Source: Armatimonadota bacterium
Lineage (GTDB): Bacteria > Armatimonadota > UBA5829 > DSUL01
Direction: 5' to 3'
Assembly: GCA_020846715.1 (NCBI GenBank)
Contig: JADLDK010000044.1
Span: forward strand, 1 to 64,000
DNA length: 64,000 nt
Part shown: positions 1-64,000 of the stretch, piece after piece
How positions within the stretch are numbered: the stretch's first letter is position 1
Layout: every line of letters begins with the position of its first letter
The notes under the pieces: model-generated
What the model was told of the DNA's origin: nothing
Seen by the model: the letters and a program-made list of their open reading frames with translations, nothing else
The model's database searches: none
Program-made: the position numbers and the translations under genes

Positions 1-1
1 G

Positions 2-67
2 TACGCGCTTAAAAGGAACGGGTACAACGCGCATGAACTGTCTGAAGGAAGTATCGCCCTTAGAAAT
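2..67 (+). other. Possible tail of an upstream reading frame running into alaS
   Basis: The alaS frame stays open from base 2 to the alaS ATG. It encodes about 22 residues that include LKRNGYNAHELSEGSIAL. The pattern (hydrophobic, K/R, GY, L, G, I) resembles the C-terminal end of a rhodanese domain, or less clearly a RecX repeat; recX lies near alaS in some proteobacteria. No stop separates it from alaS, so it could be the end of an upstream gene fused to AlaS or simply a chance open stretch. The left window edge prevents a decision. Confidence 0.25.
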
Positions 68-2716
68 ATGACTGGAAAAGAGCTACGCAAGAAATACATC
101 GAGTTTTTTGAGTCCAAGGGTTGCCTGCATCTCCCCAGTGACTCCCTGGTTCCTGACGACCCCAGCCTGTTGTTCACCTCAGCCGGAATGGTACAGTTCA
201 AGCCTTACTTTATCGGCGCGGAAACTCCACCGCGGGCTCGCGTAGTGACAGCTCAGAAGTGTTTGCGCACGGATGACATTGACGAAGTCGGTGACGCTGT
301 TCATCACACTTTCTTTGAGATGATGGGCAACTTCTCATTTGGAGACTACTTCAAACGAGAGGCAATCCTCTGGGCATGGGAGTTTCTGACTGACTGGTTG
401 CACTTACCGCAGGACCGGATCTGGACAAGCGTCTATCTCGATGACGACGAGGCTGCGCAGGTCTGGCTTCATGAGGTTGGTCTGCCCCCGGAGCGCGTCG
501 TGCGCCTGGGTGAAGATAAGAACTACTGGCCGGCGAATGCCCCGTCCAGGGGACCCAACGGCCCATGCGGACCATGCAATGAGATATTCCTCGACATGCG
601 TCCAGAACTCGGTCCCCCGGACGACCCGCCGGATGCTATAGCTCATGACAGCAACCGCTTTGTTGAGATGTGGAACCTTGTGTTTATGCAGTTTTTGCGT
701 GGCGAAGGCGGAGAACTGACACCACTTCCTACAAAAAACATAGATACAGGTCTCGGGCTTGAGCGGGTGACGGCAATATTGCAGGAAGCGCCGAGCGACT
801 ACGAAACTGATCTGTTCTGGCCTCTCATCCAGAAGATGGAGAAGCTGGCGGGCGTCAAATACGGTTCCAATGAGGCCACGACAACCGCCCTGCGGACTAT
901 TGCGGACCACGTGCGCGGAGCAGTGTTTTGTATTGGCGACGGTGTGATGCCTTCGAATGTCAAACGCGGCTACGTTCTGAGAAGGATGATCAGAAGAGCT
1001 GCGATAAAGGCGCGACAGATCGGGTATGAGGGTCTGTTTCTGCACGGCTTAGCGCCCACGGTCGCTGAGATGTTTGAGGACGCCTATCCTGACGTGGCCA
1101 ATCGTCTCAGCTTCATCACCAACGTCCTGCGAAGCGAAGAAGAGAAGTTCCAGAAGACTCTTTCTGGCGGTATACACAGACTGGAAGAAGAGATCAGGAC
1201 CGCTCAGGCTTCAGAGAGCGAAACGATTGGTGGCGCAGTTGTCTTCACTCTTTACGACACGTATGGCTTTCCTTCTGAGCTAACAGATGAGCTTTCGCGA
1301 GCTGAAGGACTCCGGGCGGATCTCGACGGCTTTGAGCGTTTGATGGAGGAGCAACGTGCGCGGGCCAGACAATCTGGCGGAATGTTCGCAGACGTTTTCA
1401 GCGGTGGTGAAACGTCAATCGCCAACCTCCAAAAGGCTGTCAACAAAACGGAGTTTCTGGGTTATGACACTATAGATGCGCAGGCAAAGGTCCTCGCCAT
1501 CCTGCATAACGGTGAGATGGTCGAGGCTGCGCAGGAAGGGGAGCAAATCCAGATCGTCCTGGATCGAACGCCGTTCTACGCGGAATCCGGTGGACAGATC
1601 GGAGACTTCGGACACATCAGCAGCGAGAGCGGTGTCGTCAATGTAGTAGATACGAGAAAAGCCGCTGATATCTGGCTGCACGATGCAGTTGTGGCTTCAG
1701 GAGAGATCCGCCTGGATCAAAACGTTGAAGCCAGCGTGCAGGGAGAGCGCCGCATTGCTATCATGCGCAACCACACCGCGACCCACCTGCTGCATGCCGC
1801 GCTGCGAAAGCATCTTGGAGAACACGTGACCCAGGCCGGTTCGCTGGTGGCTCCAGACCGCCTGCGCTTCGATTTCACTCATTTCCAGGCTGTCACGCCG
1901 CAAGAGCTACGCGCCATAGAGAATGAAGTAAATCGTCACATTCTGGCCGATATCCCTGTCACTAAAAAGGTAATGCCGCTGGACGAAGCTCGATCCCGCG
2001 GAGCTATGGCGCTTTTCGGCGAGAAATACGGGGCTGAAGTTCGCACTGTGACCATCGGAGATGTGAGTATGGAGCTGTGCGGAGGAACTCATCTGGAGCG
2101 CACAGCGGAGGTCGGATTATTCAAGATTCTTTCGGAAGCAAGCGTAGCCGCAGGCGTACGCCGCATCGAAGCAGTCACGGGACAAGGTTCTCTGGAATAC
2201 GTCCATACGTTGGAAGACAGGTTGCGTGAGATAGCTTCCAGGCTTCAGGCGCCACAGGCGGAAGCTGTGCAGGCAATAGACCGGTTGCAGATTACGCTCA
2301 GAGACATGCAACAGAAGCTCTCTGCAATCCAGGGCAAATCCAGCCAGGAGGAAGCCACTCAGCTTGCCAGCTCAGCTGTACAGGTTGACGGCTTCAAAGC
2401 GATCTGCGCTCAGACGCAAATCACAGATGCCAATGCGATGAGCGCCCTTGCGGATCAGCTTGCCGCCAGGCTGAAATCAGCCATCGTCGTGTTGGGGTCC
2501 GCTTCGGACGGAAAAGTGATGCTGGTGTCCAAGGTTACACAGGACCTGGTGGACCGCGGATTTCACGCCGGCAACATCGTCAAAGTAGCGGCACAGGAGG
2601 CCGGAGGAGGCGGTGGCGGGCGTCCAGACTTCGCCAAAGCAGGTGGCAAGAATCCAGCCAAGCTGGCCTCGGCGCTGGAAAAAGCTCTGGAGATGATCCG
2701 GAAAAAGGTTGACTGA
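68..2716 (+). CDS. alaS: Alanyl-tRNA synthetase
   Basis: Cytosolic class II synthetase that charges tRNA-Ala and hydrolyses mischarged Ser/Gly-tRNA-Ala. At 882 residues it is full length. The N-terminal catalytic core has the class II motif HHTFFEMMGNFSFGDYFK. The editing domain carries the complete zinc set H569, H573, C671 and H675 (NHTATHLLH and CGGTH). A DHHA1 C-terminal domain ends in the glycine-rich QEAGGGGGGRPDFAKAGGK signature. The ATG at 68 gives the normal bacterial N-terminus (MTGKELRKKYIEFFESKG); an AAGGAA lies about 17 bases upstream, which is rather far for a ribosome site. The same frame is open to the left window edge. It is the first gene of a six-gene run on this strand; the next gene starts inside its stop region. 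Confidence 0.97.
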   Translation: MTGKELRKKYIEFFESKGCLHLPSDSLVPDDPSLLFTSAGMVQFKPYFIGAETPPRARVVTAQKCLRTDDIDEVGDAVHHTFFEMMGNFSFGDYFKREAILWAWEFLTDWLHLPQDRIWTSVYLDDDEAAQVWLHEVGLPPERVVRLGEDKNYWPANAPSRGPNGPCGPCNEIFLDMRPELGPPDDPPDAIAHDSNRFVEMWNLVFMQFLRGEGGELTPLPTKNIDTGLGLERVTAILQEAPSDYETDLFWPLIQKMEKLAGVKYGSNEATTTALRTIADHVRGAVFCIGDGVMPSNVKRGYVLRRMIRRAAIKARQIGYEGLFLHGLAPTVAEMFEDAYPDVANRLSFITNVLRSEEEKFQKTLSGGIHRLEEEIRTAQASESETIGGAVVFTLYDTYGFPSELTDELSRAEGLRADLDGFERLMEEQRARARQSGGMFADVFSGGETSIANLQKAVNKTEFLGYDTIDAQAKVLAILHNGEMVEAAQEGEQIQIVLDRTPFYAESGGQIGDFGHISSESGVVNVVDTRKAADIWLHDAVVASGEIRLDQNVEASVQGERRIAIMRNHTATHLLHAALRKHLGEHVTQAGSLVAPDRLRFDFTHFQAVTPQELRAIENEVNRHILADIPVTKKVMPLDEARSRGAMALFGEKYGAEVRTVTIGDVSMELCGGTHLERTAEVGLFKILSEASVAAGVRRIEAVTGQGSLEYVHTLEDRLREIASRLQAPQAEAVQAIDRLQITLRDMQQKLSAIQGKSSQEEATQLASSAVQVDGFKAICAQTQITDANAMSALADQLAARLKSAIVVLGSASDGKVMLVSKVTQDLVDRGFHAGNIVKVAAQEAGGGGGGRPDFAKAGGKNPAKLASALEKALEMIRKKVD

Positions 2717-4943
2717 GCTGGCGAGGTTGGGCCGGAGACTGGCTGCCCAGATATCTATTGGGTTGCTTATCGGTTGCGGACCGGGTGGAAGAATCTGCTT
2801 TGCCGCCACTGTGGCATCAGACCAATCGCAACCGTCTTCCTGCCTGGTAATCATAGCCAATCGGCTTAGTATCCACGACAGCGACGAACCTCTGTTTGCT
2901 GCCTTTCTGCAGAAATCCGCCGCGGCATTGGTGGCGCCCGCCTGTCTAGGGGGACGCAGTGAGGCGGCAGTCTTCGCGACCGCATCCGCTGGAGCTTACT
3001 CGCGTGGCAGCGGCGACTATGGGCTACTCCTCAACTGGAATGAGACGTACGAGAACGATACAGCCGCAGACGTCCATCTGCGACGGATCGGCCCTCCTGT
3101 AGCTACCGCAGGCATTGTCCATCTGGGTCTGCCCGCAGTCGTAGCGGCCAACCGTCGAGTCGCAAGTCCTCCAGACGTCTGGATGCTGGGTCAGGCGCTG
3201 CGGGATGCTCATGTTCTCAGAGCTGCGTTTGGCAACAGCGATGCGGGTGAATCTGTATCGCGAGTGGGCGCAGGGCTGCTTTCGGATGCTCACGGTATCA
3301 TTCCCGTGGGAGACATCGGGCCCCGCACCCTCAAAGTGGACTCAAGATCAGCCAGGGGTGTAACGACTGATTTGGATGGTTTTCGCGCAGATGTCCTGGG
3401 CGCACTGAGATCGGGAGCCGTCGTCGAAGTGGAGTACGGAGACCTTGACCGCATTGAGGCGGACCGCGGCGAATACACAAACGCGGCCTATCGCATTGCA
3501 CGAAAACGCGCAGTAGCCAGGCTCTTCTCCTGGGTTCGAAGCATTCGCAGCGACGTTCCGAACGTACCCATTCTCGTGCTTGCGCTTGTCCCGCCACTGT
3601 CAGACAGCGGAACGTGGAATAGCCTGGGACTTCTGATAGCATCCGGCGACGCTTACGGCCACTCTCTGCTTGCAAGTAACACAACCCGGACTCCAGGGAT
3701 TGTCTCAACTGTTGACATCGCTCCCACTATTCTCGATGCTGTCAGCGTCACAAAGCCACGTCAGATGTTGGGATATGCCATAAGGGAGGCTTCGGCCTAT
3801 TCGCAGCCCCTTGACAGGCTGAAGCGCTGGGATTTGATCGTGCGACTGAATGAGGAGTTGCAGTTTCCAGTCTTGCTGGGTCTCGGTCTGCTTGCAGGAG
3901 CCGGCGCACTTGTGGCCACGTGGTATCTGGTCGGCGCCCCAAATTCGCACGCGTGGGGACGAGCCGCAGTTCTGGCGCTTGCAGTCGTCGCGTGGATACC
4001 AGTCATCTTACTGATTCCCCTGGATCGGCCACAGTGGTTTGCGATAGTCGCCCCCGGTGTACTGGTCTCCCTGGGAGCAGCCGCTGCGTCGGGTGAGAGG
4101 GGCCGATTTCTTCCGATGCTCATCCCGGCAGGCTGCATGCTCGCTGGAGTCGCTGCCTCGGCTTTTGGTCTGGCCGATCTGGTGAAGACCTCTGCGTTGA
4201 GCTCTTATCAGCTTCACGGGTTACGTTTCTACGGCATCGGCAATGAGTATATGGGGTGCGTAATCGGCGCTGCCTCTGCCGTTCCGCTATGGATGGCCGG
4301 ACGCCGGCAGATCACCCTGCCGCCTGAAGTTCTCGCTGTCTGGTTTGTCTTCTGGGCGCTGATCATTGCGCTGCCAGCATTTGGCGCGAACCTTGGCGGA
4401 GCTGTCGCAGCGACGGTCTCTTTCTCACTGGTATTCAGGGCGCTTACAGGAAAGCGAGTTACCTCTGCCTCCGCCGCCGTGGCACTAGGGACAGGAGTGG
4501 CAGCCGCAATCGCTCTGGCGATAATAGACGCCCTCGCGTCGGGTTCACATCCAACCCATATGGGGATGGCCGCCCATAGCGTTCTTCACGGGAATGGTCG
4601 AGATGTGCTGGCCGCGATCCAGCGCAAGGCGTTCATGAACATCGGGCTTTGGGGGCGCAGTGAAACTAGAATCGCTGCTCTGATTTTTGCGGCCGTCTTC
4701 GCGACATGGCTACGATATCGAAGTGCGTTAAAGGCCGCATCAAAGTTGCCGCCGGTCGTGACGCAAGGGCTCATCGGACTCTTCTACGGGGCTCTGACAG
4801 CTTTGCTGTTCAACGATTCCGGCGCCGTCAGCATCGCTTTCATTGTCATCTATGTAGTGGGCTGGTACCTGTGGGATCTCGTCACTCTGAAAACGGGCGG
4901 AGCAGTGCAGCTTCGAATGCCACATGCGAGCCCTCGGAGTTGA
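2709..4943 (+). CDS. AlkP-superfamily-like exported domain fused to a multi-spanning membrane domain
   Basis: Probable membrane protein of 744 residues; no characterised function recognised. The TTG start overlaps the alaS stop by 8 bases. A hydrophobic N-terminus (about residues 10-25) ending LLIGC could be a signal anchor or lipobox. Residues about 45-375 look extracytoplasmic and end with STVDIAPTILDAV, the segment typical of alkaline-phosphatase/phosphoglycerate-mutase-fold proteins. From about residue 385 there are roughly ten transmembrane stretches with conserved-looking FYGIGNEYMG, GANLGGAV and LLFNDSGAV motifs. The N-terminal half lacks an obvious complete metal site, so catalysis is uncertain. 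Its place between alaS and ruvX, overlapping both, suggests constitutive co-expression with housekeeping genes. An envelope role is inference. Confidence 0.8.
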   Translation: MTELARLGRRLAAQISIGLLIGCGPGGRICFAATVASDQSQPSSCLVIIANRLSIHDSDEPLFAAFLQKSAAALVAPACLGGRSEAAVFATASAGAYSRGSGDYGLLLNWNETYENDTAADVHLRRIGPPVATAGIVHLGLPAVVAANRRVASPPDVWMLGQALRDAHVLRAAFGNSDAGESVSRVGAGLLSDAHGIIPVGDIGPRTLKVDSRSARGVTTDLDGFRADVLGALRSGAVVEVEYGDLDRIEADRGEYTNAAYRIARKRAVARLFSWVRSIRSDVPNVPILVLALVPPLSDSGTWNSLGLLIASGDAYGHSLLASNTTRTPGIVSTVDIAPTILDAVSVTKPRQMLGYAIREASAYSQPLDRLKRWDLIVRLNEELQFPVLLGLGLLAGAGALVATWYLVGAPNSHAWGRAAVLALAVVAWIPVILLIPLDRPQWFAIVAPGVLVSLGAAAASGERGRFLPMLIPAGCMLAGVAASAFGLADLVKTSALSSYQLHGLRFYGIGNEYMGCVIGAASAVPLWMAGRRQITLPPEVLAVWFVFWALIIALPAFGANLGGAVAATVSFSLVFRALTGKRVTSASAAVALGTGVAAAIALAIIDALASGSHPTHMGMAAHSVLHGNGRDVLAAIQRKAFMNIGLWGRSETRIAALIFAAVFATWLRYRSALKAASKLPPVVTQGLIGLFYGALTALLFNDSGAVSIAFIVIYVVGWYLWDLVTLKTGGAVQLRMPHASPRS

Positions 4944-5364
4944 CGTTGGGTCGGTCCGAATCGGACTGGCGGTGAGCGACGAAACCGGAACACTGTGCAC
5001 GCCACTTGACGTCTGCAAACGCACACCCAGTCTCAAGCGAGATGCCGCTACGATAGCTCAAAGGGCTTGTGATGCCGAGGTCGTGCGCATAGTCGTGGGG
5101 CATCCGCTGCTGGATAGTGGCGATACCAGTCCTGCAGCGAAGGCCGCGGAGGAATTTGCACAAAGACTGGGAAGATATACTGACATCCCTGTAGTTCTAT
5201 GGGACGAACGGCTGTCATCTTTCGAAGCAGAAGAGCGGCTCAGGAACGCTGGAGTCAGCGCCAGAAGAATGCGGGATCTTATCGACAGCCAGGCAGCGGC
5301 CGTAATTCTTGAGTCCTATCTCAACCACTTGAAAGACCATCCCTCGAGAGACGATGTTTCGTAG
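4924..5364 (+). CDS. ruvX: RuvX/YqgF-family RNase H-fold nuclease
   Basis: Putative Holliday-junction resolvase family protein; in E. coli YqgF also acts in 16S rRNA 5' maturation. At 146 residues it has the usual length. The RNase H-fold acidic residues are visible: D7 in GVDVGSVRIGLAVSD, D94-E95 in WDERLSS and D121 in the final IDSQAAAVILESYL helix. The usual VVGLP segment reads VVGHP here. The ATG lies 20 bases inside the preceding membrane-protein gene and the 3' end overlaps mltG by 11 bases, so the three genes are probably translationally coupled. The ruvX-mltG adjacency is common in many bacteria. Confidence 0.93.
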   Translation: MRALGVDVGSVRIGLAVSDETGTLCTPLDVCKRTPSLKRDAATIAQRACDAEVVRIVVGHPLLDSGDTSPAAKAAEEFAQRLGRYTDIPVVLWDERLSSFEAEERLRNAGVSARRMRDLIDSQAAAVILESYLNHLKDHPSRDDVS

Positions 5365-6391
5365 GCAATCATCGCTGGAAAGACTGTGGAACTCCGCGCT
5401 TGGCACTTTCCGTTTGGCCCGCTGGTACCTGATCTTTGTAGTCGCACTTCTTGCGGTGACCGATCTATTATTGCGGGTTGGCGCAGCGCCGCCTACCCAG
5501 CGTCACGATCAGGTTCTTATCACGATTCCACCCGCCGCAAGCCGCGAGAAGGTCGCGTCTATTCTGCGCGGCGCTGAGCTCATCCGAAGCCGGACCGTCT
5601 TTCTGATCATCACGCACGTCGGTTATGAGGGCCGCCCTTTTGTGCCTGGAACATATCGCATGCGGATGGACATGGACCTGTTCCGGGTTATCAATGAACT
5701 CGTAGCAGGACGCGTGGCGGAGTTGAGCGTGACCATCCCAGAAGGCTTCACAGTGACGCAGATAGCCCACAGACTCAAGAGAAAGAACGTTATCGCCGAC
5801 GAAGAGCTATTTCTGAACCTGAGCGAGAGAAAATCGGCTGAGTTTGGGGTAGAGTCCCCAACAGGGAGCCTTGAAGGCTACCTCTTTCCAGATACGTATC
5901 GATTCACTCTCAAGATGGACCCGCGACTGGTGATCGAGCGAATGGTAGGCGATCTCAAGCGCAGAGCTGTCCAGCCTAACTCCTCGCGTCTGTCGGACTC
6001 TGGCGAGCTTCACAAAATTCTTACAGTCGCCAGTCTTATTGAGCGCGAAGCCAAAACGCCTGAAGACCGTCCCCTGATAGCCTCTGTTATCTACAATAGA
6101 CTGGCAAGGAATATGCGGCTGCAGGTGGATGCGACCGTACTGTACGCTCTCAAGGAACACAAGAGCCGGGTTCTCTACAAGGACCTTGACGTTTCCTCAG
6201 CCTACAACACCTACAGACATTCAGGTCTGCCTCCAGGACCGATAGCTAATCCTGGGCTGGCATCAATAGACGCAGCGCTCCACCCGGCGTCAACAGACTA
6301 CCTGTACTACGTCGCGGGTAGTGATGGAAGTCATGTGTTTTCGAGAACCTTTGGTGAGCACATCTCAAACAGAAGGAAGCAGTCCCTTTGA
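5354..6391 (+). CDS. mltG: Endolytic murein transglycosylase MltG (YceG-like)
   Basis: Inner-membrane enzyme that cuts nascent peptidoglycan glycan strands and releases 1,6-anhydroMurNAc ends. The 345 residues hold one N-terminal membrane anchor (WYLIFVVALLAVTDLLL), a LysM-like segment (IPEGFTVTQIAHRL) and the YceG catalytic domain. Family signatures are LEGYLFPDTYRF, the catalytic-glutamate segment ASLIEREA (E230), VIYNRLARNMRLQVDATVLY and the C-terminal SAYNTYRHSGLPPGPIANPG. Start and stop overlap ruvX and the HAD gene respectively. Co-expression with ruvX and the YqeG-type phosphatase is a frequent arrangement. Confidence 0.95.
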   Translation: MFRRQSSLERLWNSALGTFRLARWYLIFVVALLAVTDLLLRVGAAPPTQRHDQVLITIPPAASREKVASILRGAELIRSRTVFLIITHVGYEGRPFVPGTYRMRMDMDLFRVINELVAGRVAELSVTIPEGFTVTQIAHRLKRKNVIADEELFLNLSERKSAEFGVESPTGSLEGYLFPDTYRFTLKMDPRLVIERMVGDLKRRAVQPNSSRLSDSGELHKILTVASLIEREAKTPEDRPLIASVIYNRLARNMRLQVDATVLYALKEHKSRVLYKDLDVSSAYNTYRHSGLPPGPIANPGLASIDAALHPASTDYLYYVAGSDGSHVFSRTFGEHISNRRKQSL

Positions 6392-6927
6392 GTTTACTCA
6401 AGCGGCTTGCCCGGTCTCTGGCGCCGGATGTCTGGATTGAATCGGTATGCGAATTGACTCCGCAATATCTCGGCAGCCTTGGGATTAAGGGATTGATTGT
6501 TGATCTGGACAACACCCTGTGCGAATGGCAGAGTGAAGACATTCCGCAGGAAGTCCGCTTGTGGTTGAAGCAGTTGCAGGAAGCTCGGGTAGGCGTGTGT
6601 ATAGCATCCAATACTCACAACCGGCGCAGACTGGATCGAGTCGCAAAAGATCTGGGCGTGGCGTATGTCCAGGGCGTGCCGAAGCCGCGGCGTTTGTGCT
6701 TTTCCCGAGCATTTGAGCTGCTTGATCTTCCTCCGGAATCCGTGGCGGTGGCCGGAGACCAGATGTTCACAGATGTCCTTGGCGGAAAGCGATCCGGAAT
6801 TCACACCGTCATGGTGAAACCCATTCACCGGCGCGAGTTCATCGGCACTCGTATCAGCCGTATGGTCGAGCGCTATCTTATCAGTCTTTTCGAAAAGCAC
6901 GGGCTATGGCCTCGAAAGATGTCTTGA
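6388..6927 (+). CDS. YqeG-family HAD phosphatase
   Basis: HAD superfamily (class IIIA) hydrolase of 179 residues. The nucleophile motif DLDNTL gives D39 and D41; motif II is visible as CIASNT; the motif III/IV region is KPRR...VAVAGDQMFTDVLGGKRSG. This matches the YqeG family, members of which dephosphorylate phosphatidylglycerol phosphate or nucleotides in other organisms; the substrate here is not known. The TTG start overlaps the mltG stop (TTGA), a typical coupled junction, and gives MSLLKRLARSLAPD, a normal YqeG start. Confidence 0.9.
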   Translation: MSLLKRLARSLAPDVWIESVCELTPQYLGSLGIKGLIVDLDNTLCEWQSEDIPQEVRLWLKQLQEARVGVCIASNTHNRRRLDRVAKDLGVAYVQGVPKPRRLCFSRAFELLDLPPESVAVAGDQMFTDVLGGKRSGIHTVMVKPIHRREFIGTRISRMVERYLISLFEKHGLWPRKMS

Positions 6928-6928
6928 A

Positions 6929-9733
6929 GTGGCTCCAGATGGAAGATTTACTCTTACACTCCTCGCTCTCCAATGCCTCGCAATAGGCGTGTGCGCCCTA
7001 CCCTCACATGGGATTCCAGCCGTTGTCCCGCAATGGACTGACACACCACCAGTAGTAGACGGACGCCTGGACGATGTCGCCTGGCGGAAGGCAGCCAGCG
7101 TGGGCGAGTTTCAGTGGAATGGCAGGAAAGCGCAAGCATCCACAAACGCCTATCTTGCGTACGACGGCGAGGCGTTCTACGCCGGGTTCAAATGCGAGGC
7201 CCCTGCAGAATCGCTGGACGTGACCTATCTGAAAGACAATAGCCCGGTCTGGCAGGACGAATCAGTAGAGCTCTTTATCGCCCCGTGGAATGCTCCTGAC
7301 GCTGGAGGGCTCTACCATTTCGCTGTAAATTCCTCCAGCGCCAGAGCTTTTCTGCGCAACGAGGAAATCCAGGAGAACCTCGACTGGACAGCAGCCACAG
7401 CTCTGACCGCAAAGGGTTGGAGTGCGGAAATTCGTATTCCGTTAAGTATTTTTCGACAAAAGGGCACAAACGAGGCCGCGTGGCGCATACTGTTTGGACG
7501 AAATGCGAAAGCAATAGGTGAGTCCAGTTCGTGGCCGGAGTGTGGCGGACGATTTGCTTATTTCTGGAGTTTTGCTGAGCTTCTGCCTCCCGAGGGCAGA
7601 CCCGGTTTTCTCGGGCGCTATCAGCCGATCACGCCGCGCTCTCGTCCTGATCGGCAGCCTGGCATTCGCACCCTGGAGGCAGCGCCTGCAGAACCGGCCA
7701 TCCAGACCACCCTTATTCCCCAACCGAAACACTCCAAACCCGGCACATCGGCCTTTCGTTTGACGAAAACGACCAGAATCGTTATTCCGAAGGTCGCCTC
7801 AGGTTTGTCTGTGAGTGCCGCGCGAATTCTCGCTGACTGGATTCAAGAGAAAACTGGAATTCGTCCCATCGTCCAACGCAGATCTTCTGGAAGTCTCAAA
7901 GGTTGCATTCTTATCGCGCGCGCAGGCCAATCAGAGGCTCTGGCGCCTCTCCTCAAAGCTTACGGAGAGCGCATCAGCGCCGGGTATCCGGGCAAGGAAG
8001 GTTACGTTATCGCTGTGGACGCTCAGACTGCGGTTGTCGCGGGAAGCGACGATGCAGGCGTTTTATGGGGAGCACAGACGATGGCGCAGATGATTAGGAC
8101 AAATTCGACCGCTGCGCATTCGGCAAGCGCGCCAGAGATTTCAGGGGGAGTCGTGCGAGACCGGCCGAGCTTTCCTTTTCGAAGCGTGCATCTGCTCACA
8201 GCCAAAGACACCTACGCCTTCCAGAGCAAGCTGATTCGCACAGTACTCAGCCCACTTAAGATCAACTATGTCATACTTCAGATGGATAAGTATGACTGGC
8301 ACTCTCATCCAGAGATCACAGACCCGGCCAACCACGTCTCCGCATCCGACGTCAGAAAGCTAATAGCCTACGCTAGAAACTACGGCATCACGTATATCCC
8401 GCTGGTGATGTCACTCGGGCATATGGAGTGGATATTTCGCAACGGACATCATTTGGATATAGCTGAAGATCCCTCCAAACCTTACGCTTACTGTCCTCTG
8501 AATCCAAAGAGTTACGAGTTGATCTTCGATCTCTTTGACGAAGCCTATGAGCTGTTCGGCCGTCCGGGTCTGTTTCACATCGGGCATGATGAGTTCGATA
8601 TGATCGGAAAGTTCCCAACACACGAAGAGTGCGCAAAGCTGGGGAAGGAAGAATTGTACTATCGGGACACACTCAAGCTCGTCGCTCACTTGAAAGCACG
8701 CGGCGCACGCGCAATGATGTGGGGAGATATACTCGAAAAGGAAGGCTTCAAACAGCAGATTGCCCGCCTGCCAAAAGACGTGATGATCGCGGACTGGCAC
8801 TATGGACCAGGAGAAGACTACCCCAGTGTCGATTTCTTCAAGGAGCATGGGTATGACGTCATCGCAGCAACCTGGTACGTTCCGGAAAACATCTATAACT
8901 TCAGCAGGTACGCCGCTGAGCACGGCGCCGACGGGATGATGCAGACGACGTGGAGCGGATGGGAACCGGCGAGTGTGGTTCTTGAAAAATGGCCGGAGCA
9001 GATGTATCAGTACATTCTGGGATCTGAGTGGGCGTGGTCGCCAGGAGCCCGTTCGTTGGACACTCTACCCTACGAGGCGCAAACCGAGTTCAACCGTCGC
9101 TGGGGTATAACTACCGTGTCTATAGACCAGAAGCAGGCGCCTGCTTCTGGAGATCTGTTCAGTGTGAATCTCGGACCGTACGCAAATGTGCCGCTGGCTG
9201 ACAGTACCCGCTCCCCAGGATGGCTTGGCCTCGGGGCCGGTAACGATCTCAGCAGCCTTTCCGCCGGGCCGCAGCGACTCGGAAGCTTCACGTACCGTAT
9301 TCTGGGCTCTTCAGACGGAGCGCCCGCTGCGGTAATGCTACGCGGTCCCCGTATCACAGGGCGGCTACCGCAGCAGGTGACAGGTATAGCCGTGGACAGC
9401 CACGCCAAACAACTGTGGTTCCTACAGACAACGGGATACCTGGAAGGACAAGACAGAACTGTCGGAAGCTACACAATACACTACCATGACGGGGCGCATG
9501 AGGATGTTCCTCTTGTGTATGGGCGCAATATCCGGTCGTGGAGAGATGCGCAGCCAGTTGCGCAAACCGAAACCGCTTGGCGCGGCGTTGACGCATTGGG
9601 AAAAGCTGTGCGCTTGAGAGCCTTTTGCTGGACCAATCCCCACCCTGAGAAAATCATCCGCGCGATTGACTTTATGGCCGTTGAGGACAGTCAGGCATCG
9701 CCCGCAGTCGTGGCGATAACGGGGGTCAAGTAG
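6929..9733 (+). CDS. Secreted CBM9-like + GH20 hexosaminidase-like protein
   Basis: Probable extracytoplasmic exo-beta-N-acetylhexosaminidase of 934 residues. The GTG start, one base after the upstream stop, yields a signal peptide (LLALQCLAIGVCALPSHG). Residues about 35-230 form a CBM9/DOMON-like sugar-binding domain beginning PVVDGRLDDVAW. About 260-390 is the alpha/beta domain that precedes GH20 catalytic barrels, and about 400-720 is the GH20 barrel with HIGHDE at H550-E555, giving the catalytic Asp-Glu pair D554-E555. Most family members have HxGGDE, so the fourth residue (H553) is a variant. The last 200 residues are a beta-rich tail I do not recognise. Likely substrates are GlcNAc/GalNAc-containing glycans; specificity cannot be read from the sequence. 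Confidence 0.85.
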   Translation: MAPDGRFTLTLLALQCLAIGVCALPSHGIPAVVPQWTDTPPVVDGRLDDVAWRKAASVGEFQWNGRKAQASTNAYLAYDGEAFYAGFKCEAPAESLDVTYLKDNSPVWQDESVELFIAPWNAPDAGGLYHFAVNSSSARAFLRNEEIQENLDWTAATALTAKGWSAEIRIPLSIFRQKGTNEAAWRILFGRNAKAIGESSSWPECGGRFAYFWSFAELLPPEGRPGFLGRYQPITPRSRPDRQPGIRTLEAAPAEPAIQTTLIPQPKHSKPGTSAFRLTKTTRIVIPKVASGLSVSAARILADWIQEKTGIRPIVQRRSSGSLKGCILIARAGQSEALAPLLKAYGERISAGYPGKEGYVIAVDAQTAVVAGSDDAGVLWGAQTMAQMIRTNSTAAHSASAPEISGGVVRDRPSFPFRSVHLLTAKDTYAFQSKLIRTVLSPLKINYVILQMDKYDWHSHPEITDPANHVSASDVRKLIAYARNYGITYIPLVMSLGHMEWIFRNGHHLDIAEDPSKPYAYCPLNPKSYELIFDLFDEAYELFGRPGLFHIGHDEFDMIGKFPTHEECAKLGKEELYYRDTLKLVAHLKARGARAMMWGDILEKEGFKQQIARLPKDVMIADWHYGPGEDYPSVDFFKEHGYDVIAATWYVPENIYNFSRYAAEHGADGMMQTTWSGWEPASVVLEKWPEQMYQYILGSEWAWSPGARSLDTLPYEAQTEFNRRWGITTVSIDQKQAPASGDLFSVNLGPYANVPLADSTRSPGWLGLGAGNDLSSLSAGPQRLGSFTYRILGSSDGAPAAVMLRGPRITGRLPQQVTGIAVDSHAKQLWFLQTTGYLEGQDRTVGSYTIHYHDGAHEDVPLVYGRNIRSWRDAQPVAQTETAWRGVDALGKAVRLRAFCWTNPHPEKIIRAIDFMAVEDSQASPAVVAITGVK

Positions 9734-9753
9734 TAGAGGCGGCTAAGATAACG

Positions 9754-9825
9754 TGAGCCGCATTGGATTCGAACCAATGACCCTCTCCTTAAAAGGGAGA
9801 TGCTCTACCCCTGAGCTAGCGGCCC
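9754..9825 (-). tRNA. tRNA-Lys (UUU anticodon)
   Basis: Reading the minus strand, a complete cloverleaf of 72 nt can be folded. The acceptor stem is GGGCCGC with GCGGCTC, including one G-T wobble. The D-arm contains GCTCAGGGGTAGAGC, and the anticodon arm is TCTCC-CTTTTAA-GGAGA with anticodon TTT. The T-arm is ATTGGTTCGAATCCAAT and the discriminator base is A. The 3' CCA is not encoded and must be added. It lies downstream of purA on the same strand. Confidence 0.97.
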
Positions 9826-9835
9826 ACCGCCGAGT

Positions 9836-9841
9836 ATTATA
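9836..9841 (-). promoter_or_regulatory. Putative -10 box for tRNA-Lys
   Basis: A perfect TATAAT on the minus strand sits about 10 bases upstream of the tRNA 5' end. No good -35 hexamer is visible at 16-18 bases. It could give the tRNA its own promoter in addition to read-through from purA. Confidence 0.45.
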
Positions 9842-9890
9842 GACGCGCTCCGCCGAACCTCGCCAGTGAGATTTCGAGCATCTGCGACAC

Positions 9891-11165
9891 TCAGTCCATC
9901 AGGATTGTCTGATCGCGACGCTCCCCAACGCTAACCGCCCACACAGGCACCTCGACAAGCTCTGAAATGCGATCTATGTAGGCGCGCGCATTCGCGGGGA
10001 GATGCTCCAGTTGCCTGGCTTCCACCACGGACTCACTCCACCCGGGCATCTCTTCGTACACTGGCGTAGCACGGTTCAGGACGGTTGTATCCTGTGGAAA
10101 CTGCCGCGTGATCTTTCCGTCAATCTCATAGGCAGTGGCGATCTTCAGGGACTTCTGCCCAGTCAACACGTCCAGCTTAATCAGCGCCAGACGCGAGCAA
10201 CTGTTGATGCGAGATGTGAAGTTCACCGCCACCGCATCGAACCAGCCGCACCGTCTCGGCCGGCCTGTTGTCGTGCCGAACTCTGCCCCTTTCTGACGAA
10301 TCGCCTCGCCTTGCTCGCCGTGCAGCTCAGTCATAAAGACACCTTCACCGACTCGAGTGGTGTAGACCTTGGCGACGCCAACCACTTCATCAATACACCG
10401 TGGACCGATCCCGGTGCCCACCGTCGCACCGCCTGAGATCGGGTGCGAAGAGGTCACGTACGGGTAGGTACCGTGATCAATATCCAGAAGCGACCCGTGC
10501 GCACCCTCAAACACGATGGACTCGCCAGCGCCCTGAGCCTTTGAAACAAGATGAGAAGTGTCAGCAACATGGGGAGCGATGGCTTCAGCATAGGTGCCGT
10601 ACTCATCGCAGATTTCGGAAGCGTCCAAAGGCTCTCCGCCGAAGACACTCTTGATAAGACTGTTTTTGTACTCCAATATCTCTCGCGTGCGAAGAGCGCA
10701 GCGCTCCGGGTCAATCAGATCGCAGATGCGCAAGCCCCACCGCCCGTACTTGTCCTGATAGCACGGGCCAATTCCGCGCCCTGTTGTGCCGATTTTCTGA
10801 GAACCCCGGTGGCGCTCCTCAAGGCTGTCAAGCAGTTTGTGCCACGGCATAATCACGTGCGCGGTGCTGGAGATTTTCAGCTTGCCCGTGTCAATCCCGC
10901 GGGCGCTGAGGCTGGATAGCTCCCCGCACAGGACAGCCGGGTCTATCACGACCCCATCCGCAATGACAGCGGTCACGTTCGGGTGAAGAATGCCGGCCGG
11001 CATTGTGTGAAACTTGTAGGTCTGGTCGCCAACAACAACTGTGTGCCCCGCGTTGTTGCCACCATTGTAGCGCACCACCATGCTCGCGTGCTCAGCGAGA
11101 TAGTCAACTATCTTCCCCTTAGCTTCATCCCCCCACTGAAGACCAACGACCACTGTTGTAGGCAC
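9891..11165 (-). CDS. purA: Adenylosuccinate synthetase
   Basis: Cytosolic enzyme of AMP synthesis: IMP + aspartate + GTP gives adenylosuccinate. The 424 residues are full length. The N-terminus VVVGLQWGDEAKGKIVDYL is the phosphate-binding and catalytic signature (usual form WGDEGKGK, one Gly to Ala change), followed by YNGGNNAGHTVV. GTTGRGIGPCYQDK and GRPRRCGWFDAV are further purA signatures. GTG start with AAAGGA about 9 bases upstream. It is divergent from a LysR gene and upstream of tRNA-Lys; the shared promoter region holds a palindrome (11231-11243). Confidence 0.97.
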   Translation of the reverse strand: MPTTVVVGLQWGDEAKGKIVDYLAEHASMVVRYNGGNNAGHTVVVGDQTYKFHTMPAGILHPNVTAVIADGVVIDPAVLCGELSSLSARGIDTGKLKISSTAHVIMPWHKLLDSLEERHRGSQKIGTTGRGIGPCYQDKYGRWGLRICDLIDPERCALRTREILEYKNSLIKSVFGGEPLDASEICDEYGTYAEAIAPHVADTSHLVSKAQGAGESIVFEGAHGSLLDIDHGTYPYVTSSHPISGGATVGTGIGPRCIDEVVGVAKVYTTRVGEGVFMTELHGEQGEAIRQKGAEFGTTTGRPRRCGWFDAVAVNFTSRINSCSRLALIKLDVLTGQKSLKIATAYEIDGKITRQFPQDTTVLNRATPVYEEMPGWSESVVEARQLEHLPANARAYIDRISELVEVPVWAVSVGERRDQTILMD

Positions 11166-11230
11166 TCTGCAATCCTTTCCCGCTCAAGTGGCGGCAATCC
11201 ATTGTCTGATAGCGGCCAGATTCGGCCGCC

Positions 11231-11243
11231 CTTACATTGTAAG
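11231..11243. promoter_or_regulatory. Perfect palindrome, candidate regulator-binding site
   Basis: CTTACA-T-TGTAAG is a perfect 6+1+6 inverted repeat in the purA/lysR divergent region. It covers the -35 of the regulator promoter and the -10 of the purA promoter. LysR-type regulators usually bind a dyad here and repress themselves. The spacing is not the classic T-N11-A, so the link to the adjacent regulator is inference. Confidence 0.4.
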
Positions 11244-11259
11244 ACATGTCGGCTATAAT
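11231..11259 (+). promoter_or_regulatory. Candidate promoter of the LysR-type regulator gene
   Basis: CTTACA (11231-11236), a 17-base spacer and a perfect TATAAT (11254-11259) precede the regulator start by about 60 bases. The -35 is part of the palindrome at 11231-11243. Confidence 0.5.
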
Positions 11260-11263
11260 GCAA
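11236..11263 (-). promoter_or_regulatory. Candidate purA promoter
   Basis: On the minus strand a TTGCAT-like -35 (11258-11263) and a TACAAT -10 (11236-11241) are separated by 16 bases, about 70 bases upstream of the purA GTG. It overlaps the plus-strand lysR promoter, so the two are likely to compete. Confidence 0.45.
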
Positions 11264-11317
11264 GCGTAATCTTTTTGTGGGTCGCATAATGTCAATTTAT
11301 GCAGAGACGGGGAATTA

Positions 11318-12235
11318 TTGGCTGAGGCAGTGGCCACGTGGACTCTTGAACAACTCAGAACATTAGCTGAAGTAGTAAGAACAGGCAGTTTCACGCGCGC
11401 GGCTGAGACACTCAATCTCAGCCAGCCGGCTGTGAGCGTACAGATTCGCTCACTGGAGCGGGCCGTCGGAGAGGTCTTGCTGGAGAGACGTCCTCGGCGC
11501 TTGATCCTCACTGACGCCGGGCGCATTGTCCACGAATCCGCTCTGTCACTGGCTCGGCTGGAGAATGACTGTCTGGCGCATCTGAGTGATCTTAGAAGTC
11601 TGCACGGAGGTTCCTTGCGCCTTGGCGCGGGCGCAACCCCCAGCATCTTCACGCTGGCGGGGGTGTTTGCGCAGTACTACACGCGCTGGCCCAGAGTAGA
11701 GCTCAAAGTACAGATCGGACGCACGTCAGAGCTGTTGGAAGGTGTGTGGCAGGACGAACTGGACATGGCTATCGTGTCCTCAGCAGTTTCCAGACAGGGT
11801 TTGGAGCAGTTGCCCATCTACTCAGAAACGTGCGTTGCGATCGTGGCCCAGTCTCATCCGCTTGCGGAGCGCGAAACGGTAGATTTCAAAGAGCTGAGCG
11901 CCTGTCCTCTCGTCATGCTGCCTTCTGAGAGCGGGTTTCGCGCCTTTGTCGAGACTGAGCTGGCCAAGCAGGATTTTGTGCTGACCATCTCCATGGAACT
12001 CGCAAGCCTTGAAGCGATCAAAGAGGTGGTGCGAAATGGAGCGCTGGTGTCAATCGTGCCTGAAACGGCCGTTGCCCTGGAATCAGAGAACGGTGGTATC
12101 AAGGCCCTTCCTTTGAGAAATGTCGATCTGCGTCGCCAGACGATAGCGGTTCGCCGCTCTGACAAATATGTGACGGAAGCCATGCAGGCGTTTTACAGGC
12201 TTTTGACAGAGCGCTGGCCCCCTTCAGACCGATAA
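11318..12235 (+). CDS. LysR-family transcriptional regulator
   Basis: DNA-binding regulator of 305 residues. The N-terminal winged helix-turn-helix is clear (LEQLRTLAEVVRTGSFTRAAETLNLSQPAVSVQIRSLER, shown here in two parts: LEQLRTLAEVVRTGSFTRAA and ETLNLSQPAVSVQIRSLER). The remainder, from about residue 95, is the two-lobed periplasmic-binding-protein-like effector domain. The TTG start follows GAGACGGGG; a GTG 12 bases further in is an alternative. It is divergent from purA with overlapping promoters. The ligand and targets cannot be told from sequence; the neighbouring purA is the simplest candidate target, but housekeeping targets for LysR proteins are unusual. Confidence 0.92.
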   Translation: MAEAVATWTLEQLRTLAEVVRTGSFTRAAETLNLSQPAVSVQIRSLERAVGEVLLERRPRRLILTDAGRIVHESALSLARLENDCLAHLSDLRSLHGGSLRLGAGATPSIFTLAGVFAQYYTRWPRVELKVQIGRTSELLEGVWQDELDMAIVSSAVSRQGLEQLPIYSETCVAIVAQSHPLAERETVDFKELSACPLVMLPSESGFRAFVETELAKQDFVLTISMELASLEAIKEVVRNGALVSIVPETAVALESENGGIKALPLRNVDLRRQTIAVRRSDKYVTEAMQAFYRLLTERWPPSDR

Positions 12236-12333
12236 TATGAAGAGCTATTCAGACCAAATCACAGCCTCCAGAGAACAAGATTGCACGGGTTTTGCGTCAG
12301 ATAACTGGACAATGAAGAGTGCCAGGCGTTCGA

Positions 12334-12362
12334 TTGACACAGACAAGAGCCATCTGTATACT
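12334..12362 (+). promoter_or_regulatory. Strong sigma-70-type promoter for murA-mreB
   Basis: TTGACA (12334-12339), exactly 17 bases, then TATACT (12357-12362). Transcription would start near 12369, about 55 bases before the GTG I choose for murA. This argues against starting murA at the upstream in-frame ATG (12319). Confidence 0.8.
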
Positions 12363-12423
12363 CTACACGGCTGTCAATGGAGAGAGGGCTGAAGACTTTG
12401 CAGGCACGGAGGGCACTGGAAAA

Positions 12424-13713
12424 GTGGCGACACTGATAATTGAGGGCGGTCAACGACTGTCCGGGGATGTCACGGCAAGCGGTAGTAAAAACGGGGCTCT
12501 GGCCCTAATGGCAGCCACGCTTCTTGTCGAGGGAGAGGTCGTTCTTCACAATCTGCCCCGAATCGGTGACGTCCAGATTATGGTCGAGATGCTCCAGGCT
12601 CTGGGCGCTCGGGCAGAGCTCTCCTCCGACGGTGTGCTGAGCGTCAATGCTTCACAGATAACGGACAGTGAGGCTCCTGCCTCTCTTGTCAAACGTATGC
12701 GCGCTTCCTTTTCAGTCCTTGGACCTCTGCTTGCTCGCACAGGATTGGCGCGTGTGGCAATGCCGGGCGGCTGCAATATCGGATCCCGACCCATCGACTT
12801 TCACATTAAGGGCATTCAGTCACTGGGAGCTTCTGTCCGCAACGACCACGGGATCGTGGAAGCGCGCGCTGAGCGACTGACAGGCGCGCGCATTTATATG
12901 GCTTTTCCAAGCGCTGGCGCGACTCAGCAGATTATGACAGCCGCCTGCCTAGCAGACGGTGTTACGACCATTGAGAATGCCGCCTGTGAACCTGAGATTG
13001 CGGACCTTGCCCTTTTCCTGAATCGCTGCGGAGCCAAAGTGCAGGGGGCCGGCACGAACACTGTACAGGTGGAAGGAGTCGAGCGGCTGACAGGTGTTGA
13101 GCACACGATCATCCCTGACCGCGTGGAAATAGGCACGTTCGCACTGGCGGCTGTAAACACGAATGGCGAGGTTTTTATAAGAAAAGCCGTTCCGGAGCAT
13201 CTCACTGCTTTGACGCAGAAACTGCAGGAGATAGGGGCGATGACACAAGCGCTGGATGATGGGCTTTTCGTGGCGTGCAAACGTACGTGCGTTGGGACAG
13301 ATATTGTCACGATGCCCCACCCCGGATTTGCCACAGACCTGCAGCAGCCAATGGGCGCTGTGCTCGCCACTGCAGATGGCACTTCTATTATCACGGAGAA
13401 AGTCTACGAAAATCGCTTTAGATATCTGGATGAGCTGAAGAGAATGGGCGCTGACGCTCATACGGAAAACCGCACAGCCATCATCCGAGGAGTACCGCGC
13501 CTGCACGGAGCCGCCGTCACAGCCTGCGATCTGCGCGCCGGGGCGGCGCTGACTATTGCCGCTCTGGGAGCGGAGGGCATTACAGAGATTTCCGATGTTG
13601 AACACATCCACCGCGGCTACGAAAACCTGGACGGGAAGCTGAATGCGCTGGGCGCCAGAGTCCTTTCTGGCGATGCCAGTACGATGAGCGAGGTCCTTGC
13701 TTGTTTGGAATGA
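12424..13713 (+). CDS. murA: UDP-N-acetylglucosamine 1-carboxyvinyltransferase
   Basis: First committed step of peptidoglycan synthesis: transfer of enolpyruvate from PEP to UDP-GlcNAc in the cytosol. With the GTG at 12424 the protein is 429 residues and begins [20 protein letters not shown], the normal MurA start. The catalytic cysteine is present (C117 in [18 protein letters not shown]), so the protein is of the fosfomycin-target type with Cys rather than Asp. GGAGG lies about 11 bases before the GTG. An in-frame ATG at 12319 would precede the promoter and is rejected. The stop overlaps mreB. Confidence 0.95.
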
Positions 13714-14708
13714 CCGCCGATCTCGGGATCGATCTCGGGACTGCTAATATTATCGTCTTCCGAAAAGGCAAGGGAATTGTTCTGAGAGAGCCGTCCGTTG
13801 TTGCGATCTCCACCACAAATAACAAAATTCGCGCCGTTGGTGAGGAGGCGCGATTGATGCTTGGTCGAACGCCGGGGAACATCGTGGCAGTTCGTCCCCT
13901 TTCTGACGGGGTCATCGCAGACTACACGACGACAGAGAAGATGCTGGAATACATACTGGCGAAGGTGTGTGGCCGCCGCAGAGTCTTCAAGCCGCGCGTC
14001 CTGGTGTCAGTGCCCTCAGGCGTCACGAATGTTGAGAAGCGCGCGGTAATCCAGGCCGCCAGGGCAGCCGGCGCTTCCGAAGCTTTCACCATTGAAGAGC
14101 CTATGGCGGCCGCAATCGGCGCTGGACTGCCCATCGCAATGCCCGGCGGAAACATGGTTGTGGACATAGGCGGCGGGACTACGGGCATAGCCGTCATCTC
14201 ACTTGAAGGGATTGTCGTCAGCAATTCTCTTCGCGTCGGTGGCAACAAAATTGACGAAGTCATCACCAGACACATCAAGAACAGTTACAACTTGATGATT
14301 GGCGACCGCACTGCCGAAGAGATCAAGATGAAAGTTGGATCTGCCTTCCCTCTAGAGCCCGAGGTGCGAATGGAGGTGCGCGGACGAGACCTTGTGGCCG
14401 GACTGCCAAAAACTGTGGAGGTCACGAGCGAAGAAATTCGCTCCGCAATGGCAGAGCCTGTCACCCTGATTGTGGAGCGCGTGAAGGCGACTCTTGAGCA
14501 GACCCCGCCGGAGCTGGCTTCTGATATCATAGAACGCGGCGTTATGCTGACTGGCGGAGGCGCTCTGGTGAGAGGGCTTGACCGCCTGCTTTCGCTTGAA
14601 ACGAACATACCGGTGCATGTCGCCGATGACCCTCTGACCTGCGTGGCGCTTGGCACCGGGCGAGCGCTTGAGGAGATGCGGGTCATTCGCGACAGCGAAG
14701 TCGCGTAA
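13701..14708 (+). CDS. mreB: Rod-shape-determining protein MreB
   Basis: Actin-like cytoskeletal ATPase that positions the elongation machinery under the membrane. The 335 residues have the ASKHA signatures: phosphate-1 loop [14 protein letters not shown], phosphate-2 [16 protein letters not shown] and adenosine loop [14 protein letters not shown]. The TTG at 13701 gives [16 protein letters not shown], matching the amphipathic MFG start of many MreB proteins; the ATG at 13710 is the alternative. It overlaps the murA stop, so the two are coupled. mreC and mreD do not follow; an SLH-domain protein does. Confidence 0.93.
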
Positions 14709-14751
14709 AGTCGTCTCAGCTTGTCACTCTCACCCAAAGGAGCCTTACGAC

Positions 14752-15306
14752 GTGCGCCGAATGTTGCTCACCCTTTTTTGCCTTCTGATTTTCTCATCTG
14801 CTTCAGTGCTGGCCGACCAGACTCCCACCGATACGCCGGCGCGAGACGCTCATGCTGACGCGATCAGGGAGCTTCAGGACATGGGCATCCTGATGCCACT
14901 TCCAGAAGAGTCCTATCGCGCAGATTATCCTGTTACGCGACAGGAGCTCGCTGTGGTCGTGAGGCGTATGATGGAGTACTACGAGGCCTCACTGCCGTCG
15001 TCAATAAAATCAGCTCTGACCCCCAACGTCTCCAGGGATGACAAATCCACAGAGACCTCAGCGGAAAACCCGAAAGGGCCGCCACAGAGCGCACCGGCCT
15101 GGCTGCAGTCCAAAGGTGTCCAAGTTCCGTCCGCGATCTTGACCTCGCCTGACAAACCAGCCACGGCACAAGACGTTGCCACCGTCCTGGCATCCGCATT
15201 CACCCGCCTCATCGAGGCTGCATCTCCAGGGTACGGGGAAGAATTGCAGGCTGACGCAGAAGGCCACCGCGCTTCCGCTCTGAAAACCCCGTCACAATCA
15301 CAGTAG
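14752..15306 (+). CDS. Exported SLH-domain-like protein
   Basis: A 184-residue exported protein. The GTG at 14752 has an excellent AAAGGAG nine bases upstream and gives a clean signal peptide (MRRMLLTLFCLLIFSSASVLADQ); the longer in-frame ORF back to 14650 overlaps mreB and is not needed. Residues about 32-75 (AIRELQDMGIL...YRADYPVTRQELAVVVRRMM) fit an S-layer homology repeat, which in other bacteria binds secondary wall polymers. A weaker second copy is seen near 120-160 (LQSKGVQVP...PATAQDVATVLASAFTRLI). The linker is rich in S, T, P and E. Probably anchored to the cell wall or surface; function otherwise unknown. Confidence 0.75.
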   Translation: MRRMLLTLFCLLIFSSASVLADQTPTDTPARDAHADAIRELQDMGILMPLPEESYRADYPVTRQELAVVVRRMMEYYEASLPSSIKSALTPNVSRDDKSTETSAENPKGPPQSAPAWLQSKGVQVPSAILTSPDKPATAQDVATVLASAFTRLIEAASPGYGEELQADAEGHRASALKTPSQSQ

Positions 15307-15441
15307 TCCCCACCGGCAAAGCAACGTATACTGAAGGGTAGCCTCCGGCGCAGTTGCACCGATCACGCGCAGCGGAGCCACCACACTGTCTCGCCTCGAT
15401 ATCACTCCACAGTTCTGGTTCAGGCGTTCAAAGGAGACGGG

Positions 15442-17361
15442 ATGCTCTCTCACAAGCAGATTTTAACCTGGATCGCAGCCACAACGGTCATTCTTGCAGG
15501 TACGAAGGCTACCGGATGGACAGCGACTGGCACGCCTTTCGTCGTGGGAACGGGTCTCAAGAATCCGATTCCGTGGCACGTGTTTTATCCAACCATACTT
15601 GTGACGGTGGACCCGAGTGCTGGAATGCGGGACTGCTACTTCCAGAATGCCTTCACCAAAGCTATCAGCCCCATGACTAGAACCGGACCCATTCCAGGTG
15701 CGTGGGAAGCTTATGGCTCTTATCAGAAGTGGCTGCTGTATCTTGACCCGACGATAGCCCTGCCACGGCTGATGAGCCATGATGTCGACAGTGGGCCAAA
15801 CTACACAGCAGCCTATTCGTCGTACAAGCAAGTGGGCTGCGGTATGTCGGCCAACCGCATGATCTATGGTCAATACCGCGCCAATTCCGTGAACGGCATC
15901 TATCCGGTGGACCTCAACTTCTACAACGTCCAGACTGGCGCCAACACCCCGCACGTCGTCAGCGATTCTGAGAAGATGCAGTTTTCGCACGACGGGACAA
16001 CTCTGGTCTACCGGGCTGTATTCGGCGGACAAAGTGGCAAAATATACGGCGTTCTGTTCAGCGGAGGGCCTGAGTTTCTGGTATCGGACCACGACGGTTA
16101 TGCGCCCTCCATTTCAGGCAATCTGGCTGCCTGGTATGAACCCAGCGGCGGAGGTTTCAACATTCTGGCCAAAGATTTGTCCACAGGAGAGACACGGACT
16201 GTGGCTTTCACGACGGCCAATCCACCGCGTCCAAGCTGCGCCAACGGGACAATTCTCTGGGAAGATGCGCGTAATCAGGGGTCCAGTGGCATTGACATCT
16301 ATGGGTATGACTGGGCAAGCGCTTCTGAGTTTCCCGTAACGACAGCAGCGGGCAATCAGTTGAATCTTATAGCGGGTGACGATCTGGTGGTCTGGACCAG
16401 CGGATCAGGCAACAACCAAACGCTGCATGCTGCCAAGATAGTGCAACCCGTGACGATTGCTGATTTTCGAGCGATCTCAGTTACACAAAACACCGTAACA
16501 CTTGCATGGACGTCTTCCGGTTTTGCCAACAACCCGCCTACCGCCTATGAGCTGAGAATGCGTACTGATGGCCCTGTCACGGAGGCAAACTGGGCGAGCT
16601 CAACAGTTGTCGCAGGCCTGCCATCGCCTGGCGCTCCCGGACAACCTGAGAGCTTCCAGGTGGCAGGATTGTCCGCGGGCTATCACTACTTTGCGCTGAA
16701 GGAGCGATTACAGGACCTGTCGTACTCACAACTCTCGACATCAGTGAAAGCTTACTGCTCCGCACAGCCGGAGGCGATGGAAGCGTCAGAGGGATCTTAT
16801 ATCTCGATTGCGGGTGTAGTCGAAGCGGTTGGAGCTGACGGCGCGGTGTACGTTCAAAGAGACAACGCGGCGTCTGCACTTAAAGTTGGATTGTTGACAG
16901 GACAAATACCACCGCCCGCCGGACGAAACGTCATCGTAACGGGCAGGCTGGAGCAAGATTCTGTTTTCTACGGGCCTTATCTGAATGCCTCAACGGTGTC
17001 GGACATGGTGAATAACTCAACCGTTCGCACTTATACAATGAACCAGCATACCCTGGGGGGAAATGACTCTCGATTTGGAGGGACCGCTGAAGGAGGTCTG
17101 TCAAATATCTGGCTCAGTGTAAGGATCGCCGGGCGCGTCTGGGGCATCAGCTCCTCCGGAAATACGTGGAGCTTCTACCTTCAAGACGGGTCACGTCCCC
17201 TGGACAATAGCGGTCAGGGTGTGCTGGTCGTCACATGCTTTTCTCCTCCACCTGGGTTGGTAGACGGGTCGTTTGCGACAGTCGAGGGAATCTCCCAGCT
17301 TGCCCGCTCGGGAGGCCGTCGAATTGAAGTTACAGACCCGGGCGGCGTCGTGGTGCACTGA
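15442..17361 (+). CDS. Secreted beta-propeller / fibronectin III / OB-like protein
   Basis: Hypothetical extracellular protein of 639 residues. An ATG with AAGGAG five bases upstream starts a signal peptide (ILTWIAATTVILAGTKATGW). Residues about 100-345 contain repeated WD/TolB-like blades (for example GNLAAWYEPSGGGFNILAKD, ILWEDARNQGSSGIDIYGYD, DDLVVWTSG). About 350-445 is a fibronectin type III-like domain (TIADFRAISVTQNTVTLAWT). The C-terminal 190 residues contain two related beta-barrel-like segments resembling OB-fold domains of secreted proteins (SIAGVVEAVGADGAVYVQRD and RIAGRVWGISSSGNTWSFYL). No catalytic signature. A glycan- or surface-binding role is inference. Confidence 0.75.
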   Translation: MLSHKQILTWIAATTVILAGTKATGWTATGTPFVVGTGLKNPIPWHVFYPTILVTVDPSAGMRDCYFQNAFTKAISPMTRTGPIPGAWEAYGSYQKWLLYLDPTIALPRLMSHDVDSGPNYTAAYSSYKQVGCGMSANRMIYGQYRANSVNGIYPVDLNFYNVQTGANTPHVVSDSEKMQFSHDGTTLVYRAVFGGQSGKIYGVLFSGGPEFLVSDHDGYAPSISGNLAAWYEPSGGGFNILAKDLSTGETRTVAFTTANPPRPSCANGTILWEDARNQGSSGIDIYGYDWASASEFPVTTAAGNQLNLIAGDDLVVWTSGSGNNQTLHAAKIVQPVTIADFRAISVTQNTVTLAWTSSGFANNPPTAYELRMRTDGPVTEANWASSTVVAGLPSPGAPGQPESFQVAGLSAGYHYFALKERLQDLSYSQLSTSVKAYCSAQPEAMEASEGSYISIAGVVEAVGADGAVYVQRDNAASALKVGLLTGQIPPPAGRNVIVTGRLEQDSVFYGPYLNASTVSDMVNNSTVRTYTMNQHTLGGNDSRFGGTAEGGLSNIWLSVRIAGRVWGISSSGNTWSFYLQDGSRPLDNSGQGVLVVTCFSPPPGLVDGSFATVEGISQLARSGGRRIEVTDPGGVVVH

Positions 17362-17453
17362 GCTTTCTTCGAATGGATTCCGAGACGCGCAAGTCCGAAT
17401 TGACCTGCTCAATCGCGCTCTTTTGCGCGGAATCGCTTACTGCCGTCCCGTAC

Positions 17454-19274
17454 TCAGCGCTGAATTGGAGGCTGAAAGGCTGCGATTGACGGCTGGGTGT
17501 AGCGTGGAGTCGTAATCGGTCCCTCATCGCTGACCAATGGACTGAGAATCGGGTCTGAATAGATGTCCGCCAGATCTGCCGGCTCTCGGTCAATCAGCGC
17601 CCGCCGCTGAATAAGGCGCGTGCCGTGGCTGTAGTCAACATAGGTGTCACGGTGGATATTAGTGAGCGGTTGTATCGGGACGCCATTTGGCCTGTGCCAG
17701 CCGTAGATCGCGACCTTATGGGGTTTCTGTTTCAAGATATTGCTGATGACGATATCTTTTTTTTGTCCTGCACTGAGCAGACGAGAGTCTGTACCCACAA
17801 GCTGCCCATCCACTATCCGGCTGTGCTGGACGATGGTAACAAGAGCTTCACGATCCTGTGTCAAAGGATGCGGGACGACCTTACGCACCGCATTCTGCCA
17901 GATGATATCGCTGAGGCGCGTGGTTGGCAGAATGCAGTCGAATAAATCCGCGATCTGTTGAGCCGACATAGGTGTCAGGCAGACTCTGACGAAATCGCTG
18001 TCATTCCCAACGCTGAGATAATCTGACATCGCTTCAAGAGTTACTTCATGCTCTCTGCCTCGCGCATCCCGAGCTACATAGGTCACAGGCTGAAAGTTGC
18101 GGCAGAAAGAAGGAACGTTTCCCTCGGCAATCTGAGCCAGGATAGCGCTCTCGTACTCAGCCTGAGATTTGCCCGCGAAAGACGCAAACACGGCTGAGCC
18201 GCCAGCGGCATCCGGACTTCCGCTGGGAATACACGGAGCGTCTGGCGCACCAGGTGAGACGAAGCTGCCGTAGGCCCGCGGTCCGCCAAACACACCCCAC
18301 TCCGCTTCAAGACCTGTCCCTACGGTCATAGCCTGCAGAAAGCCATTCATCTCACCGACGAGCGCTGTATGAAGTATCTTGTTGTCTGGATTGGCATGGA
18401 CAAACATTTGTAGCTGTCCGTTCAGCGCCTCAGAATGTGCAAAAGGGCCTTGGGAAAGTGCTTGCAGGCGCAAGTCTGCGTCCCCTTCAAAGCGTCTAAG
18501 CATCCGCATGCTCGCGCGGTATGTCCCGCCCGTCGCCGAGACCACCTTCTTACCGTTGATCTTGATGTTGCGATCATCGTAAGCGATAACAACCAGCCTA
18601 TGTCGCGCGCTTTCCTTCAACCACCTGATCAGCTTATCCCCGTGCCCCTCAGCATCGCTGTAGCTGTAGTTGGCATCCAGAAATGCTATATCGGACACCC
18701 AGTCTGGAATGTCCGTTGAGCTGTTGACGAACGCAAAGAGAAAGCTGCCACCTCCGCTGTGGCCGGTAAGAGCCACGTCAATCCGCTTGCCAGGCGTCAT
18801 GTCTCGCAAAGACAGAACCAGGCTGCGCACTAAGTCCGAAGCATTTGCATGCGTTGCGCGCCACGACGGCCAGCTCAAGCCCTCAGCTTCCGCGCAGGCG
18901 AGCACGATATTGGTCTGCGGCATCCGTTTGCGAAAGACTCTCGTCTGAGCCGCTATATGCTGAATGTCGAAATGCCAGTTCTTACCCGGAGTCATCTCCG
19001 CACCCAACGACTGCTCGATGGTGTTCCCGTTCGGGGTGGCAAAGACAATGAGGAGTGTGGAACGCGTTGCATCAATCGCCCATGGCGCCATTACCAGAGC
19101 TCGAATTCCCTCCGCAGTGCGTATTTCTCGACACTGTTCATCAAAAGGTGGAGAATACCGAAAGCCTGGCAGCAGCGCACACCGCGCAGGACACGACAAC
19201 AGCGCGGCAGCACTCAAGCCTATCAGCGCAAGTGAAGTGAAGCGCCCCAATGCGAACGGCAATGTCCCGGTCAT
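17454..19274 (-). CDS. Secreted alpha/beta-hydrolase-like protein of unknown function
   Basis: A 606-residue protein with a signal peptide (LALIGLSAAALLSCPARCA). Residues about 70-270 look like an alpha/beta hydrolase domain: TLLIVFATPNGNTIEQSL near the expected oxyanion strand, and the nucleophile elbow GHSGGG with S173. Candidate acid and histidine residues follow (FLDANYSY, GPFAHSEALN). The C-terminal 300 residues contain a possible second domain, with a Pro/Gly-rich linker near 330-360, and are not recognised. It is divergent from the GHMP kinase and convergent with the secreted FN3 protein. An esterase or peptidase role is possible but unproven. Confidence 0.7.
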   Translation of the reverse strand: MTGTLPFALGRFTSLALIGLSAAALLSCPARCALLPGFRYSPPFDEQCREIRTAEGIRALVMAPWAIDATRSTLLIVFATPNGNTIEQSLGAEMTPGKNWHFDIQHIAAQTRVFRKRMPQTNIVLACAEAEGLSWPSWRATHANASDLVRSLVLSLRDMTPGKRIDVALTGHSGGGSFLFAFVNSSTDIPDWVSDIAFLDANYSYSDAEGHGDKLIRWLKESARHRLVVIAYDDRNIKINGKKVVSATGGTYRASMRMLRRFEGDADLRLQALSQGPFAHSEALNGQLQMFVHANPDNKILHTALVGEMNGFLQAMTVGTGLEAEWGVFGGPRAYGSFVSPGAPDAPCIPSGSPDAAGGSAVFASFAGKSQAEYESAILAQIAEGNVPSFCRNFQPVTYVARDARGREHEVTLEAMSDYLSVGNDSDFVRVCLTPMSAQQIADLFDCILPTTRLSDIIWQNAVRKVVPHPLTQDREALVTIVQHSRIVDGQLVGTDSRLLSAGQKKDIVISNILKQKPHKVAIYGWHRPNGVPIQPLTNIHRDTYVDYSHGTRLIQRRALIDREPADLADIYSDPILSPLVSDEGPITTPRYTQPSIAAFQPPIQR

Positions 19275-19361
19275 ATCACTTTCTTTCCTCCCGCACGGTC
19301 TGTATCCTGCATAAGACCGGTAGTAGCCTCCGGCGGCCGCTTTTTGGTAATCTCTAGAGCA

Positions 19362-21248
19362 ATGGAAACCAGACCCCCTACCAACCTACAGATATTCGAG
19401 CTTCCGGCAAAGCCAATGCTGCCCTCAGATATCCTGCGCATTCTAAGAAGTGGCTCTCCGGCTTTCGACAGCTATCTCGGAACAGAGATTTATGCGAACA
19501 CAGATCCTGCGTACATGGCCCAGCAGAGGAACAGACTGGCCGAAACTGTCGAGGCGCACGCTTCCCGGGTCGGCGAGCGTCCAACAGTACTGCTTCGGGC
19601 TCCCGGACGTCTGAATGCTTTCCTGGAATATCTGGATATGTGTGCCGGTGACCACATGTCCACAACGATCGATGGAGATATTCCTGTTGCGGTATCAGTC
19701 CGGGAAGACGCAGTTCTCAGCGTCGCCAACTCCAACTCCCTGTTCCCATCCGAAGAAGTCTCCTTGCTCAGTGAATTCCAACGATTCAGCTCCGCATCAT
19801 GGCGCAGGTATGCTCAAGATTTAGAAGACAACTGGGACAATCGTTCCCTAGTGTACCCTCATCACGGAAGGCCACAGGGAAACTGGTTGAATTATGTCCT
19901 GAGCCCCTTTATGCGTGTTCTATGGGATTTGCGGGACGTGAATATTCGCGGAGCTGACATGACGTTCGGGCAGGCGACCGCGCCGTTTCGTGCGGGCACA
20001 AGCTCATCATCCGCGCTGGTTGTCCTTTCATTCCTTGCTCTATTCCTGGCTAATAGAGATCGCCTTCCGAGCTGGTCGATTCCCGACGTCTGCCGGATTT
20101 TGGGGGAAGCGGAATGGTATGTTGGAACACACGGTGGAGCTAACGACCAGATGACCATCCTGCGCAATCCAGTGAATAGCGTTGTTTACAACAGGCATTC
20201 TCAGCCGGGGCTGGATTCGACACCGCTGCCATTCGTGCGTGGTGTTCACGTGGTCCTGGCAAACTCCCTCTGGGAGGTGAACAAGACGCTTGGCGGAAAT
20301 CAGAGCTTCAATATGCGCAAAGGCTGGATGCAGATGGGTGATGACTTGATGAAACTAATCATCCAGGCCGCTACCCAGACGATAGCGCAAGGAGGCCACC
20401 GGGAGAGTGGGTGGCTGGCAGAGTTGATGCGGGAGCGCTTTGGGCTGGAGACCGGAGAGAACGCCCAAGAGCTTGAAGAACACCCGCAGTACTGGAAGGC
20501 TCTGGAACAGAATTACCGGCTGTTTGGCAGTCTTCACGAAGACCTGCTTGGTATCCCGGACTCTGCGATTTCAGAGTTGATTATGCTCCTCCCTGTGAAA
20601 ATTACGCCTGCTGACGCAGGCCGAATTTTGGGTAAAGATCCAAAGACTATTGAAAGACTGTACACCCGGCCCAGGCGCAAAATCGGTGGGTACCATATTC
20701 GTACGACGGCGCGCTTTTTCTACCGTGAGAACCAGATTGGCCGAACGCTAGAGAACATCTTCGTTGAGGCAGAAAAACGGGTAGCAAGCGGACAGCTCAG
20801 TGTGGATTCTGCAGAGTACGACCGCTACCGCCTGCGCGTCGGCGAGATGGTGGACGAACTTCAAGACGCCTTGTCCTTCGATTTTCGCGTATCGAACCCG
20901 CAGCTTGATTTGCTGCTGACTGTTGCCAGACGTGGACCTGGCTACCTGGGTGGAAAGCTGACCGGGGCAGGCAAAGGCGGATGTGTGTCTATTCTTGTGC
21001 GTGACAACTGCTCCGCAGCTATGTGCGAATATCTGGATAAGGAGTACTACAGGCGGCCTGAGCGCTTCGAAGTCTACCGTCAGGTGCTTCAGGATGAACG
21101 CAAGGTACATAAGGAGGGCTCAGTGGAGTATGAGTCCGCGCAGGAGCGTCTGGACATTCTGGAAGCGGCGCTTGCCTCTATTGAATCCCAGCGCCGTGTT
21201 ATCACCTTCAGCCGCGGCGCTTGCGCTCTTGACTTCTCCCGTGCCTAG
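19362..21248 (+). CDS. Galactokinase-like GHMP kinase
   Basis: Sugar-1-kinase-like protein of 628 residues from the ATG at 19362; a TTG 18 bases upstream in frame is less likely. The three GHMP regions are visible: RAPGRLNAFLEYLD (usual galactokinase form RAPGRVNLIGEHTD), APFRAGTSSSSALVV near residue 210 as the ATP loop, and LTGAGKGGCVSILV near 545. The protein is far longer than a normal galactokinase (about 390), mainly through an extra region between about 300 and 480 and an extended C-terminus. It sits directly upstream of a GH130 phosphorylase. The pair suggests phosphorylated-sugar metabolism from oligosaccharides; the actual sugar is unknown. Confidence 0.8.
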   Translation: METRPPTNLQIFELPAKPMLPSDILRILRSGSPAFDSYLGTEIYANTDPAYMAQQRNRLAETVEAHASRVGERPTVLLRAPGRLNAFLEYLDMCAGDHMSTTIDGDIPVAVSVREDAVLSVANSNSLFPSEEVSLLSEFQRFSSASWRRYAQDLEDNWDNRSLVYPHHGRPQGNWLNYVLSPFMRVLWDLRDVNIRGADMTFGQATAPFRAGTSSSSALVVLSFLALFLANRDRLPSWSIPDVCRILGEAEWYVGTHGGANDQMTILRNPVNSVVYNRHSQPGLDSTPLPFVRGVHVVLANSLWEVNKTLGGNQSFNMRKGWMQMGDDLMKLIIQAATQTIAQGGHRESGWLAELMRERFGLETGENAQELEEHPQYWKALEQNYRLFGSLHEDLLGIPDSAISELIMLLPVKITPADAGRILGKDPKTIERLYTRPRRKIGGYHIRTTARFFYRENQIGRTLENIFVEAEKRVASGQLSVDSAEYDRYRLRVGEMVDELQDALSFDFRVSNPQLDLLLTVARRGPGYLGGKLTGAGKGGCVSILVRDNCSAAMCEYLDKEYYRRPERFEVYRQVLQDERKVHKEGSVEYESAQERLDILEAALASIESQRRVITFSRGACALDFSRA

Positions 21249-21338
21249 AACGTCGAACTTCGGCCGCGAGTCCGATCTCAAAATTAGTCACGGCAGACAC
21301 TTCCGCAAAGTACACCGTTGGGAAACAACTCTGACACT

Positions 21339-22799
21339 ATGGCTAAGTCAAGCATCAAACTAAATCGCCTTCCGCACCGGATCACACCGAACCCAGGGCG
21401 CGTCATTACCCGCTTTTTTGGCGCGGATGAAGCCAGTAACCAGCGCCGAATTCAGCGTATTCTCGGTACTCCAGAATCCCGCGTGGACGATCTCCTCGAG
21501 ACCCTGCGAGCGAGCTACACGGCGACCCACCCGGATATTGATGAGATCTGGCTGGAAAACTACAATCAAGTCAAGAGCTACGTGCCTTCTGGCAGCAAAC
21601 CCGATGACAGACGAAAAAAGCTCATCGGCGCGTACTTCACGATGGAGTACGCCATCGAAGCCGCAGCTCTATTCAATCCGTCTATCATTCCGGCCATCGA
21701 CCAGAGCAATCTCCCTGAAGGCTCAACGCGGTTTCTTATGAGCCTGCGCGCCACGGGCGAAGGGCACCTCTCGTCCGTTGTCTTTCGGATGGGAGTGATT
21801 GACCAGGACAACAACATTATTATCGAGGAACCCAGCCTCGTCTGTCGCAGATCCCAGATTGAGCCGAACGGAGAGTTCGACACGGAGTTTTTCCGGCAGG
21901 CCCTGGTGGACCTGGACGCGCTGGGCTCACTGGAGAAAACAGTCCTGGATAGCCTGGGCCCAACCTTCAGCCTGAAAGAGCTGCACACAAAGCTGCAGAG
22001 CCTGCGCAAATCCGGCGCGTGTCTGTCAACCTGGAAGGCAGCCAGGGAAAACATGATGACCCTGGCGGCATCCAACTACGTCATCCGCATTCCGTCAGAT
22101 ACGCTTGCCTCTGAGGTTGTCATTTTCCCGGTTTCTGAACGCGAAAGCCACGGCATAGAAGACCTTCGCCTTGTACGTTTTACAGATGACGATGGATCGA
22201 AGCGTATTTACGGCACTTACACTGCCTACAACGGCATGACAGGGTTTCCGTCGCTGTTTATCACGAGCAATTTCACGGAGATTGAAAGCCACAGCATGGC
22301 TGGCGCATATTCCAGAAATAAAGGTATGGCCCTCTTTCCGCGGCGCATCAATGGAAAGTACGTCATGTCCGGGCGTCTGGACGGGGAAAACCTCTTCATT
22401 ATGGACTCCGATTCGCCGCTGGTGTGGACAAATGCGCGTCCGTCTGAGGAGCCGATGTTCTGGTGGGAGTACTCGATCATTGGCAATTGCGGGTCTCCCG
22501 TTGAAACGCCCGAAGGATGGTTGATGCTGACCCACGGAGTGGGTCCAATGCGGCAGTACAGCATCGGTGCGGCGCTCTTGGACCTGGACGACCCCGCTCG
22601 TGTCATCGCCCGCTCAGAAGAGCCGCTGATTATTCCTTCGGACGAGGACCGCCGCGGCTACGTCCCGAATGTTGTCTACACCTGCGGCTCAATGCTGCAT
22701 AACGACGTGATGATCATTCCCTACGCAGTGAGTGATTTTGCCACCACCTTCGCCTGTGTGCCGCTGGACGACCTGATATCAGGGCTAAAGAGACTCTAG
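21339..22799 (+). CDS. GH130-family glycoside phosphorylase-like protein
   Basis: Probable beta-mannoside phosphorylase-type enzyme (cytosolic, because no signal peptide is seen). From the ATG at 21339 it is 486 residues. It fits the long GH130-related group that begins with an N-terminal helical segment (NRLPHRITPNPGRVITRFF...RVDDLLETLRASYTATHPDI), followed by a five-bladed propeller. Typical blade pieces are HGIEDLRLVRFTDDDGSKRI, YGTYTAYNG, MALFPRRINGKYVM and MLTHGVGPMRQYSIGAALLD. GH130 enzymes phosphorolyse beta-mannosides to mannose-1-phosphate. The adjacent GHMP kinase fits an intracellular sugar-phosphate pathway. The TTG at 21318 is an alternative start. Confidence 0.82.
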   Translation: MAKSSIKLNRLPHRITPNPGRVITRFFGADEASNQRRIQRILGTPESRVDDLLETLRASYTATHPDIDEIWLENYNQVKSYVPSGSKPDDRRKKLIGAYFTMEYAIEAAALFNPSIIPAIDQSNLPEGSTRFLMSLRATGEGHLSSVVFRMGVIDQDNNIIIEEPSLVCRRSQIEPNGEFDTEFFRQALVDLDALGSLEKTVLDSLGPTFSLKELHTKLQSLRKSGACLSTWKAARENMMTLAASNYVIRIPSDTLASEVVIFPVSERESHGIEDLRLVRFTDDDGSKRIYGTYTAYNGMTGFPSLFITSNFTEIESHSMAGAYSRNKGMALFPRRINGKYVMSGRLDGENLFIMDSDSPLVWTNARPSEEPMFWWEYSIIGNCGSPVETPEGWLMLTHGVGPMRQYSIGAALLDLDDPARVIARSEEPLIIPSDEDRRGYVPNVVYTCGSMLHNDVMIIPYAVSDFATTFACVPLDDLISGLKRL

Positions 22800-22825
22800 C
22801 CTACACAGAAGCGCGCATTGTCTCC

Positions 22826-24112
22826 TTATGCGAGGCCGACGTACGTGCGCCAGCGACAGATCCGGTCAGTCAAATCTTTCACAATCTCCGGATATTGTCC
22901 AGCTAAGTTTATTTTTTCGCTTGGATCTTCCACTATATTGGACAGATGCACGGCGTCGGCGCTTTGACGGTCAAAGTCCAGCAGGCCGTTCAGAACAAGC
23001 TTCCACGGACCCTGCCGGGCGGCAAACTGTCCGTGATACTCCCAGAAGAGCGTATCGTGAGGCGAGGACGCATCGGAGGTAAGGACACCCATTAGGCTGC
23101 GCCCATCCACATCAGGAACAGAGCCTCCAGCCGCCTCGATACAGGTCGGAAAAACATCCATCATCGCGCAGACCTCTTCGCTCAGACGCCCCAGCGGAAT
23201 GCGGGAAGGCCAGGAGAATATGGCTGGCATATGAATGCCTCCGTCGAATAGGCTGGCCTTACACCCTTTGTAGATTCCGGCGCTGCTGCCCGTAAAGGCT
23301 TCAGTGCTTCCGTCCATCCAATTGAAGAACTCGTTGCTCGGGCCGTTATCGCTCGAGAAGAAGAGCAGTGTGTTCTCCAGCTCCGCCTTTTCACGCAACG
23401 CCTCTACAACCGCGCCAACGCCGTCATCTACCGCCGAAATCATCGCTGCCATTATCCGTTCGGCCGGTGGGACGTTCTTGAAGCGATCCAGATACTTTGC
23501 GGGCGCGTGCAGCGGCCAGTGGGGCGCGTTGTAGGCCAGATACAGGAAAAACGGCGAGGTGGCCGTTCGGACAACCTCCACTGCGCGCTCTGTGAGGATG
23601 TCCGTCATATATTCGCCGTTGCGCCACACCTCCTTGCCATTCTCGTAGAGATCGTGAATCAGGCGGTGTTCGTCCCAGTAGAACACATGGGAGAAGTAGT
23701 CCAAAGCGCCCGAGCGAAAACCGAAAACGTCGTCAAAGCCGTGAGCCTCCGGCAGACAGTCGGGTCGAGTTCCGAGATGCCACTTACCAACCAGCGCTGT
23801 CTGGTATCCCAGCCTTTTCAGAGCCGTCGCCAGGGTTGTTTGATCACCCATCAGACCTTCTACCGCGCCGCGCCGCCCACCCAGAATCTCCCGCACACCA
23901 GCCTTCTGAGGGTAGCGGCCGGTCATAAGGGAGGCCCGGCTCGGTGAGCACACAGGTGAGTTGGAGTACCAGTTCGTGAAGCGCACACCCCTGGCGGCTA
24001 AGGCGTCTATGTGCGGCGTCTGGCCGTACTCGGAGCCAGTGCAGCCCAGCTCCCCATATCCCAGATCGTCGCAGTAGATAACTATGATGTTTGGCTGACC
24101 GGAGCGTGCCAT
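22826..24112 (-). CDS. Sulfatase (formylglycine type)
   Basis: Arylsulfatase-A-like hydrolase of 428 residues acting on sulfate esters, probably of polysaccharides. The metal-binding D15-D16 lie in YCDDLGYGELG. The FGly-modification motif CSPSRASLMTGR has the cysteine at C55, so an anaerobic or aerobic FGly-generating enzyme is needed elsewhere in the genome. Other signatures are GKWHLG and SSDNGP. No signal peptide is evident from the annotated ATG, which is unusual for a polysaccharide sulfatase. It is convergent with the GH130 gene (26 bases apart). Confidence 0.93.
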   Translation of the reverse strand: MARSGQPNIIVIYCDDLGYGELGCTGSEYGQTPHIDALAARGVRFTNWYSNSPVCSPSRASLMTGRYPQKAGVREILGGRRGAVEGLMGDQTTLATALKRLGYQTALVGKWHLGTRPDCLPEAHGFDDVFGFRSGALDYFSHVFYWDEHRLIHDLYENGKEVWRNGEYMTDILTERAVEVVRTATSPFFLYLAYNAPHWPLHAPAKYLDRFKNVPPAERIMAAMISAVDDGVGAVVEALREKAELENTLLFFSSDNGPSNEFFNWMDGSTEAFTGSSAGIYKGCKASLFDGGIHMPAIFSWPSRIPLGRLSEEVCAMMDVFPTCIEAAGGSVPDVDGRSLMGVLTSDASSPHDTLFWEYHGQFAARQGPWKLVLNGLLDFDRQSADAVHLSNIVEDPSEKINLAGQYPEIVKDLTDRICRWRTYVGLA

Positions 24113-24330
24113 CTGTGAGTCATTGTCCTTTCGAGGCGTATCAAGCGCAGTGCGCTCAAGTATAACACGAACGCAGAGCGGGCGGGCTCAGAGGCCATTG
24201 CGTGAATAGGCAGCGCGAGGGAGAGGGGATCGTCAGATGGACCGGCAAACGCAAGAGGAAGAGTTCACAACGCGCCCGCCTGCTTTCAGAAAGATGGAAG
24301 GAAACGGGGGCGGTATTCTCCAGCACATGT

Positions 24331-24362
24331 GCCTGAGCAAACACTGGCGCGCTTGCTCAGGC
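24331..24362. repeat. Perfect 10-bp inverted repeat
   Basis: GCCTGAGCAA and TTGCTCAGGC form a perfect 10-bp stem with a 12-base loop, between the 71-residue small gene and the sulfatase start. There is no T-run beside it, so it is not a classical intrinsic terminator; it may be a factor-dependent terminator or mRNA-processing hairpin for the small transcript. A second, 6-bp stem (CCAGAT/ATCTGG) lies at 24385-24401, directly after the small gene's stop. Confidence 0.4.
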
Positions 24363-24402
24363 ATGCGCAAAACAGGTAGGCTTACCAGATGGCTAATCTG
24401 GT

Positions 24403-24618
24403 TCAGGAAGCCGATCCGGCGGAGTAGGTCCTCCGCGCCCTGGTTCCGAGGAGCGTTGGATAGTCCGCCTCCCCGAGAGCCCAGCTGATTCGCTGTGTAT
24501 GCTCGTTGACTTCGCACACCAGCGCGCACGTTTCCTGGGCGAGATGTCTGGAACTTCTGCTTGTGTTGAGGATGGCCTCAACAAAGCGCTCGTATTCAAT
24601 GTCGGCGATGTTCTGCAC
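24403..24618 (-). CDS. Small hypothetical protein, 71 residues
   Basis: Not recognised. A GTG start is preceded by AAGGAGG at ideal spacing (8 bases) and by a perfect TATAAT box about 30 bases upstream, which strongly supports a real gene. The N-terminal 50 residues look like amphipathic helix (IADIEYERFVEAILNTSRSS, then HLAQETCALVCEVNEHTQRI) with two cysteines four apart. The last 20 residues are basic and S/T/G-rich. No membrane segment. An ATG five bases upstream is in a different frame and gives a composition-biased product. Hairpins follow the stop. Confidence 0.6.
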   Translation of the reverse strand: MQNIADIEYERFVEAILNTSRSSRHLAQETCALVCEVNEHTQRISWALGEADYPTLLGTRARRTYSAGSAS

Positions 24619-24643
24619 GGCATTACCCTCCTTGGCAGTCGCT

Positions 24644-24649
24644 ATTATA
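24644..24649 (-). promoter_or_regulatory. -10 box of the 71-residue small gene
   Basis: A perfect TATAAT on the minus strand about 26-31 bases before the GTG, leaving a leader of roughly 20 bases that holds the AAGGAGG. No good -35 match is visible at 16-18 bases, so activation by a regulator is possible. Confidence 0.5.
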
Positions 24650-24922
24650 CCCTAATCTCGCGAAACTCGCAGCACTTGATACAAAATGTCGTTTACCCTC
24701 GCTGCCACGGGACAGGGCGCCAAAAGCACGCTTCTCACAGCCTCCGCCACAGGGACGCCGCACAACTGGGGAGGATTTCGCCACTGCGTTGCCAATGAGT
24801 ATCTGCGTACCCACTCAGAAGAAAGCCAGGAAGCTCAGTTGGCCACCAAACAGAACCAAACCGCCGGCAATGGCGGCATCAACAGCGGATTTCAGCAGAC
24901 CCTCTGGGCCGCCAGATATTCA
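24650..24922. other. Intergenic region, no gene seen
   Basis: Between the small gene's promoter and the end of the double-GNAT gene. Open frames on both strands here are short or antisense and have no convincing start or composition. No RNA gene was recognised. Any transcript from the GNAT gene would run through it toward the small gene. Confidence 0.4.
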
Positions 24923-25837
24923 TCACGCTGCGGCATCCAGAGCTTTGTCGAACTGCCAGAAGACACGGGAGACTTTGGCCCCGGCGACTTTGGAGTAGAA
25001 GTAGAGCGGGCCGACACAGTTGATGTGGCAGATCTGGTAGCCCTGTTCCTGCATCGCTTGAAGAGCTTTTAGAAATACAAGGGACCCAAGGCCGCTGCCA
25101 CGGGCTTTCTGAGCGGCAGCCATCGGGCCGAACCAGCCTGGGCGAACACCGTCGTAACACGAGAAGGCGATGACACTGTCATTCTGCACAGCGACAAACA
25201 CTCCCGGTGGCGTATGCTCATAAGCCATACGAACCTGATACTGCCAGGCAGCGGGTGTGGCTTCTCTCTTGAAGAAGGCCAGAAGCCTTTCGACGTCTGT
25301 GGCCTCGAGGCGCTTGCAGGTGACCCCCTGGCGCGCCAGATGAGCCTCCATCTGGGAAGTCGACCAGTCTGAACCAGCAAGCGGGACATCCATGTTGAAC
25401 ACCTCGCCACGCCGGTTGTATCCGCGCCGTAACAGGAAGGCAGCCGCTCGCGTGTAAGACGGATCAACACCAGGCGTGACGTAGTCAGGTCTCGTGAATC
25501 CGACAGTCATTGTCTTAGCGCCCTGGCGGCGCGCGTTCTCTTCGACAGTTGTCAGCATCGCGCTCGCGATTCCCTGATTGCGGAACTCGGGCTTGACAAA
25601 GAAGACCTTGATTCCCGCCACAGGGGCCTCCGAACCAGACCTGATTACACTCATCACAAAGCCGACAGGCGTTCCCTCCCACAGGGCCACCAGAGATGTG
25701 GCCGGGTTGAAGTCCGGGTCCCCGAGGGTCTTCTCACGCAGCCATTCCAGAGGCAATGGATCGAGCTCCAGACACTGGTTGTACAGGACATGGACTTCGG
25801 GCAGCAGGTCTTGGTTTAGAGGAACGTAGTTAATCAT
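24923..25837 (-). CDS. Protein with two GNAT acetyltransferase domains
   Basis: Putative N-acyltransferase of 304 residues from the ATG giving MINYVPLNQDLL; a longer in-frame start adds 22 residues unlike the family. The first GNAT domain (about 1-150) contains the acetyl-CoA loop KPEFRNQGIASAMLTTVEEN (Q/R-x-x-G-x-G/A form). The second (about 165-300) has AQKARGSGLGSLVFLKALQA and a C-terminal YFYSKVAGAKVSRVFW segment. Tandem GNAT proteins include mycothiol synthase and many uncharacterised enzymes; the substrate is unknown. It is divergent from the transglutaminase-like gene. Confidence 0.82.
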   Translation of the reverse strand: MINYVPLNQDLLPEVHVLYNQCLELDPLPLEWLREKTLGDPDFNPATSLVALWEGTPVGFVMSVIRSGSEAPVAGIKVFFVKPEFRNQGIASAMLTTVEENARRQGAKTMTVGFTRPDYVTPGVDPSYTRAAAFLLRRGYNRRGEVFNMDVPLAGSDWSTSQMEAHLARQGVTCKRLEATDVERLLAFFKREATPAAWQYQVRMAYEHTPPGVFVAVQNDSVIAFSCYDGVRPGWFGPMAAAQKARGSGLGSLVFLKALQAMQEQGYQICHINCVGPLYFYSKVAGAKVSRVFWQFDKALDAAA

Positions 25838-26245
25838 CTTTGCAGCTACCAGTGTTTTAGCTTCATCGCTCGAGCCACACTCATTCCAGCACCAACGAGG
25901 CATTGGCCAGCGGCAGACAGCGGGAATGGCTCCGTATGCCGAACGGTGCGAACGCCAGGTTTCCGGCAGGTACGACAGGCCCCGGTTTCAAGGCTGACTC
26001 GTAATTCGCATGCGCCCACAGCACAGACTCCGCGAATGAGGATTCTGGCGTCGCCCTGCTATCTCTTATTATCGGTCAAACACACGCAGTTTTCCTGACG
26101 CAATTCTAATAGATCACTCGGCCGAACGAATATGCGTGGATTATCTGCGCTCAATACAGGGCCAAGGCACGCACCAAACACTTTTCGGGGCGTATCAGGA
26201 ACACCTGCGGCAATTCTGGCGATATATGCATGCAGAACTTACACT
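25838..26245. other. Intergenic region between divergent genes
   Basis: About 400 bases with no convincing gene. It must hold the promoters of the minus-strand GNAT gene and the plus-strand transglutaminase-like gene, but no hexamer pair close to consensus stands out. The open frame at 26132-26245 is continuous with the downstream gene and may be an N-terminal extension, but its composition is not protein-like. Confidence 0.4.
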
Positions 26246-27388
26246 ATGACAATCCCTGAAGAAAAAACACCGATACCCTCCGACGGCTCGCGCTCTGCCC
26301 TTGCCGGAGCGCTTCTCGTAGTTCTGGCCGTGATTGGGACTACCGTACTGCGCGCGGGGGCTCCAGATGCGAGAGCGACCGCGACAAGAGCCCACACCCG
26401 TACCTTCAGCGCGACTCAACCGAGCACCAGCTACCCCTTTGGATCTCAGGTGTTTTCCGACTGGGTACAGCAGTCCTACGATGAAAATGGAGGAGGAAAT
26501 CGTGAGGCCTTCTTCTCCTGGTTTGATAAGGCCTGGGGAAAGGCGAATGTGCATCTTGGTAAAAACGTGTCCGGAACGCCTCTCGGCCAGCTCAAAGCAG
26601 CCGGCGATGCGTTGAAGGCAATACCGTCGGTTCGTCGCACGCAAAGTGAGCTAGCGCTCTGTCGAGCCGTGCACCGCGCCGTCAAAACTACCATTCCGCT
26701 GTTCAGTCTGGAAAGAGGATTTGAGTTCTCAAACGTCCCGACAGAGTATCAGCGGCAATGTTTTCTACAGTCTGTGCTCATCTCAGGCATGCTGCAAAGG
26801 GCGGGGCTTGACGCAGGCGTTGTCATGGTCTGGAAAAACCCGGAAGGTCAGACGAGCAACAATGGGCACGCGGCCTCGCTGGTGAGACTGTCTAACGGAG
26901 GCGCGGTGATTGTGGACGCATCCGAAAAGCAGCCTTTCGCCAGACACCAGGGGCTGTATGGGCTGGCGGGATATCCCGTCTTTGTCCGCCCGGACTACGC
27001 TCCAGGTCAGGACATTATTCGCTCCTACCAGGCTCAGCGTGACGCCCGCCGGCTACCTGTCACTGCCTTTGCAGGCATGAACAGAGACTTCATCAGTTCG
27101 CAGTTCAACTATTACAGAGGGGAGCGCGCTCCTGGCGGCATTCTCTCCTCTGCCCCGACGGCTGCCGGGCTGACAAAATCTGCGCATTTTCTGCAGAAAG
27201 CCGTACGGCAGTGCCCATCGAACTCTCTTGCGGTTTATCTGCTTGGCAGAGTGTACGCCAGGCAAGGCCACAGAGATCTGGCAGCTCACTGCTTTGACAA
27301 AGCTATGAAAAGCTATGAACGCAGCGGATGGCTTCCAGATGGTCCGCGTCAGGCCGCTCGCACCATTCTGAAGAGTGCGGGCAGCTAA
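26246..27388 (+). CDS. Membrane-anchored transglutaminase-like protein with TPR-like tail
   Basis: A 380-residue protein of unknown role. From the ATG at 26246 it has a short cytosolic start, one transmembrane helix (ALAGALLVVLAVIGTTVLRAG), then an exported domain. A transglutaminase-like catalytic triad can be traced: Cys in YQRQCFLQSVLISGMLQRAG, His in NNGHAASLVRLS and Asp in AVIVDASEKQPF. The C-terminal 70 residues (FLQKAVRQCPSNSLAVYLLG...GHRDLAAHCFDKAMKSYERS) fit about two TPR repeats. It is followed after 3 bases by the DUF5009 gene, so the two are likely co-transcribed. Cross-linking or peptidase activity is inference. Confidence 0.72.
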   Translation: MTIPEEKTPIPSDGSRSALAGALLVVLAVIGTTVLRAGAPDARATATRAHTRTFSATQPSTSYPFGSQVFSDWVQQSYDENGGGNREAFFSWFDKAWGKANVHLGKNVSGTPLGQLKAAGDALKAIPSVRRTQSELALCRAVHRAVKTTIPLFSLERGFEFSNVPTEYQRQCFLQSVLISGMLQRAGLDAGVVMVWKNPEGQTSNNGHAASLVRLSNGGAVIVDASEKQPFARHQGLYGLAGYPVFVRPDYAPGQDIIRSYQAQRDARRLPVTAFAGMNRDFISSQFNYYRGERAPGGILSSAPTAAGLTKSAHFLQKAVRQCPSNSLAVYLLGRVYARQGHRDLAAHCFDKAMKSYERSGWLPDGPRQAARTILKSAGS

Positions 27389-27391
27389 GCA

Positions 27392-28615
27392 GTGAGCTTC
27401 CAGGGCGCAGATTTGCAGGCACTCGCAGAGGCTCAGCAGGCCACCGATACCCTCACCCGTTCGGATGAGCCAGTTGAGCCCGCCTCCGTAGAAGAAGCTC
27501 CCGCACAAGCGGCGCGTGAAGAGCAGTCAACTATGGGCAAGTCACCGCGTCTGATCTCATTGGATGCGTTCCGCGGTTTCACAATCCTCGGGATGTTGCT
27601 TGTCAACAATGTCGGACTCAGCGATCTAACTCCACGACAACTTACACACGCAGACTGGACCGGGCGGGTGCACTTTGCTGATTTCATCTTTCCCTGGTTT
27701 CTTTTCATTGTTGGGGTCGCGCTACCCTGGGCCTCCCTCTCGGCGAAGCGGCGAGGTGTGAGGGGTTGGCGCTACGCACACAGAGTGGTAAGTCGCACAG
27801 CGGTGTTATTTCTCCTGGGGTGCCTTATCCACTCTGCTATCGCGCGCCAGCCCGTGATAGATCTGGGCGTGCTTCAGCTCATTGGTCTGGCGTACTGTGC
27901 AGGCGCATTCCTTCTCGAGCTTCCGTGGGTAATGTGGCTGCCGGTGGCCGCAGGGCTGCTGACGGCGCACTGGGCGCTACTCAAGTTCTTGTCCGTTCCG
28001 GGGTACGGCGCCGGAACGGTGACGGAGGAAGTGAATGCTGTACGCTATCTGAATGACCGGTTTCTCGCGGCCTTTCATCTTCGCGGCTTGCTGTCTGTGA
28101 TCCCGACAACGGCTATGGTCCTGATAGGCGCAAGCGTTGGAAAGTTGCTTGCAGCCCCGGGTCAAGGCCATGCAAGAAAAGCAATCCTGACGGCCGTCGC
28201 CGGAGTGTTTCTGGCGCTGGCTGGGCTCCTCTGGAGTGTTGACTTGCCAATGAGCAAACCTCTGTGGACAGCGCCCTATATTCTCTACACAGCCGGATGG
28301 GGCGCGGTTATACTGGCGCTGATGTATTGCGCCGTGGATTGGGCAGGCTGGCGGTGGATAGCGTTTCCATTCACAGTTGCGGGAGTAAATGCTATTTTCG
28401 CTTACGTAGCGCCCATTCTTGTAAAGGTCATGGTGCTGCAGACGTGGAAGTGGCCTCTTGATCCCGCAATAACACTGGAGCATGGTCTTCAGAGCCAGTG
28501 CGCTGCGGTTGCGGGAGGAATCTGGGGCGCGTGGCTTTATACATTCGGCTACATCGCATGCTGGTGGCTGATTCTGTTGTATCTGTATCAAAAAAAGATC
28601 TACATTCGCGCCTGA
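27392..28615 (+). CDS. DUF5009/HGSNAT-like membrane acyltransferase family protein
   Basis: Multi-spanning inner-membrane protein of 407 residues related to heparan-alpha-glucosaminide N-acetyltransferase. The family signature is clear: SPRLISLDAFRGFTILGMLL followed by VHFADFIFPWFLFIVGVALP. About ten hydrophobic helices follow. The eukaryotic enzyme acetylates terminal glucosamine across a membrane; bacterial relatives are presumed to modify sugars but are mostly uncharacterised. The GTG start, 3 bases after the upstream stop, adds a Glu/Ala-rich cytosolic tail of 47 residues; an ATG at 27533 would start directly before the conserved domain. Confidence 0.85.
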   Translation: MSFQGADLQALAEAQQATDTLTRSDEPVEPASVEEAPAQAAREEQSTMGKSPRLISLDAFRGFTILGMLLVNNVGLSDLTPRQLTHADWTGRVHFADFIFPWFLFIVGVALPWASLSAKRRGVRGWRYAHRVVSRTAVLFLLGCLIHSAIARQPVIDLGVLQLIGLAYCAGAFLLELPWVMWLPVAAGLLTAHWALLKFLSVPGYGAGTVTEEVNAVRYLNDRFLAAFHLRGLLSVIPTTAMVLIGASVGKLLAAPGQGHARKAILTAVAGVFLALAGLLWSVDLPMSKPLWTAPYILYTAGWGAVILALMYCAVDWAGWRWIAFPFTVAGVNAIFAYVAPILVKVMVLQTWKWPLDPAITLEHGLQSQCAAVAGGIWGAWLYTFGYIACWWLILLYLYQKKIYIRA

Positions 28616-28639
28616 TCGCTGCGTAACTGAATATCTACA

Positions 28640-29581
28640 GTGAACATTTTGCGCTCATTCTCTATTTTGGACAGGCTCCTGGCTGTCTCAGCGTCTATGG
28701 CCCTGGCGGTTTCACTTGCGACATCCGCAAACCCGCGCTCCGTATCTGCAACACCGTCCGGAAGCACTCAAGTGTCCCCAAATAAGCTAACCGGTGTTCA
28801 GGCCATGGCCATACTTCGAGCAGATCGAGATCCAGTCTGGCAGCGGGCGCGGGCAGAAGTCTATCGAAGTGTGGAGGATTTGCTTGCTCAGCAGAGGCTG
28901 CAGGTTGGCAACGAGTTGCGCTGCCCCACTATCATGCGTGGAGACACTCGCAAACCGCAGATTGCACTGACTTTTGACGATGGGCCTCACCCCGGGTACA
29001 CATATCAGATTTTGCGCATTCTGCGACAGGAGAACGTCAAGGCGACTTTCTTTGTCGTGGGCGAACAGGCAGAGCGTTACCCGGACCTGGTGCGCGATCA
29101 GATTCGAGGTGAGCACTGCGTCGGAAACCACACTTATCACCACGTCAGTCTGACGAAAATTCCCGAACTGTATGTCGCTGACGAAATCAAAGCTTGCGGG
29201 GATGTCCTGCGCCATATCACTGGCAGAGCTCCGCACCTGTTTCGTCCGCCTGGTGGTGACTACAATGCAAGGGTCACTGACGCAGCGCGTGCTCTTGGTT
29301 ACACAATGGTCCTCTGGTCTGACGATCCCGGAGACTACGCCAGTCCCGGCGCATTCAAGATTGCCCAGCGTACCCTGCGGTGTGCGGGAAATGGCGGGAT
29401 ACTCCTTCTTCACGACGGTATCCAGCAGACAGTAGATATCCTGCCATCACTCATTGACACTCTGCGCAAGCGCGGGTACGAGTTTGTCACAGTAGATCAG
29501 ATGCTGGGACGCTCGCGCGGCCGAGTCAACATGCGAACGGACCCGATCCCACCTGCCCCAACAGCGCATCCCTTTCGGTAG
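28640..29581 (+). CDS. Secreted NodB-type polysaccharide deacetylase
   Basis: Metal-dependent carbohydrate esterase 4 of 313 residues, acting outside the cytosol on N-acetylated glycans (peptidoglycan, chitin or exopolysaccharide). GTG start; N-terminal signal sequence (LLAVSASMALAVSLATSA). CE4 motifs are complete: TFDDGPHPG (catalytic and metal Asp), HTYHHVSL (two metal His), RPPGGDYN and WSDDPGDY, and ILLLHD. It lies 25 bases after the DUF5009 gene. A sugar deacetylase beside a possible sugar acetyltransferase is suggestive. Confidence 0.92.
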   Translation: MNILRSFSILDRLLAVSASMALAVSLATSANPRSVSATPSGSTQVSPNKLTGVQAMAILRADRDPVWQRARAEVYRSVEDLLAQQRLQVGNELRCPTIMRGDTRKPQIALTFDDGPHPGYTYQILRILRQENVKATFFVVGEQAERYPDLVRDQIRGEHCVGNHTYHHVSLTKIPELYVADEIKACGDVLRHITGRAPHLFRPPGGDYNARVTDAARALGYTMVLWSDDPGDYASPGAFKIAQRTLRCAGNGGILLLHDGIQQTVDILPSLIDTLRKRGYEFVTVDQMLGRSRGRVNMRTDPIPPAPTAHPFR

Positions 29582-29630
29582 GTAACAGGCAGGAAACTTC
29601 GTCAAAAACTGGAAAGCCGCTAACAATAAC

Positions 29631-29660
29631 TACGAAAGTGTATGGCGTAGTACTTTCGTA
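29631..29660. promoter_or_regulatory. 9-bp inverted repeat upstream of the corrinoid operon
   Basis: TACGAAAGT (29631-29639) and ACTTTCGTA (29652-29660) are perfect inverted copies with a 12-base loop. About 20 bases on, AGTACTT recurs (29673-29679) and a TATAT-rich stretch follows (29686-29690). This looks like an operator next to a promoter for the corrinoid genes. The roughly 140-base leader after it has small hairpins (for example CCGAA/TTCGG) but matches no riboswitch I know, including the cobalamin class. Confidence 0.4.
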
Positions 29661-29832
29661 CGGGTTGTACATAGTACTTGTGACTTATATGCACGTTGCC
29701 CAGATCAGGAATAAGCTATAGGCCACGGAATAGAATCTTAAGGAATTTTAACGATGGGCGCCGAAACTCCAATTCGGAACCGGCAGAAGGCCGTCGGCGA
29801 ACCGGTCTGTGTACCGAAAGGAAGATACTAGT

Positions 29833-30465
29833 ATGGATCTGCAGCCTCTCTACGACTCAGTTCTGATAGGCGACGCAAAGACAACCAGATCGATTGTTGA
29901 ACAGGCATTGGCTGAAGGCGTCGGCCCGCAACAACTTCTGGATGATTATATGATTCCTGCTATGGACGAAGTGGGCCGGCGATTCGAGGCTAACGAGTAC
30001 TTTGTCCCTGAGCTGTTGATCTCCGCCAGAGCCATGAAGGGAGCGCTGGAGATACTGCGTCCCCTCCTGGCGGACTCGGGATCACAAACTATTGGAAGGG
30101 TGATTGTCGGGACTGTTCGAGGCGACTTGCACGATATCGGCAAGAACCTTGTAGCTGCCATGCTTGAAGGGGGCGGATTTGAAGTCGTGGACCTGGGCGT
30201 GGATGTCCCTCCCGAAAAGTTTATTGAAAGTATTGGCGAGACAAACGCCGACATCATCGCTATGTCTGCGCTGCTGACAACCACTATGCCGGGAATGAAG
30301 ACGACCATTGAGGCACTGGAATCCGCTGGGATTCGGAACAATGTCAAAGTTATCATTGGCGGAGCTCCTGTCACGCAGCGCTACGCAGATGAGATAGGAG
30401 CCGACGGCTTCAGCGATAACGCCAGCGCCGCGGTGCGGTTGTGCCGCGACCTCGTGAACGCTTAG
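29833..30465 (+). CDS. Corrinoid-binding protein of a methyltransferase system
   Basis: Cytosolic cobalamin-carrying protein of 210 residues, homologous in layout to MtaC/MtbC/MtvC. The N-terminal four-helix cap (about 1-85) contains the typical LLDDYMIPAMDEVGRRFEANEYFVPELL. The B12-binding Rossmann domain has the base-off ligand motif GDLHDIG (D98, H100, G103), then VVDLGVDVPPEKF and MSALLTTTM and IIGGAPVT. It shuttles a methyl group between a methyl-donor-specific MT-I and an acceptor MT-II. ATG with AAAGGAAG about 8 bases upstream. It leads the locus containing four URO-D paralogues and a corrinoid activator, though 238 bases separate it from the first of these; a GACCG/CGGTC hairpin lies just after its stop. 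Confidence 0.93.
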   Translation: MDLQPLYDSVLIGDAKTTRSIVEQALAEGVGPQQLLDDYMIPAMDEVGRRFEANEYFVPELLISARAMKGALEILRPLLADSGSQTIGRVIVGTVRGDLHDIGKNLVAAMLEGGGFEVVDLGVDVPPEKFIESIGETNADIIAMSALLTTTMPGMKTTIEALESAGIRNNVKVIIGGAPVTQRYADEIGADGFSDNASAAVRLCRDLVNA

Positions 30466-30703
30466 CGACCGTCGCGGTCGAACAGCCGGGATCGGGAGGA
30501 CTTCAGAGTTCACAGTTGCCGCGAGTGCCCTTTTCATCTCTGAGCAACCGGTGAAGAAACTGTGCCCCCGGTCAATTCTGCATTGACGTCAAAGGCAGCA
30601 ACAGACCGGGCCTTAATGGAAGGCGGTAGAATCCGTAGCTCGCATTTGTGGTTTCTAGAATATCTCAACGACGAGAGCTTTTTTCATTCAACGAGGTTTG
30701 CCC

Positions 30704-31681
30704 ATGACACCCAGACAGCGACTGATTGCCGCCCTGCGATTCGAACCCGGTGAAGGCTGTGTGCCTCACATCGGGATGGACTTTCGCCTTCCGGAAATTG
30801 TCTACGGAGAGCAGCCACTTTGCACTGCAGACTATGAAGCACTCCCCCGGCATCTGAGAAGACATAGTCTTGCGCGGAACGCGGACTTGTGGATACGCAT
30901 CGCTCGCCGGTTTGGAATGTGCGCGATCACCGGCACACAGTGGCTCCCGGTAGAAGCCCAGCTTGAATCGTTTCAATTCATTCGCGAGTTAGCCGATGAG
31001 ACATTCATGGTTGGCGCGTTCGTTGAGGACATGCAGCAGCTTACAACGCCCGGGAGGCTGAGCGCGTTCGCGCAACGCATAGCGGATGACGAGACCGCAT
31101 TAGTGGCAGAGCTGGACGCCTCTTGCACGCAGAGTATAGAGAACATTCGCGAACTCGTAGAAGGCGGCGCCGAGATAATTCTGATGAGTACAATGAATCT
31201 CTCTTCTGACGGGTTGCATCTGAGCCGTCAGGACTTCCAGCGCTTCGTACAACCGTACATCAAAAGGCAGGTAGACGCCGTTCACGAGGCGGGAGCGTAT
31301 GCGCTCAAGCGAGTGTCCGGCAACGCTGCCCCGGTCGCGGATCTTTTCAGTGAGTGCGGGCTCGATGCGCTGCACGTGCTTGACCGCGAAACAGTATCTG
31401 ACGTCAAGGCCACGTGCGCAAGGGCCAACAAACGGCTCTGTCTGGTGACGAATGTTGAGGCGGCTGTATTGAAACGGGCAGACTCAGGAGAAATCCAGGA
31501 CGCCGTCCGTTCGTGCCTGGACACCGGACCGACCGACGGAACAGGCTACGTGTTCTCATCCTACGGATGCCTTGAGCAGCCGGTGCAGCTTTCCAGCTAT
31601 CTGAAGATGCTGGATGTAAAGGCTTCCTGGGAACAGGAGAGATTGAAGAGCGGCAACAATCAGACTGTAACCCTTCAATAA
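30704..31681 (+). CDS. URO-D-fold protein 1 (methyltransferase-like, incomplete zinc site)
   Basis: A 325-residue member of the uroporphyrinogen-decarboxylase superfamily, which includes MtaA/MtbA-type corrinoid:acceptor methyltransferases. The start MTPRQRLIAALRFEPGEGCVP is typical. Where MtaA has zinc ligands H-x-C this protein has K202-R-V-S-G-N (R203 and S205), while the distal ligand Cys is kept (C289 in SSYGCLEQP). It is thus unlikely to bind zinc like MtaA, and could be a methyl-donor-specific enzyme or non-catalytic partner. The stop overlaps the next gene's ATG by one base (TAATG). Confidence 0.82.
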   Translation: MTPRQRLIAALRFEPGEGCVPHIGMDFRLPEIVYGEQPLCTADYEALPRHLRRHSLARNADLWIRIARRFGMCAITGTQWLPVEAQLESFQFIRELADETFMVGAFVEDMQQLTTPGRLSAFAQRIADDETALVAELDASCTQSIENIRELVEGGAEIILMSTMNLSSDGLHLSRQDFQRFVQPYIKRQVDAVHEAGAYALKRVSGNAAPVADLFSECGLDALHVLDRETVSDVKATCARANKRLCLVTNVEAAVLKRADSGEIQDAVRSCLDTGPTDGTGYVFSSYGCLEQPVQLSSYLKMLDVKASWEQERLKSGNNQTVTLQ

Positions 31682-32904
31682 TGACAGTATTTCCGCTGCC
31701 CACGGACTATCTTCTCTCGTTTCCCTTTGAAGAGCACAATGCGGAAATTCAGGAAATGTGGTCGGCGTTTCGCGCAGGCAATCCTCTTCGCACCCCTATT
31801 ATTCTAGGACTCAACGCCCGGTACTTTCTACTGAACCCGAGCCTGAACCAGCGACAGGTGACCTTTCGCCGCTATAGCGAAAACCCTCACGTCATGTTCG
31901 ATCTGCAACTCGAATTCCAGCGCTGGAGCAAGTTCAATCTGGTTCAGGACACGGAACTTGGCCTTCCGGAGAAGTGGAAAGTCTGGGTTGATCTGCAAAA
32001 CTATTATGATGCGACGTGGCTGGGATGTGAGCTTGAGTATCCAGATGACGAAGTCCCGGACGTTCGTCCGGCATTTTCAGATTGCCCCGAAAAGCTGATG
32101 GAGAGAGGACTTCCGGATCCGTTCGGAGGAACGATGGCGGACGGCCTTCGGTACTGGGAACGCTTCAAAGAACGCGCAGAGAAGGAAGTTTTTTTTGGTC
32201 GGCCAATCGAGGTGGCCGAACCGTCCTTTGGCACTGGCATGGACGGAGTGTTTACGGTCGCTTGTTGCTTGATTGGACCGGAAACAGTCTGCGAAATGCT
32301 TCTGTGTGACACTGAGCGCATTCATCAAATTTTCGGCTTCATTGCGGAAGCGTTAGTGGCCAAAGTCAAAGCGTGGAGGCAAAAGTGTGATCTCCCCTAC
32401 CCTGTGGACGGTTTCTCCACAGGCAATGACTGCCTCGCATTGATCTCTGCAAGAACGTACCGCGAGCACATACTACCCTACGATCGTCTCATCTATGACA
32501 CGTTTGCGACAGAGAAAAATCGGACCCTTCATCTGTGCGGCGACGCAGGGCATCTCTTTCAGACGCTGAACACAGAGCTTGGTATCACAACCTTCGACAC
32601 GGGCTTTCCGGTGGACTTTGCGGCTCTCAGGCGAACTCTCGGACCGGAGGTAACCATTCAGGGCGGCCCTCACATAGAGATGCTGCGATCATCGTCAATG
32701 GAAGAGGTGGCAACCGAAACCCGCCGGATACTTGAGAGTGGGGTGTTGGAGGGCGGTAGATTCGTACTGAGAGAGGGCAACAATCTGGCGCCGCTGACAC
32801 CGCCGGAAAATGTGGCGGCTATGTATGGCGCTGGTCGCAGGTTTGGATTCTGCCGCGACGGATATCACCGGTGGAATCCTGTAGATCGAAAGAGGTTGAA
32901 CTGA
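31681..32904 (+). CDS. URO-D-fold protein 2
   Basis: A 407-residue divergent URO-D superfamily protein, translationally coupled to the genes on both sides by one-base stop/start overlaps. The central barrel keeps H284-L-C286-G-D (two of three MtaA-type zinc ligands), but the third cysteine is replaced (REGNNLAPLTPPENV has Asn at the equivalent site). The first 130 residues are more divergent (RTPIILGLNARYFLLNPSLN, VWVDLQNYYDATWLG) and may form a distinct substrate pocket. A role as methyl-donor-specific MT-I is possible; not demonstrated. Confidence 0.78.
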   Translation: MTVFPLPTDYLLSFPFEEHNAEIQEMWSAFRAGNPLRTPIILGLNARYFLLNPSLNQRQVTFRRYSENPHVMFDLQLEFQRWSKFNLVQDTELGLPEKWKVWVDLQNYYDATWLGCELEYPDDEVPDVRPAFSDCPEKLMERGLPDPFGGTMADGLRYWERFKERAEKEVFFGRPIEVAEPSFGTGMDGVFTVACCLIGPETVCEMLLCDTERIHQIFGFIAEALVAKVKAWRQKCDLPYPVDGFSTGNDCLALISARTYREHILPYDRLIYDTFATEKNRTLHLCGDAGHLFQTLNTELGITTFDTGFPVDFAALRRTLGPEVTIQGGPHIEMLRSSSMEEVATETRRILESGVLEGGRFVLREGNNLAPLTPPENVAAMYGAGRRFGFCRDGYHRWNPVDRKRLN

Positions 32905-34073
32905 TGAATGCTCGCGAGCGCTTCAACGCGACAATGCACTACCTTCCGCGAGACAGAAGTCCGATCATGGATTTTGGGTTTTGGAGTGAAACGCTTGTGA
33001 CCTGGGAGCGCTACGGCTTGCCGCCCGGGACGGATACGGATGCGTTCTTCGGCATGGACCCTCAGTGGATTGTGGCGCCAATCAACAGCCATTTGTACCC
33101 TGCTTTTGAGCATGTTGTTCTTGAGGATCGGGGAGAGACGGAAATTGTTCGAGATGGTGACGGGGTTACCAAAGAACAGGGAAAGTTTCTTGGTTCTATT
33201 CCAAGGCACATGGACCACGTTCTCAAGGATCGAGAAAGTTGGGAGAAAGAGTTCAGGTGGAGACTGGATGGGAGGCAACCTGAAAGGTATCCGCACGACT
33301 GGGCGTCTATACAACAACGCTTTCAAGATCCACAGCGAGATTATCCGATAGGAATTAACGCAGGCTCTCTATATGGCTGGTTGCGCAACTGGATGGGACT
33401 GGAAGCCATCTCTATGCTGGTCTACGATGACCCTGCCCTCTTTGAAGAGATGGTTGAGGTGGTTACGGACTGCATCATTGACAGCATGTCCCCAGCATTG
33501 GAGAGCGGCATTCAGTTTGACTATGCGCTGATGTGGGAGGACATGTGCTATCGCGCGGGCCCGCTTCTCTCCCCTGCGGTATTCAAACGGGTACTCGTGC
33601 CCAACTTCAAACGTATCACCGACACCCTGGCACGCTTCGGCGTTGATGTTGTCATCACGGACTGCGACGGTGAGATCACCCAGCTACTGCCGCTCTGGCT
33701 CGAGAGTGGCGTAAACTGCATGTTTCCTCTGGAAGTAGGCGCATGGGGCGCAGACCCTGTCGAGTTTAGAAAAAAGTATGGGCGAGACTTGCTGATGATG
33801 GGTGGCGTTGGAAAGCGTGTGCTGGCGGGACCAAAAGAGCAGATTCGGGCAGAGGTCGAGAGACTCGCACCCCTGGTTGAAGACGGCGGCTATATTCCCA
33901 CACCTGATCACCGTGTCCCGCCAGATGTGCCACTGGACAACTACATCTACTATCTTGATACAGCCAAAGAGATATGGGGCAAAGGTCTGCCGAACCTGCT
34001 ACCGACGGCGCCGCAGGGGCTCGAGCTTCCCAAAGCTGACCCCGACAGGTATTCCTGGCATCTAGGCGACTGA
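32904..34073 (+). CDS. URO-D-fold protein 3
   Basis: A 389-residue URO-D superfamily protein. The ATG at 32904 overlaps the preceding TGA (TGATG form), and AGAGG lies upstream. It starts MNARERFNATMHYLPRDRSP. At the metal-site positions it has D253-C254-D-G and, distally, P334-D335-H336-R-V-P in place of a Cys, plus C272. So the ligand set would be Cys/His/Asp, different from the other three copies. This pattern (GG-x-x-P-x-x-D-H-x-V-P) is common in uncharacterised URO-D-like proteins of anaerobic and environmental bacteria. Substrate unknown. Confidence 0.8.
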   Translation: MNARERFNATMHYLPRDRSPIMDFGFWSETLVTWERYGLPPGTDTDAFFGMDPQWIVAPINSHLYPAFEHVVLEDRGETEIVRDGDGVTKEQGKFLGSIPRHMDHVLKDRESWEKEFRWRLDGRQPERYPHDWASIQQRFQDPQRDYPIGINAGSLYGWLRNWMGLEAISMLVYDDPALFEEMVEVVTDCIIDSMSPALESGIQFDYALMWEDMCYRAGPLLSPAVFKRVLVPNFKRITDTLARFGVDVVITDCDGEITQLLPLWLESGVNCMFPLEVGAWGADPVEFRKKYGRDLLMMGGVGKRVLAGPKEQIRAEVERLAPLVEDGGYIPTPDHRVPPDVPLDNYIYYLDTAKEIWGKGLPNLLPTAPQGLELPKADPDRYSWHLGD

Positions 34074-34148
34074 AGCGATAGCAAGGCACAGCAATTCAGT
34101 TAGCAGGATGATGGCACAATACTGTTTGATTTTGAAAGTGGGAGAAGT

Positions 34149-35183
34149 ATGAACGGAAGAGAGCGCTTTTTTGCGCATCTGCGGGGAGAGGCGGTCGATC
34201 ATCTGCCCTGTCTGCCGATTACGATGCAGTTTGCGGCAGACCTGATCGGCGTTCCCTACAAGGAATACGCTACAGACTACAGGGCTCTGGTGCGCGGGCA
34301 GATCGCAGTGGCTGAAACATTTGGGCTTGACTACGTGAATACCATGTCCGACCCGGCTTGTGAAGCTGCAGACTGCGGAGCGAAGATTACCTTTCACCCA
34401 GATCAGCCCCCTGCGGTGAATGAGTCCGAGTCACTGCTGATGGACAAAGAGACACTCGTACACCTCAAGCAGCCAGACCCCAGCTCGACAGAGCGCATGA
34501 GCAACCGCTTGAAGGCCCTGTCTTTCTATAAGGAGCAGGTTGGCGGGCAGCTTATGATTGAAGGCTGGATTGAAGGTCCGTTAGCGGAAGCCGCTGATCT
34601 GCGTGGAATCAACAGAGTCATGCTCGACTTCCTTGACGACCCGTCATTTGTGCGTGACCTCTTCGAATTTGTCCTTGAGATGGAGCTCCGCTTTGCGAAG
34701 GCTCAGGTAGATTCCGGAGCAGAGCAGATCGGAATTGGGGATGCCGCGGCCTCTCTGGTCGGCCCCAAAATCTATAAAGAGTTCGTGTGGCCTTATCAGA
34801 AGCGAATGGTGGATGCGCTCCACGAGATGGGAGTGAGCGTTCGTCTTCACATCTGTGGCAACACCAGCAAGATACTTGAAGGAATGGGCAAGCTGGGGTG
34901 TGACATCGTAGAGCTGGATTCACTGGTGTCAATGGCCGATGCGCGCGAGACGATGGGCGCTGAGCAGATACTGCTTGGGAACATTGATCCCGTGCGCGTC
35001 GTGCGTAATACAAACCCAGATACGGTGCGCGAGGCGCTGGAAGAGAGCCACCGCGAAGCGGGCCATCGCTATATGGTGGGCGCGGGCTGCGAAGTGCCCA
35101 GGGATACACCAAAGGAGAATATGCAGGCTATCGTTGACTATGCCCGGCAACACTCGCCGGACCGCTGGGAGGAGTCCAGGTGA
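34149..35183 (+). CDS. URO-D-fold protein 4, MtaA/MtbA-like methylcobamide methyltransferase
   Basis: A 344-residue protein with the complete MtaA/MtbA zinc signature: H234-I-C236-G-N and C314 (GAGCEVPRDTPKENM), 78 residues apart as in coenzyme M methyltransferases. It is therefore the best candidate in the locus for the MT-II step, moving the methyl group from methyl-cob(III)amide on the corrinoid protein to a thiol or other zinc-activated nucleophile. A bacterium would not normally use coenzyme M, so the acceptor is open. GGGAG lies about 8 bases before the ATG. The 3' end overlaps the activator gene by 4 bases (GTGA). Confidence 0.87.
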   Translation: MNGRERFFAHLRGEAVDHLPCLPITMQFAADLIGVPYKEYATDYRALVRGQIAVAETFGLDYVNTMSDPACEAADCGAKITFHPDQPPAVNESESLLMDKETLVHLKQPDPSSTERMSNRLKALSFYKEQVGGQLMIEGWIEGPLAEAADLRGINRVMLDFLDDPSFVRDLFEFVLEMELRFAKAQVDSGAEQIGIGDAAASLVGPKIYKEFVWPYQKRMVDALHEMGVSVRLHICGNTSKILEGMGKLGCDIVELDSLVSMADARETMGAEQILLGNIDPVRVVRNTNPDTVREALEESHREAGHRYMVGAGCEVPRDTPKENMQAIVDYARQHSPDRWEESR

Positions 35184-36718
35184 GCGACAAGAGGACCCAC
35201 CGTATCCGGCTTCAGCCGATCGGAGTAGAGATTGAGGCGGAGCACGGAGCGCCGCTAAGGGACTTTTTGTTTGAGCAGGGAGTTGAGTTCCCGTGCGGCG
35301 GACAGGCGCGCTGCCGTGGTTGCAGAGTGCTGGTTCACGAAGGAAACGTGACAGCGACACCTGCCCAATGCGCCAAGTTGTCTGAGGCGGAGATTGAGGC
35401 GGGATGGCGTCTGAGTTGCCAGTGCAACGTCGAAGACGACCTGGTTATAGAGCTGCGCCAGTGGGATGCCGCAATACTGGCAAATGATACAGCATTCACG
35501 TTTACACCGCAGGATGGTCTTGGAGTCGCTGTGGATATCGGCACGACCACAATGGTGGCGCAGCTTCTCGACATGAGCACGGGACACGTTCTTGGTGTGA
35601 GGACGGCGCTGAACTCGCAGGCTCGCTTTGGGGCAGATATTATGAGCCGGGTTCACTACTCGGTAGCGGGCGGCGGACAGGAGCAGCTTACAACGTCCGT
35701 CCGGGTGCAAATAAGCGGGCTTATTCAGGGGCTGCTGACTAAAGCGGAAGTGGAAGACACAGATCTTCGCCGCGTTGTCCTGGTCGGCAACAGCGTGATG
35801 CACCACCTCTTCTGTGGCATTGATCTCGAGCCACTCTCTCACGTGCCCTTCGAGCCTGTGGACGACGGACTTCAGACATTCAGCGGACGCGACCTGGGCT
35901 GGAAAATCGCTCAAGACACCAAGGTGGAGTTTTTGCCTTGTCTGGGTGGATTTGTTGGCAGCGATATACTGGCGGGCATTCTGGCTACGGGCGTAGCTGA
36001 CAGCTCAAAGCTCGTGGGCCTCGTGGATATAGGCACAAATGGCGAAATCGTGTTTGGAACGCGGGACCGCCTGATCTGCGCATCCGCGGCCGCGGGGCCG
36101 GCGTTCGAAGGCGCTCTCATCTCAGTAGGCATGCGGGCGGCGTCCGGAGCTATCTGGCGCGTATCGAGCAATGGGCACGGCATGCAATGCGAAGTGCTTG
36201 GCGACGAGGAAGCTCGCGGGATATGTGGCAGCGGTCTGGTGGACGCAGTGGCTGTCGGTCTGGATGTTGGGCGGGTGCTCCCTTCTGGTCGGCTCGCGGA
36301 CGGAAGCAGCACCCTTGGTCTCACTGAACACGTAGCGCTAACGCAGACGGACATTCGCCAGCTTCAGCTTGCAAAGGGCGCAATTGCTGCTGGAATCAGG
36401 ATTGTCCTGAAGGATCTCGGGGCGGATCTGTCAGACGTCGAGCAGATCTTTCTTGCTGGGGCTTTTGGCAACTATGTGAGTCACCAAAGCGCGCGGCGCA
36501 TTGGTCTGGTCAACTTCCCTGATGAGAAGATTGAAGCCTCTGGTAACACAGCTCTTCTCGGCGCCAAACTGGCGCTGTTCAATCAGGGTGACAACAGCTA
36601 TTCAGAAATCCTGAACAAGATTGAACATATCACGCTCAGCAGCGATATGGAGTTTCAGGAGATCTATGTGGATGAGATGAGCTTTCCGTCAGACGCAGTT
36701 GAACGTGCGACGACGTAG
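35180..36718 (+). CDS. RACo/RamA-like corrinoid activation protein ([2Fe-2S] + ASKHA ATPase)
   Basis: A 512-residue reductive activator that returns cob(II)alamin to cob(I)alamin at the cost of ATP. The N-terminal ferredoxin domain has C39, C45, C48 and C80 (CGGQARCRGC and LSCQC), a plant-type [2Fe-2S] arrangement. After a linker, the DUF4445/ASKHA domain begins VAVDIGTTTMVAQLLD and contains LVGNSVMHHLFCGID, LVDIGTNGEIVFG, ICGSGLVDAVA and IFLAGAFGNYVS. GTG start within the upstream stop. Its presence shows that the neighbouring corrinoid protein is used in the cob(I)alamin redox cycle. Confidence 0.92.
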   Translation: MSDKRTHRIRLQPIGVEIEAEHGAPLRDFLFEQGVEFPCGGQARCRGCRVLVHEGNVTATPAQCAKLSEAEIEAGWRLSCQCNVEDDLVIELRQWDAAILANDTAFTFTPQDGLGVAVDIGTTTMVAQLLDMSTGHVLGVRTALNSQARFGADIMSRVHYSVAGGGQEQLTTSVRVQISGLIQGLLTKAEVEDTDLRRVVLVGNSVMHHLFCGIDLEPLSHVPFEPVDDGLQTFSGRDLGWKIAQDTKVEFLPCLGGFVGSDILAGILATGVADSSKLVGLVDIGTNGEIVFGTRDRLICASAAAGPAFEGALISVGMRAASGAIWRVSSNGHGMQCEVLGDEEARGICGSGLVDAVAVGLDVGRVLPSGRLADGSSTLGLTEHVALTQTDIRQLQLAKGAIAAGIRIVLKDLGADLSDVEQIFLAGAFGNYVSHQSARRIGLVNFPDEKIEASGNTALLGAKLALFNQGDNSYSEILNKIEHITLSSDMEFQEIYVDEMSFPSDAVERATT

Positions 36719-36915
36719 CGCGGGCATGCCGTCTTCAACAGGGGTCTGTGTGTCACTGGCGACGAGGCTCCACCTCCACTGATCCACTTTCAAAGCCCCG
36801 CCGTTGCCTTGCTGGCGTGCCAATGCCGATGACACGTGCGTCGCATTGCGGAGAAGGGTTCAGGCGAGAGGCGGGTGAACACAGTACCACTCCACCGCAA
36901 CGAGGGTAGACTGCA

Positions 36916-39900
36916 ATGATCGCTTTCAGTGCTTTTGGCCGCGCTGCTATCGAAGCTTTGGGACGCGCGATCAGCGCCGCTAAGACCCAGCAGGCTCTGG
37001 CCCCGGTTACAGTAGTCGTTGACAGCCCAACCCCGGGACTTCACCTGCGACGTACGCTGCCGCTGATCATGCGCTCATGCGGACAGAATCACAACGGGCT
37101 TCTCAACGTTCGATTTATGGCGCTTGCTCGCGTCGCAGAGCTTCTCAGCGCTACAGAACTGGGCCGGAAGGGCTTGCGGCCGGCTTCCAGAGCAATGAAA
37201 GCCGAGTTAGTCAGGCGCTGTCTCGCTGAGCGTCCAGGTGTTTTCGAGCCCGTGCGCTCCCACCCCTCTACTGTTCAGTCTCTGCTTGCGGTTTTTCCTC
37301 ATCTGCGACAGGCGCTGGAATCCACAACAAAGCATCTGAGCAACGCCAGCCCGCGCGCAGCAAGCGTGGTATCTCTGTTTCACGCTTATCACAATTCTCT
37401 AAGAGAACTTCAGTTGTATGACTCCGTGGACGTACTGGAAATCGCCACGCGCGCTGTAGACGCCGGCAGCGCTGCTTTGACCGACATTGGGCACGTCATT
37501 GTCTACCTTCCGCCAAAGCTGAACGGAGCGCAGACCGAACTGCTTAAGAAGCTGCAGGAGCGAGAGCAGCTTTCGATGATTCTGGGGTTAACGGGCGACC
37601 AGGAGGCGGATGCTGAGGCTCTTGAGCTGGGCGCGGCATTCGGCACAAGCCCGCCAGCGCCTCAGACATACCGCCCACCATGTCCAGATCTGCTAGTTGT
37701 CGCTCAGGATTCAGAGGAAGAGATTCGCGAGGTCATGCGCCAGGTCATGGCACGCGCTCACAGCGGTGTTCCACTCTACCGGATTGGCGTAGTGTTCCGC
37801 CAGGCAGAGCCTTATGCCCAGGCGATAATTGAAGCTGTCACCAGTGCCGGGATACCGTGTAATGGACACTCGACGCGTCGGCTTTCGGAGAGCTTCGCTG
37901 GCAGAGTTCTCCTTGGCGCGCTCAGGCTGGAAGGAAGCCGCTGGAGAAGACACGATGTTATGGACTGGCTTACGTGCGCTCCAATCAGAAATCCGCAAGG
38001 CGACGTGATCGAAGCTGCGGCCTGGGAGAGACTGGCGCGGTTGGCGGGTGTTGTTCAGACGAAGGAAGCGTGGGAGCAAAAACTCACGGCATACACCAGG
38101 CTCATGCGCGCAAAGAGCGAGCGAGCTTCTCCGGAGGACGACTCTCTGACGGACTACGCTCGCCAGGCGACGTACGCAGATACGCTCTTGAGGTTTGTCA
38201 GGAATCTGTTTGAAAATCTGGCCATGCGGCCGCAAGATCGCTGGACTGGCTACGTGTCCGTTTCGAAGCAGATATTGAAAGACTACCTTTGCGCGGAGCA
38301 ACACGCAGGCGACGACTGGACCGAATCAGAGAAAAGCGCTCTTGAGCAGACGCTGAAAGCGCTGGACGGACTGGAAGAACTCGAGGCGCTCGGCGATGGC
38401 GAAGTCAGTCTCGAGACTTTCACGCAGGCTCTGGAACAGCAGCTCTCTGGCAGCTCTTCTTCAGAAGGAAAGTACGGGCACGGACTTTTTATCGGCACTC
38501 TATCCGAAGCGGCGAGGATGGATTTTGATTGCGTATTCATTGTTGGGATGACAGAAGGAAGCGTGCCAGTCCTGTCCCCGGACAACCCCCTGATACCGGA
38601 GCACGAACGAAAGGAAGGCGATGGGCTCGAGTCACTGGCCACAACGATCGCCCAGGAGCGAAGAGAATATCTGGGCGCGTTAGCAGCCGGCGCAGAGCAA
38701 GTCTTGCTCACTCCGCGCGTAGATCAGGGGGCGGGACGCGAAAACCTGCCATCCCGGTGGTTCCTGGACGCAGCCAGCGAGCATGCGCAAGAGACTGTCA
38801 CCAGCAGAGATCTCGAGGCTCTGATAGAAGAGCCGTGGTTCAAGAGGCTGCCCAGCTTTGAGGGATCACTGCTTCGAGAGCCTCCTTCCACAGTTCAGGA
38901 CTTTGATCTCCGGAGTATATTGCGTCACCTGCGCTCGTGGCAGGAGTGTGAGACACATTTTCTCGCAACGGATCTGGAATTGGCTGCCGGTTTTGACTGT
39001 GAAGTGAGCCGACCCGGTGCGTCCTTCACGAAGTGGGATGGTAGACTCACGCTTGACGAGAATCGGCCGCAACCAATAGAGGGTGTGCTGTCTGCCACAA
39101 CTCTGGAGCGATATGCTCGGTGTCCATTTCAGTTCTTCTTACAAGACATCTTGCACGTGGAGGAAACAGCCACGCCTGAGGAGATTGATATTATCGATCC
39201 GCTGGTGCGCGGGACGATCTACCACACAGCCCTGCAGAGATTCTTCTCCTCCAATACTGGCCGGGGATGTGATGATCCGTGGAGTGAGACAGACAAGGCG
39301 CAAATGCGCTCTATCGTTGAACAGCTTCTGGATCAGACTGAAACAGATGGCGTCGTTTCCACAGGACCGCAGTGGACCTGGATGCGCGAGCAGATCAGCG
39401 AGGACCTGATGCGCGCGTTGGATCTGGACTCAGAGTACCGTAAATCCGAACGCATGGCACCCTGGAAGTTCGAGCATTCGTTCGGCAGAGATGGATCAAT
39501 CACAATACAGCTCGATGATGGAGCTTTGAAACTGCAAGGCCGCATCGACCGAATTGACCGCCGCGAGGACAATGGTCACCTGCACATAATCGACTATAAA
39601 TCTGGAAGCGGGCAGCAAAAGAGGACACTGTGCGAGGACCTTGACCAGGGACGCTTACTACAGGTTGCGCTGTACGCCCGCGTTCTGGCAGACATTTTCA
39701 ATGTGGACGCAGAGGGCGAGTACTGGTATCTGCGCAATGACGCGAATGTCAAACGAGTGCGCATACCGGCCACGCCGGAGACACAGACCCTTCTTATGGA
39801 CATTCTGCGTGTCGTCAGTGCCGGCATGGACAACGGAATTTTCATTTCCAATCCCGGCGCACCAGATCAAGGCAGCTATGTGAACTGTGCCAACTGCGCC

Positions 39901-40023
39901 TTCAACCGCGTATGTCCATCGGAGCGCAGGCGTCTTTGGCAACGAAAGAAATCGGACGAAGCGGTCAAAGACTACGCGAACATCGCTGAGCCAGCTGTTG
40001 ACGAAGTGGACGGTGAACAATGA
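36916..40023 (+). CDS. addB: AddB-like PD-(D/E)XK nuclease/helicase-fold subunit
   Basis: A 1035-residue subunit of a RecBCD/AddAB-type double-strand-break processing enzyme. The N-terminal UvrD-like half has no Walker A; the position reads VTVVVDSPTPGLHLRRTLPL, so it is probably an inactive, Chi-scanning type domain as in other AddB-like proteins. The C-terminal nuclease has LQGRIDRIDR and IIDYKSG (D893, K895). Cysteines in YARCPFQFFL and NCANCAFNRVC fit the AddB 4Fe-4S staple around the nuclease. The stop overlaps addA by 4 bases (ATGA). About 200 bases upstream separate it from the corrinoid operon. Confidence 0.88.
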   Translation: MIAFSAFGRAAIEALGRAISAAKTQQALAPVTVVVDSPTPGLHLRRTLPLIMRSCGQNHNGLLNVRFMALARVAELLSATELGRKGLRPASRAMKAELVRRCLAERPGVFEPVRSHPSTVQSLLAVFPHLRQALESTTKHLSNASPRAASVVSLFHAYHNSLRELQLYDSVDVLEIATRAVDAGSAALTDIGHVIVYLPPKLNGAQTELLKKLQEREQLSMILGLTGDQEADAEALELGAAFGTSPPAPQTYRPPCPDLLVVAQDSEEEIREVMRQVMARAHSGVPLYRIGVVFRQAEPYAQAIIEAVTSAGIPCNGHSTRRLSESFAGRVLLGALRLEGSRWRRHDVMDWLTCAPIRNPQGDVIEAAAWERLARLAGVVQTKEAWEQKLTAYTRLMRAKSERASPEDDSLTDYARQATYADTLLRFVRNLFENLAMRPQDRWTGYVSVSKQILKDYLCAEQHAGDDWTESEKSALEQTLKALDGLEELEALGDGEVSLETFTQALEQQLSGSSSSEGKYGHGLFIGTLSEAARMDFDCVFIVGMTEGSVPVLSPDNPLIPEHERKEGDGLESLATTIAQERREYLGALAAGAEQVLLTPRVDQGAGRENLPSRWFLDAASEHAQETVTSRDLEALIEEPWFKRLPSFEGSLLREPPSTVQDFDLRSILRHLRSWQECETHFLATDLELAAGFDCEVSRPGASFTKWDGRLTLDENRPQPIEGVLSATTLERYARCPFQFFLQDILHVEETATPEEIDIIDPLVRGTIYHTALQRFFSSNTGRGCDDPWSETDKAQMRSIVEQLLDQTETDGVVSTGPQWTWMREQISEDLMRALDLDSEYRKSERMAPWKFEHSFGRDGSITIQLDDGALKLQGRIDRIDRREDNGHLHIIDYKSGSGQQKRTLCEDLDQGRLLQVALYARVLADIFNVDAEGEYWYLRNDANVKRVRIPATPETQTLLMDILRVVSAGMDNGIFISNPGAPDQGSYVNCANCAFNRVCPSERRRLWQRKKSDEAVKDYANIAEPAVDEVDGEQ

Positions 40024-43000
40024 ACTCCTGGACACCGCCACCAGATCAACAACAGCGTGATACCGTTGAGACACAGCTTGACGCGACACTGTTTGTGGAA
40101 GCGGGAGCTGGAACAGGAAAAACGACAGCTTTGGTGAAGCGTATAGTCGCGCTCATCTCCTCAGGCACCCCCGTGAACGAAATTGCTGCGACCACCTTCA
40201 CGGAGAAGGCCGCCGCTGAGATGAAGGAGCGCGTGCGCAACGAACTTGCAAGGCGCGCTGAAGACCAGGACTCCTCCGAGGATATCCGGCGGAGATGTTT
40301 TGTTGCCGCTCAGGACCTGGACTCCGCGGTTATAGAGACTCTGCACGGGTTCGCCCGGCGCATTCTCGCGCTGTACCCTTTGGAGGCCGGGCTGCCTCCC
40401 GGCTTTGAGATTCTGGATGAAATCCAGGGGCAGATTGCTTTTGAAGACCAGTGGAGTCTGATACTGGAGGAGATGCTGGCGGACGAGGCCTTGCAGGAGG
40501 CTCTACAGAGAAGTCTGCGCTTAGGGCTAAGAGTCAAGCTTCTGAAAGAGCTTGCGTTACGATTTCATCAGAACTGGGACAGAATCAGTGAGCATTCGTT
40601 AGACCGCCATCCTGACCTCTCAGAGCTTTTCGATCGGTTTGAGAAATGTCTCGACTCTGTGTGTGCTCTTCTCAAGTATTGCACGGAACCAGAAGACAGA
40701 CTCGCAAAGGAGATCGAGAAGCAGAATGCCTTGCGTCGAGAGTTTCGCTCTCACAGCGAAGTCTGGCCAAAGCTAAAGATTCTGTTGAACTATCGGCGAC
40801 CCGCTTTGAACGCTGGTTCGCAAAAGAATTGGAAAATTGAGAAAGCGCAGATAAAAGAAGAGTGCGAAAACGCGGAGGCGCAGGCAACGGAACTTCAAGA
40901 GCAGGCTCGGATGGGGATTGCCGCGCCACTTGTGAAATACCTGCTTCGCAAGACGCTTGATTACGCCGATCAGCGCAAATGTTCCGGGCGGCTTGAGTTT
41001 CACGACTTGCTGGTTCTTGCCGTCCGCCTCCTGCGAGAGAATTCTGAAGTGCGCCAGGCCCTTCACCACCGGTGGAGTTGTCTGTTGATTGATGAGTATC
41101 AGGATACAGATCCGCTCCAGATTGAAATCGCCAGTCTTATCACTCACGACCCGCGCACCCCTCTTTCTTCGGAATGGCACTGGACTCAGGCGCAGGTTCC
41201 CGCCGGAAGGCTTCTGTTTGTCGGCGATCCCAAGCAGTCGATCTATCGCTTCCGCAGGGCAGATGTTGGGCTCTTTCACCGTACGCAGGAGACAGTCGGT
41301 AGCGGGTGTCTCGAGTTGACGACAAATTTCCGTTCGCACGAACACATCATCCACTGGGTGAACAGTGTGTTCAAGCGTGTGCTTGGCGAAGGCCAGGATA
41401 ATGAGTATTCGCCGCTGCAACCAGGACGCGCAGACAACCTGCCCGGATCGGGCCAGATATATCTGCTCGGAACAGAGATGGACTCCTCGGCCGATAAGAT
41501 CCGCGAGTATGAGGCGGAGGATGTAGTCAGAGTTATTAGCCAGGCCATGTCGGATAAGTGGCCTGTTGCGGTAACTGACGAGGCAGGTGAGTGGGCGCTC
41601 CGCGATCCGAGACTATCTGATGTCGCCATCCTCCTGCCCACCAGAACCTCCCTTCCAACGCTGGAAGCAGCGCTGCAGAACGCTGATCTGCCGTATCGCC
41701 TGGAAAGCCAGAGTCTTGTGTACAACTCCTCTGAGGTCCGGGAGTGTCTCGCTATTCTGCGCGCAGTTGACGATCCGTCCGACCAGGTCAGTCTTATAGC
41801 CGCGCTGCGCGCTTCCGCGCTCGCTTGCACAGATCAGGATCTCTGGGAGTTCAAATCCCAGGGCGGACAGTGGGACTTCTTACGAACTCAGTCGCCACCG
41901 GTTATTGATCTGAAGGTGGCTAAGGCGATGGCGACGCTGGCCAAATACCACCATATGCGCCTTGGAATGACCCCCAGCGCCTTGTTGACCACAATTGTTC
42001 GTGACCTCCGTATGATGGAGCTGGCGAGCGCTCGCCGACGTCCACGCGAGAGCTGGCGTCGAATTCGATTCTTGATCGAGCGTGCGCAGACATTCGTTGC
42101 GGCTACAGGTGGGACACTGAGGCAGTTTCTCAGATGGTGTGAGCTTCAGGCTGACAGCGACGCTCGCGTGAGTGAGAGTATTCTCCCGGAGACAGATGAC
42201 GACGCAGTGCGCGTCCTGACTATTCATGCGGCGAAAGGTCTGGAGTTTCCTATTGTTATTCTGAGTGGGATGAGCGCGGGGTCCAGAAAGGCAGACTCTG
42301 TGCGGGTACTGTGGGACGAAGAAAACCAACTCGGGCTGAAGTTTGGATCAAAAAGCGCCCAGACATGTTTTCGCACGGCTGGTATGGCAGAGTTGGAGAG
42401 AGAGGACGCCGAGCAGGATGAAGCGGAGAAAAATCGCTTGCTCTACGTGGCGGCCACCCGCGCCCGAGACCATCTCGCTGTCAGCCTCTATCACAAGAAA
42501 TCCACGGACACCGCCGGTCTTGGAAAGCGGCTTTATGATGCGTGCGAAGATCGCGAAGAACGAAGGCTGCCTGCAGTCGTTGCTCTCACACCGCCTGTCC
42601 CGAAACTGCCAAGTGAGACACCGGTAGACAGCATCGAAGAGCGAAGTAAATGGATTGAAGAGCGCGCCAGACTTCTGGAGATGCGATCAAGCATGAGACT
42701 TTGCGCAGCCACAACCGTCGCGCGAGAGATGTCCACCACGACTGAATTTTCAGAAGAGGATACCGAGCCAAACATCGAGAGTGCGTTTACACTCGGAAGC
42801 CACAGGCGTTCCGGAACCACTACAGGCCGCGCCGTGCATGCGGTGTTGCAGAGTATCAATCTAACAGATCCCGCAGGTCTTGTGGGCACAGCGGAGGCCC
42901 AGGCGCGAGCAGAGGGACTTACCAGCCCGGACGACATTCGCCGAGTCCGCGCGCTCACTCAGAAGGCGCTCGCCTCCGACAGCGTGCAGGCAGCAATCAG

Positions 43001-43385
43001 GGGTGAGGGCGGATACTGGCGTGAGGTTTTTGTCTCAGCGGAGGTGGAAGGAACGCTACTGGAAGGGTTCATTGACCTGCTCTACCAGACTCCCGACGGG
43101 GCCTACCACATTGTTGACTACAAGACTGATACAGCAGCTCATCTGTCTGAAGAGGAGCTCCTCCAGCGCTACGCCCCACAGGGATGCAGCTATGCTCTTG
43201 CGTTTGAAGCCTGTATGGGCTGCGTGGTCTCGGACGTCGTGTTTCTGTTCTTGAGTCACTCTCCCGCGCTGGAAATGCCGGTGAGCAATCTGGAACAAGG
43301 CAAGGAACGCGTGCGCGCTTATCTCAGAGATCGCAACCTCCGCGACCACAGCAGCTCTTCAGGTTTTCCAGGCGCTGCCGTGTGA
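40020..43385 (+). CDS. addA: AddA-like UvrD helicase/nuclease
   Basis: A 1121-residue SF1A helicase with C-terminal nuclease, the motor of the end-resection complex. Walker A is AGAGTGKT (K34), Walker B LLIDEYQDTDPLQ, motif III FVGDPKQSIYRFRRAD, motif IV TNFRSHEHI, motif V TIHAAKGLEFPIVILSGM and motif VI LLYVAATRARDHL. The nuclease domain near residue 1030 carries FIDLLYQTPDGAYHIVDYKTD (shown in parts: FIDLLYQTPDG, HIVDYKTD). Coupled to addB. The order addB-addA is the same as in Bacillus. Confidence 0.92.
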   Translation: MNSWTPPPDQQQRDTVETQLDATLFVEAGAGTGKTTALVKRIVALISSGTPVNEIAATTFTEKAAAEMKERVRNELARRAEDQDSSEDIRRRCFVAAQDLDSAVIETLHGFARRILALYPLEAGLPPGFEILDEIQGQIAFEDQWSLILEEMLADEALQEALQRSLRLGLRVKLLKELALRFHQNWDRISEHSLDRHPDLSELFDRFEKCLDSVCALLKYCTEPEDRLAKEIEKQNALRREFRSHSEVWPKLKILLNYRRPALNAGSQKNWKIEKAQIKEECENAEAQATELQEQARMGIAAPLVKYLLRKTLDYADQRKCSGRLEFHDLLVLAVRLLRENSEVRQALHHRWSCLLIDEYQDTDPLQIEIASLITHDPRTPLSSEWHWTQAQVPAGRLLFVGDPKQSIYRFRRADVGLFHRTQETVGSGCLELTTNFRSHEHIIHWVNSVFKRVLGEGQDNEYSPLQPGRADNLPGSGQIYLLGTEMDSSADKIREYEAEDVVRVISQAMSDKWPVAVTDEAGEWALRDPRLSDVAILLPTRTSLPTLEAALQNADLPYRLESQSLVYNSSEVRECLAILRAVDDPSDQVSLIAALRASALACTDQDLWEFKSQGGQWDFLRTQSPPVIDLKVAKAMATLAKYHHMRLGMTPSALLTTIVRDLRMMELASARRRPRESWRRIRFLIERAQTFVAATGGTLRQFLRWCELQADSDARVSESILPETDDDAVRVLTIHAAKGLEFPIVILSGMSAGSRKADSVRVLWDEENQLGLKFGSKSAQTCFRTAGMAELEREDAEQDEAEKNRLLYVAATRARDHLAVSLYHKKSTDTAGLGKRLYDACEDREERRLPAVVALTPPVPKLPSETPVDSIEERSKWIEERARLLEMRSSMRLCAATTVAREMSTTTEFSEEDTEPNIESAFTLGSHRRSGTTTGRAVHAVLQSINLTDPAGLVGTAEAQARAEGLTSPDDIRRVRALTQKALASDSVQAAIRGEGGYWREVFVSAEVEGTLLEGFIDLLYQTPDGAYHIVDYKTDTAAHLSEEELLQRYAPQGCSYALAFEACMGCVVSDVVFLFLSHSPALEMPVSNLEQGKERVRAYLRDRNLRDHSSSSGFPGAAV

Positions 43386-43478
43386 GTAACTGCTCAATTA
43401 CGCCGTGAGCTTGACGGGTAACATAGTCCAGGGTCCACGGCCTGATGTCAGCAGAAACACGAGAAAACCGAGCGCTTG

Positions 43479-43508
43479 TTGACAACTCTCCATGCGTTCC
43501 TTTTTACT
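43479..43508 (+). promoter_or_regulatory. Promoter of the bioY-crcB-DUF190 operon
   Basis: TTGACA (43479-43484), 18 bases, then TTTACT (43503-43508). The -35 lies in the short dyad GTTGACAAC, which could also be a regulator site; a clear BirA or BioR box was not found. Confidence 0.55.
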
Positions 43509-43550
43509 GTGCATACGCCCGCTGGCGATTCCGGGCGCAGGAAGTGGAAG

Positions 43551-44201
43551 GTGTTCTTGACTAGGATGACTCTTGGAACTGGGGCAGTGAGTGGCGGCTC
43601 GCGAACGTTGTTTGTTCCGCGCACACTTGCTGAGACAGTGTCGGCAGTGGCAGCAGGAGCGCTCACTGTAGCTCTGCTCTCGCAACGCATTGATTTGGGA
43701 TTTACACCAGTCCCAGTCACGCTCCAGACGCTTGGAATCCTGCTGGTGTCCTACACTCTCGGGGCAAGACTGGCGGCTGCTTCGCTGCTCACGTATCTGC
43801 TGGCTGGCGCGGCCGGCGCACCGGTATTCAGTGGGTTTGCTGGCGGCCTTCCTTATCTTCTAAGCTCTGGACAGGGGCTTGTGGCGCCCACAGTGGGCTA
43901 TCTCTTGGCGTTTCCTGTCGCTGCCCATCTCGCGGGTGGGCTCTGGGAGGATCGACGCAGCGCCAGTTTCAGCTATGCATGGCTTACAGGCGCGCTGGCT
44001 ATCGGATATATCTACCTCGGCGGCTTCGCGTGGCATGCGATCCAGCGCGTCAGTACACTCGGGTTAGGACCGGGCCTCAAGCTGGCGCTCGTACAGACGG
44101 TGTGGCCGTTTCTGCTGCTGGATATGGCAAAGGCTGCAATTGCCGCAGCAATCGCAGTCGGACTTTTCAAAAGGAGATGTCGGCTGACGCCCGCCGCTTG
44201 A
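43551..44201 (+). CDS. bioY: Biotin transporter S component BioY
   Basis: Integral-membrane substrate-binding component of an ECF-type biotin importer, 216 residues with about six hydrophobic helices. Family features are PVPVTLQTLGILLVSYTLGA and the AGAAGAPVFSGFAGGLPYLL segment; YLLAFPVAAHLAG follows. Two in-frame starts, GTG 43551 (after GGAAG) and ATG 43566, lie downstream of the predicted promoter; the longer open frame from 43476 begins before it. No ECF ATPase or T component is present here, so it either uses shared components or works alone. crcB starts 22 bases after it. Confidence 0.9.
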   Translation: MFLTRMTLGTGAVSGGSRTLFVPRTLAETVSAVAAGALTVALLSQRIDLGFTPVPVTLQTLGILLVSYTLGARLAAASLLTYLLAGAAGAPVFSGFAGGLPYLLSSGQGLVAPTVGYLLAFPVAAHLAGGLWEDRRSASFSYAWLTGALAIGYIYLGGFAWHAIQRVSTLGLGPGLKLALVQTVWPFLLLDMAKAAIAAAIAVGLFKRRCRLTPAA

Positions 44202-44222
44202 GCGTAGCCGCCCGTAAGACAC

Positions 44223-44612
44223 GTGTGGCAAAGGACATTGTGGGTAGGATTTGGCGGGTTTCTCGGCGCTAACGCGCGCTACTGGCTGGGCGGTTGGGTC
44301 GCCGGACGTCTCGGCGCTCAGTTCCCCTACTCCACCCTGATCATCAACGTGTCAGGCTCTTTTCTCCTGGGTCTTTTCGTGACCCTGTTCGGATTCTTCT
44401 CGTGGCGTCCGCAGTCTCAATGGACAGTGGCAATTGGGTTTCTTGGAGCGTACACCACCTTCTCCACCTACGAACTGGAAAGCCTGACGCTCCTTCGCGA
44501 AGGCAGCCCTCTCCTGGCTTTTGCCAATCTCTTTGGAAGTCTGCTGGCCGGGTTAGTTGCGGCGTGGCTGGGCGTCGTGACCGGCAGACTCTTTACCGGG
44601 GGAATATCGTGA
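44223..44612 (+). CDS. crcB: Fluoride channel CrcB/FluC
   Basis: Small membrane protein of 129 residues with four helices that exports fluoride. Signatures: GFGGFLGANARYWLG, INVSGSFLLGLF and the pore stretch GFLGAYTTFSTYELES. GTG start. The stop overlaps the next gene's GTG. No fluoride riboswitch was recognised in the 22 bases upstream, and the gene follows bioY. Confidence 0.93.
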   Translation: MWQRTLWVGFGGFLGANARYWLGGWVAGRLGAQFPYSTLIINVSGSFLLGLFVTLFGFFSWRPQSQWTVAIGFLGAYTTFSTYELESLTLLREGSPLLAFANLFGSLLAGLVAAWLGVVTGRLFTGGIS

Positions 44613-44968
44613 AGATCGTGGGGACAGCGAAGGCTGTTCGTATCTACATCGGCGATTCGGACACGTGGCGTGGCCGCCCGCTCCACACGGCCATTGTGGA
44701 GATGGCGCGTAAAGAGGGTCTGGCAGGTGCGACTGTGATCAAGGGGTTCGAGGGCTTTGGCGCACACAGCCATCTGCACACAGCCAACATTTTGCGCTTG
44801 TCGGAAGATCTCCCAGTACTGGTGGAGATTGTGGATATTGAGGAGCGCATCCGCGCATTCCTGCCTCAGCTTGACGGAATGGTCAATGAAGGACTGATCA
44901 CGATTGAAGATGTCGAGGTTGTGAAGTACGTCGCGGACCCTCCTGATCAAACTCACCGCGACGGGTAG
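44609..44968 (+). CDS. DUF190-family protein
   Basis: A 119-residue cytosolic protein of the DUF190 family, often encoded next to crcB. The start is the GTG giving MKIVGTAKAVRIYIGDSDTW; the family core is HTAIVEMARKEGLAGATVIK, GFEGFGAHSHLHTANILRLS and VLVEIVDIEERIRAFLPQLD. The fold is ferredoxin-like (PII-related). The GTGA overlap with crcB shows coupling. A regulatory or accessory role in fluoride or ion handling is inferred from genomic association only. Confidence 0.88.
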   Translation: MKIVGTAKAVRIYIGDSDTWRGRPLHTAIVEMARKEGLAGATVIKGFEGFGAHSHLHTANILRLSEDLPVLVEIVDIEERIRAFLPQLDGMVNEGLITIEDVEVVKYVADPPDQTHRDG

Positions 44969-45101
44969 TTCAACTCACCTGCGGCCTGTCCGAATAACCT
45001 GGGATTTGCCTGCATCCTTGGGTGAACTGGCTAATCTGAGCCGAGACACTCGCCCTCCGCCCCCAGATAATCTGCCTCCACAAAGGTGTGTGTCACTTAT
45101 A

Positions 45102-45512
45102 TCAGTCGCGATCGAAAGCTGTTGCGTCAGCTCCGGCCTGCGACGGCGCCTGATGGCTTTGGCGAATGCGGCGACGGCTTTTGGCGGACTGAGCAGCACC
45201 GTCCCCGCGGTAGCCTGCAGACTCCAGCCAGAATGCGACAACCCCCAGCACGACCAGTAAAACACCGACCATACCCGCAGCGCGCCCGGGTAGCCACCGG
45301 GCAGCCGAATGCGAAACTGAAGCGATGAGAAACTGCCAAACAAAGAACATGCCCGCCATACTCCACACCGCTAGAGACGGGCGCAAACGTACGTCGATCT
45401 TATTCTTTGTTCGATGCGCTGTTCTTCTGCGCTTGAGCAACCCTTTCACTGAAGGATTGCGCCGTTTGGAGGAAGACTTTCTGCGCCGAGTTGCGCTGCT
45501 CGTGCGGCTCAC
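45102..45512 (-). CDS. Small basic membrane protein
   Basis: A 136-residue hypothetical. The GTG start overlaps the pcm stop (CAGTGA), which supports it as the last gene of the long minus-strand operon. About 45 strongly basic residues (RRRKSSSKRRN, KRRRTAHRTKNK) precede two hydrophobic helices (SLAVWSMAGMFFVWQFLIAS and GMVGVLLVVLGVVAFWLESA), followed by a basic/Ser tail. The topology suggests a cytosolic N-terminus that may bind nucleic acid or phospholipid head groups. No homologue recognised; ORF overlap on the other strand makes it less certain than its neighbours. Confidence 0.6.
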   Translation of the reverse strand: MSRTSSATRRRKSSSKRRNPSVKGLLKRRRTAHRTKNKIDVRLRPSLAVWSMAGMFFVWQFLIASVSHSAARWLPGRAAGMVGVLLVVLGVVAFWLESAGYRGDGAAQSAKSRRRIRQSHQAPSQAGADATAFDRD

Positions 45513-46210
45513 TGACGCATCTCAGAAGAGCTCCAACCCTCTTCACCCAACAGTGGAACAAAAACGCAGGTCTCCGTGGACTCCTCTTCAAACCGGTCAA
45601 GTCTGCGCCGTACGATAACTGTTCGCTGAACTTCCAAAGAGCCAACAGGCAGAATCATCCGTCCTCCATTGCGAAGCTGCTGCTTCAGAGGCTCGGGAAT
45701 ATGAGGGGCGGCGCACGCGGCGATAATTCGATCGTATGGAGCGCTTTCTGGCCATCCGAGCGAACCGTCACCATATTCTACGCGCACATTCGCAGAGCCG
45801 CACGCGGCAAGATTTGCGCGCGCCACGTCCACGAGAGGCTCCAGGCGCTCAACTGTCACAACTGACCTGGCCAAAACACCAAGCAGTGCCGCCTGATAGC
45901 CCGAACCCGCTCCGATCTCCAGGACATGGTGGTGTGGCTGGACATCAAGGGCCTGAAGCATGAGGCCAATCATCAGGGGCTGCGAGATACTTTGCCCACA
46001 GGCTATAGGCAGAGCGGCATTGTCATAGGCTTTGTGCCGATCCTGCTCGGGCAGGAAAAGCTCGCGAGGCACGCGACGGAGAGCATTCAGCACGCGCTGG
46101 TCTGTGACGCCGCGCGGAATCAGCGCATGGCGAATGAGCGCCTCAACATGCTCGTAATGACAGTCCTCAGAGTTGTCCAATCCCAAAGCTGCGCCCCCTG
46201 AAAAACTCAA
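45509..46210 (-). CDS. pcm: Protein-L-isoaspartate O-methyltransferase
   Basis: SAM-dependent repair enzyme that methylates isoaspartyl residues in damaged proteins; 233 residues. Motif I is VLEIGAGSGYQAALLG; also RELFLPEQDRHKAYDNAALP with the following IACGQSISQPLMIGLMLQAL, and YDRIIAACAAPHIPEPLKQQ plus GGRMILPVG. The start lies 44 bases inside the upstream pseudouridine-synthase gene; a slightly shorter start is possible. Confidence 0.93.
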   Translation of the reverse strand: MSFSGGAALGLDNSEDCHYEHVEALIRHALIPRGVTDQRVLNALRRVPRELFLPEQDRHKAYDNAALPIACGQSISQPLMIGLMLQALDVQPHHHVLEIGAGSGYQAALLGVLARSVVTVERLEPLVDVARANLAACGSANVRVEYGDGSLGWPESAPYDRIIAACAAPHIPEPLKQQLRNGGRMILPVGSLEVQRTVIVRRRLDRFEEESTETCVFVPLLGEEGWSSSEMRQ

Positions 46211-47165
46211 CCATATCCGCCATAGGTTGCGGCATCTCTACCTCAAACGACAGGGCCGCCCCGGTCAATGGGTGCTTCAAAGCCAGAGACTTTGCGTGCA
46301 ACGCCTGCCCATCAAGAGCTTCCAGAAGCCTTCGAAAGCGCTCTGAGTCCTGCGATCCTGGCTTACCCGGAAGTCTCTGCCTGGCGTGGTACGTTGCATC
46401 ACCTACAATACCGTGCCCTGCATAGGCACAGTGTACGCGAATCTGATGGGTACGGCCGGTAGAAAGCTTGGCCTCCAGAAGTGTCGCCTCTGAGAATCGC
46501 TCCTGCACCACAAGCTCGGTCAGCGCCTCTCGCGCTTTGTCCGGACCCTGCGCCGCCAGAACGGCCATCTTCTCCGGATGACGCGGATCACGGCCAATAG
46601 CGGCGTCCACAAGCGCTCGATTGAAGCGAGGACTGCCCCATACCAGAGCCTGATACCGCCGCTCCACTTTTCGCTCCGCAATCAACTCGGACAACGCCGT
46701 CATCGACTCTGCGGATAAAGCAACCAGCAGAAGTCCTGATGTGTCCTTGTCAAGCCGATGGACTATACCGGGCCGTCCGGGGTCTGATCCTTCCGGGAGA
46801 TGTCTGAAGCGAGCTGCGAGGATATTGACAAGGGTGCCGCTTGATCGGCCAGCTCCGGGGTGTACAGCAAGTCCACGCGGCTTGTTGACCACTGCGAGGT
46901 GCTGATCTTCATAGATAATCTCCAGATCTGCATCTTCAGCAGCGGTGTTTCCGGCATCCTCAAACGCAATTTCGCCTTCCACTACGCTTTGCGCGGCCAC
47001 AGGAGTGCGTGAAGGCGCGATTTGCGCATTGAGCCTCACGTGTCCGGCGGCGATGAGTCTCTGAACGCGCGCGCGAGAGAGGCCATCCAGACGGGATGTC
47101 ACCACTACGTCCAGCCGCTGCCCGGCCTCTTCTGGCTGGACAACAAAGCGAAAGTTCTCAGGCAT
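46167..47165 (-). CDS. rluD: RluD-family 23S rRNA pseudouridine synthase
   Basis: RluA-family enzyme that isomerises uridines, probably in 23S rRNA. From the ATG giving MPENFRFVVQPEEAGQRLDV it is 332 residues; the longer open frame upstream overlaps lgt. It has an N-terminal S4 RNA-binding domain (LDGLSRARVQRLIAAGHVRL) and the catalytic HRLDKDTSGLLLV with the nucleophilic Asp, plus GRTHQIRVHCAYAGHGIVGD. The lspA-rluD linkage is common; here lgt lies between them. Confidence 0.92.
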   Translation of the reverse strand: MPENFRFVVQPEEAGQRLDVVVTSRLDGLSRARVQRLIAAGHVRLNAQIAPSRTPVAAQSVVEGEIAFEDAGNTAAEDADLEIIYEDQHLAVVNKPRGLAVHPGAGRSSGTLVNILAARFRHLPEGSDPGRPGIVHRLDKDTSGLLLVALSAESMTALSELIAERKVERRYQALVWGSPRFNRALVDAAIGRDPRHPEKMAVLAAQGPDKAREALTELVVQERFSEATLLEAKLSTGRTHQIRVHCAYAGHGIVGDATYHARQRLPGKPGSQDSERFRRLLEALDGQALHAKSLALKHPLTGAALSFEVEMPQPMADMVEFFRGRSFGIGQL

Positions 47166-47928
47166 GCGCGGGCGCTCTCTTTCGCCCGACGACAACGTAC
47201 AACGCCACCCCTGCTGCAACCAGAAGCATACTGACAAACTGCGCTTGTGTCACAGGCCCCCAAAGGGTCTCGGCAGTCACTCCACGACGGAAGTTTTCCA
47301 TCCAGAACCGTTCAAGGCTTGACAGGATAAGCCAGAGCGCAAACAAGCGTCCCGGCCGCAGATCGCGCCGCTCCAGCAGCACAAGAATGCCAAATATGCA
47401 CAGACTGACAGCACTGGAATAAAGCTGAACCGGATGAGAAGGCACAGTCAGGGCATCCCCTCCATCCGCATGAAAGCGAACCGCCCAGGGGAGAGAGCAG
47501 GCAGCGCCGTAACAGCATCCGTTCAGGAAACATCCGATGCGGGCGATTCCGTAGCTGAGGGCAATAGTTGGCGCAGAGAGGTCTGCCAGCCGTGGGATGC
47601 TGACGTTATGTCGAATAGCCCAGATCAGTCCGGCAATTCCACCAAAGGCAAGCCCGCCAAAAAATGTCAGTCCACCGTCCCAGACGTACAGAATACTGGC
47701 AGGTTGCAGCGCGTACTCTCGAAAGTTCAAAGCCGCGTAAGTCAGACGCGCGCCTGCCAGCCCGATGAGCACAACAAGGAGGCCAATATCCAGCGTCTGT
47801 GCTTCGGTAATACCTGCGCGCTTCGCGTTGCGAGCGGCACGCCAGATACCCAGAGCACAGCCCAGCGCCAGCATGGATCCGTAGCTGTGAAGCGCAAGGC
47901 CGCCAAATCTAAACAGTACAGGATGCAT
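47158..47928 (-). CDS. lgt: Prolipoprotein diacylglyceryl transferase
   Basis: Inner-membrane enzyme that adds diacylglycerol to the lipobox cysteine, first step of lipoprotein maturation. The 256 residues have about seven helices; signatures are VWDGGLTFFGGLAFGG, ARIGCFLNGCCYG and SLERFWMENFRRG (conserved Arg). It overlaps both neighbours (lspA by 20 bases, rluD by 8). Next to lspA it gives a complete lipoprotein diacylation/cleavage pair in one transcript. Confidence 0.94.
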   Translation of the reverse strand: MHPVLFRFGGLALHSYGSMLALGCALGIWRAARNAKRAGITEAQTLDIGLLVVLIGLAGARLTYAALNFREYALQPASILYVWDGGLTFFGGLAFGGIAGLIWAIRHNVSIPRLADLSAPTIALSYGIARIGCFLNGCCYGAACSLPWAVRFHADGGDALTVPSHPVQLYSSAVSLCIFGILVLLERRDLRPGRLFALWLILSSLERFWMENFRRGVTAETLWGPVTQAQFVSMLLVAAGVALYVVVGRKRAPAHA

Positions 47929-48895
47929 TTGACTCCGAACCCGCCCTTTGCCTCACAAGCCCGTGGTACAACAGGCCGGCAGTTCCCAGGGTAATCATTA
48001 CATCAGCGAAATTGAACAGTGGGAAACGCGTGACGGGAAAAACCTCAATATAGTCTATTACTCCTTGACGAAAAATCCTGTCCACTAAGTTGCCTACAGC
48101 GCCGCCCATTATCACGGACAAAGAGAGCAACAGAAACGGATCTCGTTCTTCGCGCACCAGCCGGTAGCCAGCATAGATCATCAGCACGGTGATAAAGGCA
48201 AGCATAGGGCCGAGCGACTGGAACAGGCCAAACGCCGCACCGGTGTTCTGGATGACGTGAAACGACAGCACACCGGGTACAACTACTTGCTGAGCGCCAT
48301 CCAGTCCCAGAGAGTAGAGCACAAGAGCCTTGAGCGCCTGGTCAACGAAAGCGATCGCGACTGCGAGCGAGACGGGCGACGCCTGGCTTCCGAGCGGAGC
48401 GACGAGAAGCGCTGTCAGACTGAAGACCGCATATGCCCAGAAACCAATCTGAAGTATGCCAGTAAAGTTTACGTGAATACCAAGAACAGTTACGGAGCTC
48501 ATAGAAGCGTAAAGCCAGCCTGCCACAAGCACGCCGCTGAGACCAGCAACACCCAGCATAAGTGCTCGACGACCTGACCACGCAATACTTACCAGAGCGA
48601 GTCCGAGAGTCAGCGGAGGGAGCATGAACGGAACAAAACTCCGACCCGTGTACCGCTCAATCCGGCTGAGTTTGGCGAGAATGTTCCAGTAGTTGAGAGT
48701 GTTATGTGTTCCACTAAACGGCAGTGCCAGCCATGGCGAGAACAGCGCAAACAGTAGCGCACATGCAAAAACGATGCAGACCACAGCATTCTGGCGACTG
48801 CAAACGCTGCCTGCTCTCTCTGGCCCCCCGCTCTGCGACTCCGCTGGAAAGCCTGAACTCACGTTATCAACTGACTTGAGAAAATCAGAGGCCAT
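47909..48895 (-). CDS. lspA: Lipoprotein signal peptidase II with N-terminal membrane extension
   Basis: Aspartic membrane peptidase that cleaves prolipoprotein signal peptides. The C-terminal half (about residues 170-328) is a full LspA: VDQALKALVLYSLG, FHVIQNTGAAFGLF, GAVGNLVDRIFRQGVIDYIE and FPLFNFADVMI with both catalytic Asp. Normal LspA is about 160 residues; this one is 328, with a unique N-terminal part of about 165 residues holding a Ser/Glu-rich cytosolic start and roughly four membrane helices (CIVFACALLFALFSPWLALP; MLPPLTLGLALVSIAW; ALMLGVAGLSGVLVAGWLYA; GILQIGFWAYAVFSLTALLV). No frameshift is needed; it starts 11 bases inside the DksA/TraR gene. Confidence 0.9.
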   Translation of the reverse strand: MASDFLKSVDNVSSGFPAESQSGGPERAGSVCSRQNAVVCIVFACALLFALFSPWLALPFSGTHNTLNYWNILAKLSRIERYTGRSFVPFMLPPLTLGLALVSIAWSGRRALMLGVAGLSGVLVAGWLYASMSSVTVLGIHVNFTGILQIGFWAYAVFSLTALLVAPLGSQASPVSLAVAIAFVDQALKALVLYSLGLDGAQQVVVPGVLSFHVIQNTGAAFGLFQSLGPMLAFITVLMIYAGYRLVREERDPFLLLSLSVIMGGAVGNLVDRIFRQGVIDYIEVFPVTRFPLFNFADVMITLGTAGLLYHGLVRQRAGSESNASCTV

Positions 48896-49247
48896 CCTCC
48901 ATGTCCTGGCATTTCAGGCAAAGAGAGGCGGACGGCATCGCCTCCAGCCGCTCTGGAGCAATAGGAGTTCCGCACCGGTCGCACGTCCCGTAGGTCCCCT
49001 CCTCTATCTTCTCCAGCGCCCGATCGATTTTTTCAATAAGTGACTCGACGTTGTCCGAAAGCGCAATATCGCGCTCCCGCTCAAACGTGCTGCTTCCTGT
49101 ATCGCCTGGATGATCGCCGTAGTCTGAGAGTTCACCTATCTCCTCCGACTGCCTGCGCTCGGAGTTCGATTCGTCAACCTCATCTCGCTCTTCGATAAGA
49201 CGCTGCCGCTCCTCCAGTAAATCAGCTTTTGTCACTGCCAAGTTCAT
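48885..49247 (-). CDS. DksA/TraR-family C4 zinc-finger protein
   Basis: A 120-residue protein with a helical/coiled N-terminus (LEERQRLIEERDEVDESNSE) and a four-cysteine zinc finger (CDRCGTPIAPERLEAMPSAS, then LCLKCQ). DksA proteins bind the RNA polymerase secondary channel and work with ppGpp; short members such as this also occur in sporulation and phage contexts. The acidic Asp pair of the E. coli DksA tip is not obvious, so the mechanism may differ. ATG start; 3 bases after ileS. Confidence 0.87.
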   Translation of the reverse strand: MNLAVTKADLLEERQRLIEERDEVDESNSERRQSEEIGELSDYGDHPGDTGSSTFERERDIALSDNVESLIEKIDRALEKIEEGTYGTCDRCGTPIAPERLEAMPSASLCLKCQDMEDGL

Positions 49248-49250
49248 GTC

Positions 49251-52028
49251 TTACTCCCGGGGCTGGACAACGAGCTTTGACACCACATCCGCACACCTTG
49301 CACACAAGTCAGGATGCGTGGAGTCATTTCCTACGTCTTCTCTTACCAGCCAGCACCGTTCACATTTTACCCCGGGCGCAGGACTAACCTTCACCTGCCG
49401 GCCGTATTCTGAAGACGGGAGAAACTCCACCTTGCTGACGATGAACAGTGGACTCAACAACGGGGCGTTGTCTTGTAAGAAGCGCTCTTCCTCAGAGGAC
49501 GGCGCGATAGACACCATCGCCTCCACCGGCTTTCCGATCTCCCCGGCTTGACGGGCTTCTTCAATGGTTCTGTAAACGTCTTCCCGCAAACTCATCAACG
49601 CTGCAAATTTTCGATCGAGTTCCTCATTCCTGAAATCCGGATTGACTTGCGGAAAGCTGGCCAGATGCACACTGGGCACCTCGGAGTCATAGCCAGCCGA
49701 ACGCCACACTTCCTCGCACGTGTGCACCAGAACGGGCGCAACCAGTCGAACAAGCGCATGGAGCACGTGTAACAACGCCGTTTGAGCGGAGCGACGCTCA
49801 GAAGAATCCGGAGACTCCGCGTACAGGCAGTCTTTCACGATATCCAGATAGAGTGAACTAAGCTCAACCGCACAGAAGTTGTGCGCTTCGTGCATAACAC
49901 GGTGGAACTCATAGGATTCATAGGCCTGCGTGACCGCCTCTGTCAGAACCTGGAGGCGATGCAGCATCCAGCGGTCAATTTCGTGCATTTCAGCAGGTGA
50001 GATCGACTGAGATGTATCGAAATCTGACAGATTGGCAATGAGGAAGCGGAAGGTGTTGCGAATACGCCGATAGGTATCGGAGGCTCGCTGCAGAGCTTCC
50101 TCCCCCAGCCTGGCGTCACCCATCACATTGAAGGACGCAGCAGCGACACGCGCAACATCCGCGCCGTACTTGTTGATGACGTCTGCTGTGTTGATGACGT
50201 TGCCGCGGGACTTGTGCATCGCGTGTCCGTCCGCATCCACCATCCAACCGTTAGTCACAACAGAACGGAAAGGAGCTTCGCCTTTTGTGGCAACTCCAAT
50301 CATCAGCGATTTGTTGAACCACCCACGGTGCTGGTCGTTGCCTTCCAGGTACAGATCCGCCGGATAGTGCAGCTCAGGCCAGGGCTTCCCTTCCAGTACA
50401 GCGCGACAGGTGGAACCGCTATCGAACCATACGTCCAGAATGTCGGTCTCTTTACGGAAACTTGTCCCTCCACAACTGCTGCATCGCGTTCCTTCCGGTA
50501 GCAGCTCTTCCGCAGGCCGGGCAAACCAGGCATCCGCTGTTTCCCGCTCTACGATATCAGCGACAAAATCGACCGTCTCTTTGTTCATTAACTCCGTATC
50601 GCACTGCTCGCAGAAAAAGACAGGGATTCCAACGCCCCACGCTCTTTGGCGGGAAATACACCAGTCCGGAGCGCCGCTCACCATGGCTGTGATTCGATTG
50701 ATCGAATCTTCAGGAAGCCACTTGACCTTCCCAATCTGCTCAAGCGCTCGTTGTCTGTGGCCGCCGTGGTCCAGGCTCATGAACCACTGGACAGTAGCGC
50801 GGAAGATAACGGGCCCATGGCAGCGCCAGCAGTGGGGATAGCTGTGTGTGATCTCACCAGCGGCAACTAACTGACCTGCCTCGCGCAAAGCGTCAACAAC
50901 CGCCCCGTTGCCGCTGCGGATGTCCATTCCTTCAAACTGCCCAGCCTCTTTGGTGAAAACACCCTTCTCATTGACGGGATTCAACACTTGCAGACCATAG
51001 GCTTTGCCAGTCTCAAAGTCCTCACGGCCGTGTCCCGGGGCGGTGTGAACGGCTCCTGTGCCTTCATCGAGGGTTACGTAGTCCGCAAAAACCAGCGGTG
51101 AGTCCCGGTCAAAAAGCGGATGCCGAAAGACCAGAGATTTGAGAGAATCTCCCCGGATCGTGCGAACCACTTCAAAGGTCTTTCCTGTGCGCTGCGCAGC
51201 CTGTTCGATCAGAGCGCTGGCTATGAGCACAACTCTTCCGTCCATTTTCGCCAGGCTGTATTCGTAGGAAGGGTGCACCGCCACGGCCATGTTTGCTGGA
51301 ATAGTCCACGGCGTTGTCGTCCAGATGAGGACGCCGGCTTCTCCGTCAAGCCCCTGATAGATGTTGTCTGGATCGCTCTTCAGCGGGAAAAACACATAGA
51401 TTGAAGTGGAGACGTGATCGGCGTATTCAATTTCCGCATCCGCCAGCGCGGTCTCGCACGTTGGACACCAGTGAATAGGCCGCAGACCGCGATAGATGAA
51501 CCCCTTGTCCACCAATTCACCAAAGACGCGGACAATGGCGGCTTCCATCTGCGGATCCATGGTCAGATAAGGACGATCCCAATCGCCACGGATTCCGAGA
51601 CGGATGTACTGCTCACGCTGCGTATCAATCCAGTGCTGCGCATATTCCCTGCACCGCTTGCGGATAGCCATCCGCTCGGGTGCGAGCTTCTTCTCCCGAA
51701 ACTCCGCGGAGACGTTGTTCTCAATGGGCATGCCGTGATTGTCCCAGCCCGGGATGAACGGAGCGCGATACCCGCACATCGTGCGGAACCGGGTTACGAA
51801 ATCTTTAGGCAGCTTGTTCTGCATAGCGTTGCCGACATGCACGTGTCCATTTGAATACGGAGGCCCGTCGTGAAGGATGAATGTCCCTCTGGGAGCGTCT
51901 TTTTCCAGAGACTTTGCGTACAAATCGATCTCGTCCCAGACACGCTGGATGTCTGGCTCGCGCTGAGGCAGATTGGCCTTCATTGGGAAATCAGTTTTAG
52001 GCAGATTAAGAGTCTTAGAATAGTCCAT
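49251..52028 (-). CDS. ileS: Isoleucyl-tRNA synthetase
   Basis: Class I synthetase of 925 residues that charges tRNA-Ile. HIGH motif: PPYSNGHVHVGNAMQNKLPK; the KMSKS loop appears as AMHKSRGN (DADGHAMHKSRGN), a variant also found in other IleS proteins. The CP1 editing domain has TTPWTIPANMAVAVHPSYEY. The C-terminal zinc finger is CERCWLVREDVG...CARC. It lies directly upstream of the dksA/lspA genes; ileS-lspA adjacency is frequent in bacteria. Confidence 0.96.
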   Translation of the reverse strand: MDYSKTLNLPKTDFPMKANLPQREPDIQRVWDEIDLYAKSLEKDAPRGTFILHDGPPYSNGHVHVGNAMQNKLPKDFVTRFRTMCGYRAPFIPGWDNHGMPIENNVSAEFREKKLAPERMAIRKRCREYAQHWIDTQREQYIRLGIRGDWDRPYLTMDPQMEAAIVRVFGELVDKGFIYRGLRPIHWCPTCETALADAEIEYADHVSTSIYVFFPLKSDPDNIYQGLDGEAGVLIWTTTPWTIPANMAVAVHPSYEYSLAKMDGRVVLIASALIEQAAQRTGKTFEVVRTIRGDSLKSLVFRHPLFDRDSPLVFADYVTLDEGTGAVHTAPGHGREDFETGKAYGLQVLNPVNEKGVFTKEAGQFEGMDIRSGNGAVVDALREAGQLVAAGEITHSYPHCWRCHGPVIFRATVQWFMSLDHGGHRQRALEQIGKVKWLPEDSINRITAMVSGAPDWCISRQRAWGVGIPVFFCEQCDTELMNKETVDFVADIVERETADAWFARPAEELLPEGTRCSSCGGTSFRKETDILDVWFDSGSTCRAVLEGKPWPELHYPADLYLEGNDQHRGWFNKSLMIGVATKGEAPFRSVVTNGWMVDADGHAMHKSRGNVINTADVINKYGADVARVAAASFNVMGDARLGEEALQRASDTYRRIRNTFRFLIANLSDFDTSQSISPAEMHEIDRWMLHRLQVLTEAVTQAYESYEFHRVMHEAHNFCAVELSSLYLDIVKDCLYAESPDSSERRSAQTALLHVLHALVRLVAPVLVHTCEEVWRSAGYDSEVPSVHLASFPQVNPDFRNEELDRKFAALMSLREDVYRTIEEARQAGEIGKPVEAMVSIAPSSEEERFLQDNAPLLSPLFIVSKVEFLPSSEYGRQVKVSPAPGVKCERCWLVREDVGNDSTHPDLCARCADVVSKLVVQPRE

Positions 52029-52052
52029 TCAGTGAAGCAATCTCAGAAGAAG

Positions 52053-52070
52053 AGCCTGCTGATGCAGGCT
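52053..52070 (-). terminator. Weak terminator-like hairpin between rfbD and ileS
   Basis: On the minus strand AGCCTGC-ATCA-GCAGGCT is a perfect 7-bp stem with a 4-base loop about 8 bases after the rfbD stop, followed by CTTCTTCT. The T-run is broken by C residues, so partial termination or attenuation before ileS is more likely than a full stop. Confidence 0.4.
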
Positions 52071-52077
52071 TTGCGAA

Positions 52078-52941
52078 TTATTTTTGAATCTCGGCGTAAC
52101 GCACTAAGAAGTCTTGCAGCGCGTCCCTCCATGGTCGCATAGGAGGCAGATTTGCAAGTCTCAAGGCCCTGTGTTCCAGAACGGAGTATGCGGGCCGCTT
52201 TGTTGGCGAAGGCCACTCTTCGGAGTTAATTCTACTCAAATTCGCATCATTCAGTCCGCTATCCAGTAGAATTGCCCTCGCAAACTCATGCCACGAGCAA
52301 CTTCCTGAGTTTGTCACATGGTACACACCGTACAGAGGTTGTCGAATGATGCGCGCGACTGCTTCAGCCAGATCGACAGTGTAGGTTGGACTGCCTTCCT
52401 GATCTCCAATCACACGCAAAGGCTTGCCTTCTCTGGCCACGCGCAGAATAGTGGCGGGAAAAGACTTGCCGAGCGGCCCGTAAAGCCATGCCGTACGAGC
52501 GATATAGTGTTTGCGAACCATCTGGCGCACGAGTTCTTCACCCGCGTACTTGGTTCGCCCATAAACGCTGAGCGGATTTGCGCGCTCGAACTCATCGTAA
52601 GGTTGCGCCGCGCGCCCGTCAAAGACGAAATCTGTACTGATATACAGCATCGCGGCGTCTGTTTCCTGGCAGGCTGCCGCTATGTTCCAGGTTCCGCCCG
52701 CGTTCACTCTCCAGGCGGTTTCCGGCTCTGTCTGACAGGCATCCACGTTTGTAAAGGCGGCCAGGTGAAGAACCACGTCAGGTTTTGATCTGGCAATGAA
52801 GGTGCGTACCGCCCCTAGATCGGTGATGTCCAATGGGATAGAATCACCCGTGATATCCACGCCCACGACCTCATCGTCTGGAAGCGCCGAGACCATGTCC
52901 TGGCCCAGCATTCCAGACGCCCCTGTTACAAGAATCTTCAT
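52078..52941 (-). CDS. rfbD: dTDP-4-dehydrorhamnose reductase
   Basis: Last step of dTDP-L-rhamnose synthesis; 287 residues, short-chain dehydrogenase fold. N-terminal NAD(P)-binding TGASGMLGQDM; catalytic STD in LYISTDFVFDG and Y-x-x-x-K in YGRTKYAGEELVR; family C-terminus (RPAYSVLEHRALRLANLPPM, then RPWRDALQDFL). No rfbA, rfbB or rfbC lies nearby, so the pathway is split. Divergent from the histidine kinase gene. Confidence 0.94.
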   Translation of the reverse strand: MKILVTGASGMLGQDMVSALPDDEVVGVDITGDSIPLDITDLGAVRTFIARSKPDVVLHLAAFTNVDACQTEPETAWRVNAGGTWNIAAACQETDAAMLYISTDFVFDGRAAQPYDEFERANPLSVYGRTKYAGEELVRQMVRKHYIARTAWLYGPLGKSFPATILRVAREGKPLRVIGDQEGSPTYTVDLAEAVARIIRQPLYGVYHVTNSGSCSWHEFARAILLDSGLNDANLSRINSEEWPSPTKRPAYSVLEHRALRLANLPPMRPWRDALQDFLVRYAEIQK

Positions 52942-53052
52942 CCTCTGCCCATTCTCCAGAAAATCAACATTGTACAGCTCACTGCTGTGCCCTTATATAG
53001 CCGACTCAAACCGCCCTCTGCTTGCGATGCCTCAACCAGCGATGAGTAGTGA

Positions 53053-53081
53053 TTATGAGCTAAGGCCCTGCATGGTATAAT
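53053..53081 (+). promoter_or_regulatory. Extended -10 promoter of the histidine kinase
   Basis: TGG-TATAAT (53073-53081) is an extended -10 with a perfect hexamer. A weak TTATGA sits 17 bases upstream. Transcription would begin near 53088, about 70 bases before the GTG start. Confidence 0.6.
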
Positions 53082-53160
53082 CCGAGTGAACCGATTACCC
53101 CGGGATTTTGGTCGTTGACGGGCTTCTGGCTCCGTTTTCCGTTGAGAGCGTCCTGACGTC

Positions 53161-56100
53161 GTGAAGAACCTTGCAAGCACAGCCAAGCCCCCTCCAGAAT
53201 CTGGAGCAAAGGGTGTGGAGCAGATATGGGAAGAGGCGGTCTCTGCCTTGTATGAGCAGTGGTCGCAGCGCTTTCCCGTACGTAGCCTGGCGATTTTTGG
53301 CGCAAGCGTTGATGAGCCACCCCTGCTCGCAAGCGCAGGCTCAGCAGGCGACGCAGGCGTCAGCAGGTTGAGGCTGGCAGCTATCTGTGAGCGCGATGGC
53401 GGGGCCCTGCCACCACAGACATTTTCCTTCTCAATTCGCGACGGATCGGCCGTGTCCGCTATCGCAGCGTGGGAAACAGCGGACGGTGACACTTACGAAG
53501 AGACTTCCAAGCTCGGCACAGAACTCCATCTCGCTGTTGAGAACGCAATCCTGCGCCAGAAATTGCTGGAAAGCAGAGTGGAAGAGGCCAATCGTCTGGA
53601 GCGGCTGCGGGCTGTCTATGACATCGGGCAGGCGATACACACCCGCACCGGACAGGACCTGCTGAGGTTTGTATGCGAGAAGTCCGCCTCAGTCATGCAG
53701 GCCCAGGCCTGTTCCCTGATGCTGAAGAACAGCAGCAACGAACTGGTCATCGTCGCCAGCTTCGGACTGCCGCAGGACATAGTACAGCGCACGCGCATTC
53801 CTCGCGGATCGGGAGTTGCGTGGCATGTGGCGCTCTCCGGGGAGCCGGTCCTGTTGAACGAATCTCCCTCTGAGCAAATTGGCGATATTACACTTGCTGA
53901 CCGCTCGGACATTCAGTCTTCTTTGTGTGTCCCGTTGCGGGGGCATGATCAACGCGTGTCCGGCGTGCTTTCAATCCGGAGAATGATTCCGGCGCCTGAG
54001 TTTGAGGACGAAGATCTGCGTCTGTTTTGTGTCATTGCGGATCAGGTGGCGCTGGCTCTGGCGAATGCAGACCTTCTCTCCAATTTGAACCGCCGTGTAA
54101 ACGAAATGGCCACGGTCAACAGGCTAACGGCCGCCATCAACTCTACGCTGGATCTGGAATATGTCCTGGCTCAGATAGCGGACTGTATCATTGACGTCGT
54201 AGGTTTCGGAAGATGTATCCTGTATCTGACAGATTACAAGAACGGCCTGGAGGCTAGAATCGTGCGCGGCTATGGGGACGCTGACAGCTACGCCAGCACT
54301 CTCGAGCAGCCGACGGGCATTATGGAGATGGCCATTCGCGAGCAAATCGTCATTTCCGCAGAAGGCGAAGAGCTGACCACCGCATCCCCCGTTGAGGACC
54401 CTGAACTGGCAGGGTCGCATGCGGTTATCGCCGCTCCCATCGTCGTGCGCCGCCAGACAATCGGAGTAATTGTTGCGGACAATCAGAATACCGCCCAGGC
54501 CGTGGACCCCGCACAGGTTGAGCTGCTATCGACGTTCGTCAATCATACTGGTCTGGCTATTGAAAACTCCCGGCTGTACGAGGCTATGGAGCAGAAATAC
54601 TCCGAGCTGAATGTTCTCTACGAACTGTCCCGCACGATCGGATCGGCCTATGGACTGGACAACGCAGCGCAGCTTCTGTTGGAGGTGACACTCAAAGCCG
54701 TCCCTTATGCGTCGGCGGCGTTTGCGCTGGTGAACGAAAATCTGCAGCGGGCTTCCGTACATTCCACACGCCACACCAATCAGGATCATCCGGCGCCCTG
54801 GCAGATGCTTGAAGAGTCCGACGTAGCCGCGCTCATTTCCGATCTGCGCGATCTGAAAGTTGTGTCCCCGGAAACTGACGATCAAAGCGAGTGGGGCATG
54901 GCGTGCAGCCGTTTATTGCAGCAAACCGGCGCCCTGCTGTTTATGCCTCTTATCGCTGACAGGAGGCTTGTTGGAGTTCTGGCCCTTTCACGGGATTTCG
55001 GGCTGGAGTTTACGTCCAACGACATCAAGCTGTTGTCTATCATAAGCTCCCATGCAAGCGTCGTAATCAAAAATGCGGTGAGCTACGAACGCAGCGTACA
55101 GGAAAAAGTCCTCGAACTGTCTGCGCTGTATGAGTTTTCACAGCGAATCAGCACTGCGAGCACCTTGACTGAAGCTCTGGACAGCATCCTGGCCATTGTG
55201 AGTGATCTCGTTGAATGCGACGAATGCCTGATCTGGACCGTGGATTCGGAAACAAATGAGATGGACCTGCGCGCATCACGACTCGTCGGTATTGAGTCTG
55301 ACGGAAAGCAGCTCCGTCCTCAAGTTGATGCGGGCCTTGCGGCGTGGGCGGTCCGAGAGCGCAAAGCGATTGCGCTGGCAGATATTCGGCAGGACTCGCG
55401 CTTCTCTGAGGACACCCTGCGTGGAAGTCGCGTCCGCTCCCTGATGTCCATTCCGCTCATGGTGCAGGACGAGGTCGTCGGTGTTCTCAGCGTGCACAGC
55501 TACACACCCAGCGCCTACACAGAGGGACAGGTTCGCACTCTGTCGGTAATCGCCTCACAGGCGGCCTCGCTGTACCGTGGTCTGGAGGCGCTGACCGCTC
55601 TGACTAGCTACACTGACAACATTCTGACCAGTGTAGCCGCAGGCGTTGTGGCCCTTGGCACGGATGGGTCTATTGTGAGTTGGAATCGCGCAGCGGAGGA
55701 TATCCTTGAGCTTCCCGCCGAGTCCGCGCTGGGCAACGAGTTCTTTGACACTATCGAAGCCGTCAATGTCCCGAAAGAAGACCTGGCGAAGTTGATCAGC
55801 GCCATTGGGCGCGTCAAAGACACGGGAGCGTCGGAAAGAGGTGTCGAGATTGCTGCGCGGCTGAGTGAAGAGCGAACTCTCCATCTCACTCTCAGCATTT
55901 CCCAGCTTCAGAGCCACGCCGGTGAGCCACTGGGACTGGTCATCATCTTTGAGGACATCACGACGCAGGTTGAGATGCAGGTGGAAGTGCGCAGGATGCA
56001 TGAGCTTGCGGCGATCGGCCAGCTTGCCGCCAGTATCGCTCATGAGCTGAGAAATCCGCTTTCGTCCATCAAGGGCGCCGCGCAGTTTCTGCAGCACGAA

Positions 56101-56724
56101 ACGCATGACCCATCCACAGTCGAGTTTCTCGGCATCATTCTTGAGGAAGTTGACGGCCTCAACAAGATCGCCAGCGAGTTTCTGGACTTTGCCAGACAAC
56201 TCAAGCTGGAAACTACTGAGGTCAACCTGTCTGACGTCATTCAGAAGCAGCTCTCGCTGCTGGCGCCACAGCTCGAAGAAGCAAATACTGTTGCGGAGAG
56301 TCACATAGATCCCGAAGTTCCACCTATTGTGTGCGACCAGAAGCACCTGGAGCAGGTTCTTCTCAACCTTGCGTTGAACTCTATCCAGGCGATGCAGGAA
56401 GGTGGGCGGCTGGCAATTTCCGTGCGGCCTTCTCAAAAATGGCCGGAACACGTCCAGATAGACGTCAAAGACACCGGCGCAGGCATTGCGCCAGAGCGCC
56501 TGGGAAAGATATTCACCCCGTTTTTCACTACCAAAGTCAAAGGCACGGGTCTCGGTCTCCCGGTGGTCCAGAAGATTGTTCAGAACCATCAGGGGCATAT
56601 CGAGGTTGACTCAAAAATAGGAGATGGAGCGTTGTTCAGAATACACCTCCCAATCGCCGGGCCCCGGCCGTCACTGTTGGGTGAGTTTCCTGATTCACCT
56701 CCAGACCTCCTGGAGCGTACGTAG
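53161..56724 (+). CDS. Cytosolic multi-GAF/PAS sensor histidine kinase
   Basis: A 1187-residue kinase with no membrane segment, so it senses an intracellular or diffusible signal. After a degenerate N-terminal region there are four GAF-like domains at about 165-310, 335-475, 490-635 and 655-795. Each is preceded by a helical linker ([40 protein letters not shown]). A PAS domain follows at about 805-930 ([20 protein letters not shown]). The HisKA helix has H961 in [13 protein letters not shown]; the HATPase has N-box [42 protein letters not shown]. This NtrB-like core fits the NtrC-type regulator 168 bases downstream. GTG start with a poor ribosome site. Confidence 0.9.
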
Positions 56725-56891
56725 AACAGAGCCCGCTGAACTCAGCGCAAGGCGCCCTTTACCCTTGTGTTCAGCAGTTCGAGCGGCCGATAATAGTCAA
56801 GCGCGCAACGTCCTGCCACACTACTCCAAGACTACTGGCTACCGGAGGTTCGATACGACAGGACGCAGCAGCGCTCTAAGAAGGATTTGCA

Positions 56892-58091
56892 TTGTCTGAT
56901 AACGGTCGACCTGGCAGCATTCTAATCGCGGATGATGAGCCCAACATTCGTCGTGTCCTTGAGGCAACCTTTCAGCGCGAAGGCTACGAGGTGATGACAG
57001 CGGAGAGCGGTAAGAAGGCTCTGGATATTCTCAAAGCAAACCAGACCACAGATGTCCTCATCAGCGATCTGATTATGCCGGACATCAACGGAGTCGAGCT
57101 TCTGGAGATTGTCCGGGATATGATTCCGTCGCTGTCGGTTGTGATGATAACCGCGCATGGGACAATCAAGACCGCAGTGGACGCGATGCGTCTCGGCGCT
57201 TTTGACTACGTCACCAAACCATTCGATGTCGACGAGCTGAAGACACTGGTCAAGAAGGCGATCGAGCGCCGGCAGATGGCCTCGCCAGACTCCAGTGTCA
57301 AGGAAAAGCTCAAGACTGCCTACAAGTTTGACCGGATTATTGGCTCTTCACCCAGGATGCAGGAAATACTGGCGATGGTCGGAAGGGTGGCCAACTCTCG
57401 CGCCAGCGTTCTGATCCGCGGTGAAAGCGGAACGGGTAAGGAAGCTATCGCCCGCGCGATTCACTTTAACTCACCGCGCGCCAACAATGCGCTGGTCGCG
57501 GTAGCGTGTATCGCTCTTTCTGAGAACCTGCTTGAAAGTGAGCTTTTCGGACACGAAAAAGGCTCCTTCACGGGCGCTCTGGCGCAGAAAACTGGACGCT
57601 TTGAGATGGCGCACAGAGGCAGTCTGTTTCTGGATGAAATCGGCGACATTCCGCACCCCGTACAGATGAAGCTTCTACGTGTGCTGCAGGAGCGTGAGTT
57701 CGAGCGGGTTGGCGGAAACAAGACTATCAGGGTGGATGTGCGGCTGATAACGGCCACCAATCAGGACCTGGAGGCGCTGGTAAAATCAGGAGACTTCCGG
57801 GAAGACCTGCTCTACCGTCTGAAAGTTGTGGAGATTGTCCTGCCGCCTTTGAGGGAACGCAAGGAAGACATCCCCGCGCTTGTCAAGCATTTTGTCGAGC
57901 GTTACGGAAGTGAGGATGGTAGAAGCATCACAGGCGCTGGAAGGGACTTCCTGAAAGCGCTCGAGTCCTACAACTGGCCTGGGAACATTCGCGAACTCGA
58001 AAACGCGATTGAGCGAGCTTGCGTGCTCGCCGACCCTGGCGCCAGAGAGCTGACCGCAGACCTCCTTCCACCCGCTGTTACTGCAAATTAA
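56892..58091 (+). CDS. NtrC-type sigma-54 activator response regulator lacking a DNA-binding domain
   Basis: A 399-residue regulator. The receiver domain has ILIADDEPN, phospho-acceptor D59 (ISDLIMPD) and VTKPFD. The AAA+ sigma-54 activator domain has Walker A GESGTGKE (177-184), the sigma-54 contact loop GSFTGA, Walker [11 protein letters not shown] and the arginine-finger region [11 protein letters not shown]. It ends at [11 protein letters not shown], immediately after the AAA+ lid helices, with no Fis-type helix-turn-helix. Translating beyond the stop gives none. TTG start with AAGAAGGA about 7 bases upstream. Probably the partner of the preceding kinase. Confidence 0.92.
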
Positions 58092-58152
58092 CTCGCTGAC
58101 AAGCGCTTAGTCAGGGGAGCCGTCATGGGCGAGAACGGATGAGTTCGCTGGG

Positions 58153-58749
58153 TTACCGGGGGTTCTGCCGCTCTACCTCGATACTCTCTTCTCTCCCATC
58201 GCAGTCCATTCCCGAGAGGCTGATGGTGGCTCTGCCCCCAGCGACAACAGTCTGACCACTGAAAGTGCACTGGGCGTCAACGGGTCCCGCCTTGCTGCTG
58301 AAGTCCTTACGCAGCGGTCCGGTAACAGTGCCGTCGCTTCGCCCTGCCCCGATTCGTCCGCAGACGAGATGTACTGACCCTGCGCCATCCACCATACCTG
58401 CCCACAGATAAAGCATTCCAGACCCCGCGCCGGGAGCCGCCTGATAGCCATAGCCGGTCACGGCGCCAGCAGGAGAGACACGCAAGTGGGCGCGCCCAGC
58501 TTTCGAAAGGAGCACGTGTGATCCGATTCTGAACTTGCCCTCGTAAGTGCCTGCAAAGCGGGAAAAGGAGGCCGGCGGGGCAGTTTTGAGCGCAATCGTC
58601 TTAACCGATCTGGCTGGCGGGGTGATAGTCGGAGGCGAGGGCGCCGCCGCTCTCGGTATCACAAAAGCTTTCAGAAATAGAGCCGCGGCGACAACCGTTA
58701 CTGCCACAGCAACCGCGCTTTTGACGTCTTCGTCTGTGGTATCGAACAA
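58153..58749 (-). CDS. Membrane-anchored hypothetical protein
   Basis: Not recognised; 198 residues. A TTG start with GGAGAG seven bases upstream. One N-terminal helix (AVAVAVTVVAAALFLKAFVI) anchors it, followed by a Pro/Thr/Ala linker and an exported beta-rich domain of about 130 residues (FAGTYEGKFRIGSHVLLSKA, YLWAGMVDGAGSVHLVCGRI, CTFSGQTVVAGGRATISLSG). The repeated pattern of short strands with G-x-V/T-G resembles small barrel domains that bind lipid or metal, but no residue set supports a specific job. It is convergent with the NtrC-type gene. Confidence 0.65.
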   Translation of the reverse strand: MFDTTDEDVKSAVAVAVTVVAAALFLKAFVIPRAAAPSPPTITPPARSVKTIALKTAPPASFSRFAGTYEGKFRIGSHVLLSKAGRAHLRVSPAGAVTGYGYQAAPGAGSGMLYLWAGMVDGAGSVHLVCGRIGAGRSDGTVTGPLRKDFSSKAGPVDAQCTFSGQTVVAGGRATISLSGMDCDGREESIEVERQNPR

Positions 58750-58754
58750 GGTAG

Positions 58755-58770
58755 ACTCTCCAATGAGAGT
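58755..58770 (-). promoter_or_regulatory. Hairpin overlapping the ribosome-binding site
   Basis: On the transcript ACTCTC-ATTG-GAGAGT is a perfect 6-bp stem. Its 3' arm contains most of the GGAGAG ribosome-binding site of the TTG-started gene downstream, so the stem could mask it. Confidence 0.35.
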
Positions 58771-58799
58771 ATTCCATACTTCTGAAAAAGAACGTGTAC

Positions 58800-59783
58800 T
58801 CAGGCGGAAACGACGTTAATGGGAGAGCCGCTTAGGAATGCGCGCAGGTTGGAGCAGGCCTCGTGGATCATACGCTCGCGCGCCTGCTTAGTCGCCCACG
58901 CGATATGTGGGGTGATAATGCAGCGAGGGGCATGGAGTAACGGGTTGTCTGAGGATGGCGGCTCAGTTGAAAGCACGTCAAGCCCGGCTCCGCCGAGGTG
59001 TCCCGAGTGGAGCGCTTTCGACACCGCTTCCTCATCGATCAATCCCCCTCTGGAAGTGTTAATCAAGAATGATCCAGGCTTCATCAACTCAAGTGTCTGT
59101 GTGCTGATAATCTGGGCGGTCTCAGGAGTTAGAGGACAGTGCAGCGACACAAAGTCTGAGTGTCCGAGAAGCGCCTCAAGAGAGACAGGCTCGACACCCA
59201 TGTGCGGGACGGACAGGGACACGCCAGGCCGTCCGGTTACGAGAACGCGCATTCCGAAGGCGCGCGCTATGCGAGCGCTAGCCCGGCCGATCCGCCCGTA
59301 CCCAATTATGCCCATCGTCTTGCCGGTGAGCTCAGTGAGAGGTGAAAGGCGGAAGGAGAAATCCGGCGACGACTCCCACTCTCCGCGATGTACAGCCTGA
59401 GAGTGATCGCCAGCATGCAGACATAACTCAAGCAGCAGAGCAATAGTAAGCTGCGCCACTGAATCCGTCGAGTAGCTAGGCACATTCGTCACAGTGATAG
59501 CCTGCCGGCTGGCCGCCGCGACATCCACATTGTTGTAGCCCGTAGCCAGCACGCCAATATAGCGCAAATCCGGGAGCTGATTGATGTCCTCAGCGCTTAT
59601 GACAGCTTTGTTTGTCAGGGCAACTTGAGCGCCTCTCAGCCGCACCACCGTTTCCTGAGCCGCTGTGCGAGGATACACTGTTACATCACCCAGAGCTTCA
59701 AGAGCAGCCCAGGACAGGTCCCCAGGATTGAGACAGTATCCATCCAGAACAACGATCTGCACCTTATCTGTCTTTGAGGTCAT
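58800..59783 (-). CDS. D-2-hydroxyacid dehydrogenase family protein
   Basis: NAD-dependent oxidoreductase of about 327 residues. The family start is IVVLDGYCLNPGDLSWAALE. The NAD-binding GxGxxG is MGIIGYGRIGRASARIARAF; the catalytic Arg and Glu follow in LINTSRGGLIDEEAV and DVLSTEPPSSDNPLL, and the His in CIITPHIAWATKQARERM. Similar to glycerate/hydroxypyruvate dehydrogenase-like proteins; the substrate is unknown. Three starts are possible: ATG 59783, ATG 59795 or GTG 59762; the GTG one base after the upstream stop gives the closest family N-terminus. Confidence 0.92.
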   Translation of the reverse strand: MTSKTDKVQIVVLDGYCLNPGDLSWAALEALGDVTVYPRTAAQETVVRLRGAQVALTNKAVISAEDINQLPDLRYIGVLATGYNNVDVAAASRQAITVTNVPSYSTDSVAQLTIALLLELCLHAGDHSQAVHRGEWESSPDFSFRLSPLTELTGKTMGIIGYGRIGRASARIARAFGMRVLVTGRPGVSLSVPHMGVEPVSLEALLGHSDFVSLHCPLTPETAQIISTQTLELMKPGSFLINTSRGGLIDEEAVSKALHSGHLGGAGLDVLSTEPPSSDNPLLHAPRCIITPHIAWATKQARERMIHEACSNLRAFLSGSPINVVSA

Positions 59784-60333
59784 TCCTGCCAGCATGGGAA
59801 TGCAGAGTCTGCAGCGCGCGGGCGGCAAACCGGGACGCGTCCGGATCAATCTGAACCGCCCCTCGCGCCAGAGCTTGCTGGATTTTCCAGGCTACATACC
59901 GGCGGGCTGCTTCGGTCATAGATTCAGGGACAGGAATTCCGGCCGCACGCATCTGACTGTGGGCGTACATCTCAGCTTCGTACTCTTTTCGGTGACGCGG
60001 TTTGCTGGTGTTACAGTGAAGGTGCAGATGAGCGCACTCGTGCAGAAAAATGTAGAGGGCTTTGCGCGTGCGCGGACGCGGGGCTTCCAGCGCTAGCAAG
60101 CCGTCCTTGTGCAGTGCGCGGCCAGTAAGCGCCTTTCGCCACGTCACGACTACGGCGTCTTTTGGGACGTTGTCCAGTGCGCACTGAAGGCATTTGCGGC
60201 CTGACGCGCTTCTTGCTCGTGTAAGCTCCTCCCGCAACAGCCTCCGAGCATTTCTCGTGACCCGAATGTCTCTGACGTGCTGTACACTGATTCTACTTCC
60301 CACTAGTGCCCTTTCTCCGGACAACACGGCCAC
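59764..60333 (-). CDS. HExxH zinc-metallopeptidase-like protein
   Basis: A 189-residue protein with the zinc-binding motif in ALYIFLHECAHLHLHC (H-E-x-x-H) and a downstream acidic stretch EYEAEMYAHSQMR that could supply the third ligand. The layout fits ImmA/IrrE-like or similar small gluzincins. A pair of cysteines (GRKCLQC) sits in the N-terminal half. GTG start; the next gene starts at or within its stop, so they are co-expressed. The target is unknown. Confidence 0.7.
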   Translation of the reverse strand: MAVLSGERALVGSRISVQHVRDIRVTRNARRLLREELTRARSASGRKCLQCALDNVPKDAVVVTWRKALTGRALHKDGLLALEAPRPRTRKALYIFLHECAHLHLHCNTSKPRHRKEYEAEMYAHSQMRAAGIPVPESMTEAARRYVAWKIQQALARGAVQIDPDASRFAARALQTLHSHAGRNDLKDR

Positions 60334-60368
60334 AGACTACCTCGTGCATTTACGTCGTGTGTGGCCGT
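60326..60368. repeat. 9-bp inverted repeat at the divergent start region
   Basis: ACGGCCACA (60326-60334) and TGTGGCCGT (60360-60368) are perfect inverted copies with a 25-base gap. The first arm overlaps the GTG of the metallopeptidase-like gene; the second is in the region shared with the macroglobulin gene on the other strand. It may be a regulator site. Confidence 0.35.
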
Positions 60369-60579
60369 CCAGCGATACCCGCCTTCGTCTTTTGGAATCG
60401 GTCCGGTAGAAGTGTAGCGCAATGATCCTCACTTTTCCAGTGCGGCACTGCGACGGCTGAAGAGTCAGGCAAGGAGAGCGAGGAGGGAGTACGACAGCAA
60501 AAATGGCTATTGAAGGATATGGCTGTCCGGCTACTCTAAATAGGCACAAGGCATCTTGCATCGAGGACTGGAGACCACA

Positions 60580-63500
60580 ATGAATCAGAATAGCCGCATC
60601 TGGAAATCCGCTCTCATTCTCGCCATACTCGCGCTCTGTACTGCTGCTACAGTGTGGAGATGTCAGGCGCAACAGCCCTCCATTCGCCTGGAAACACGCG
60701 TCTTGGGACAGAATCAGTGGCTGTCCGGCAGCCTCGCAAGTGTGCGGATTCTCACGATAAATCACTACAACAACGAACCTCTCAGCGGAGTGCCAGTTTC
60801 TGTCGCCATCGCAGCGGTTGATTCCAAAGACTTCAAACCGCTGTTCTCCGGCCGGACAAACTCACTTGGTTCCGTGGACGCTGCGTTTGGCGTTCCGGAA
60901 GCGTTGCAGGGCAGCTACCATCTTCGAGTGCAGACTCGCGCACTTGGTGAAACTGATGAAGTTATCCGCCCAGTAGAAGTCCGGCGGGAAGTCCGGGTCC
61001 TGCTGACCACAGACAAGCCGATTTACCAGCCCGGGCAACTGATGCACATTCGCGCGCTGGCGCTGAAGATACCGTCTCTCCATCCCGCTGACAGTCAGCC
61101 GTGTACCCTGGAAGTATCAGATGCGCGCGGCAACAAAGTCTTCAAGAAGGCTGGCCCACTGTCACACTTCGGAATCGCGTCTGCCGATTTTCAGCTGGCT
61201 TCAGAAGTCAATCAGGGCGCCTACACGGTGCGTGCCATCGTGGAGGGAAAAACGGAAGAGAAGAAGGTCACGGTCGAGCGCTATGTCCTTCCCAAGTTCA
61301 AAGTGCGCATGGAAACTGAGCGCACCTACTACCTTCCAGGCGACCGCGTCAAAGGAACCGTCCACGCCGACTATTTCTTCGGCAAGCCGGTAGAGAATGC
61401 TAAAGTCTCTGTCAAGCTCTCTAAATTTGATGTCGGCTTCAGCGACTTCGCGGAAGTTTCGGGCACAACCGACTCTGCTGGGACTTTTACCTTTGAACAA
61501 ACTCTCCCCATGGCCTTTGTCGGACAGCCGCTTGAGCAGGGCAATGCTTTCTTCAAAATCGAAACTGCCGTCACCGACGGCGCGGACCACACAGAAAAGG
61601 TAACACGGACTGTTCCGGTCGCGAAAGACCCTCTCAAGATTCTGGCTATTCCCGAAAGTGGCAATCTGGTTGCCGGCATTGAGAATATCATCTATCTTTC
61701 CGTCAGCTATCCCGACGGATCACCTGTCAAGAAAACCGCCGTCCGTGTTCAGGCCAGGACCTCTGCGGGAAAAAGCCTTGAGCTATCCAGAGCAACCGTT
61801 GAAGTGGATGATCTGGGTATTGGCGAGATACGCCTCACGCCTGCGGACGAAGAGGTGATTCTCAAGGTCGAGGCACAGGATTCTGCAGGCCACCGCATGC
61901 AGACGCGCCAGACGTTGAGCGTCAAACAGGCCGATGAAGCCGTTCTTCTACGCACGGATAAGGCCGTGCTATCTGTTGGAGAGGCGCTCCAGATCACAGC
62001 GCTCTGCTCGCGCAGTTACGGCTATGTGTATCTGGACGTTGTCAAGGATGGACAGACTGTTCTGACGAAATCCATTGTTCTCAACCGTGGCCGCGCGACA
62101 CTCTCGCTGCCGTTGACCGCGGACAAAGCAGGAGCGATCCAACTGCGCGCGTACCGGCTCACTCGAAACGGTAATATTGTGCGTGATTCACGCACCGTTT
62201 TTGTACGCCCCGCTTCAGACCTGAAAATCGCCATCACCTCAGACGCGCGGCAGTATCTCCCAGGGAAGCCTGCAAAGTTATCTCTTTCCGTTACGGACGG
62301 CAGGGGGCGCCCGCTTGCCGCAGCCCTTGGTATCAGCATCGTGGACGAGAGCGTTTATGCGCTGCAGGAGCTTCAGCCTGGGCTGGAGCGCATCTACTTC
62401 ATGCTGGAAAAGGAACTTGCCGAGCCGAAGTACGAAATCCACTCTATCACGCCTGGGGAGATAGTCGGCCCTCGCGTCCCTGACGTCAATGACAACTTGT
62501 CCGCTGAGAAACAGCAGGCGGCACGCGTGCTCTTTGCCGCCGTTCAAAAAGAAGAGCTTGCCAACTCACACGCCTCAGCTTTCACCCTGGAAAGCAACAC
62601 CTACGCGGAGAAGATTGACAAAATCCGCGATCAACTCGCCAGACAGGCCAAAGACGACTGGAAAACAATTGCCGCAGGTGTCGCGGGATTTCAAGAAAAG
62701 CAAGGCGGAGACCTTCTTGCACTCGGGGGGATTCACTACCTGGTACGCGAAGGACTATTGCCGCAGACTATTCTGAAGGACCAGTGGGGCAGCCCCTACG
62801 AATTCATCTCAAGTCCCTGGGGCGGCGGGTACACGAGTGGACTGGCTCTTTGGAGCAATGGTCCAGACAGGCGGAAGGGTACCGTGGACGATATCGTCGT
62901 CAGTGGATATCCAAGAGGTGGATCACCGGAGATCGTACCGGTGACTGGTGACGTCCTGCAGATGGCGTTCAGTGACAAGGATAAATGGGACAGAGACCGA
63001 GGTTTGTTTTCTGCTGTCACGCGTAAAGCTCGCGGCGTCGGCGGATTGGACATGGTCTTTATGGATGGCGCAGCAGCAGTGGTCGAACAAGCGCCAATGC
63101 CGGTATCGGGCCCTAACTCCATCGGCGAGGCCCCCACTGCGAGACCGGACGTGCGCATCCGCAGCTACTTCCCTGAGACGCTCTACTTCAATCCCGCTGT
63201 GATCACGGACGACAAGGGCAAAGCAGATATCCACATTGACATGGCGGACTCCATTACAACGTGGCGGCTCAGCGCAATGGCCTCGTCGTTGAATGGATTG
63301 CTGGGCTCCACTACCAGCCCGCTGAAGGTGTTCCAGGATTTCTTCATTGACATTGACCTGCCTGTAGCGCTGACGCAAAACGACGAGGCTTCCATTCCCG
63401 TTGCAGTTTACAACTATCTGCCCGGTGCGCAGAAGGTGGAGCTGGAGCTGACGCCGCAACCGTGGTTCGAACTGAGCGGCCCGGCGAAGCAGACTCTGCA

Positions 63501-64000
63501 GATAGCAGGCAACTCGGTCAAAGCTGTCCACTACCGGATTAAGGTGAAGCAGATCGGCTGGCATCAACTTACAGTGCACGCCTACGGCTCCAAGATGAAC
63601 GACGCCATCCGGCGGGACATTGAGGTAACCCCGGATGGCGAACGCCAGGAAATCAGCATCAACGACCGGTTGGAGAAGAGCGTAACGCACGCGGTCACAA
63701 TCCCGCAGAACGCCATTGACGGCGCAAGCAACATCCTGGTGAAAGTCTATCCGGGCGTGTTCAGCCAGATTGTCGAAGGGATGGACTCTTTGCTGCGAAT
63801 GCCGACAGGCTGTTTCGAACAGACGTCTTCAGCAACCTACCCCAACGTTCTGGTGCTGGGCTATATGCGGGATACGAAGCAGTCCACGCCTGAGATCCAG
63901 ATGAAGGCCGAGCAGTACATCAACCTGGGCTACCAGCGTCTTGTCTCCTATGAGTGCAAAGGAGGCGGATTTGAGTGGTTTGGTAATGACCCGGCGAACC
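60580..64000 (+). CDS. Bacterial alpha-2-macroglobulin with thioester, 3' end outside window
   Basis: Large exported protease inhibitor-like protein; the first 1140 residues are visible. The ATG follows GGAG at good spacing and gives a signal peptide (ALILAILALCTAATVWRCQA). MG-like beta domains follow (VLLTTDKPIYQPGQLMHIRA, ERYVLPKFKVRMETERTYYL). The central A2M segment has VRIRSYFPETLYF (from about residue 856) and SITTWRLSAM. The thioester motif is intact: MPTGCFEQTSS with C1078 and Q1081. At the bait-region position just before the central segment there is an insert at about residues 660-790 resembling the C-terminal part of type II secretion pseudopilin GspG (KDQWGSPYEF, NGPDRRKGTVDDI). 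No pbpC-type partner gene is visible in the window. Confidence 0.9.
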   Translation, partial: MNQNSRIWKSALILAILALCTAATVWRCQAQQPSIRLETRVLGQNQWLSGSLASVRILTINHYNNEPLSGVPVSVAIAAVDSKDFKPLFSGRTNSLGSVDAAFGVPEALQGSYHLRVQTRALGETDEVIRPVEVRREVRVLLTTDKPIYQPGQLMHIRALALKIPSLHPADSQPCTLEVSDARGNKVFKKAGPLSHFGIASADFQLASEVNQGAYTVRAIVEGKTEEKKVTVERYVLPKFKVRMETERTYYLPGDRVKGTVHADYFFGKPVENAKVSVKLSKFDVGFSDFAEVSGTTDSAGTFTFEQTLPMAFVGQPLEQGNAFFKIETAVTDGADHTEKVTRTVPVAKDPLKILAIPESGNLVAGIENIIYLSVSYPDGSPVKKTAVRVQARTSAGKSLELSRATVEVDDLGIGEIRLTPADEEVILKVEAQDSAGHRMQTRQTLSVKQADEAVLLRTDKAVLSVGEALQITALCSRSYGYVYLDVVKDGQTVLTKSIVLNRGRATLSLPLTADKAGAIQLRAYRLTRNGNIVRDSRTVFVRPASDLKIAITSDARQYLPGKPAKLSLSVTDGRGRPLAAALGISIVDESVYALQELQPGLERIYFMLEKELAEPKYEIHSITPGEIVGPRVPDVNDNLSAEKQQAARVLFAAVQKEELANSHASAFTLESNTYAEKIDKIRDQLARQAKDDWKTIAAGVAGFQEKQGGDLLALGGIHYLVREGLLPQTILKDQWGSPYEFISSPWGGGYTSGLALWSNGPDRRKGTVDDIVVSGYPRGGSPEIVPVTGDVLQMAFSDKDKWDRDRGLFSAVTRKARGVGGLDMVFMDGAAAVVEQAPMPVSGPNSIGEAPTARPDVRIRSYFPETLYFNPAVITDDKGKADIHIDMADSITTWRLSAMASSLNGLLGSTTSPLKVFQDFFIDIDLPVALTQNDEASIPVAVYNYLPGAQKVELELTPQPWFELSGPAKQTLQIAGNSVKAVHYRIKVKQIGWHQLTVHAYGSKMNDAIRRDIEVTPDGERQEISINDRLEKSVTHAVTIPQNAIDGASNILVKVYPGVFSQIVEGMDSLLRMPTGCFEQTSSATYPNVLVLGYMRDTKQSTPEIQMKAEQYINLGYQRLVSYECKGGGFEWFGNDPAN

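Follow-up and report, generated by a model that had tools for sequence, protein, structure and literature searches.

The window, i.e. the whole 64,000-nucleotide stretch of DNA that was analysed, lies on contig C44 of an Armatimonadota draft genome (G000; 3.2 Mb, 69 contigs, 94% complete). At positions 29833-36718, it contains six genes on the plus strand that encode a corrinoid protein (A), four UroD-fold proteins (B to E), and an activase (F). The features of the locus are as follows:

29631-29660, strand not applicable: perfect 9-bp inverted repeat, TACGAAAGT-N12-ACTTTCGTA, about 170 bp upstream of A
29833-30465, plus strand: A, stand-alone methyl-carrier corrinoid protein (MtgC/MtbC-like) with B12-binding caps (PF02607/PF02310) and the motif DLHDIG
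30704 (or TTG 30698)-31681, plus strand: B, UroD-fold protein, above the URO-D PF01208 cut-off
31681-32904, plus strand: C, UroD-fold methyltransferase of the MtaA-side clade, above the URO-D PF01208 cut-off
32904-34073, plus strand: D, UroD-fold protein and proposed main donor-side MT-I, above the PF01208 cut-off
34149-35183, plus strand: E, MtaA-like UroD-fold methyltransferase and proposed thiol-side enzyme, above the PF01208 cut-off
35180-36718, plus strand: F, RACo/RamA-type ATP-dependent corrinoid reductive activase with Fer2, Raco_middle, and RACo_C_ter domains, a [2Fe-2S] plus ASKHA make-up

All six genes are in frame, and overlaps of 1-4 bases are present at three of the five gene junctions: one base at B/C (TAATG), one base at C/D (TGATG), and four bases at E/F (GTGA). 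The A-B and D-E gaps are 232-238 bp and 75 bp, respectively. This confirms the first-pass annotation of the DNA insofar as it described a corrinoid protein, four URO-D genes joined by overlaps or short gaps, and an activase overlapping the last of these. A polysaccharide deacetylase gene upstream (28640-29581) and two large helicase/nuclease-like genes downstream from 36916 (assigned from their translations) look unrelated to the operon, which contains no substrate transporter or catabolic gene. There are 11 URO-D genes in the genome, and the chance of finding at least four of them among the five genes after the corrinoid protein is approximately 6e-10. The inverted repeat is the sole match to its pattern within the window (0 in 100 shuffles) and is a possible operator for some regulator. 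No sigma-70-like promoter was found on the plus strand, and terminators were not in excess. Control by a riboswitch was dropped as an explanation, since neither cobalamin nor SAM riboswitches were found in the window or in 12 other loci searched.

Apart from MetH (about 1219 aa), A is the sole stand-alone corrinoid protein (B12-binding_2) encoded by the genome. As the first-pass annotation had stated for the locus, MT-I enzymes of the MttB and MtaB types are lacking: MttB (PF06253) was found nowhere in the assembly, and neither was MtaB (PF12176), the gene for which could be missing because the draft is 94% complete. Consequently, no donor-side candidates are recognisable other than the UroD-fold proteins. 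MtaB occurs in 44 of 291 genomes of the phylum; two genomes of the same family have it, and it lies apart from the carrier in the one that was inspected. The homocysteine module (PF02574) is absent from contig C44, and could likewise be missing from the draft assembly. A homocysteine methyltransferase on contig C50 was considered as a displaced cluster gene and rejected; it is 41% identical to the cluster type, compared to 57-68% among close clusters, and does not clearly appear to be an ortholog.

The search for a folate-side partner, which had been suggested previously, identified a CH3-THF:corrinoid methyltransferase on contig C47 (23799-24620), which is above the curated cut-off of NF005719 ('methyltetrahydrofolate:corrinoid/iron-sulfur protein methyltransferase') and adjoins MetF and a MetV-like DUF5981 protein. 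Pterin_bind has no match on contig C44. There is no CdhD above the cut-off in the genome, and no other corrinoid partner of the acetyl-CoA pathway was found. Therefore, a Wood-Ljungdahl role for the C47 methyltransferase was ruled out, and A (or MetH) is its sole visible partner. The first-pass annotation had named a dedicated MT-I and MT-II elsewhere in the genome as evidence against its own reading; half of this, the MT-II, is present, whereas a dedicated MttB- or MtaB-type MT-I was not found.

E and C group on the side of MtaA in a tree that includes 4AY7, with B and D placed in two other clades. Pairwise identity among B to E is about 20-30% where they can be aligned, and a recent tandem duplication is ruled out by the tree together with these low identities. 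When the zinc-ligand positions of MtaA were transferred through profile alignments, a complete His-Cys-Cys site was found in E only (H234-C236-C314). C retains H284 and C286, and has N367 at the position of the third Cys, with E365 two residues before it. D has T252/D253/C254/D255 and H336, forming an Asp/Asp/His site of the carboxylate/His type, as well as a WED(M) motif; residues D253, G256, E212, D213, D335, and H336 are invariant in 36 sequences. Six of seven B homologues have HTDGN and one has HSDGD, where B of the window has RVSGN. With this motif lost, B is perhaps non-catalytic or altered, and it probably adds little catalysis in this genome. The four paralogues are thus not equivalent, given the full thiol site of E and the lost motif of B, and among them operons elsewhere favour the D family as MT-I. 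Within the UroD superfamily, His-Cys-Cys sites are associated with sulfur/selenium chemistry, and their replacement by carboxylates with O-demethylases (PMC10418091).

A structural comparison with MtaA had also been suggested. For C and D, structure prediction gave confident models (pLDDT of 93.1 and 92.0, respectively), whose best PDB match is MtaA 4AY7, followed by uroporphyrinogen decarboxylases and MetE. The D profile has no PDB match: no similarity of D to a characterised O-demethylase is measurable at the sequence level, and neither CdmB nor MtaA was detected. Among the solved-structure matches, CdmB is matched weakly by the B and C profiles and not by that of D, and other members of the MtvB/OdmB/MtoB/CdmB clade are absent from the matches of the paralogue profiles. 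Separately, none of the 11 URO-D proteins is near the canonical hemE cut-off of 303 (the best, E, scores about 80 bits), so haem would have to be produced via another route, or else hemE is missing from the draft assembly.

The first-pass annotation had taken one MT-I and one MT-II to be the usual pattern. Corrinoid clusters with several UroD-fold proteins nevertheless have precedents in the mlp clusters (PMC10418091) and, additionally, in the two MtoB genes of Methermicoccus (PMC8630106). The mlp clusters (type 1 MGC; Kountz & Balskus, PMC10418091) resemble the window locus in that several MtaA-like/UroD-fold proteins, one corrinoid protein, and one RACE activase are encoded on one strand with no nearby THF methyltransferase. 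They are defined by a corrinoid protein, Ram, and two or more Mlps (sharing over 25% identity with a characterised SCMT), all in one direction, with gaps of at most 2 kb and no THF methylase within 20 kb (PMC10418091). The layout at the locus corresponds to this definition (a single orientation, gaps no longer than about 240 bp, and no Pterin_bind match on contig C44). Relative to the aligned PDB segment of MtaA 4AY7, the one SCMT compared, E is 27% identical over 315 positions, C is 30% identical over 290 positions in one global alignment, B is 23% identical, and D is not alignable.

It could thus be proposed that the locus is an mlp-like system, in which E (and C) would serve sulfur/selenium salvage or methionine, either by demethylating methylated thiols or selenols or by methylating thiols. 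The recipe is common to both (several UroD-fold proteins, a corrinoid protein, and an activase, clustered without a THF methyltransferase; PMC10418091), E has the appropriate His-Cys-Cys site and 27% identity to MtaA, and relatives of the cluster include a homocysteine S-methyltransferase. However, this explanation is considered unlikely. The Mlps of type 1 clusters have a nearly invariant His-Cys-Cys zinc site, with exceptions among Mlps1 (PMC10418091), whereas here the full triad is missing from C, D, and B, and B and D are from other UroD clades. Moreover, mlp clusters stand in S/Se contexts (PMC10418091), but the operon contains no gene related to sulfur or selenium; MetH is encoded in the genome; and D is the protein that accompanies the corrinoid protein most consistently. 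The Mlp2/Mlp3 subclusters of type 1 (PMC10418091) are also not shown for the window locus.

Other known systems resemble the locus in part; together with the mlp clusters, the UroD-type demethylases and the roseobacter hub described below are the nearest in the literature. The three-component O-demethylases MtvABC, OdmABCD, and MtoABCD (PMC8630106), and their relatives, among them the chloromethane system CdmBCA (PMC13222342), consist of a UroD-fold MT-I, a corrinoid protein, an ATP-dependent activase, and a THF/H4MPT methyltransferase. The corrinoid protein and activase are present in the window, and a THF-type MT-II is present in the genome, but it is unlinked (contig C47), and D is without the sequence match to CdmB that B and C weakly have. 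With the methanol system MtaABC, the locus shares an E that resembles MtaA, and relatives' clusters have MtaB, although this genome does not. The MtgABC and methylamine systems differ in relying on an MT-I of the MttB superfamily (PF06253), which is absent here.

Comparison with related clusters places the locus in a wider context. Chthonomonadales relatives retain the gene order and have extra MtaB, homocysteine methyltransferase, and DUF1638 genes; therefore, the window contains one variant of a conserved modular cluster. In L089 and L108, the order is carrier-MtaB-X-C-homocysteine methyltransferase-D-DUF1638-D'-E-RACo, and variants of it are present in L066, L140, L088, L090, L069, and L070. 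The cluster MtaB gave an E-value of 5.6e-157, and Pfam served to identify the homocysteine methyltransferase and DUF1638. Family X (L066:10602-11681 and homologues; approximately 360 aa) has no Pfam match at E 0.001, yet the scan of genomes placed it close to C, D, and MtaB at nine loci. A minimal carrier-MtaB-D-RACo set is found in L092-L094, and related sets are also present in Chloroflexota, Planctomycetota, Verrucomicrobiota, and others. A, D, and E of the window are about 59-76% identical to proteins of Chthonomonadales-type clusters, with values of 68-76% for A and 59-68% for E, the homologues of which adjoin RACo in close clusters. Within the window's own class, A is 51-60% identical to its homologues, and within its own family C is 36-38% and D is 46% identical. 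The cluster was likely gained by transfer.

Because MtaB is in the same operon in the closest clusters, a methanol-type donor appears to have been part of the ancestral or sister system. This qualifies the initial idea of a demethylase for an undescribed methoxylated or methylated compound. It is also conceivable that the locus is a degenerate leftover of a methanol (MtaB-type) cluster from Chthonomonadales and is now decaying, as the closest clusters (L089, L066, and L140) have MtaB, X, homocysteine methyltransferase, and DUF1638 in like order, all of which are missing here, and B has lost its motif. Nevertheless, such decay is very doubtful: the six frames are intact with overlapping junctions, conserved residues are retained in C, D, E, and F, and L090 is an independent MtaB-less version of the cluster.

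The relatives' clusters include most modules of the MtgBCDE/split methionine synthase hub of roseobacters (PMC12478193; PMC5764234), in which one carrier serves donor, THF, and homocysteine modules in aerobes, together with a RamA-like activase and DUF1638. Fitness data tie DUF1638 and the RamA-like protein to B12 reactivation (PMC12478193; PMC5764234). The donor enzymes differ, being UroD-fold proteins and MtaB rather than MtgB, and the window locus has neither a homocysteine module (PF02574) nor DUF1638. No account of this cluster family was found in open-access literature on Armatimonadota corrinoid or MtaB systems, and the family is apparently both widespread and undescribed.

Two further loci bear on the role of D. 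In L190 (Armatimonadota; 1102-7122), a single run encodes the carrier, MetF, MT2, MetV, a D homologue (45%), and formate-THF ligase. This run may be a complete pathway from methyl to formate, and no donor-side candidate other than the D-type protein is encoded in it. L189 similarly contains a carrier, a D homologue (45%), a THF methyltransferase, MetF, formate-THF ligase, and DUF1638, with more UroD-like genes beyond. Since an acceptor enzyme is already present in these runs, D is best read as the MT-I, and the operons thus point to the D family as the donor-side enzyme, in line with the early suggestion that one or more UroD paralogues would act as MT-I. E, which has a thiol-type site and adjoins RACo in close clusters, is more likely to work on the acceptor side or as an S-methyl enzyme.

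Co-occurrence was surveyed in 291 Armatimonadota genomes; as these are interrelated, the counts are not phylogenetically independent, and p-values indicate strength only. A stand-alone corrinoid protein is present in 92 of 96 genomes with the THF methyltransferase, compared to 55 of 195 without it. C is present in 89 genomes of the phylum, 87 of which also have a stand-alone corrinoid protein. Close relatives of D (about 50% identity or more) were found in 27 genomes, all but one with such a protein (26/27). Within family f20, D is present in 12/12 genomes with the carrier and 0/73 without, and C in 8/12 and 0/73, respectively, which argues against a mere lineage effect. The near-perfect dependence of C on the carrier, even where C stands alone, marks it as a putative corrinoid methyltransferase, on either the donor or the acceptor side. 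Of the 15 genomes with the closest D orthologues, only 2 encode the THF methyltransferase. The enzyme is common in the window's class, in which RACo is often the sole companion of the corrinoid protein, with no URO-D neighbours; as in L197-L205, genomes of this class often have a RACo-corrinoid pair, or the corrinoid protein alone, away from URO-D genes.

Taken together, the cluster family probably strips methyl groups from an oxygen-linked donor and passes them to folate or a thiol. For the window locus, demethylation of an O-linked donor by D (with C), and transfer from the carrier to THF and perhaps to a thiol via E, is given about even chances. The system would be built around the single carrier A, on which F would reduce Co(II) to Co(I). 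D, as MT-I, would activate the oxygen-linked methyl donor and methylate A, and C would perhaps help D or widen the substrate range. Methyl-A would then be demethylated to tetrahydrofolate through the AcsE/MtgA-type methyltransferase of contig C47, a partnership that draws on the co-occurrence counts, and the methyl group would enter the folate C1 pool, open to oxidation. Through E, methyl groups could also leave or enter by a second route of the thiol type, and B would be a diverged paralogue. Several observations weigh against this model: the lack of measurable sequence similarity between D and a characterised O-demethylase, the unlinked position of the THF methyltransferase and its scarcity among genomes with the closest D orthologues, its frequency in the window's class where URO-D genes often do not adjoin the corrinoid protein, and an operon devoid of transporter or catabolic genes.

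Flow in the biosynthetic direction, with CH3-THF methylating A via the C47 enzyme and B to E making methylated thiols or other products, is regarded as rather improbable. The genome has MetF, MetV, and an HdrABC/MvhD-like reductase cluster, which could make CH3-THF, and thiol methylation is the natural activity of MtaA/E-type enzymes. However, relatives' clusters include MtaB, a donor-side enzyme, and L190 and L189 are linked to formate-THF ligase, as in methyl oxidation, although this enzyme is reversible.

Most of the large UroD superfamily is uncharacterised, and some Armatimonadota genomes encode dozens of candidate members. Operon structure and presence/absence link C and D, two of its unassigned families, with a corrinoid carrier, so that their assignment as methyltransferases is testable. 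If it is right, corrinoid C1 metabolism of unknown donors would be added to phyla for which no report was found in open-access literature, and the six-gene set plus three folate-side genes would offer a defined system for biochemistry. More tentatively, and at somewhat below even chances, D and C may found new UroD-fold corrinoid MT-I families with non-Cys sites that act on an undescribed O-methyl donor, and the clusters of Armatimonadota, Chloroflexota, Planctomycetota, and Verrucomicrobiota may form an undescribed 'carrier hub' that links several donors (MtaB and several UroD types) to folate/thiol acceptors, including in lineages that are generally considered aerobic.

Two additional loci were observed in which UroD-fold homologues have other neighbours. 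In L004 (2161-9609), HdrB/HdrA/MvhD-like genes and AsrAB-like flavin/iron-sulfur subunits face a B-family UroD protein, which keeps the HTDGN motif that was lost in B of the window. In L130 (1789-6467; Anaerolineae MAG), a full-length MetH is directly followed by a D homologue and then by a second homocysteine methyltransferase.
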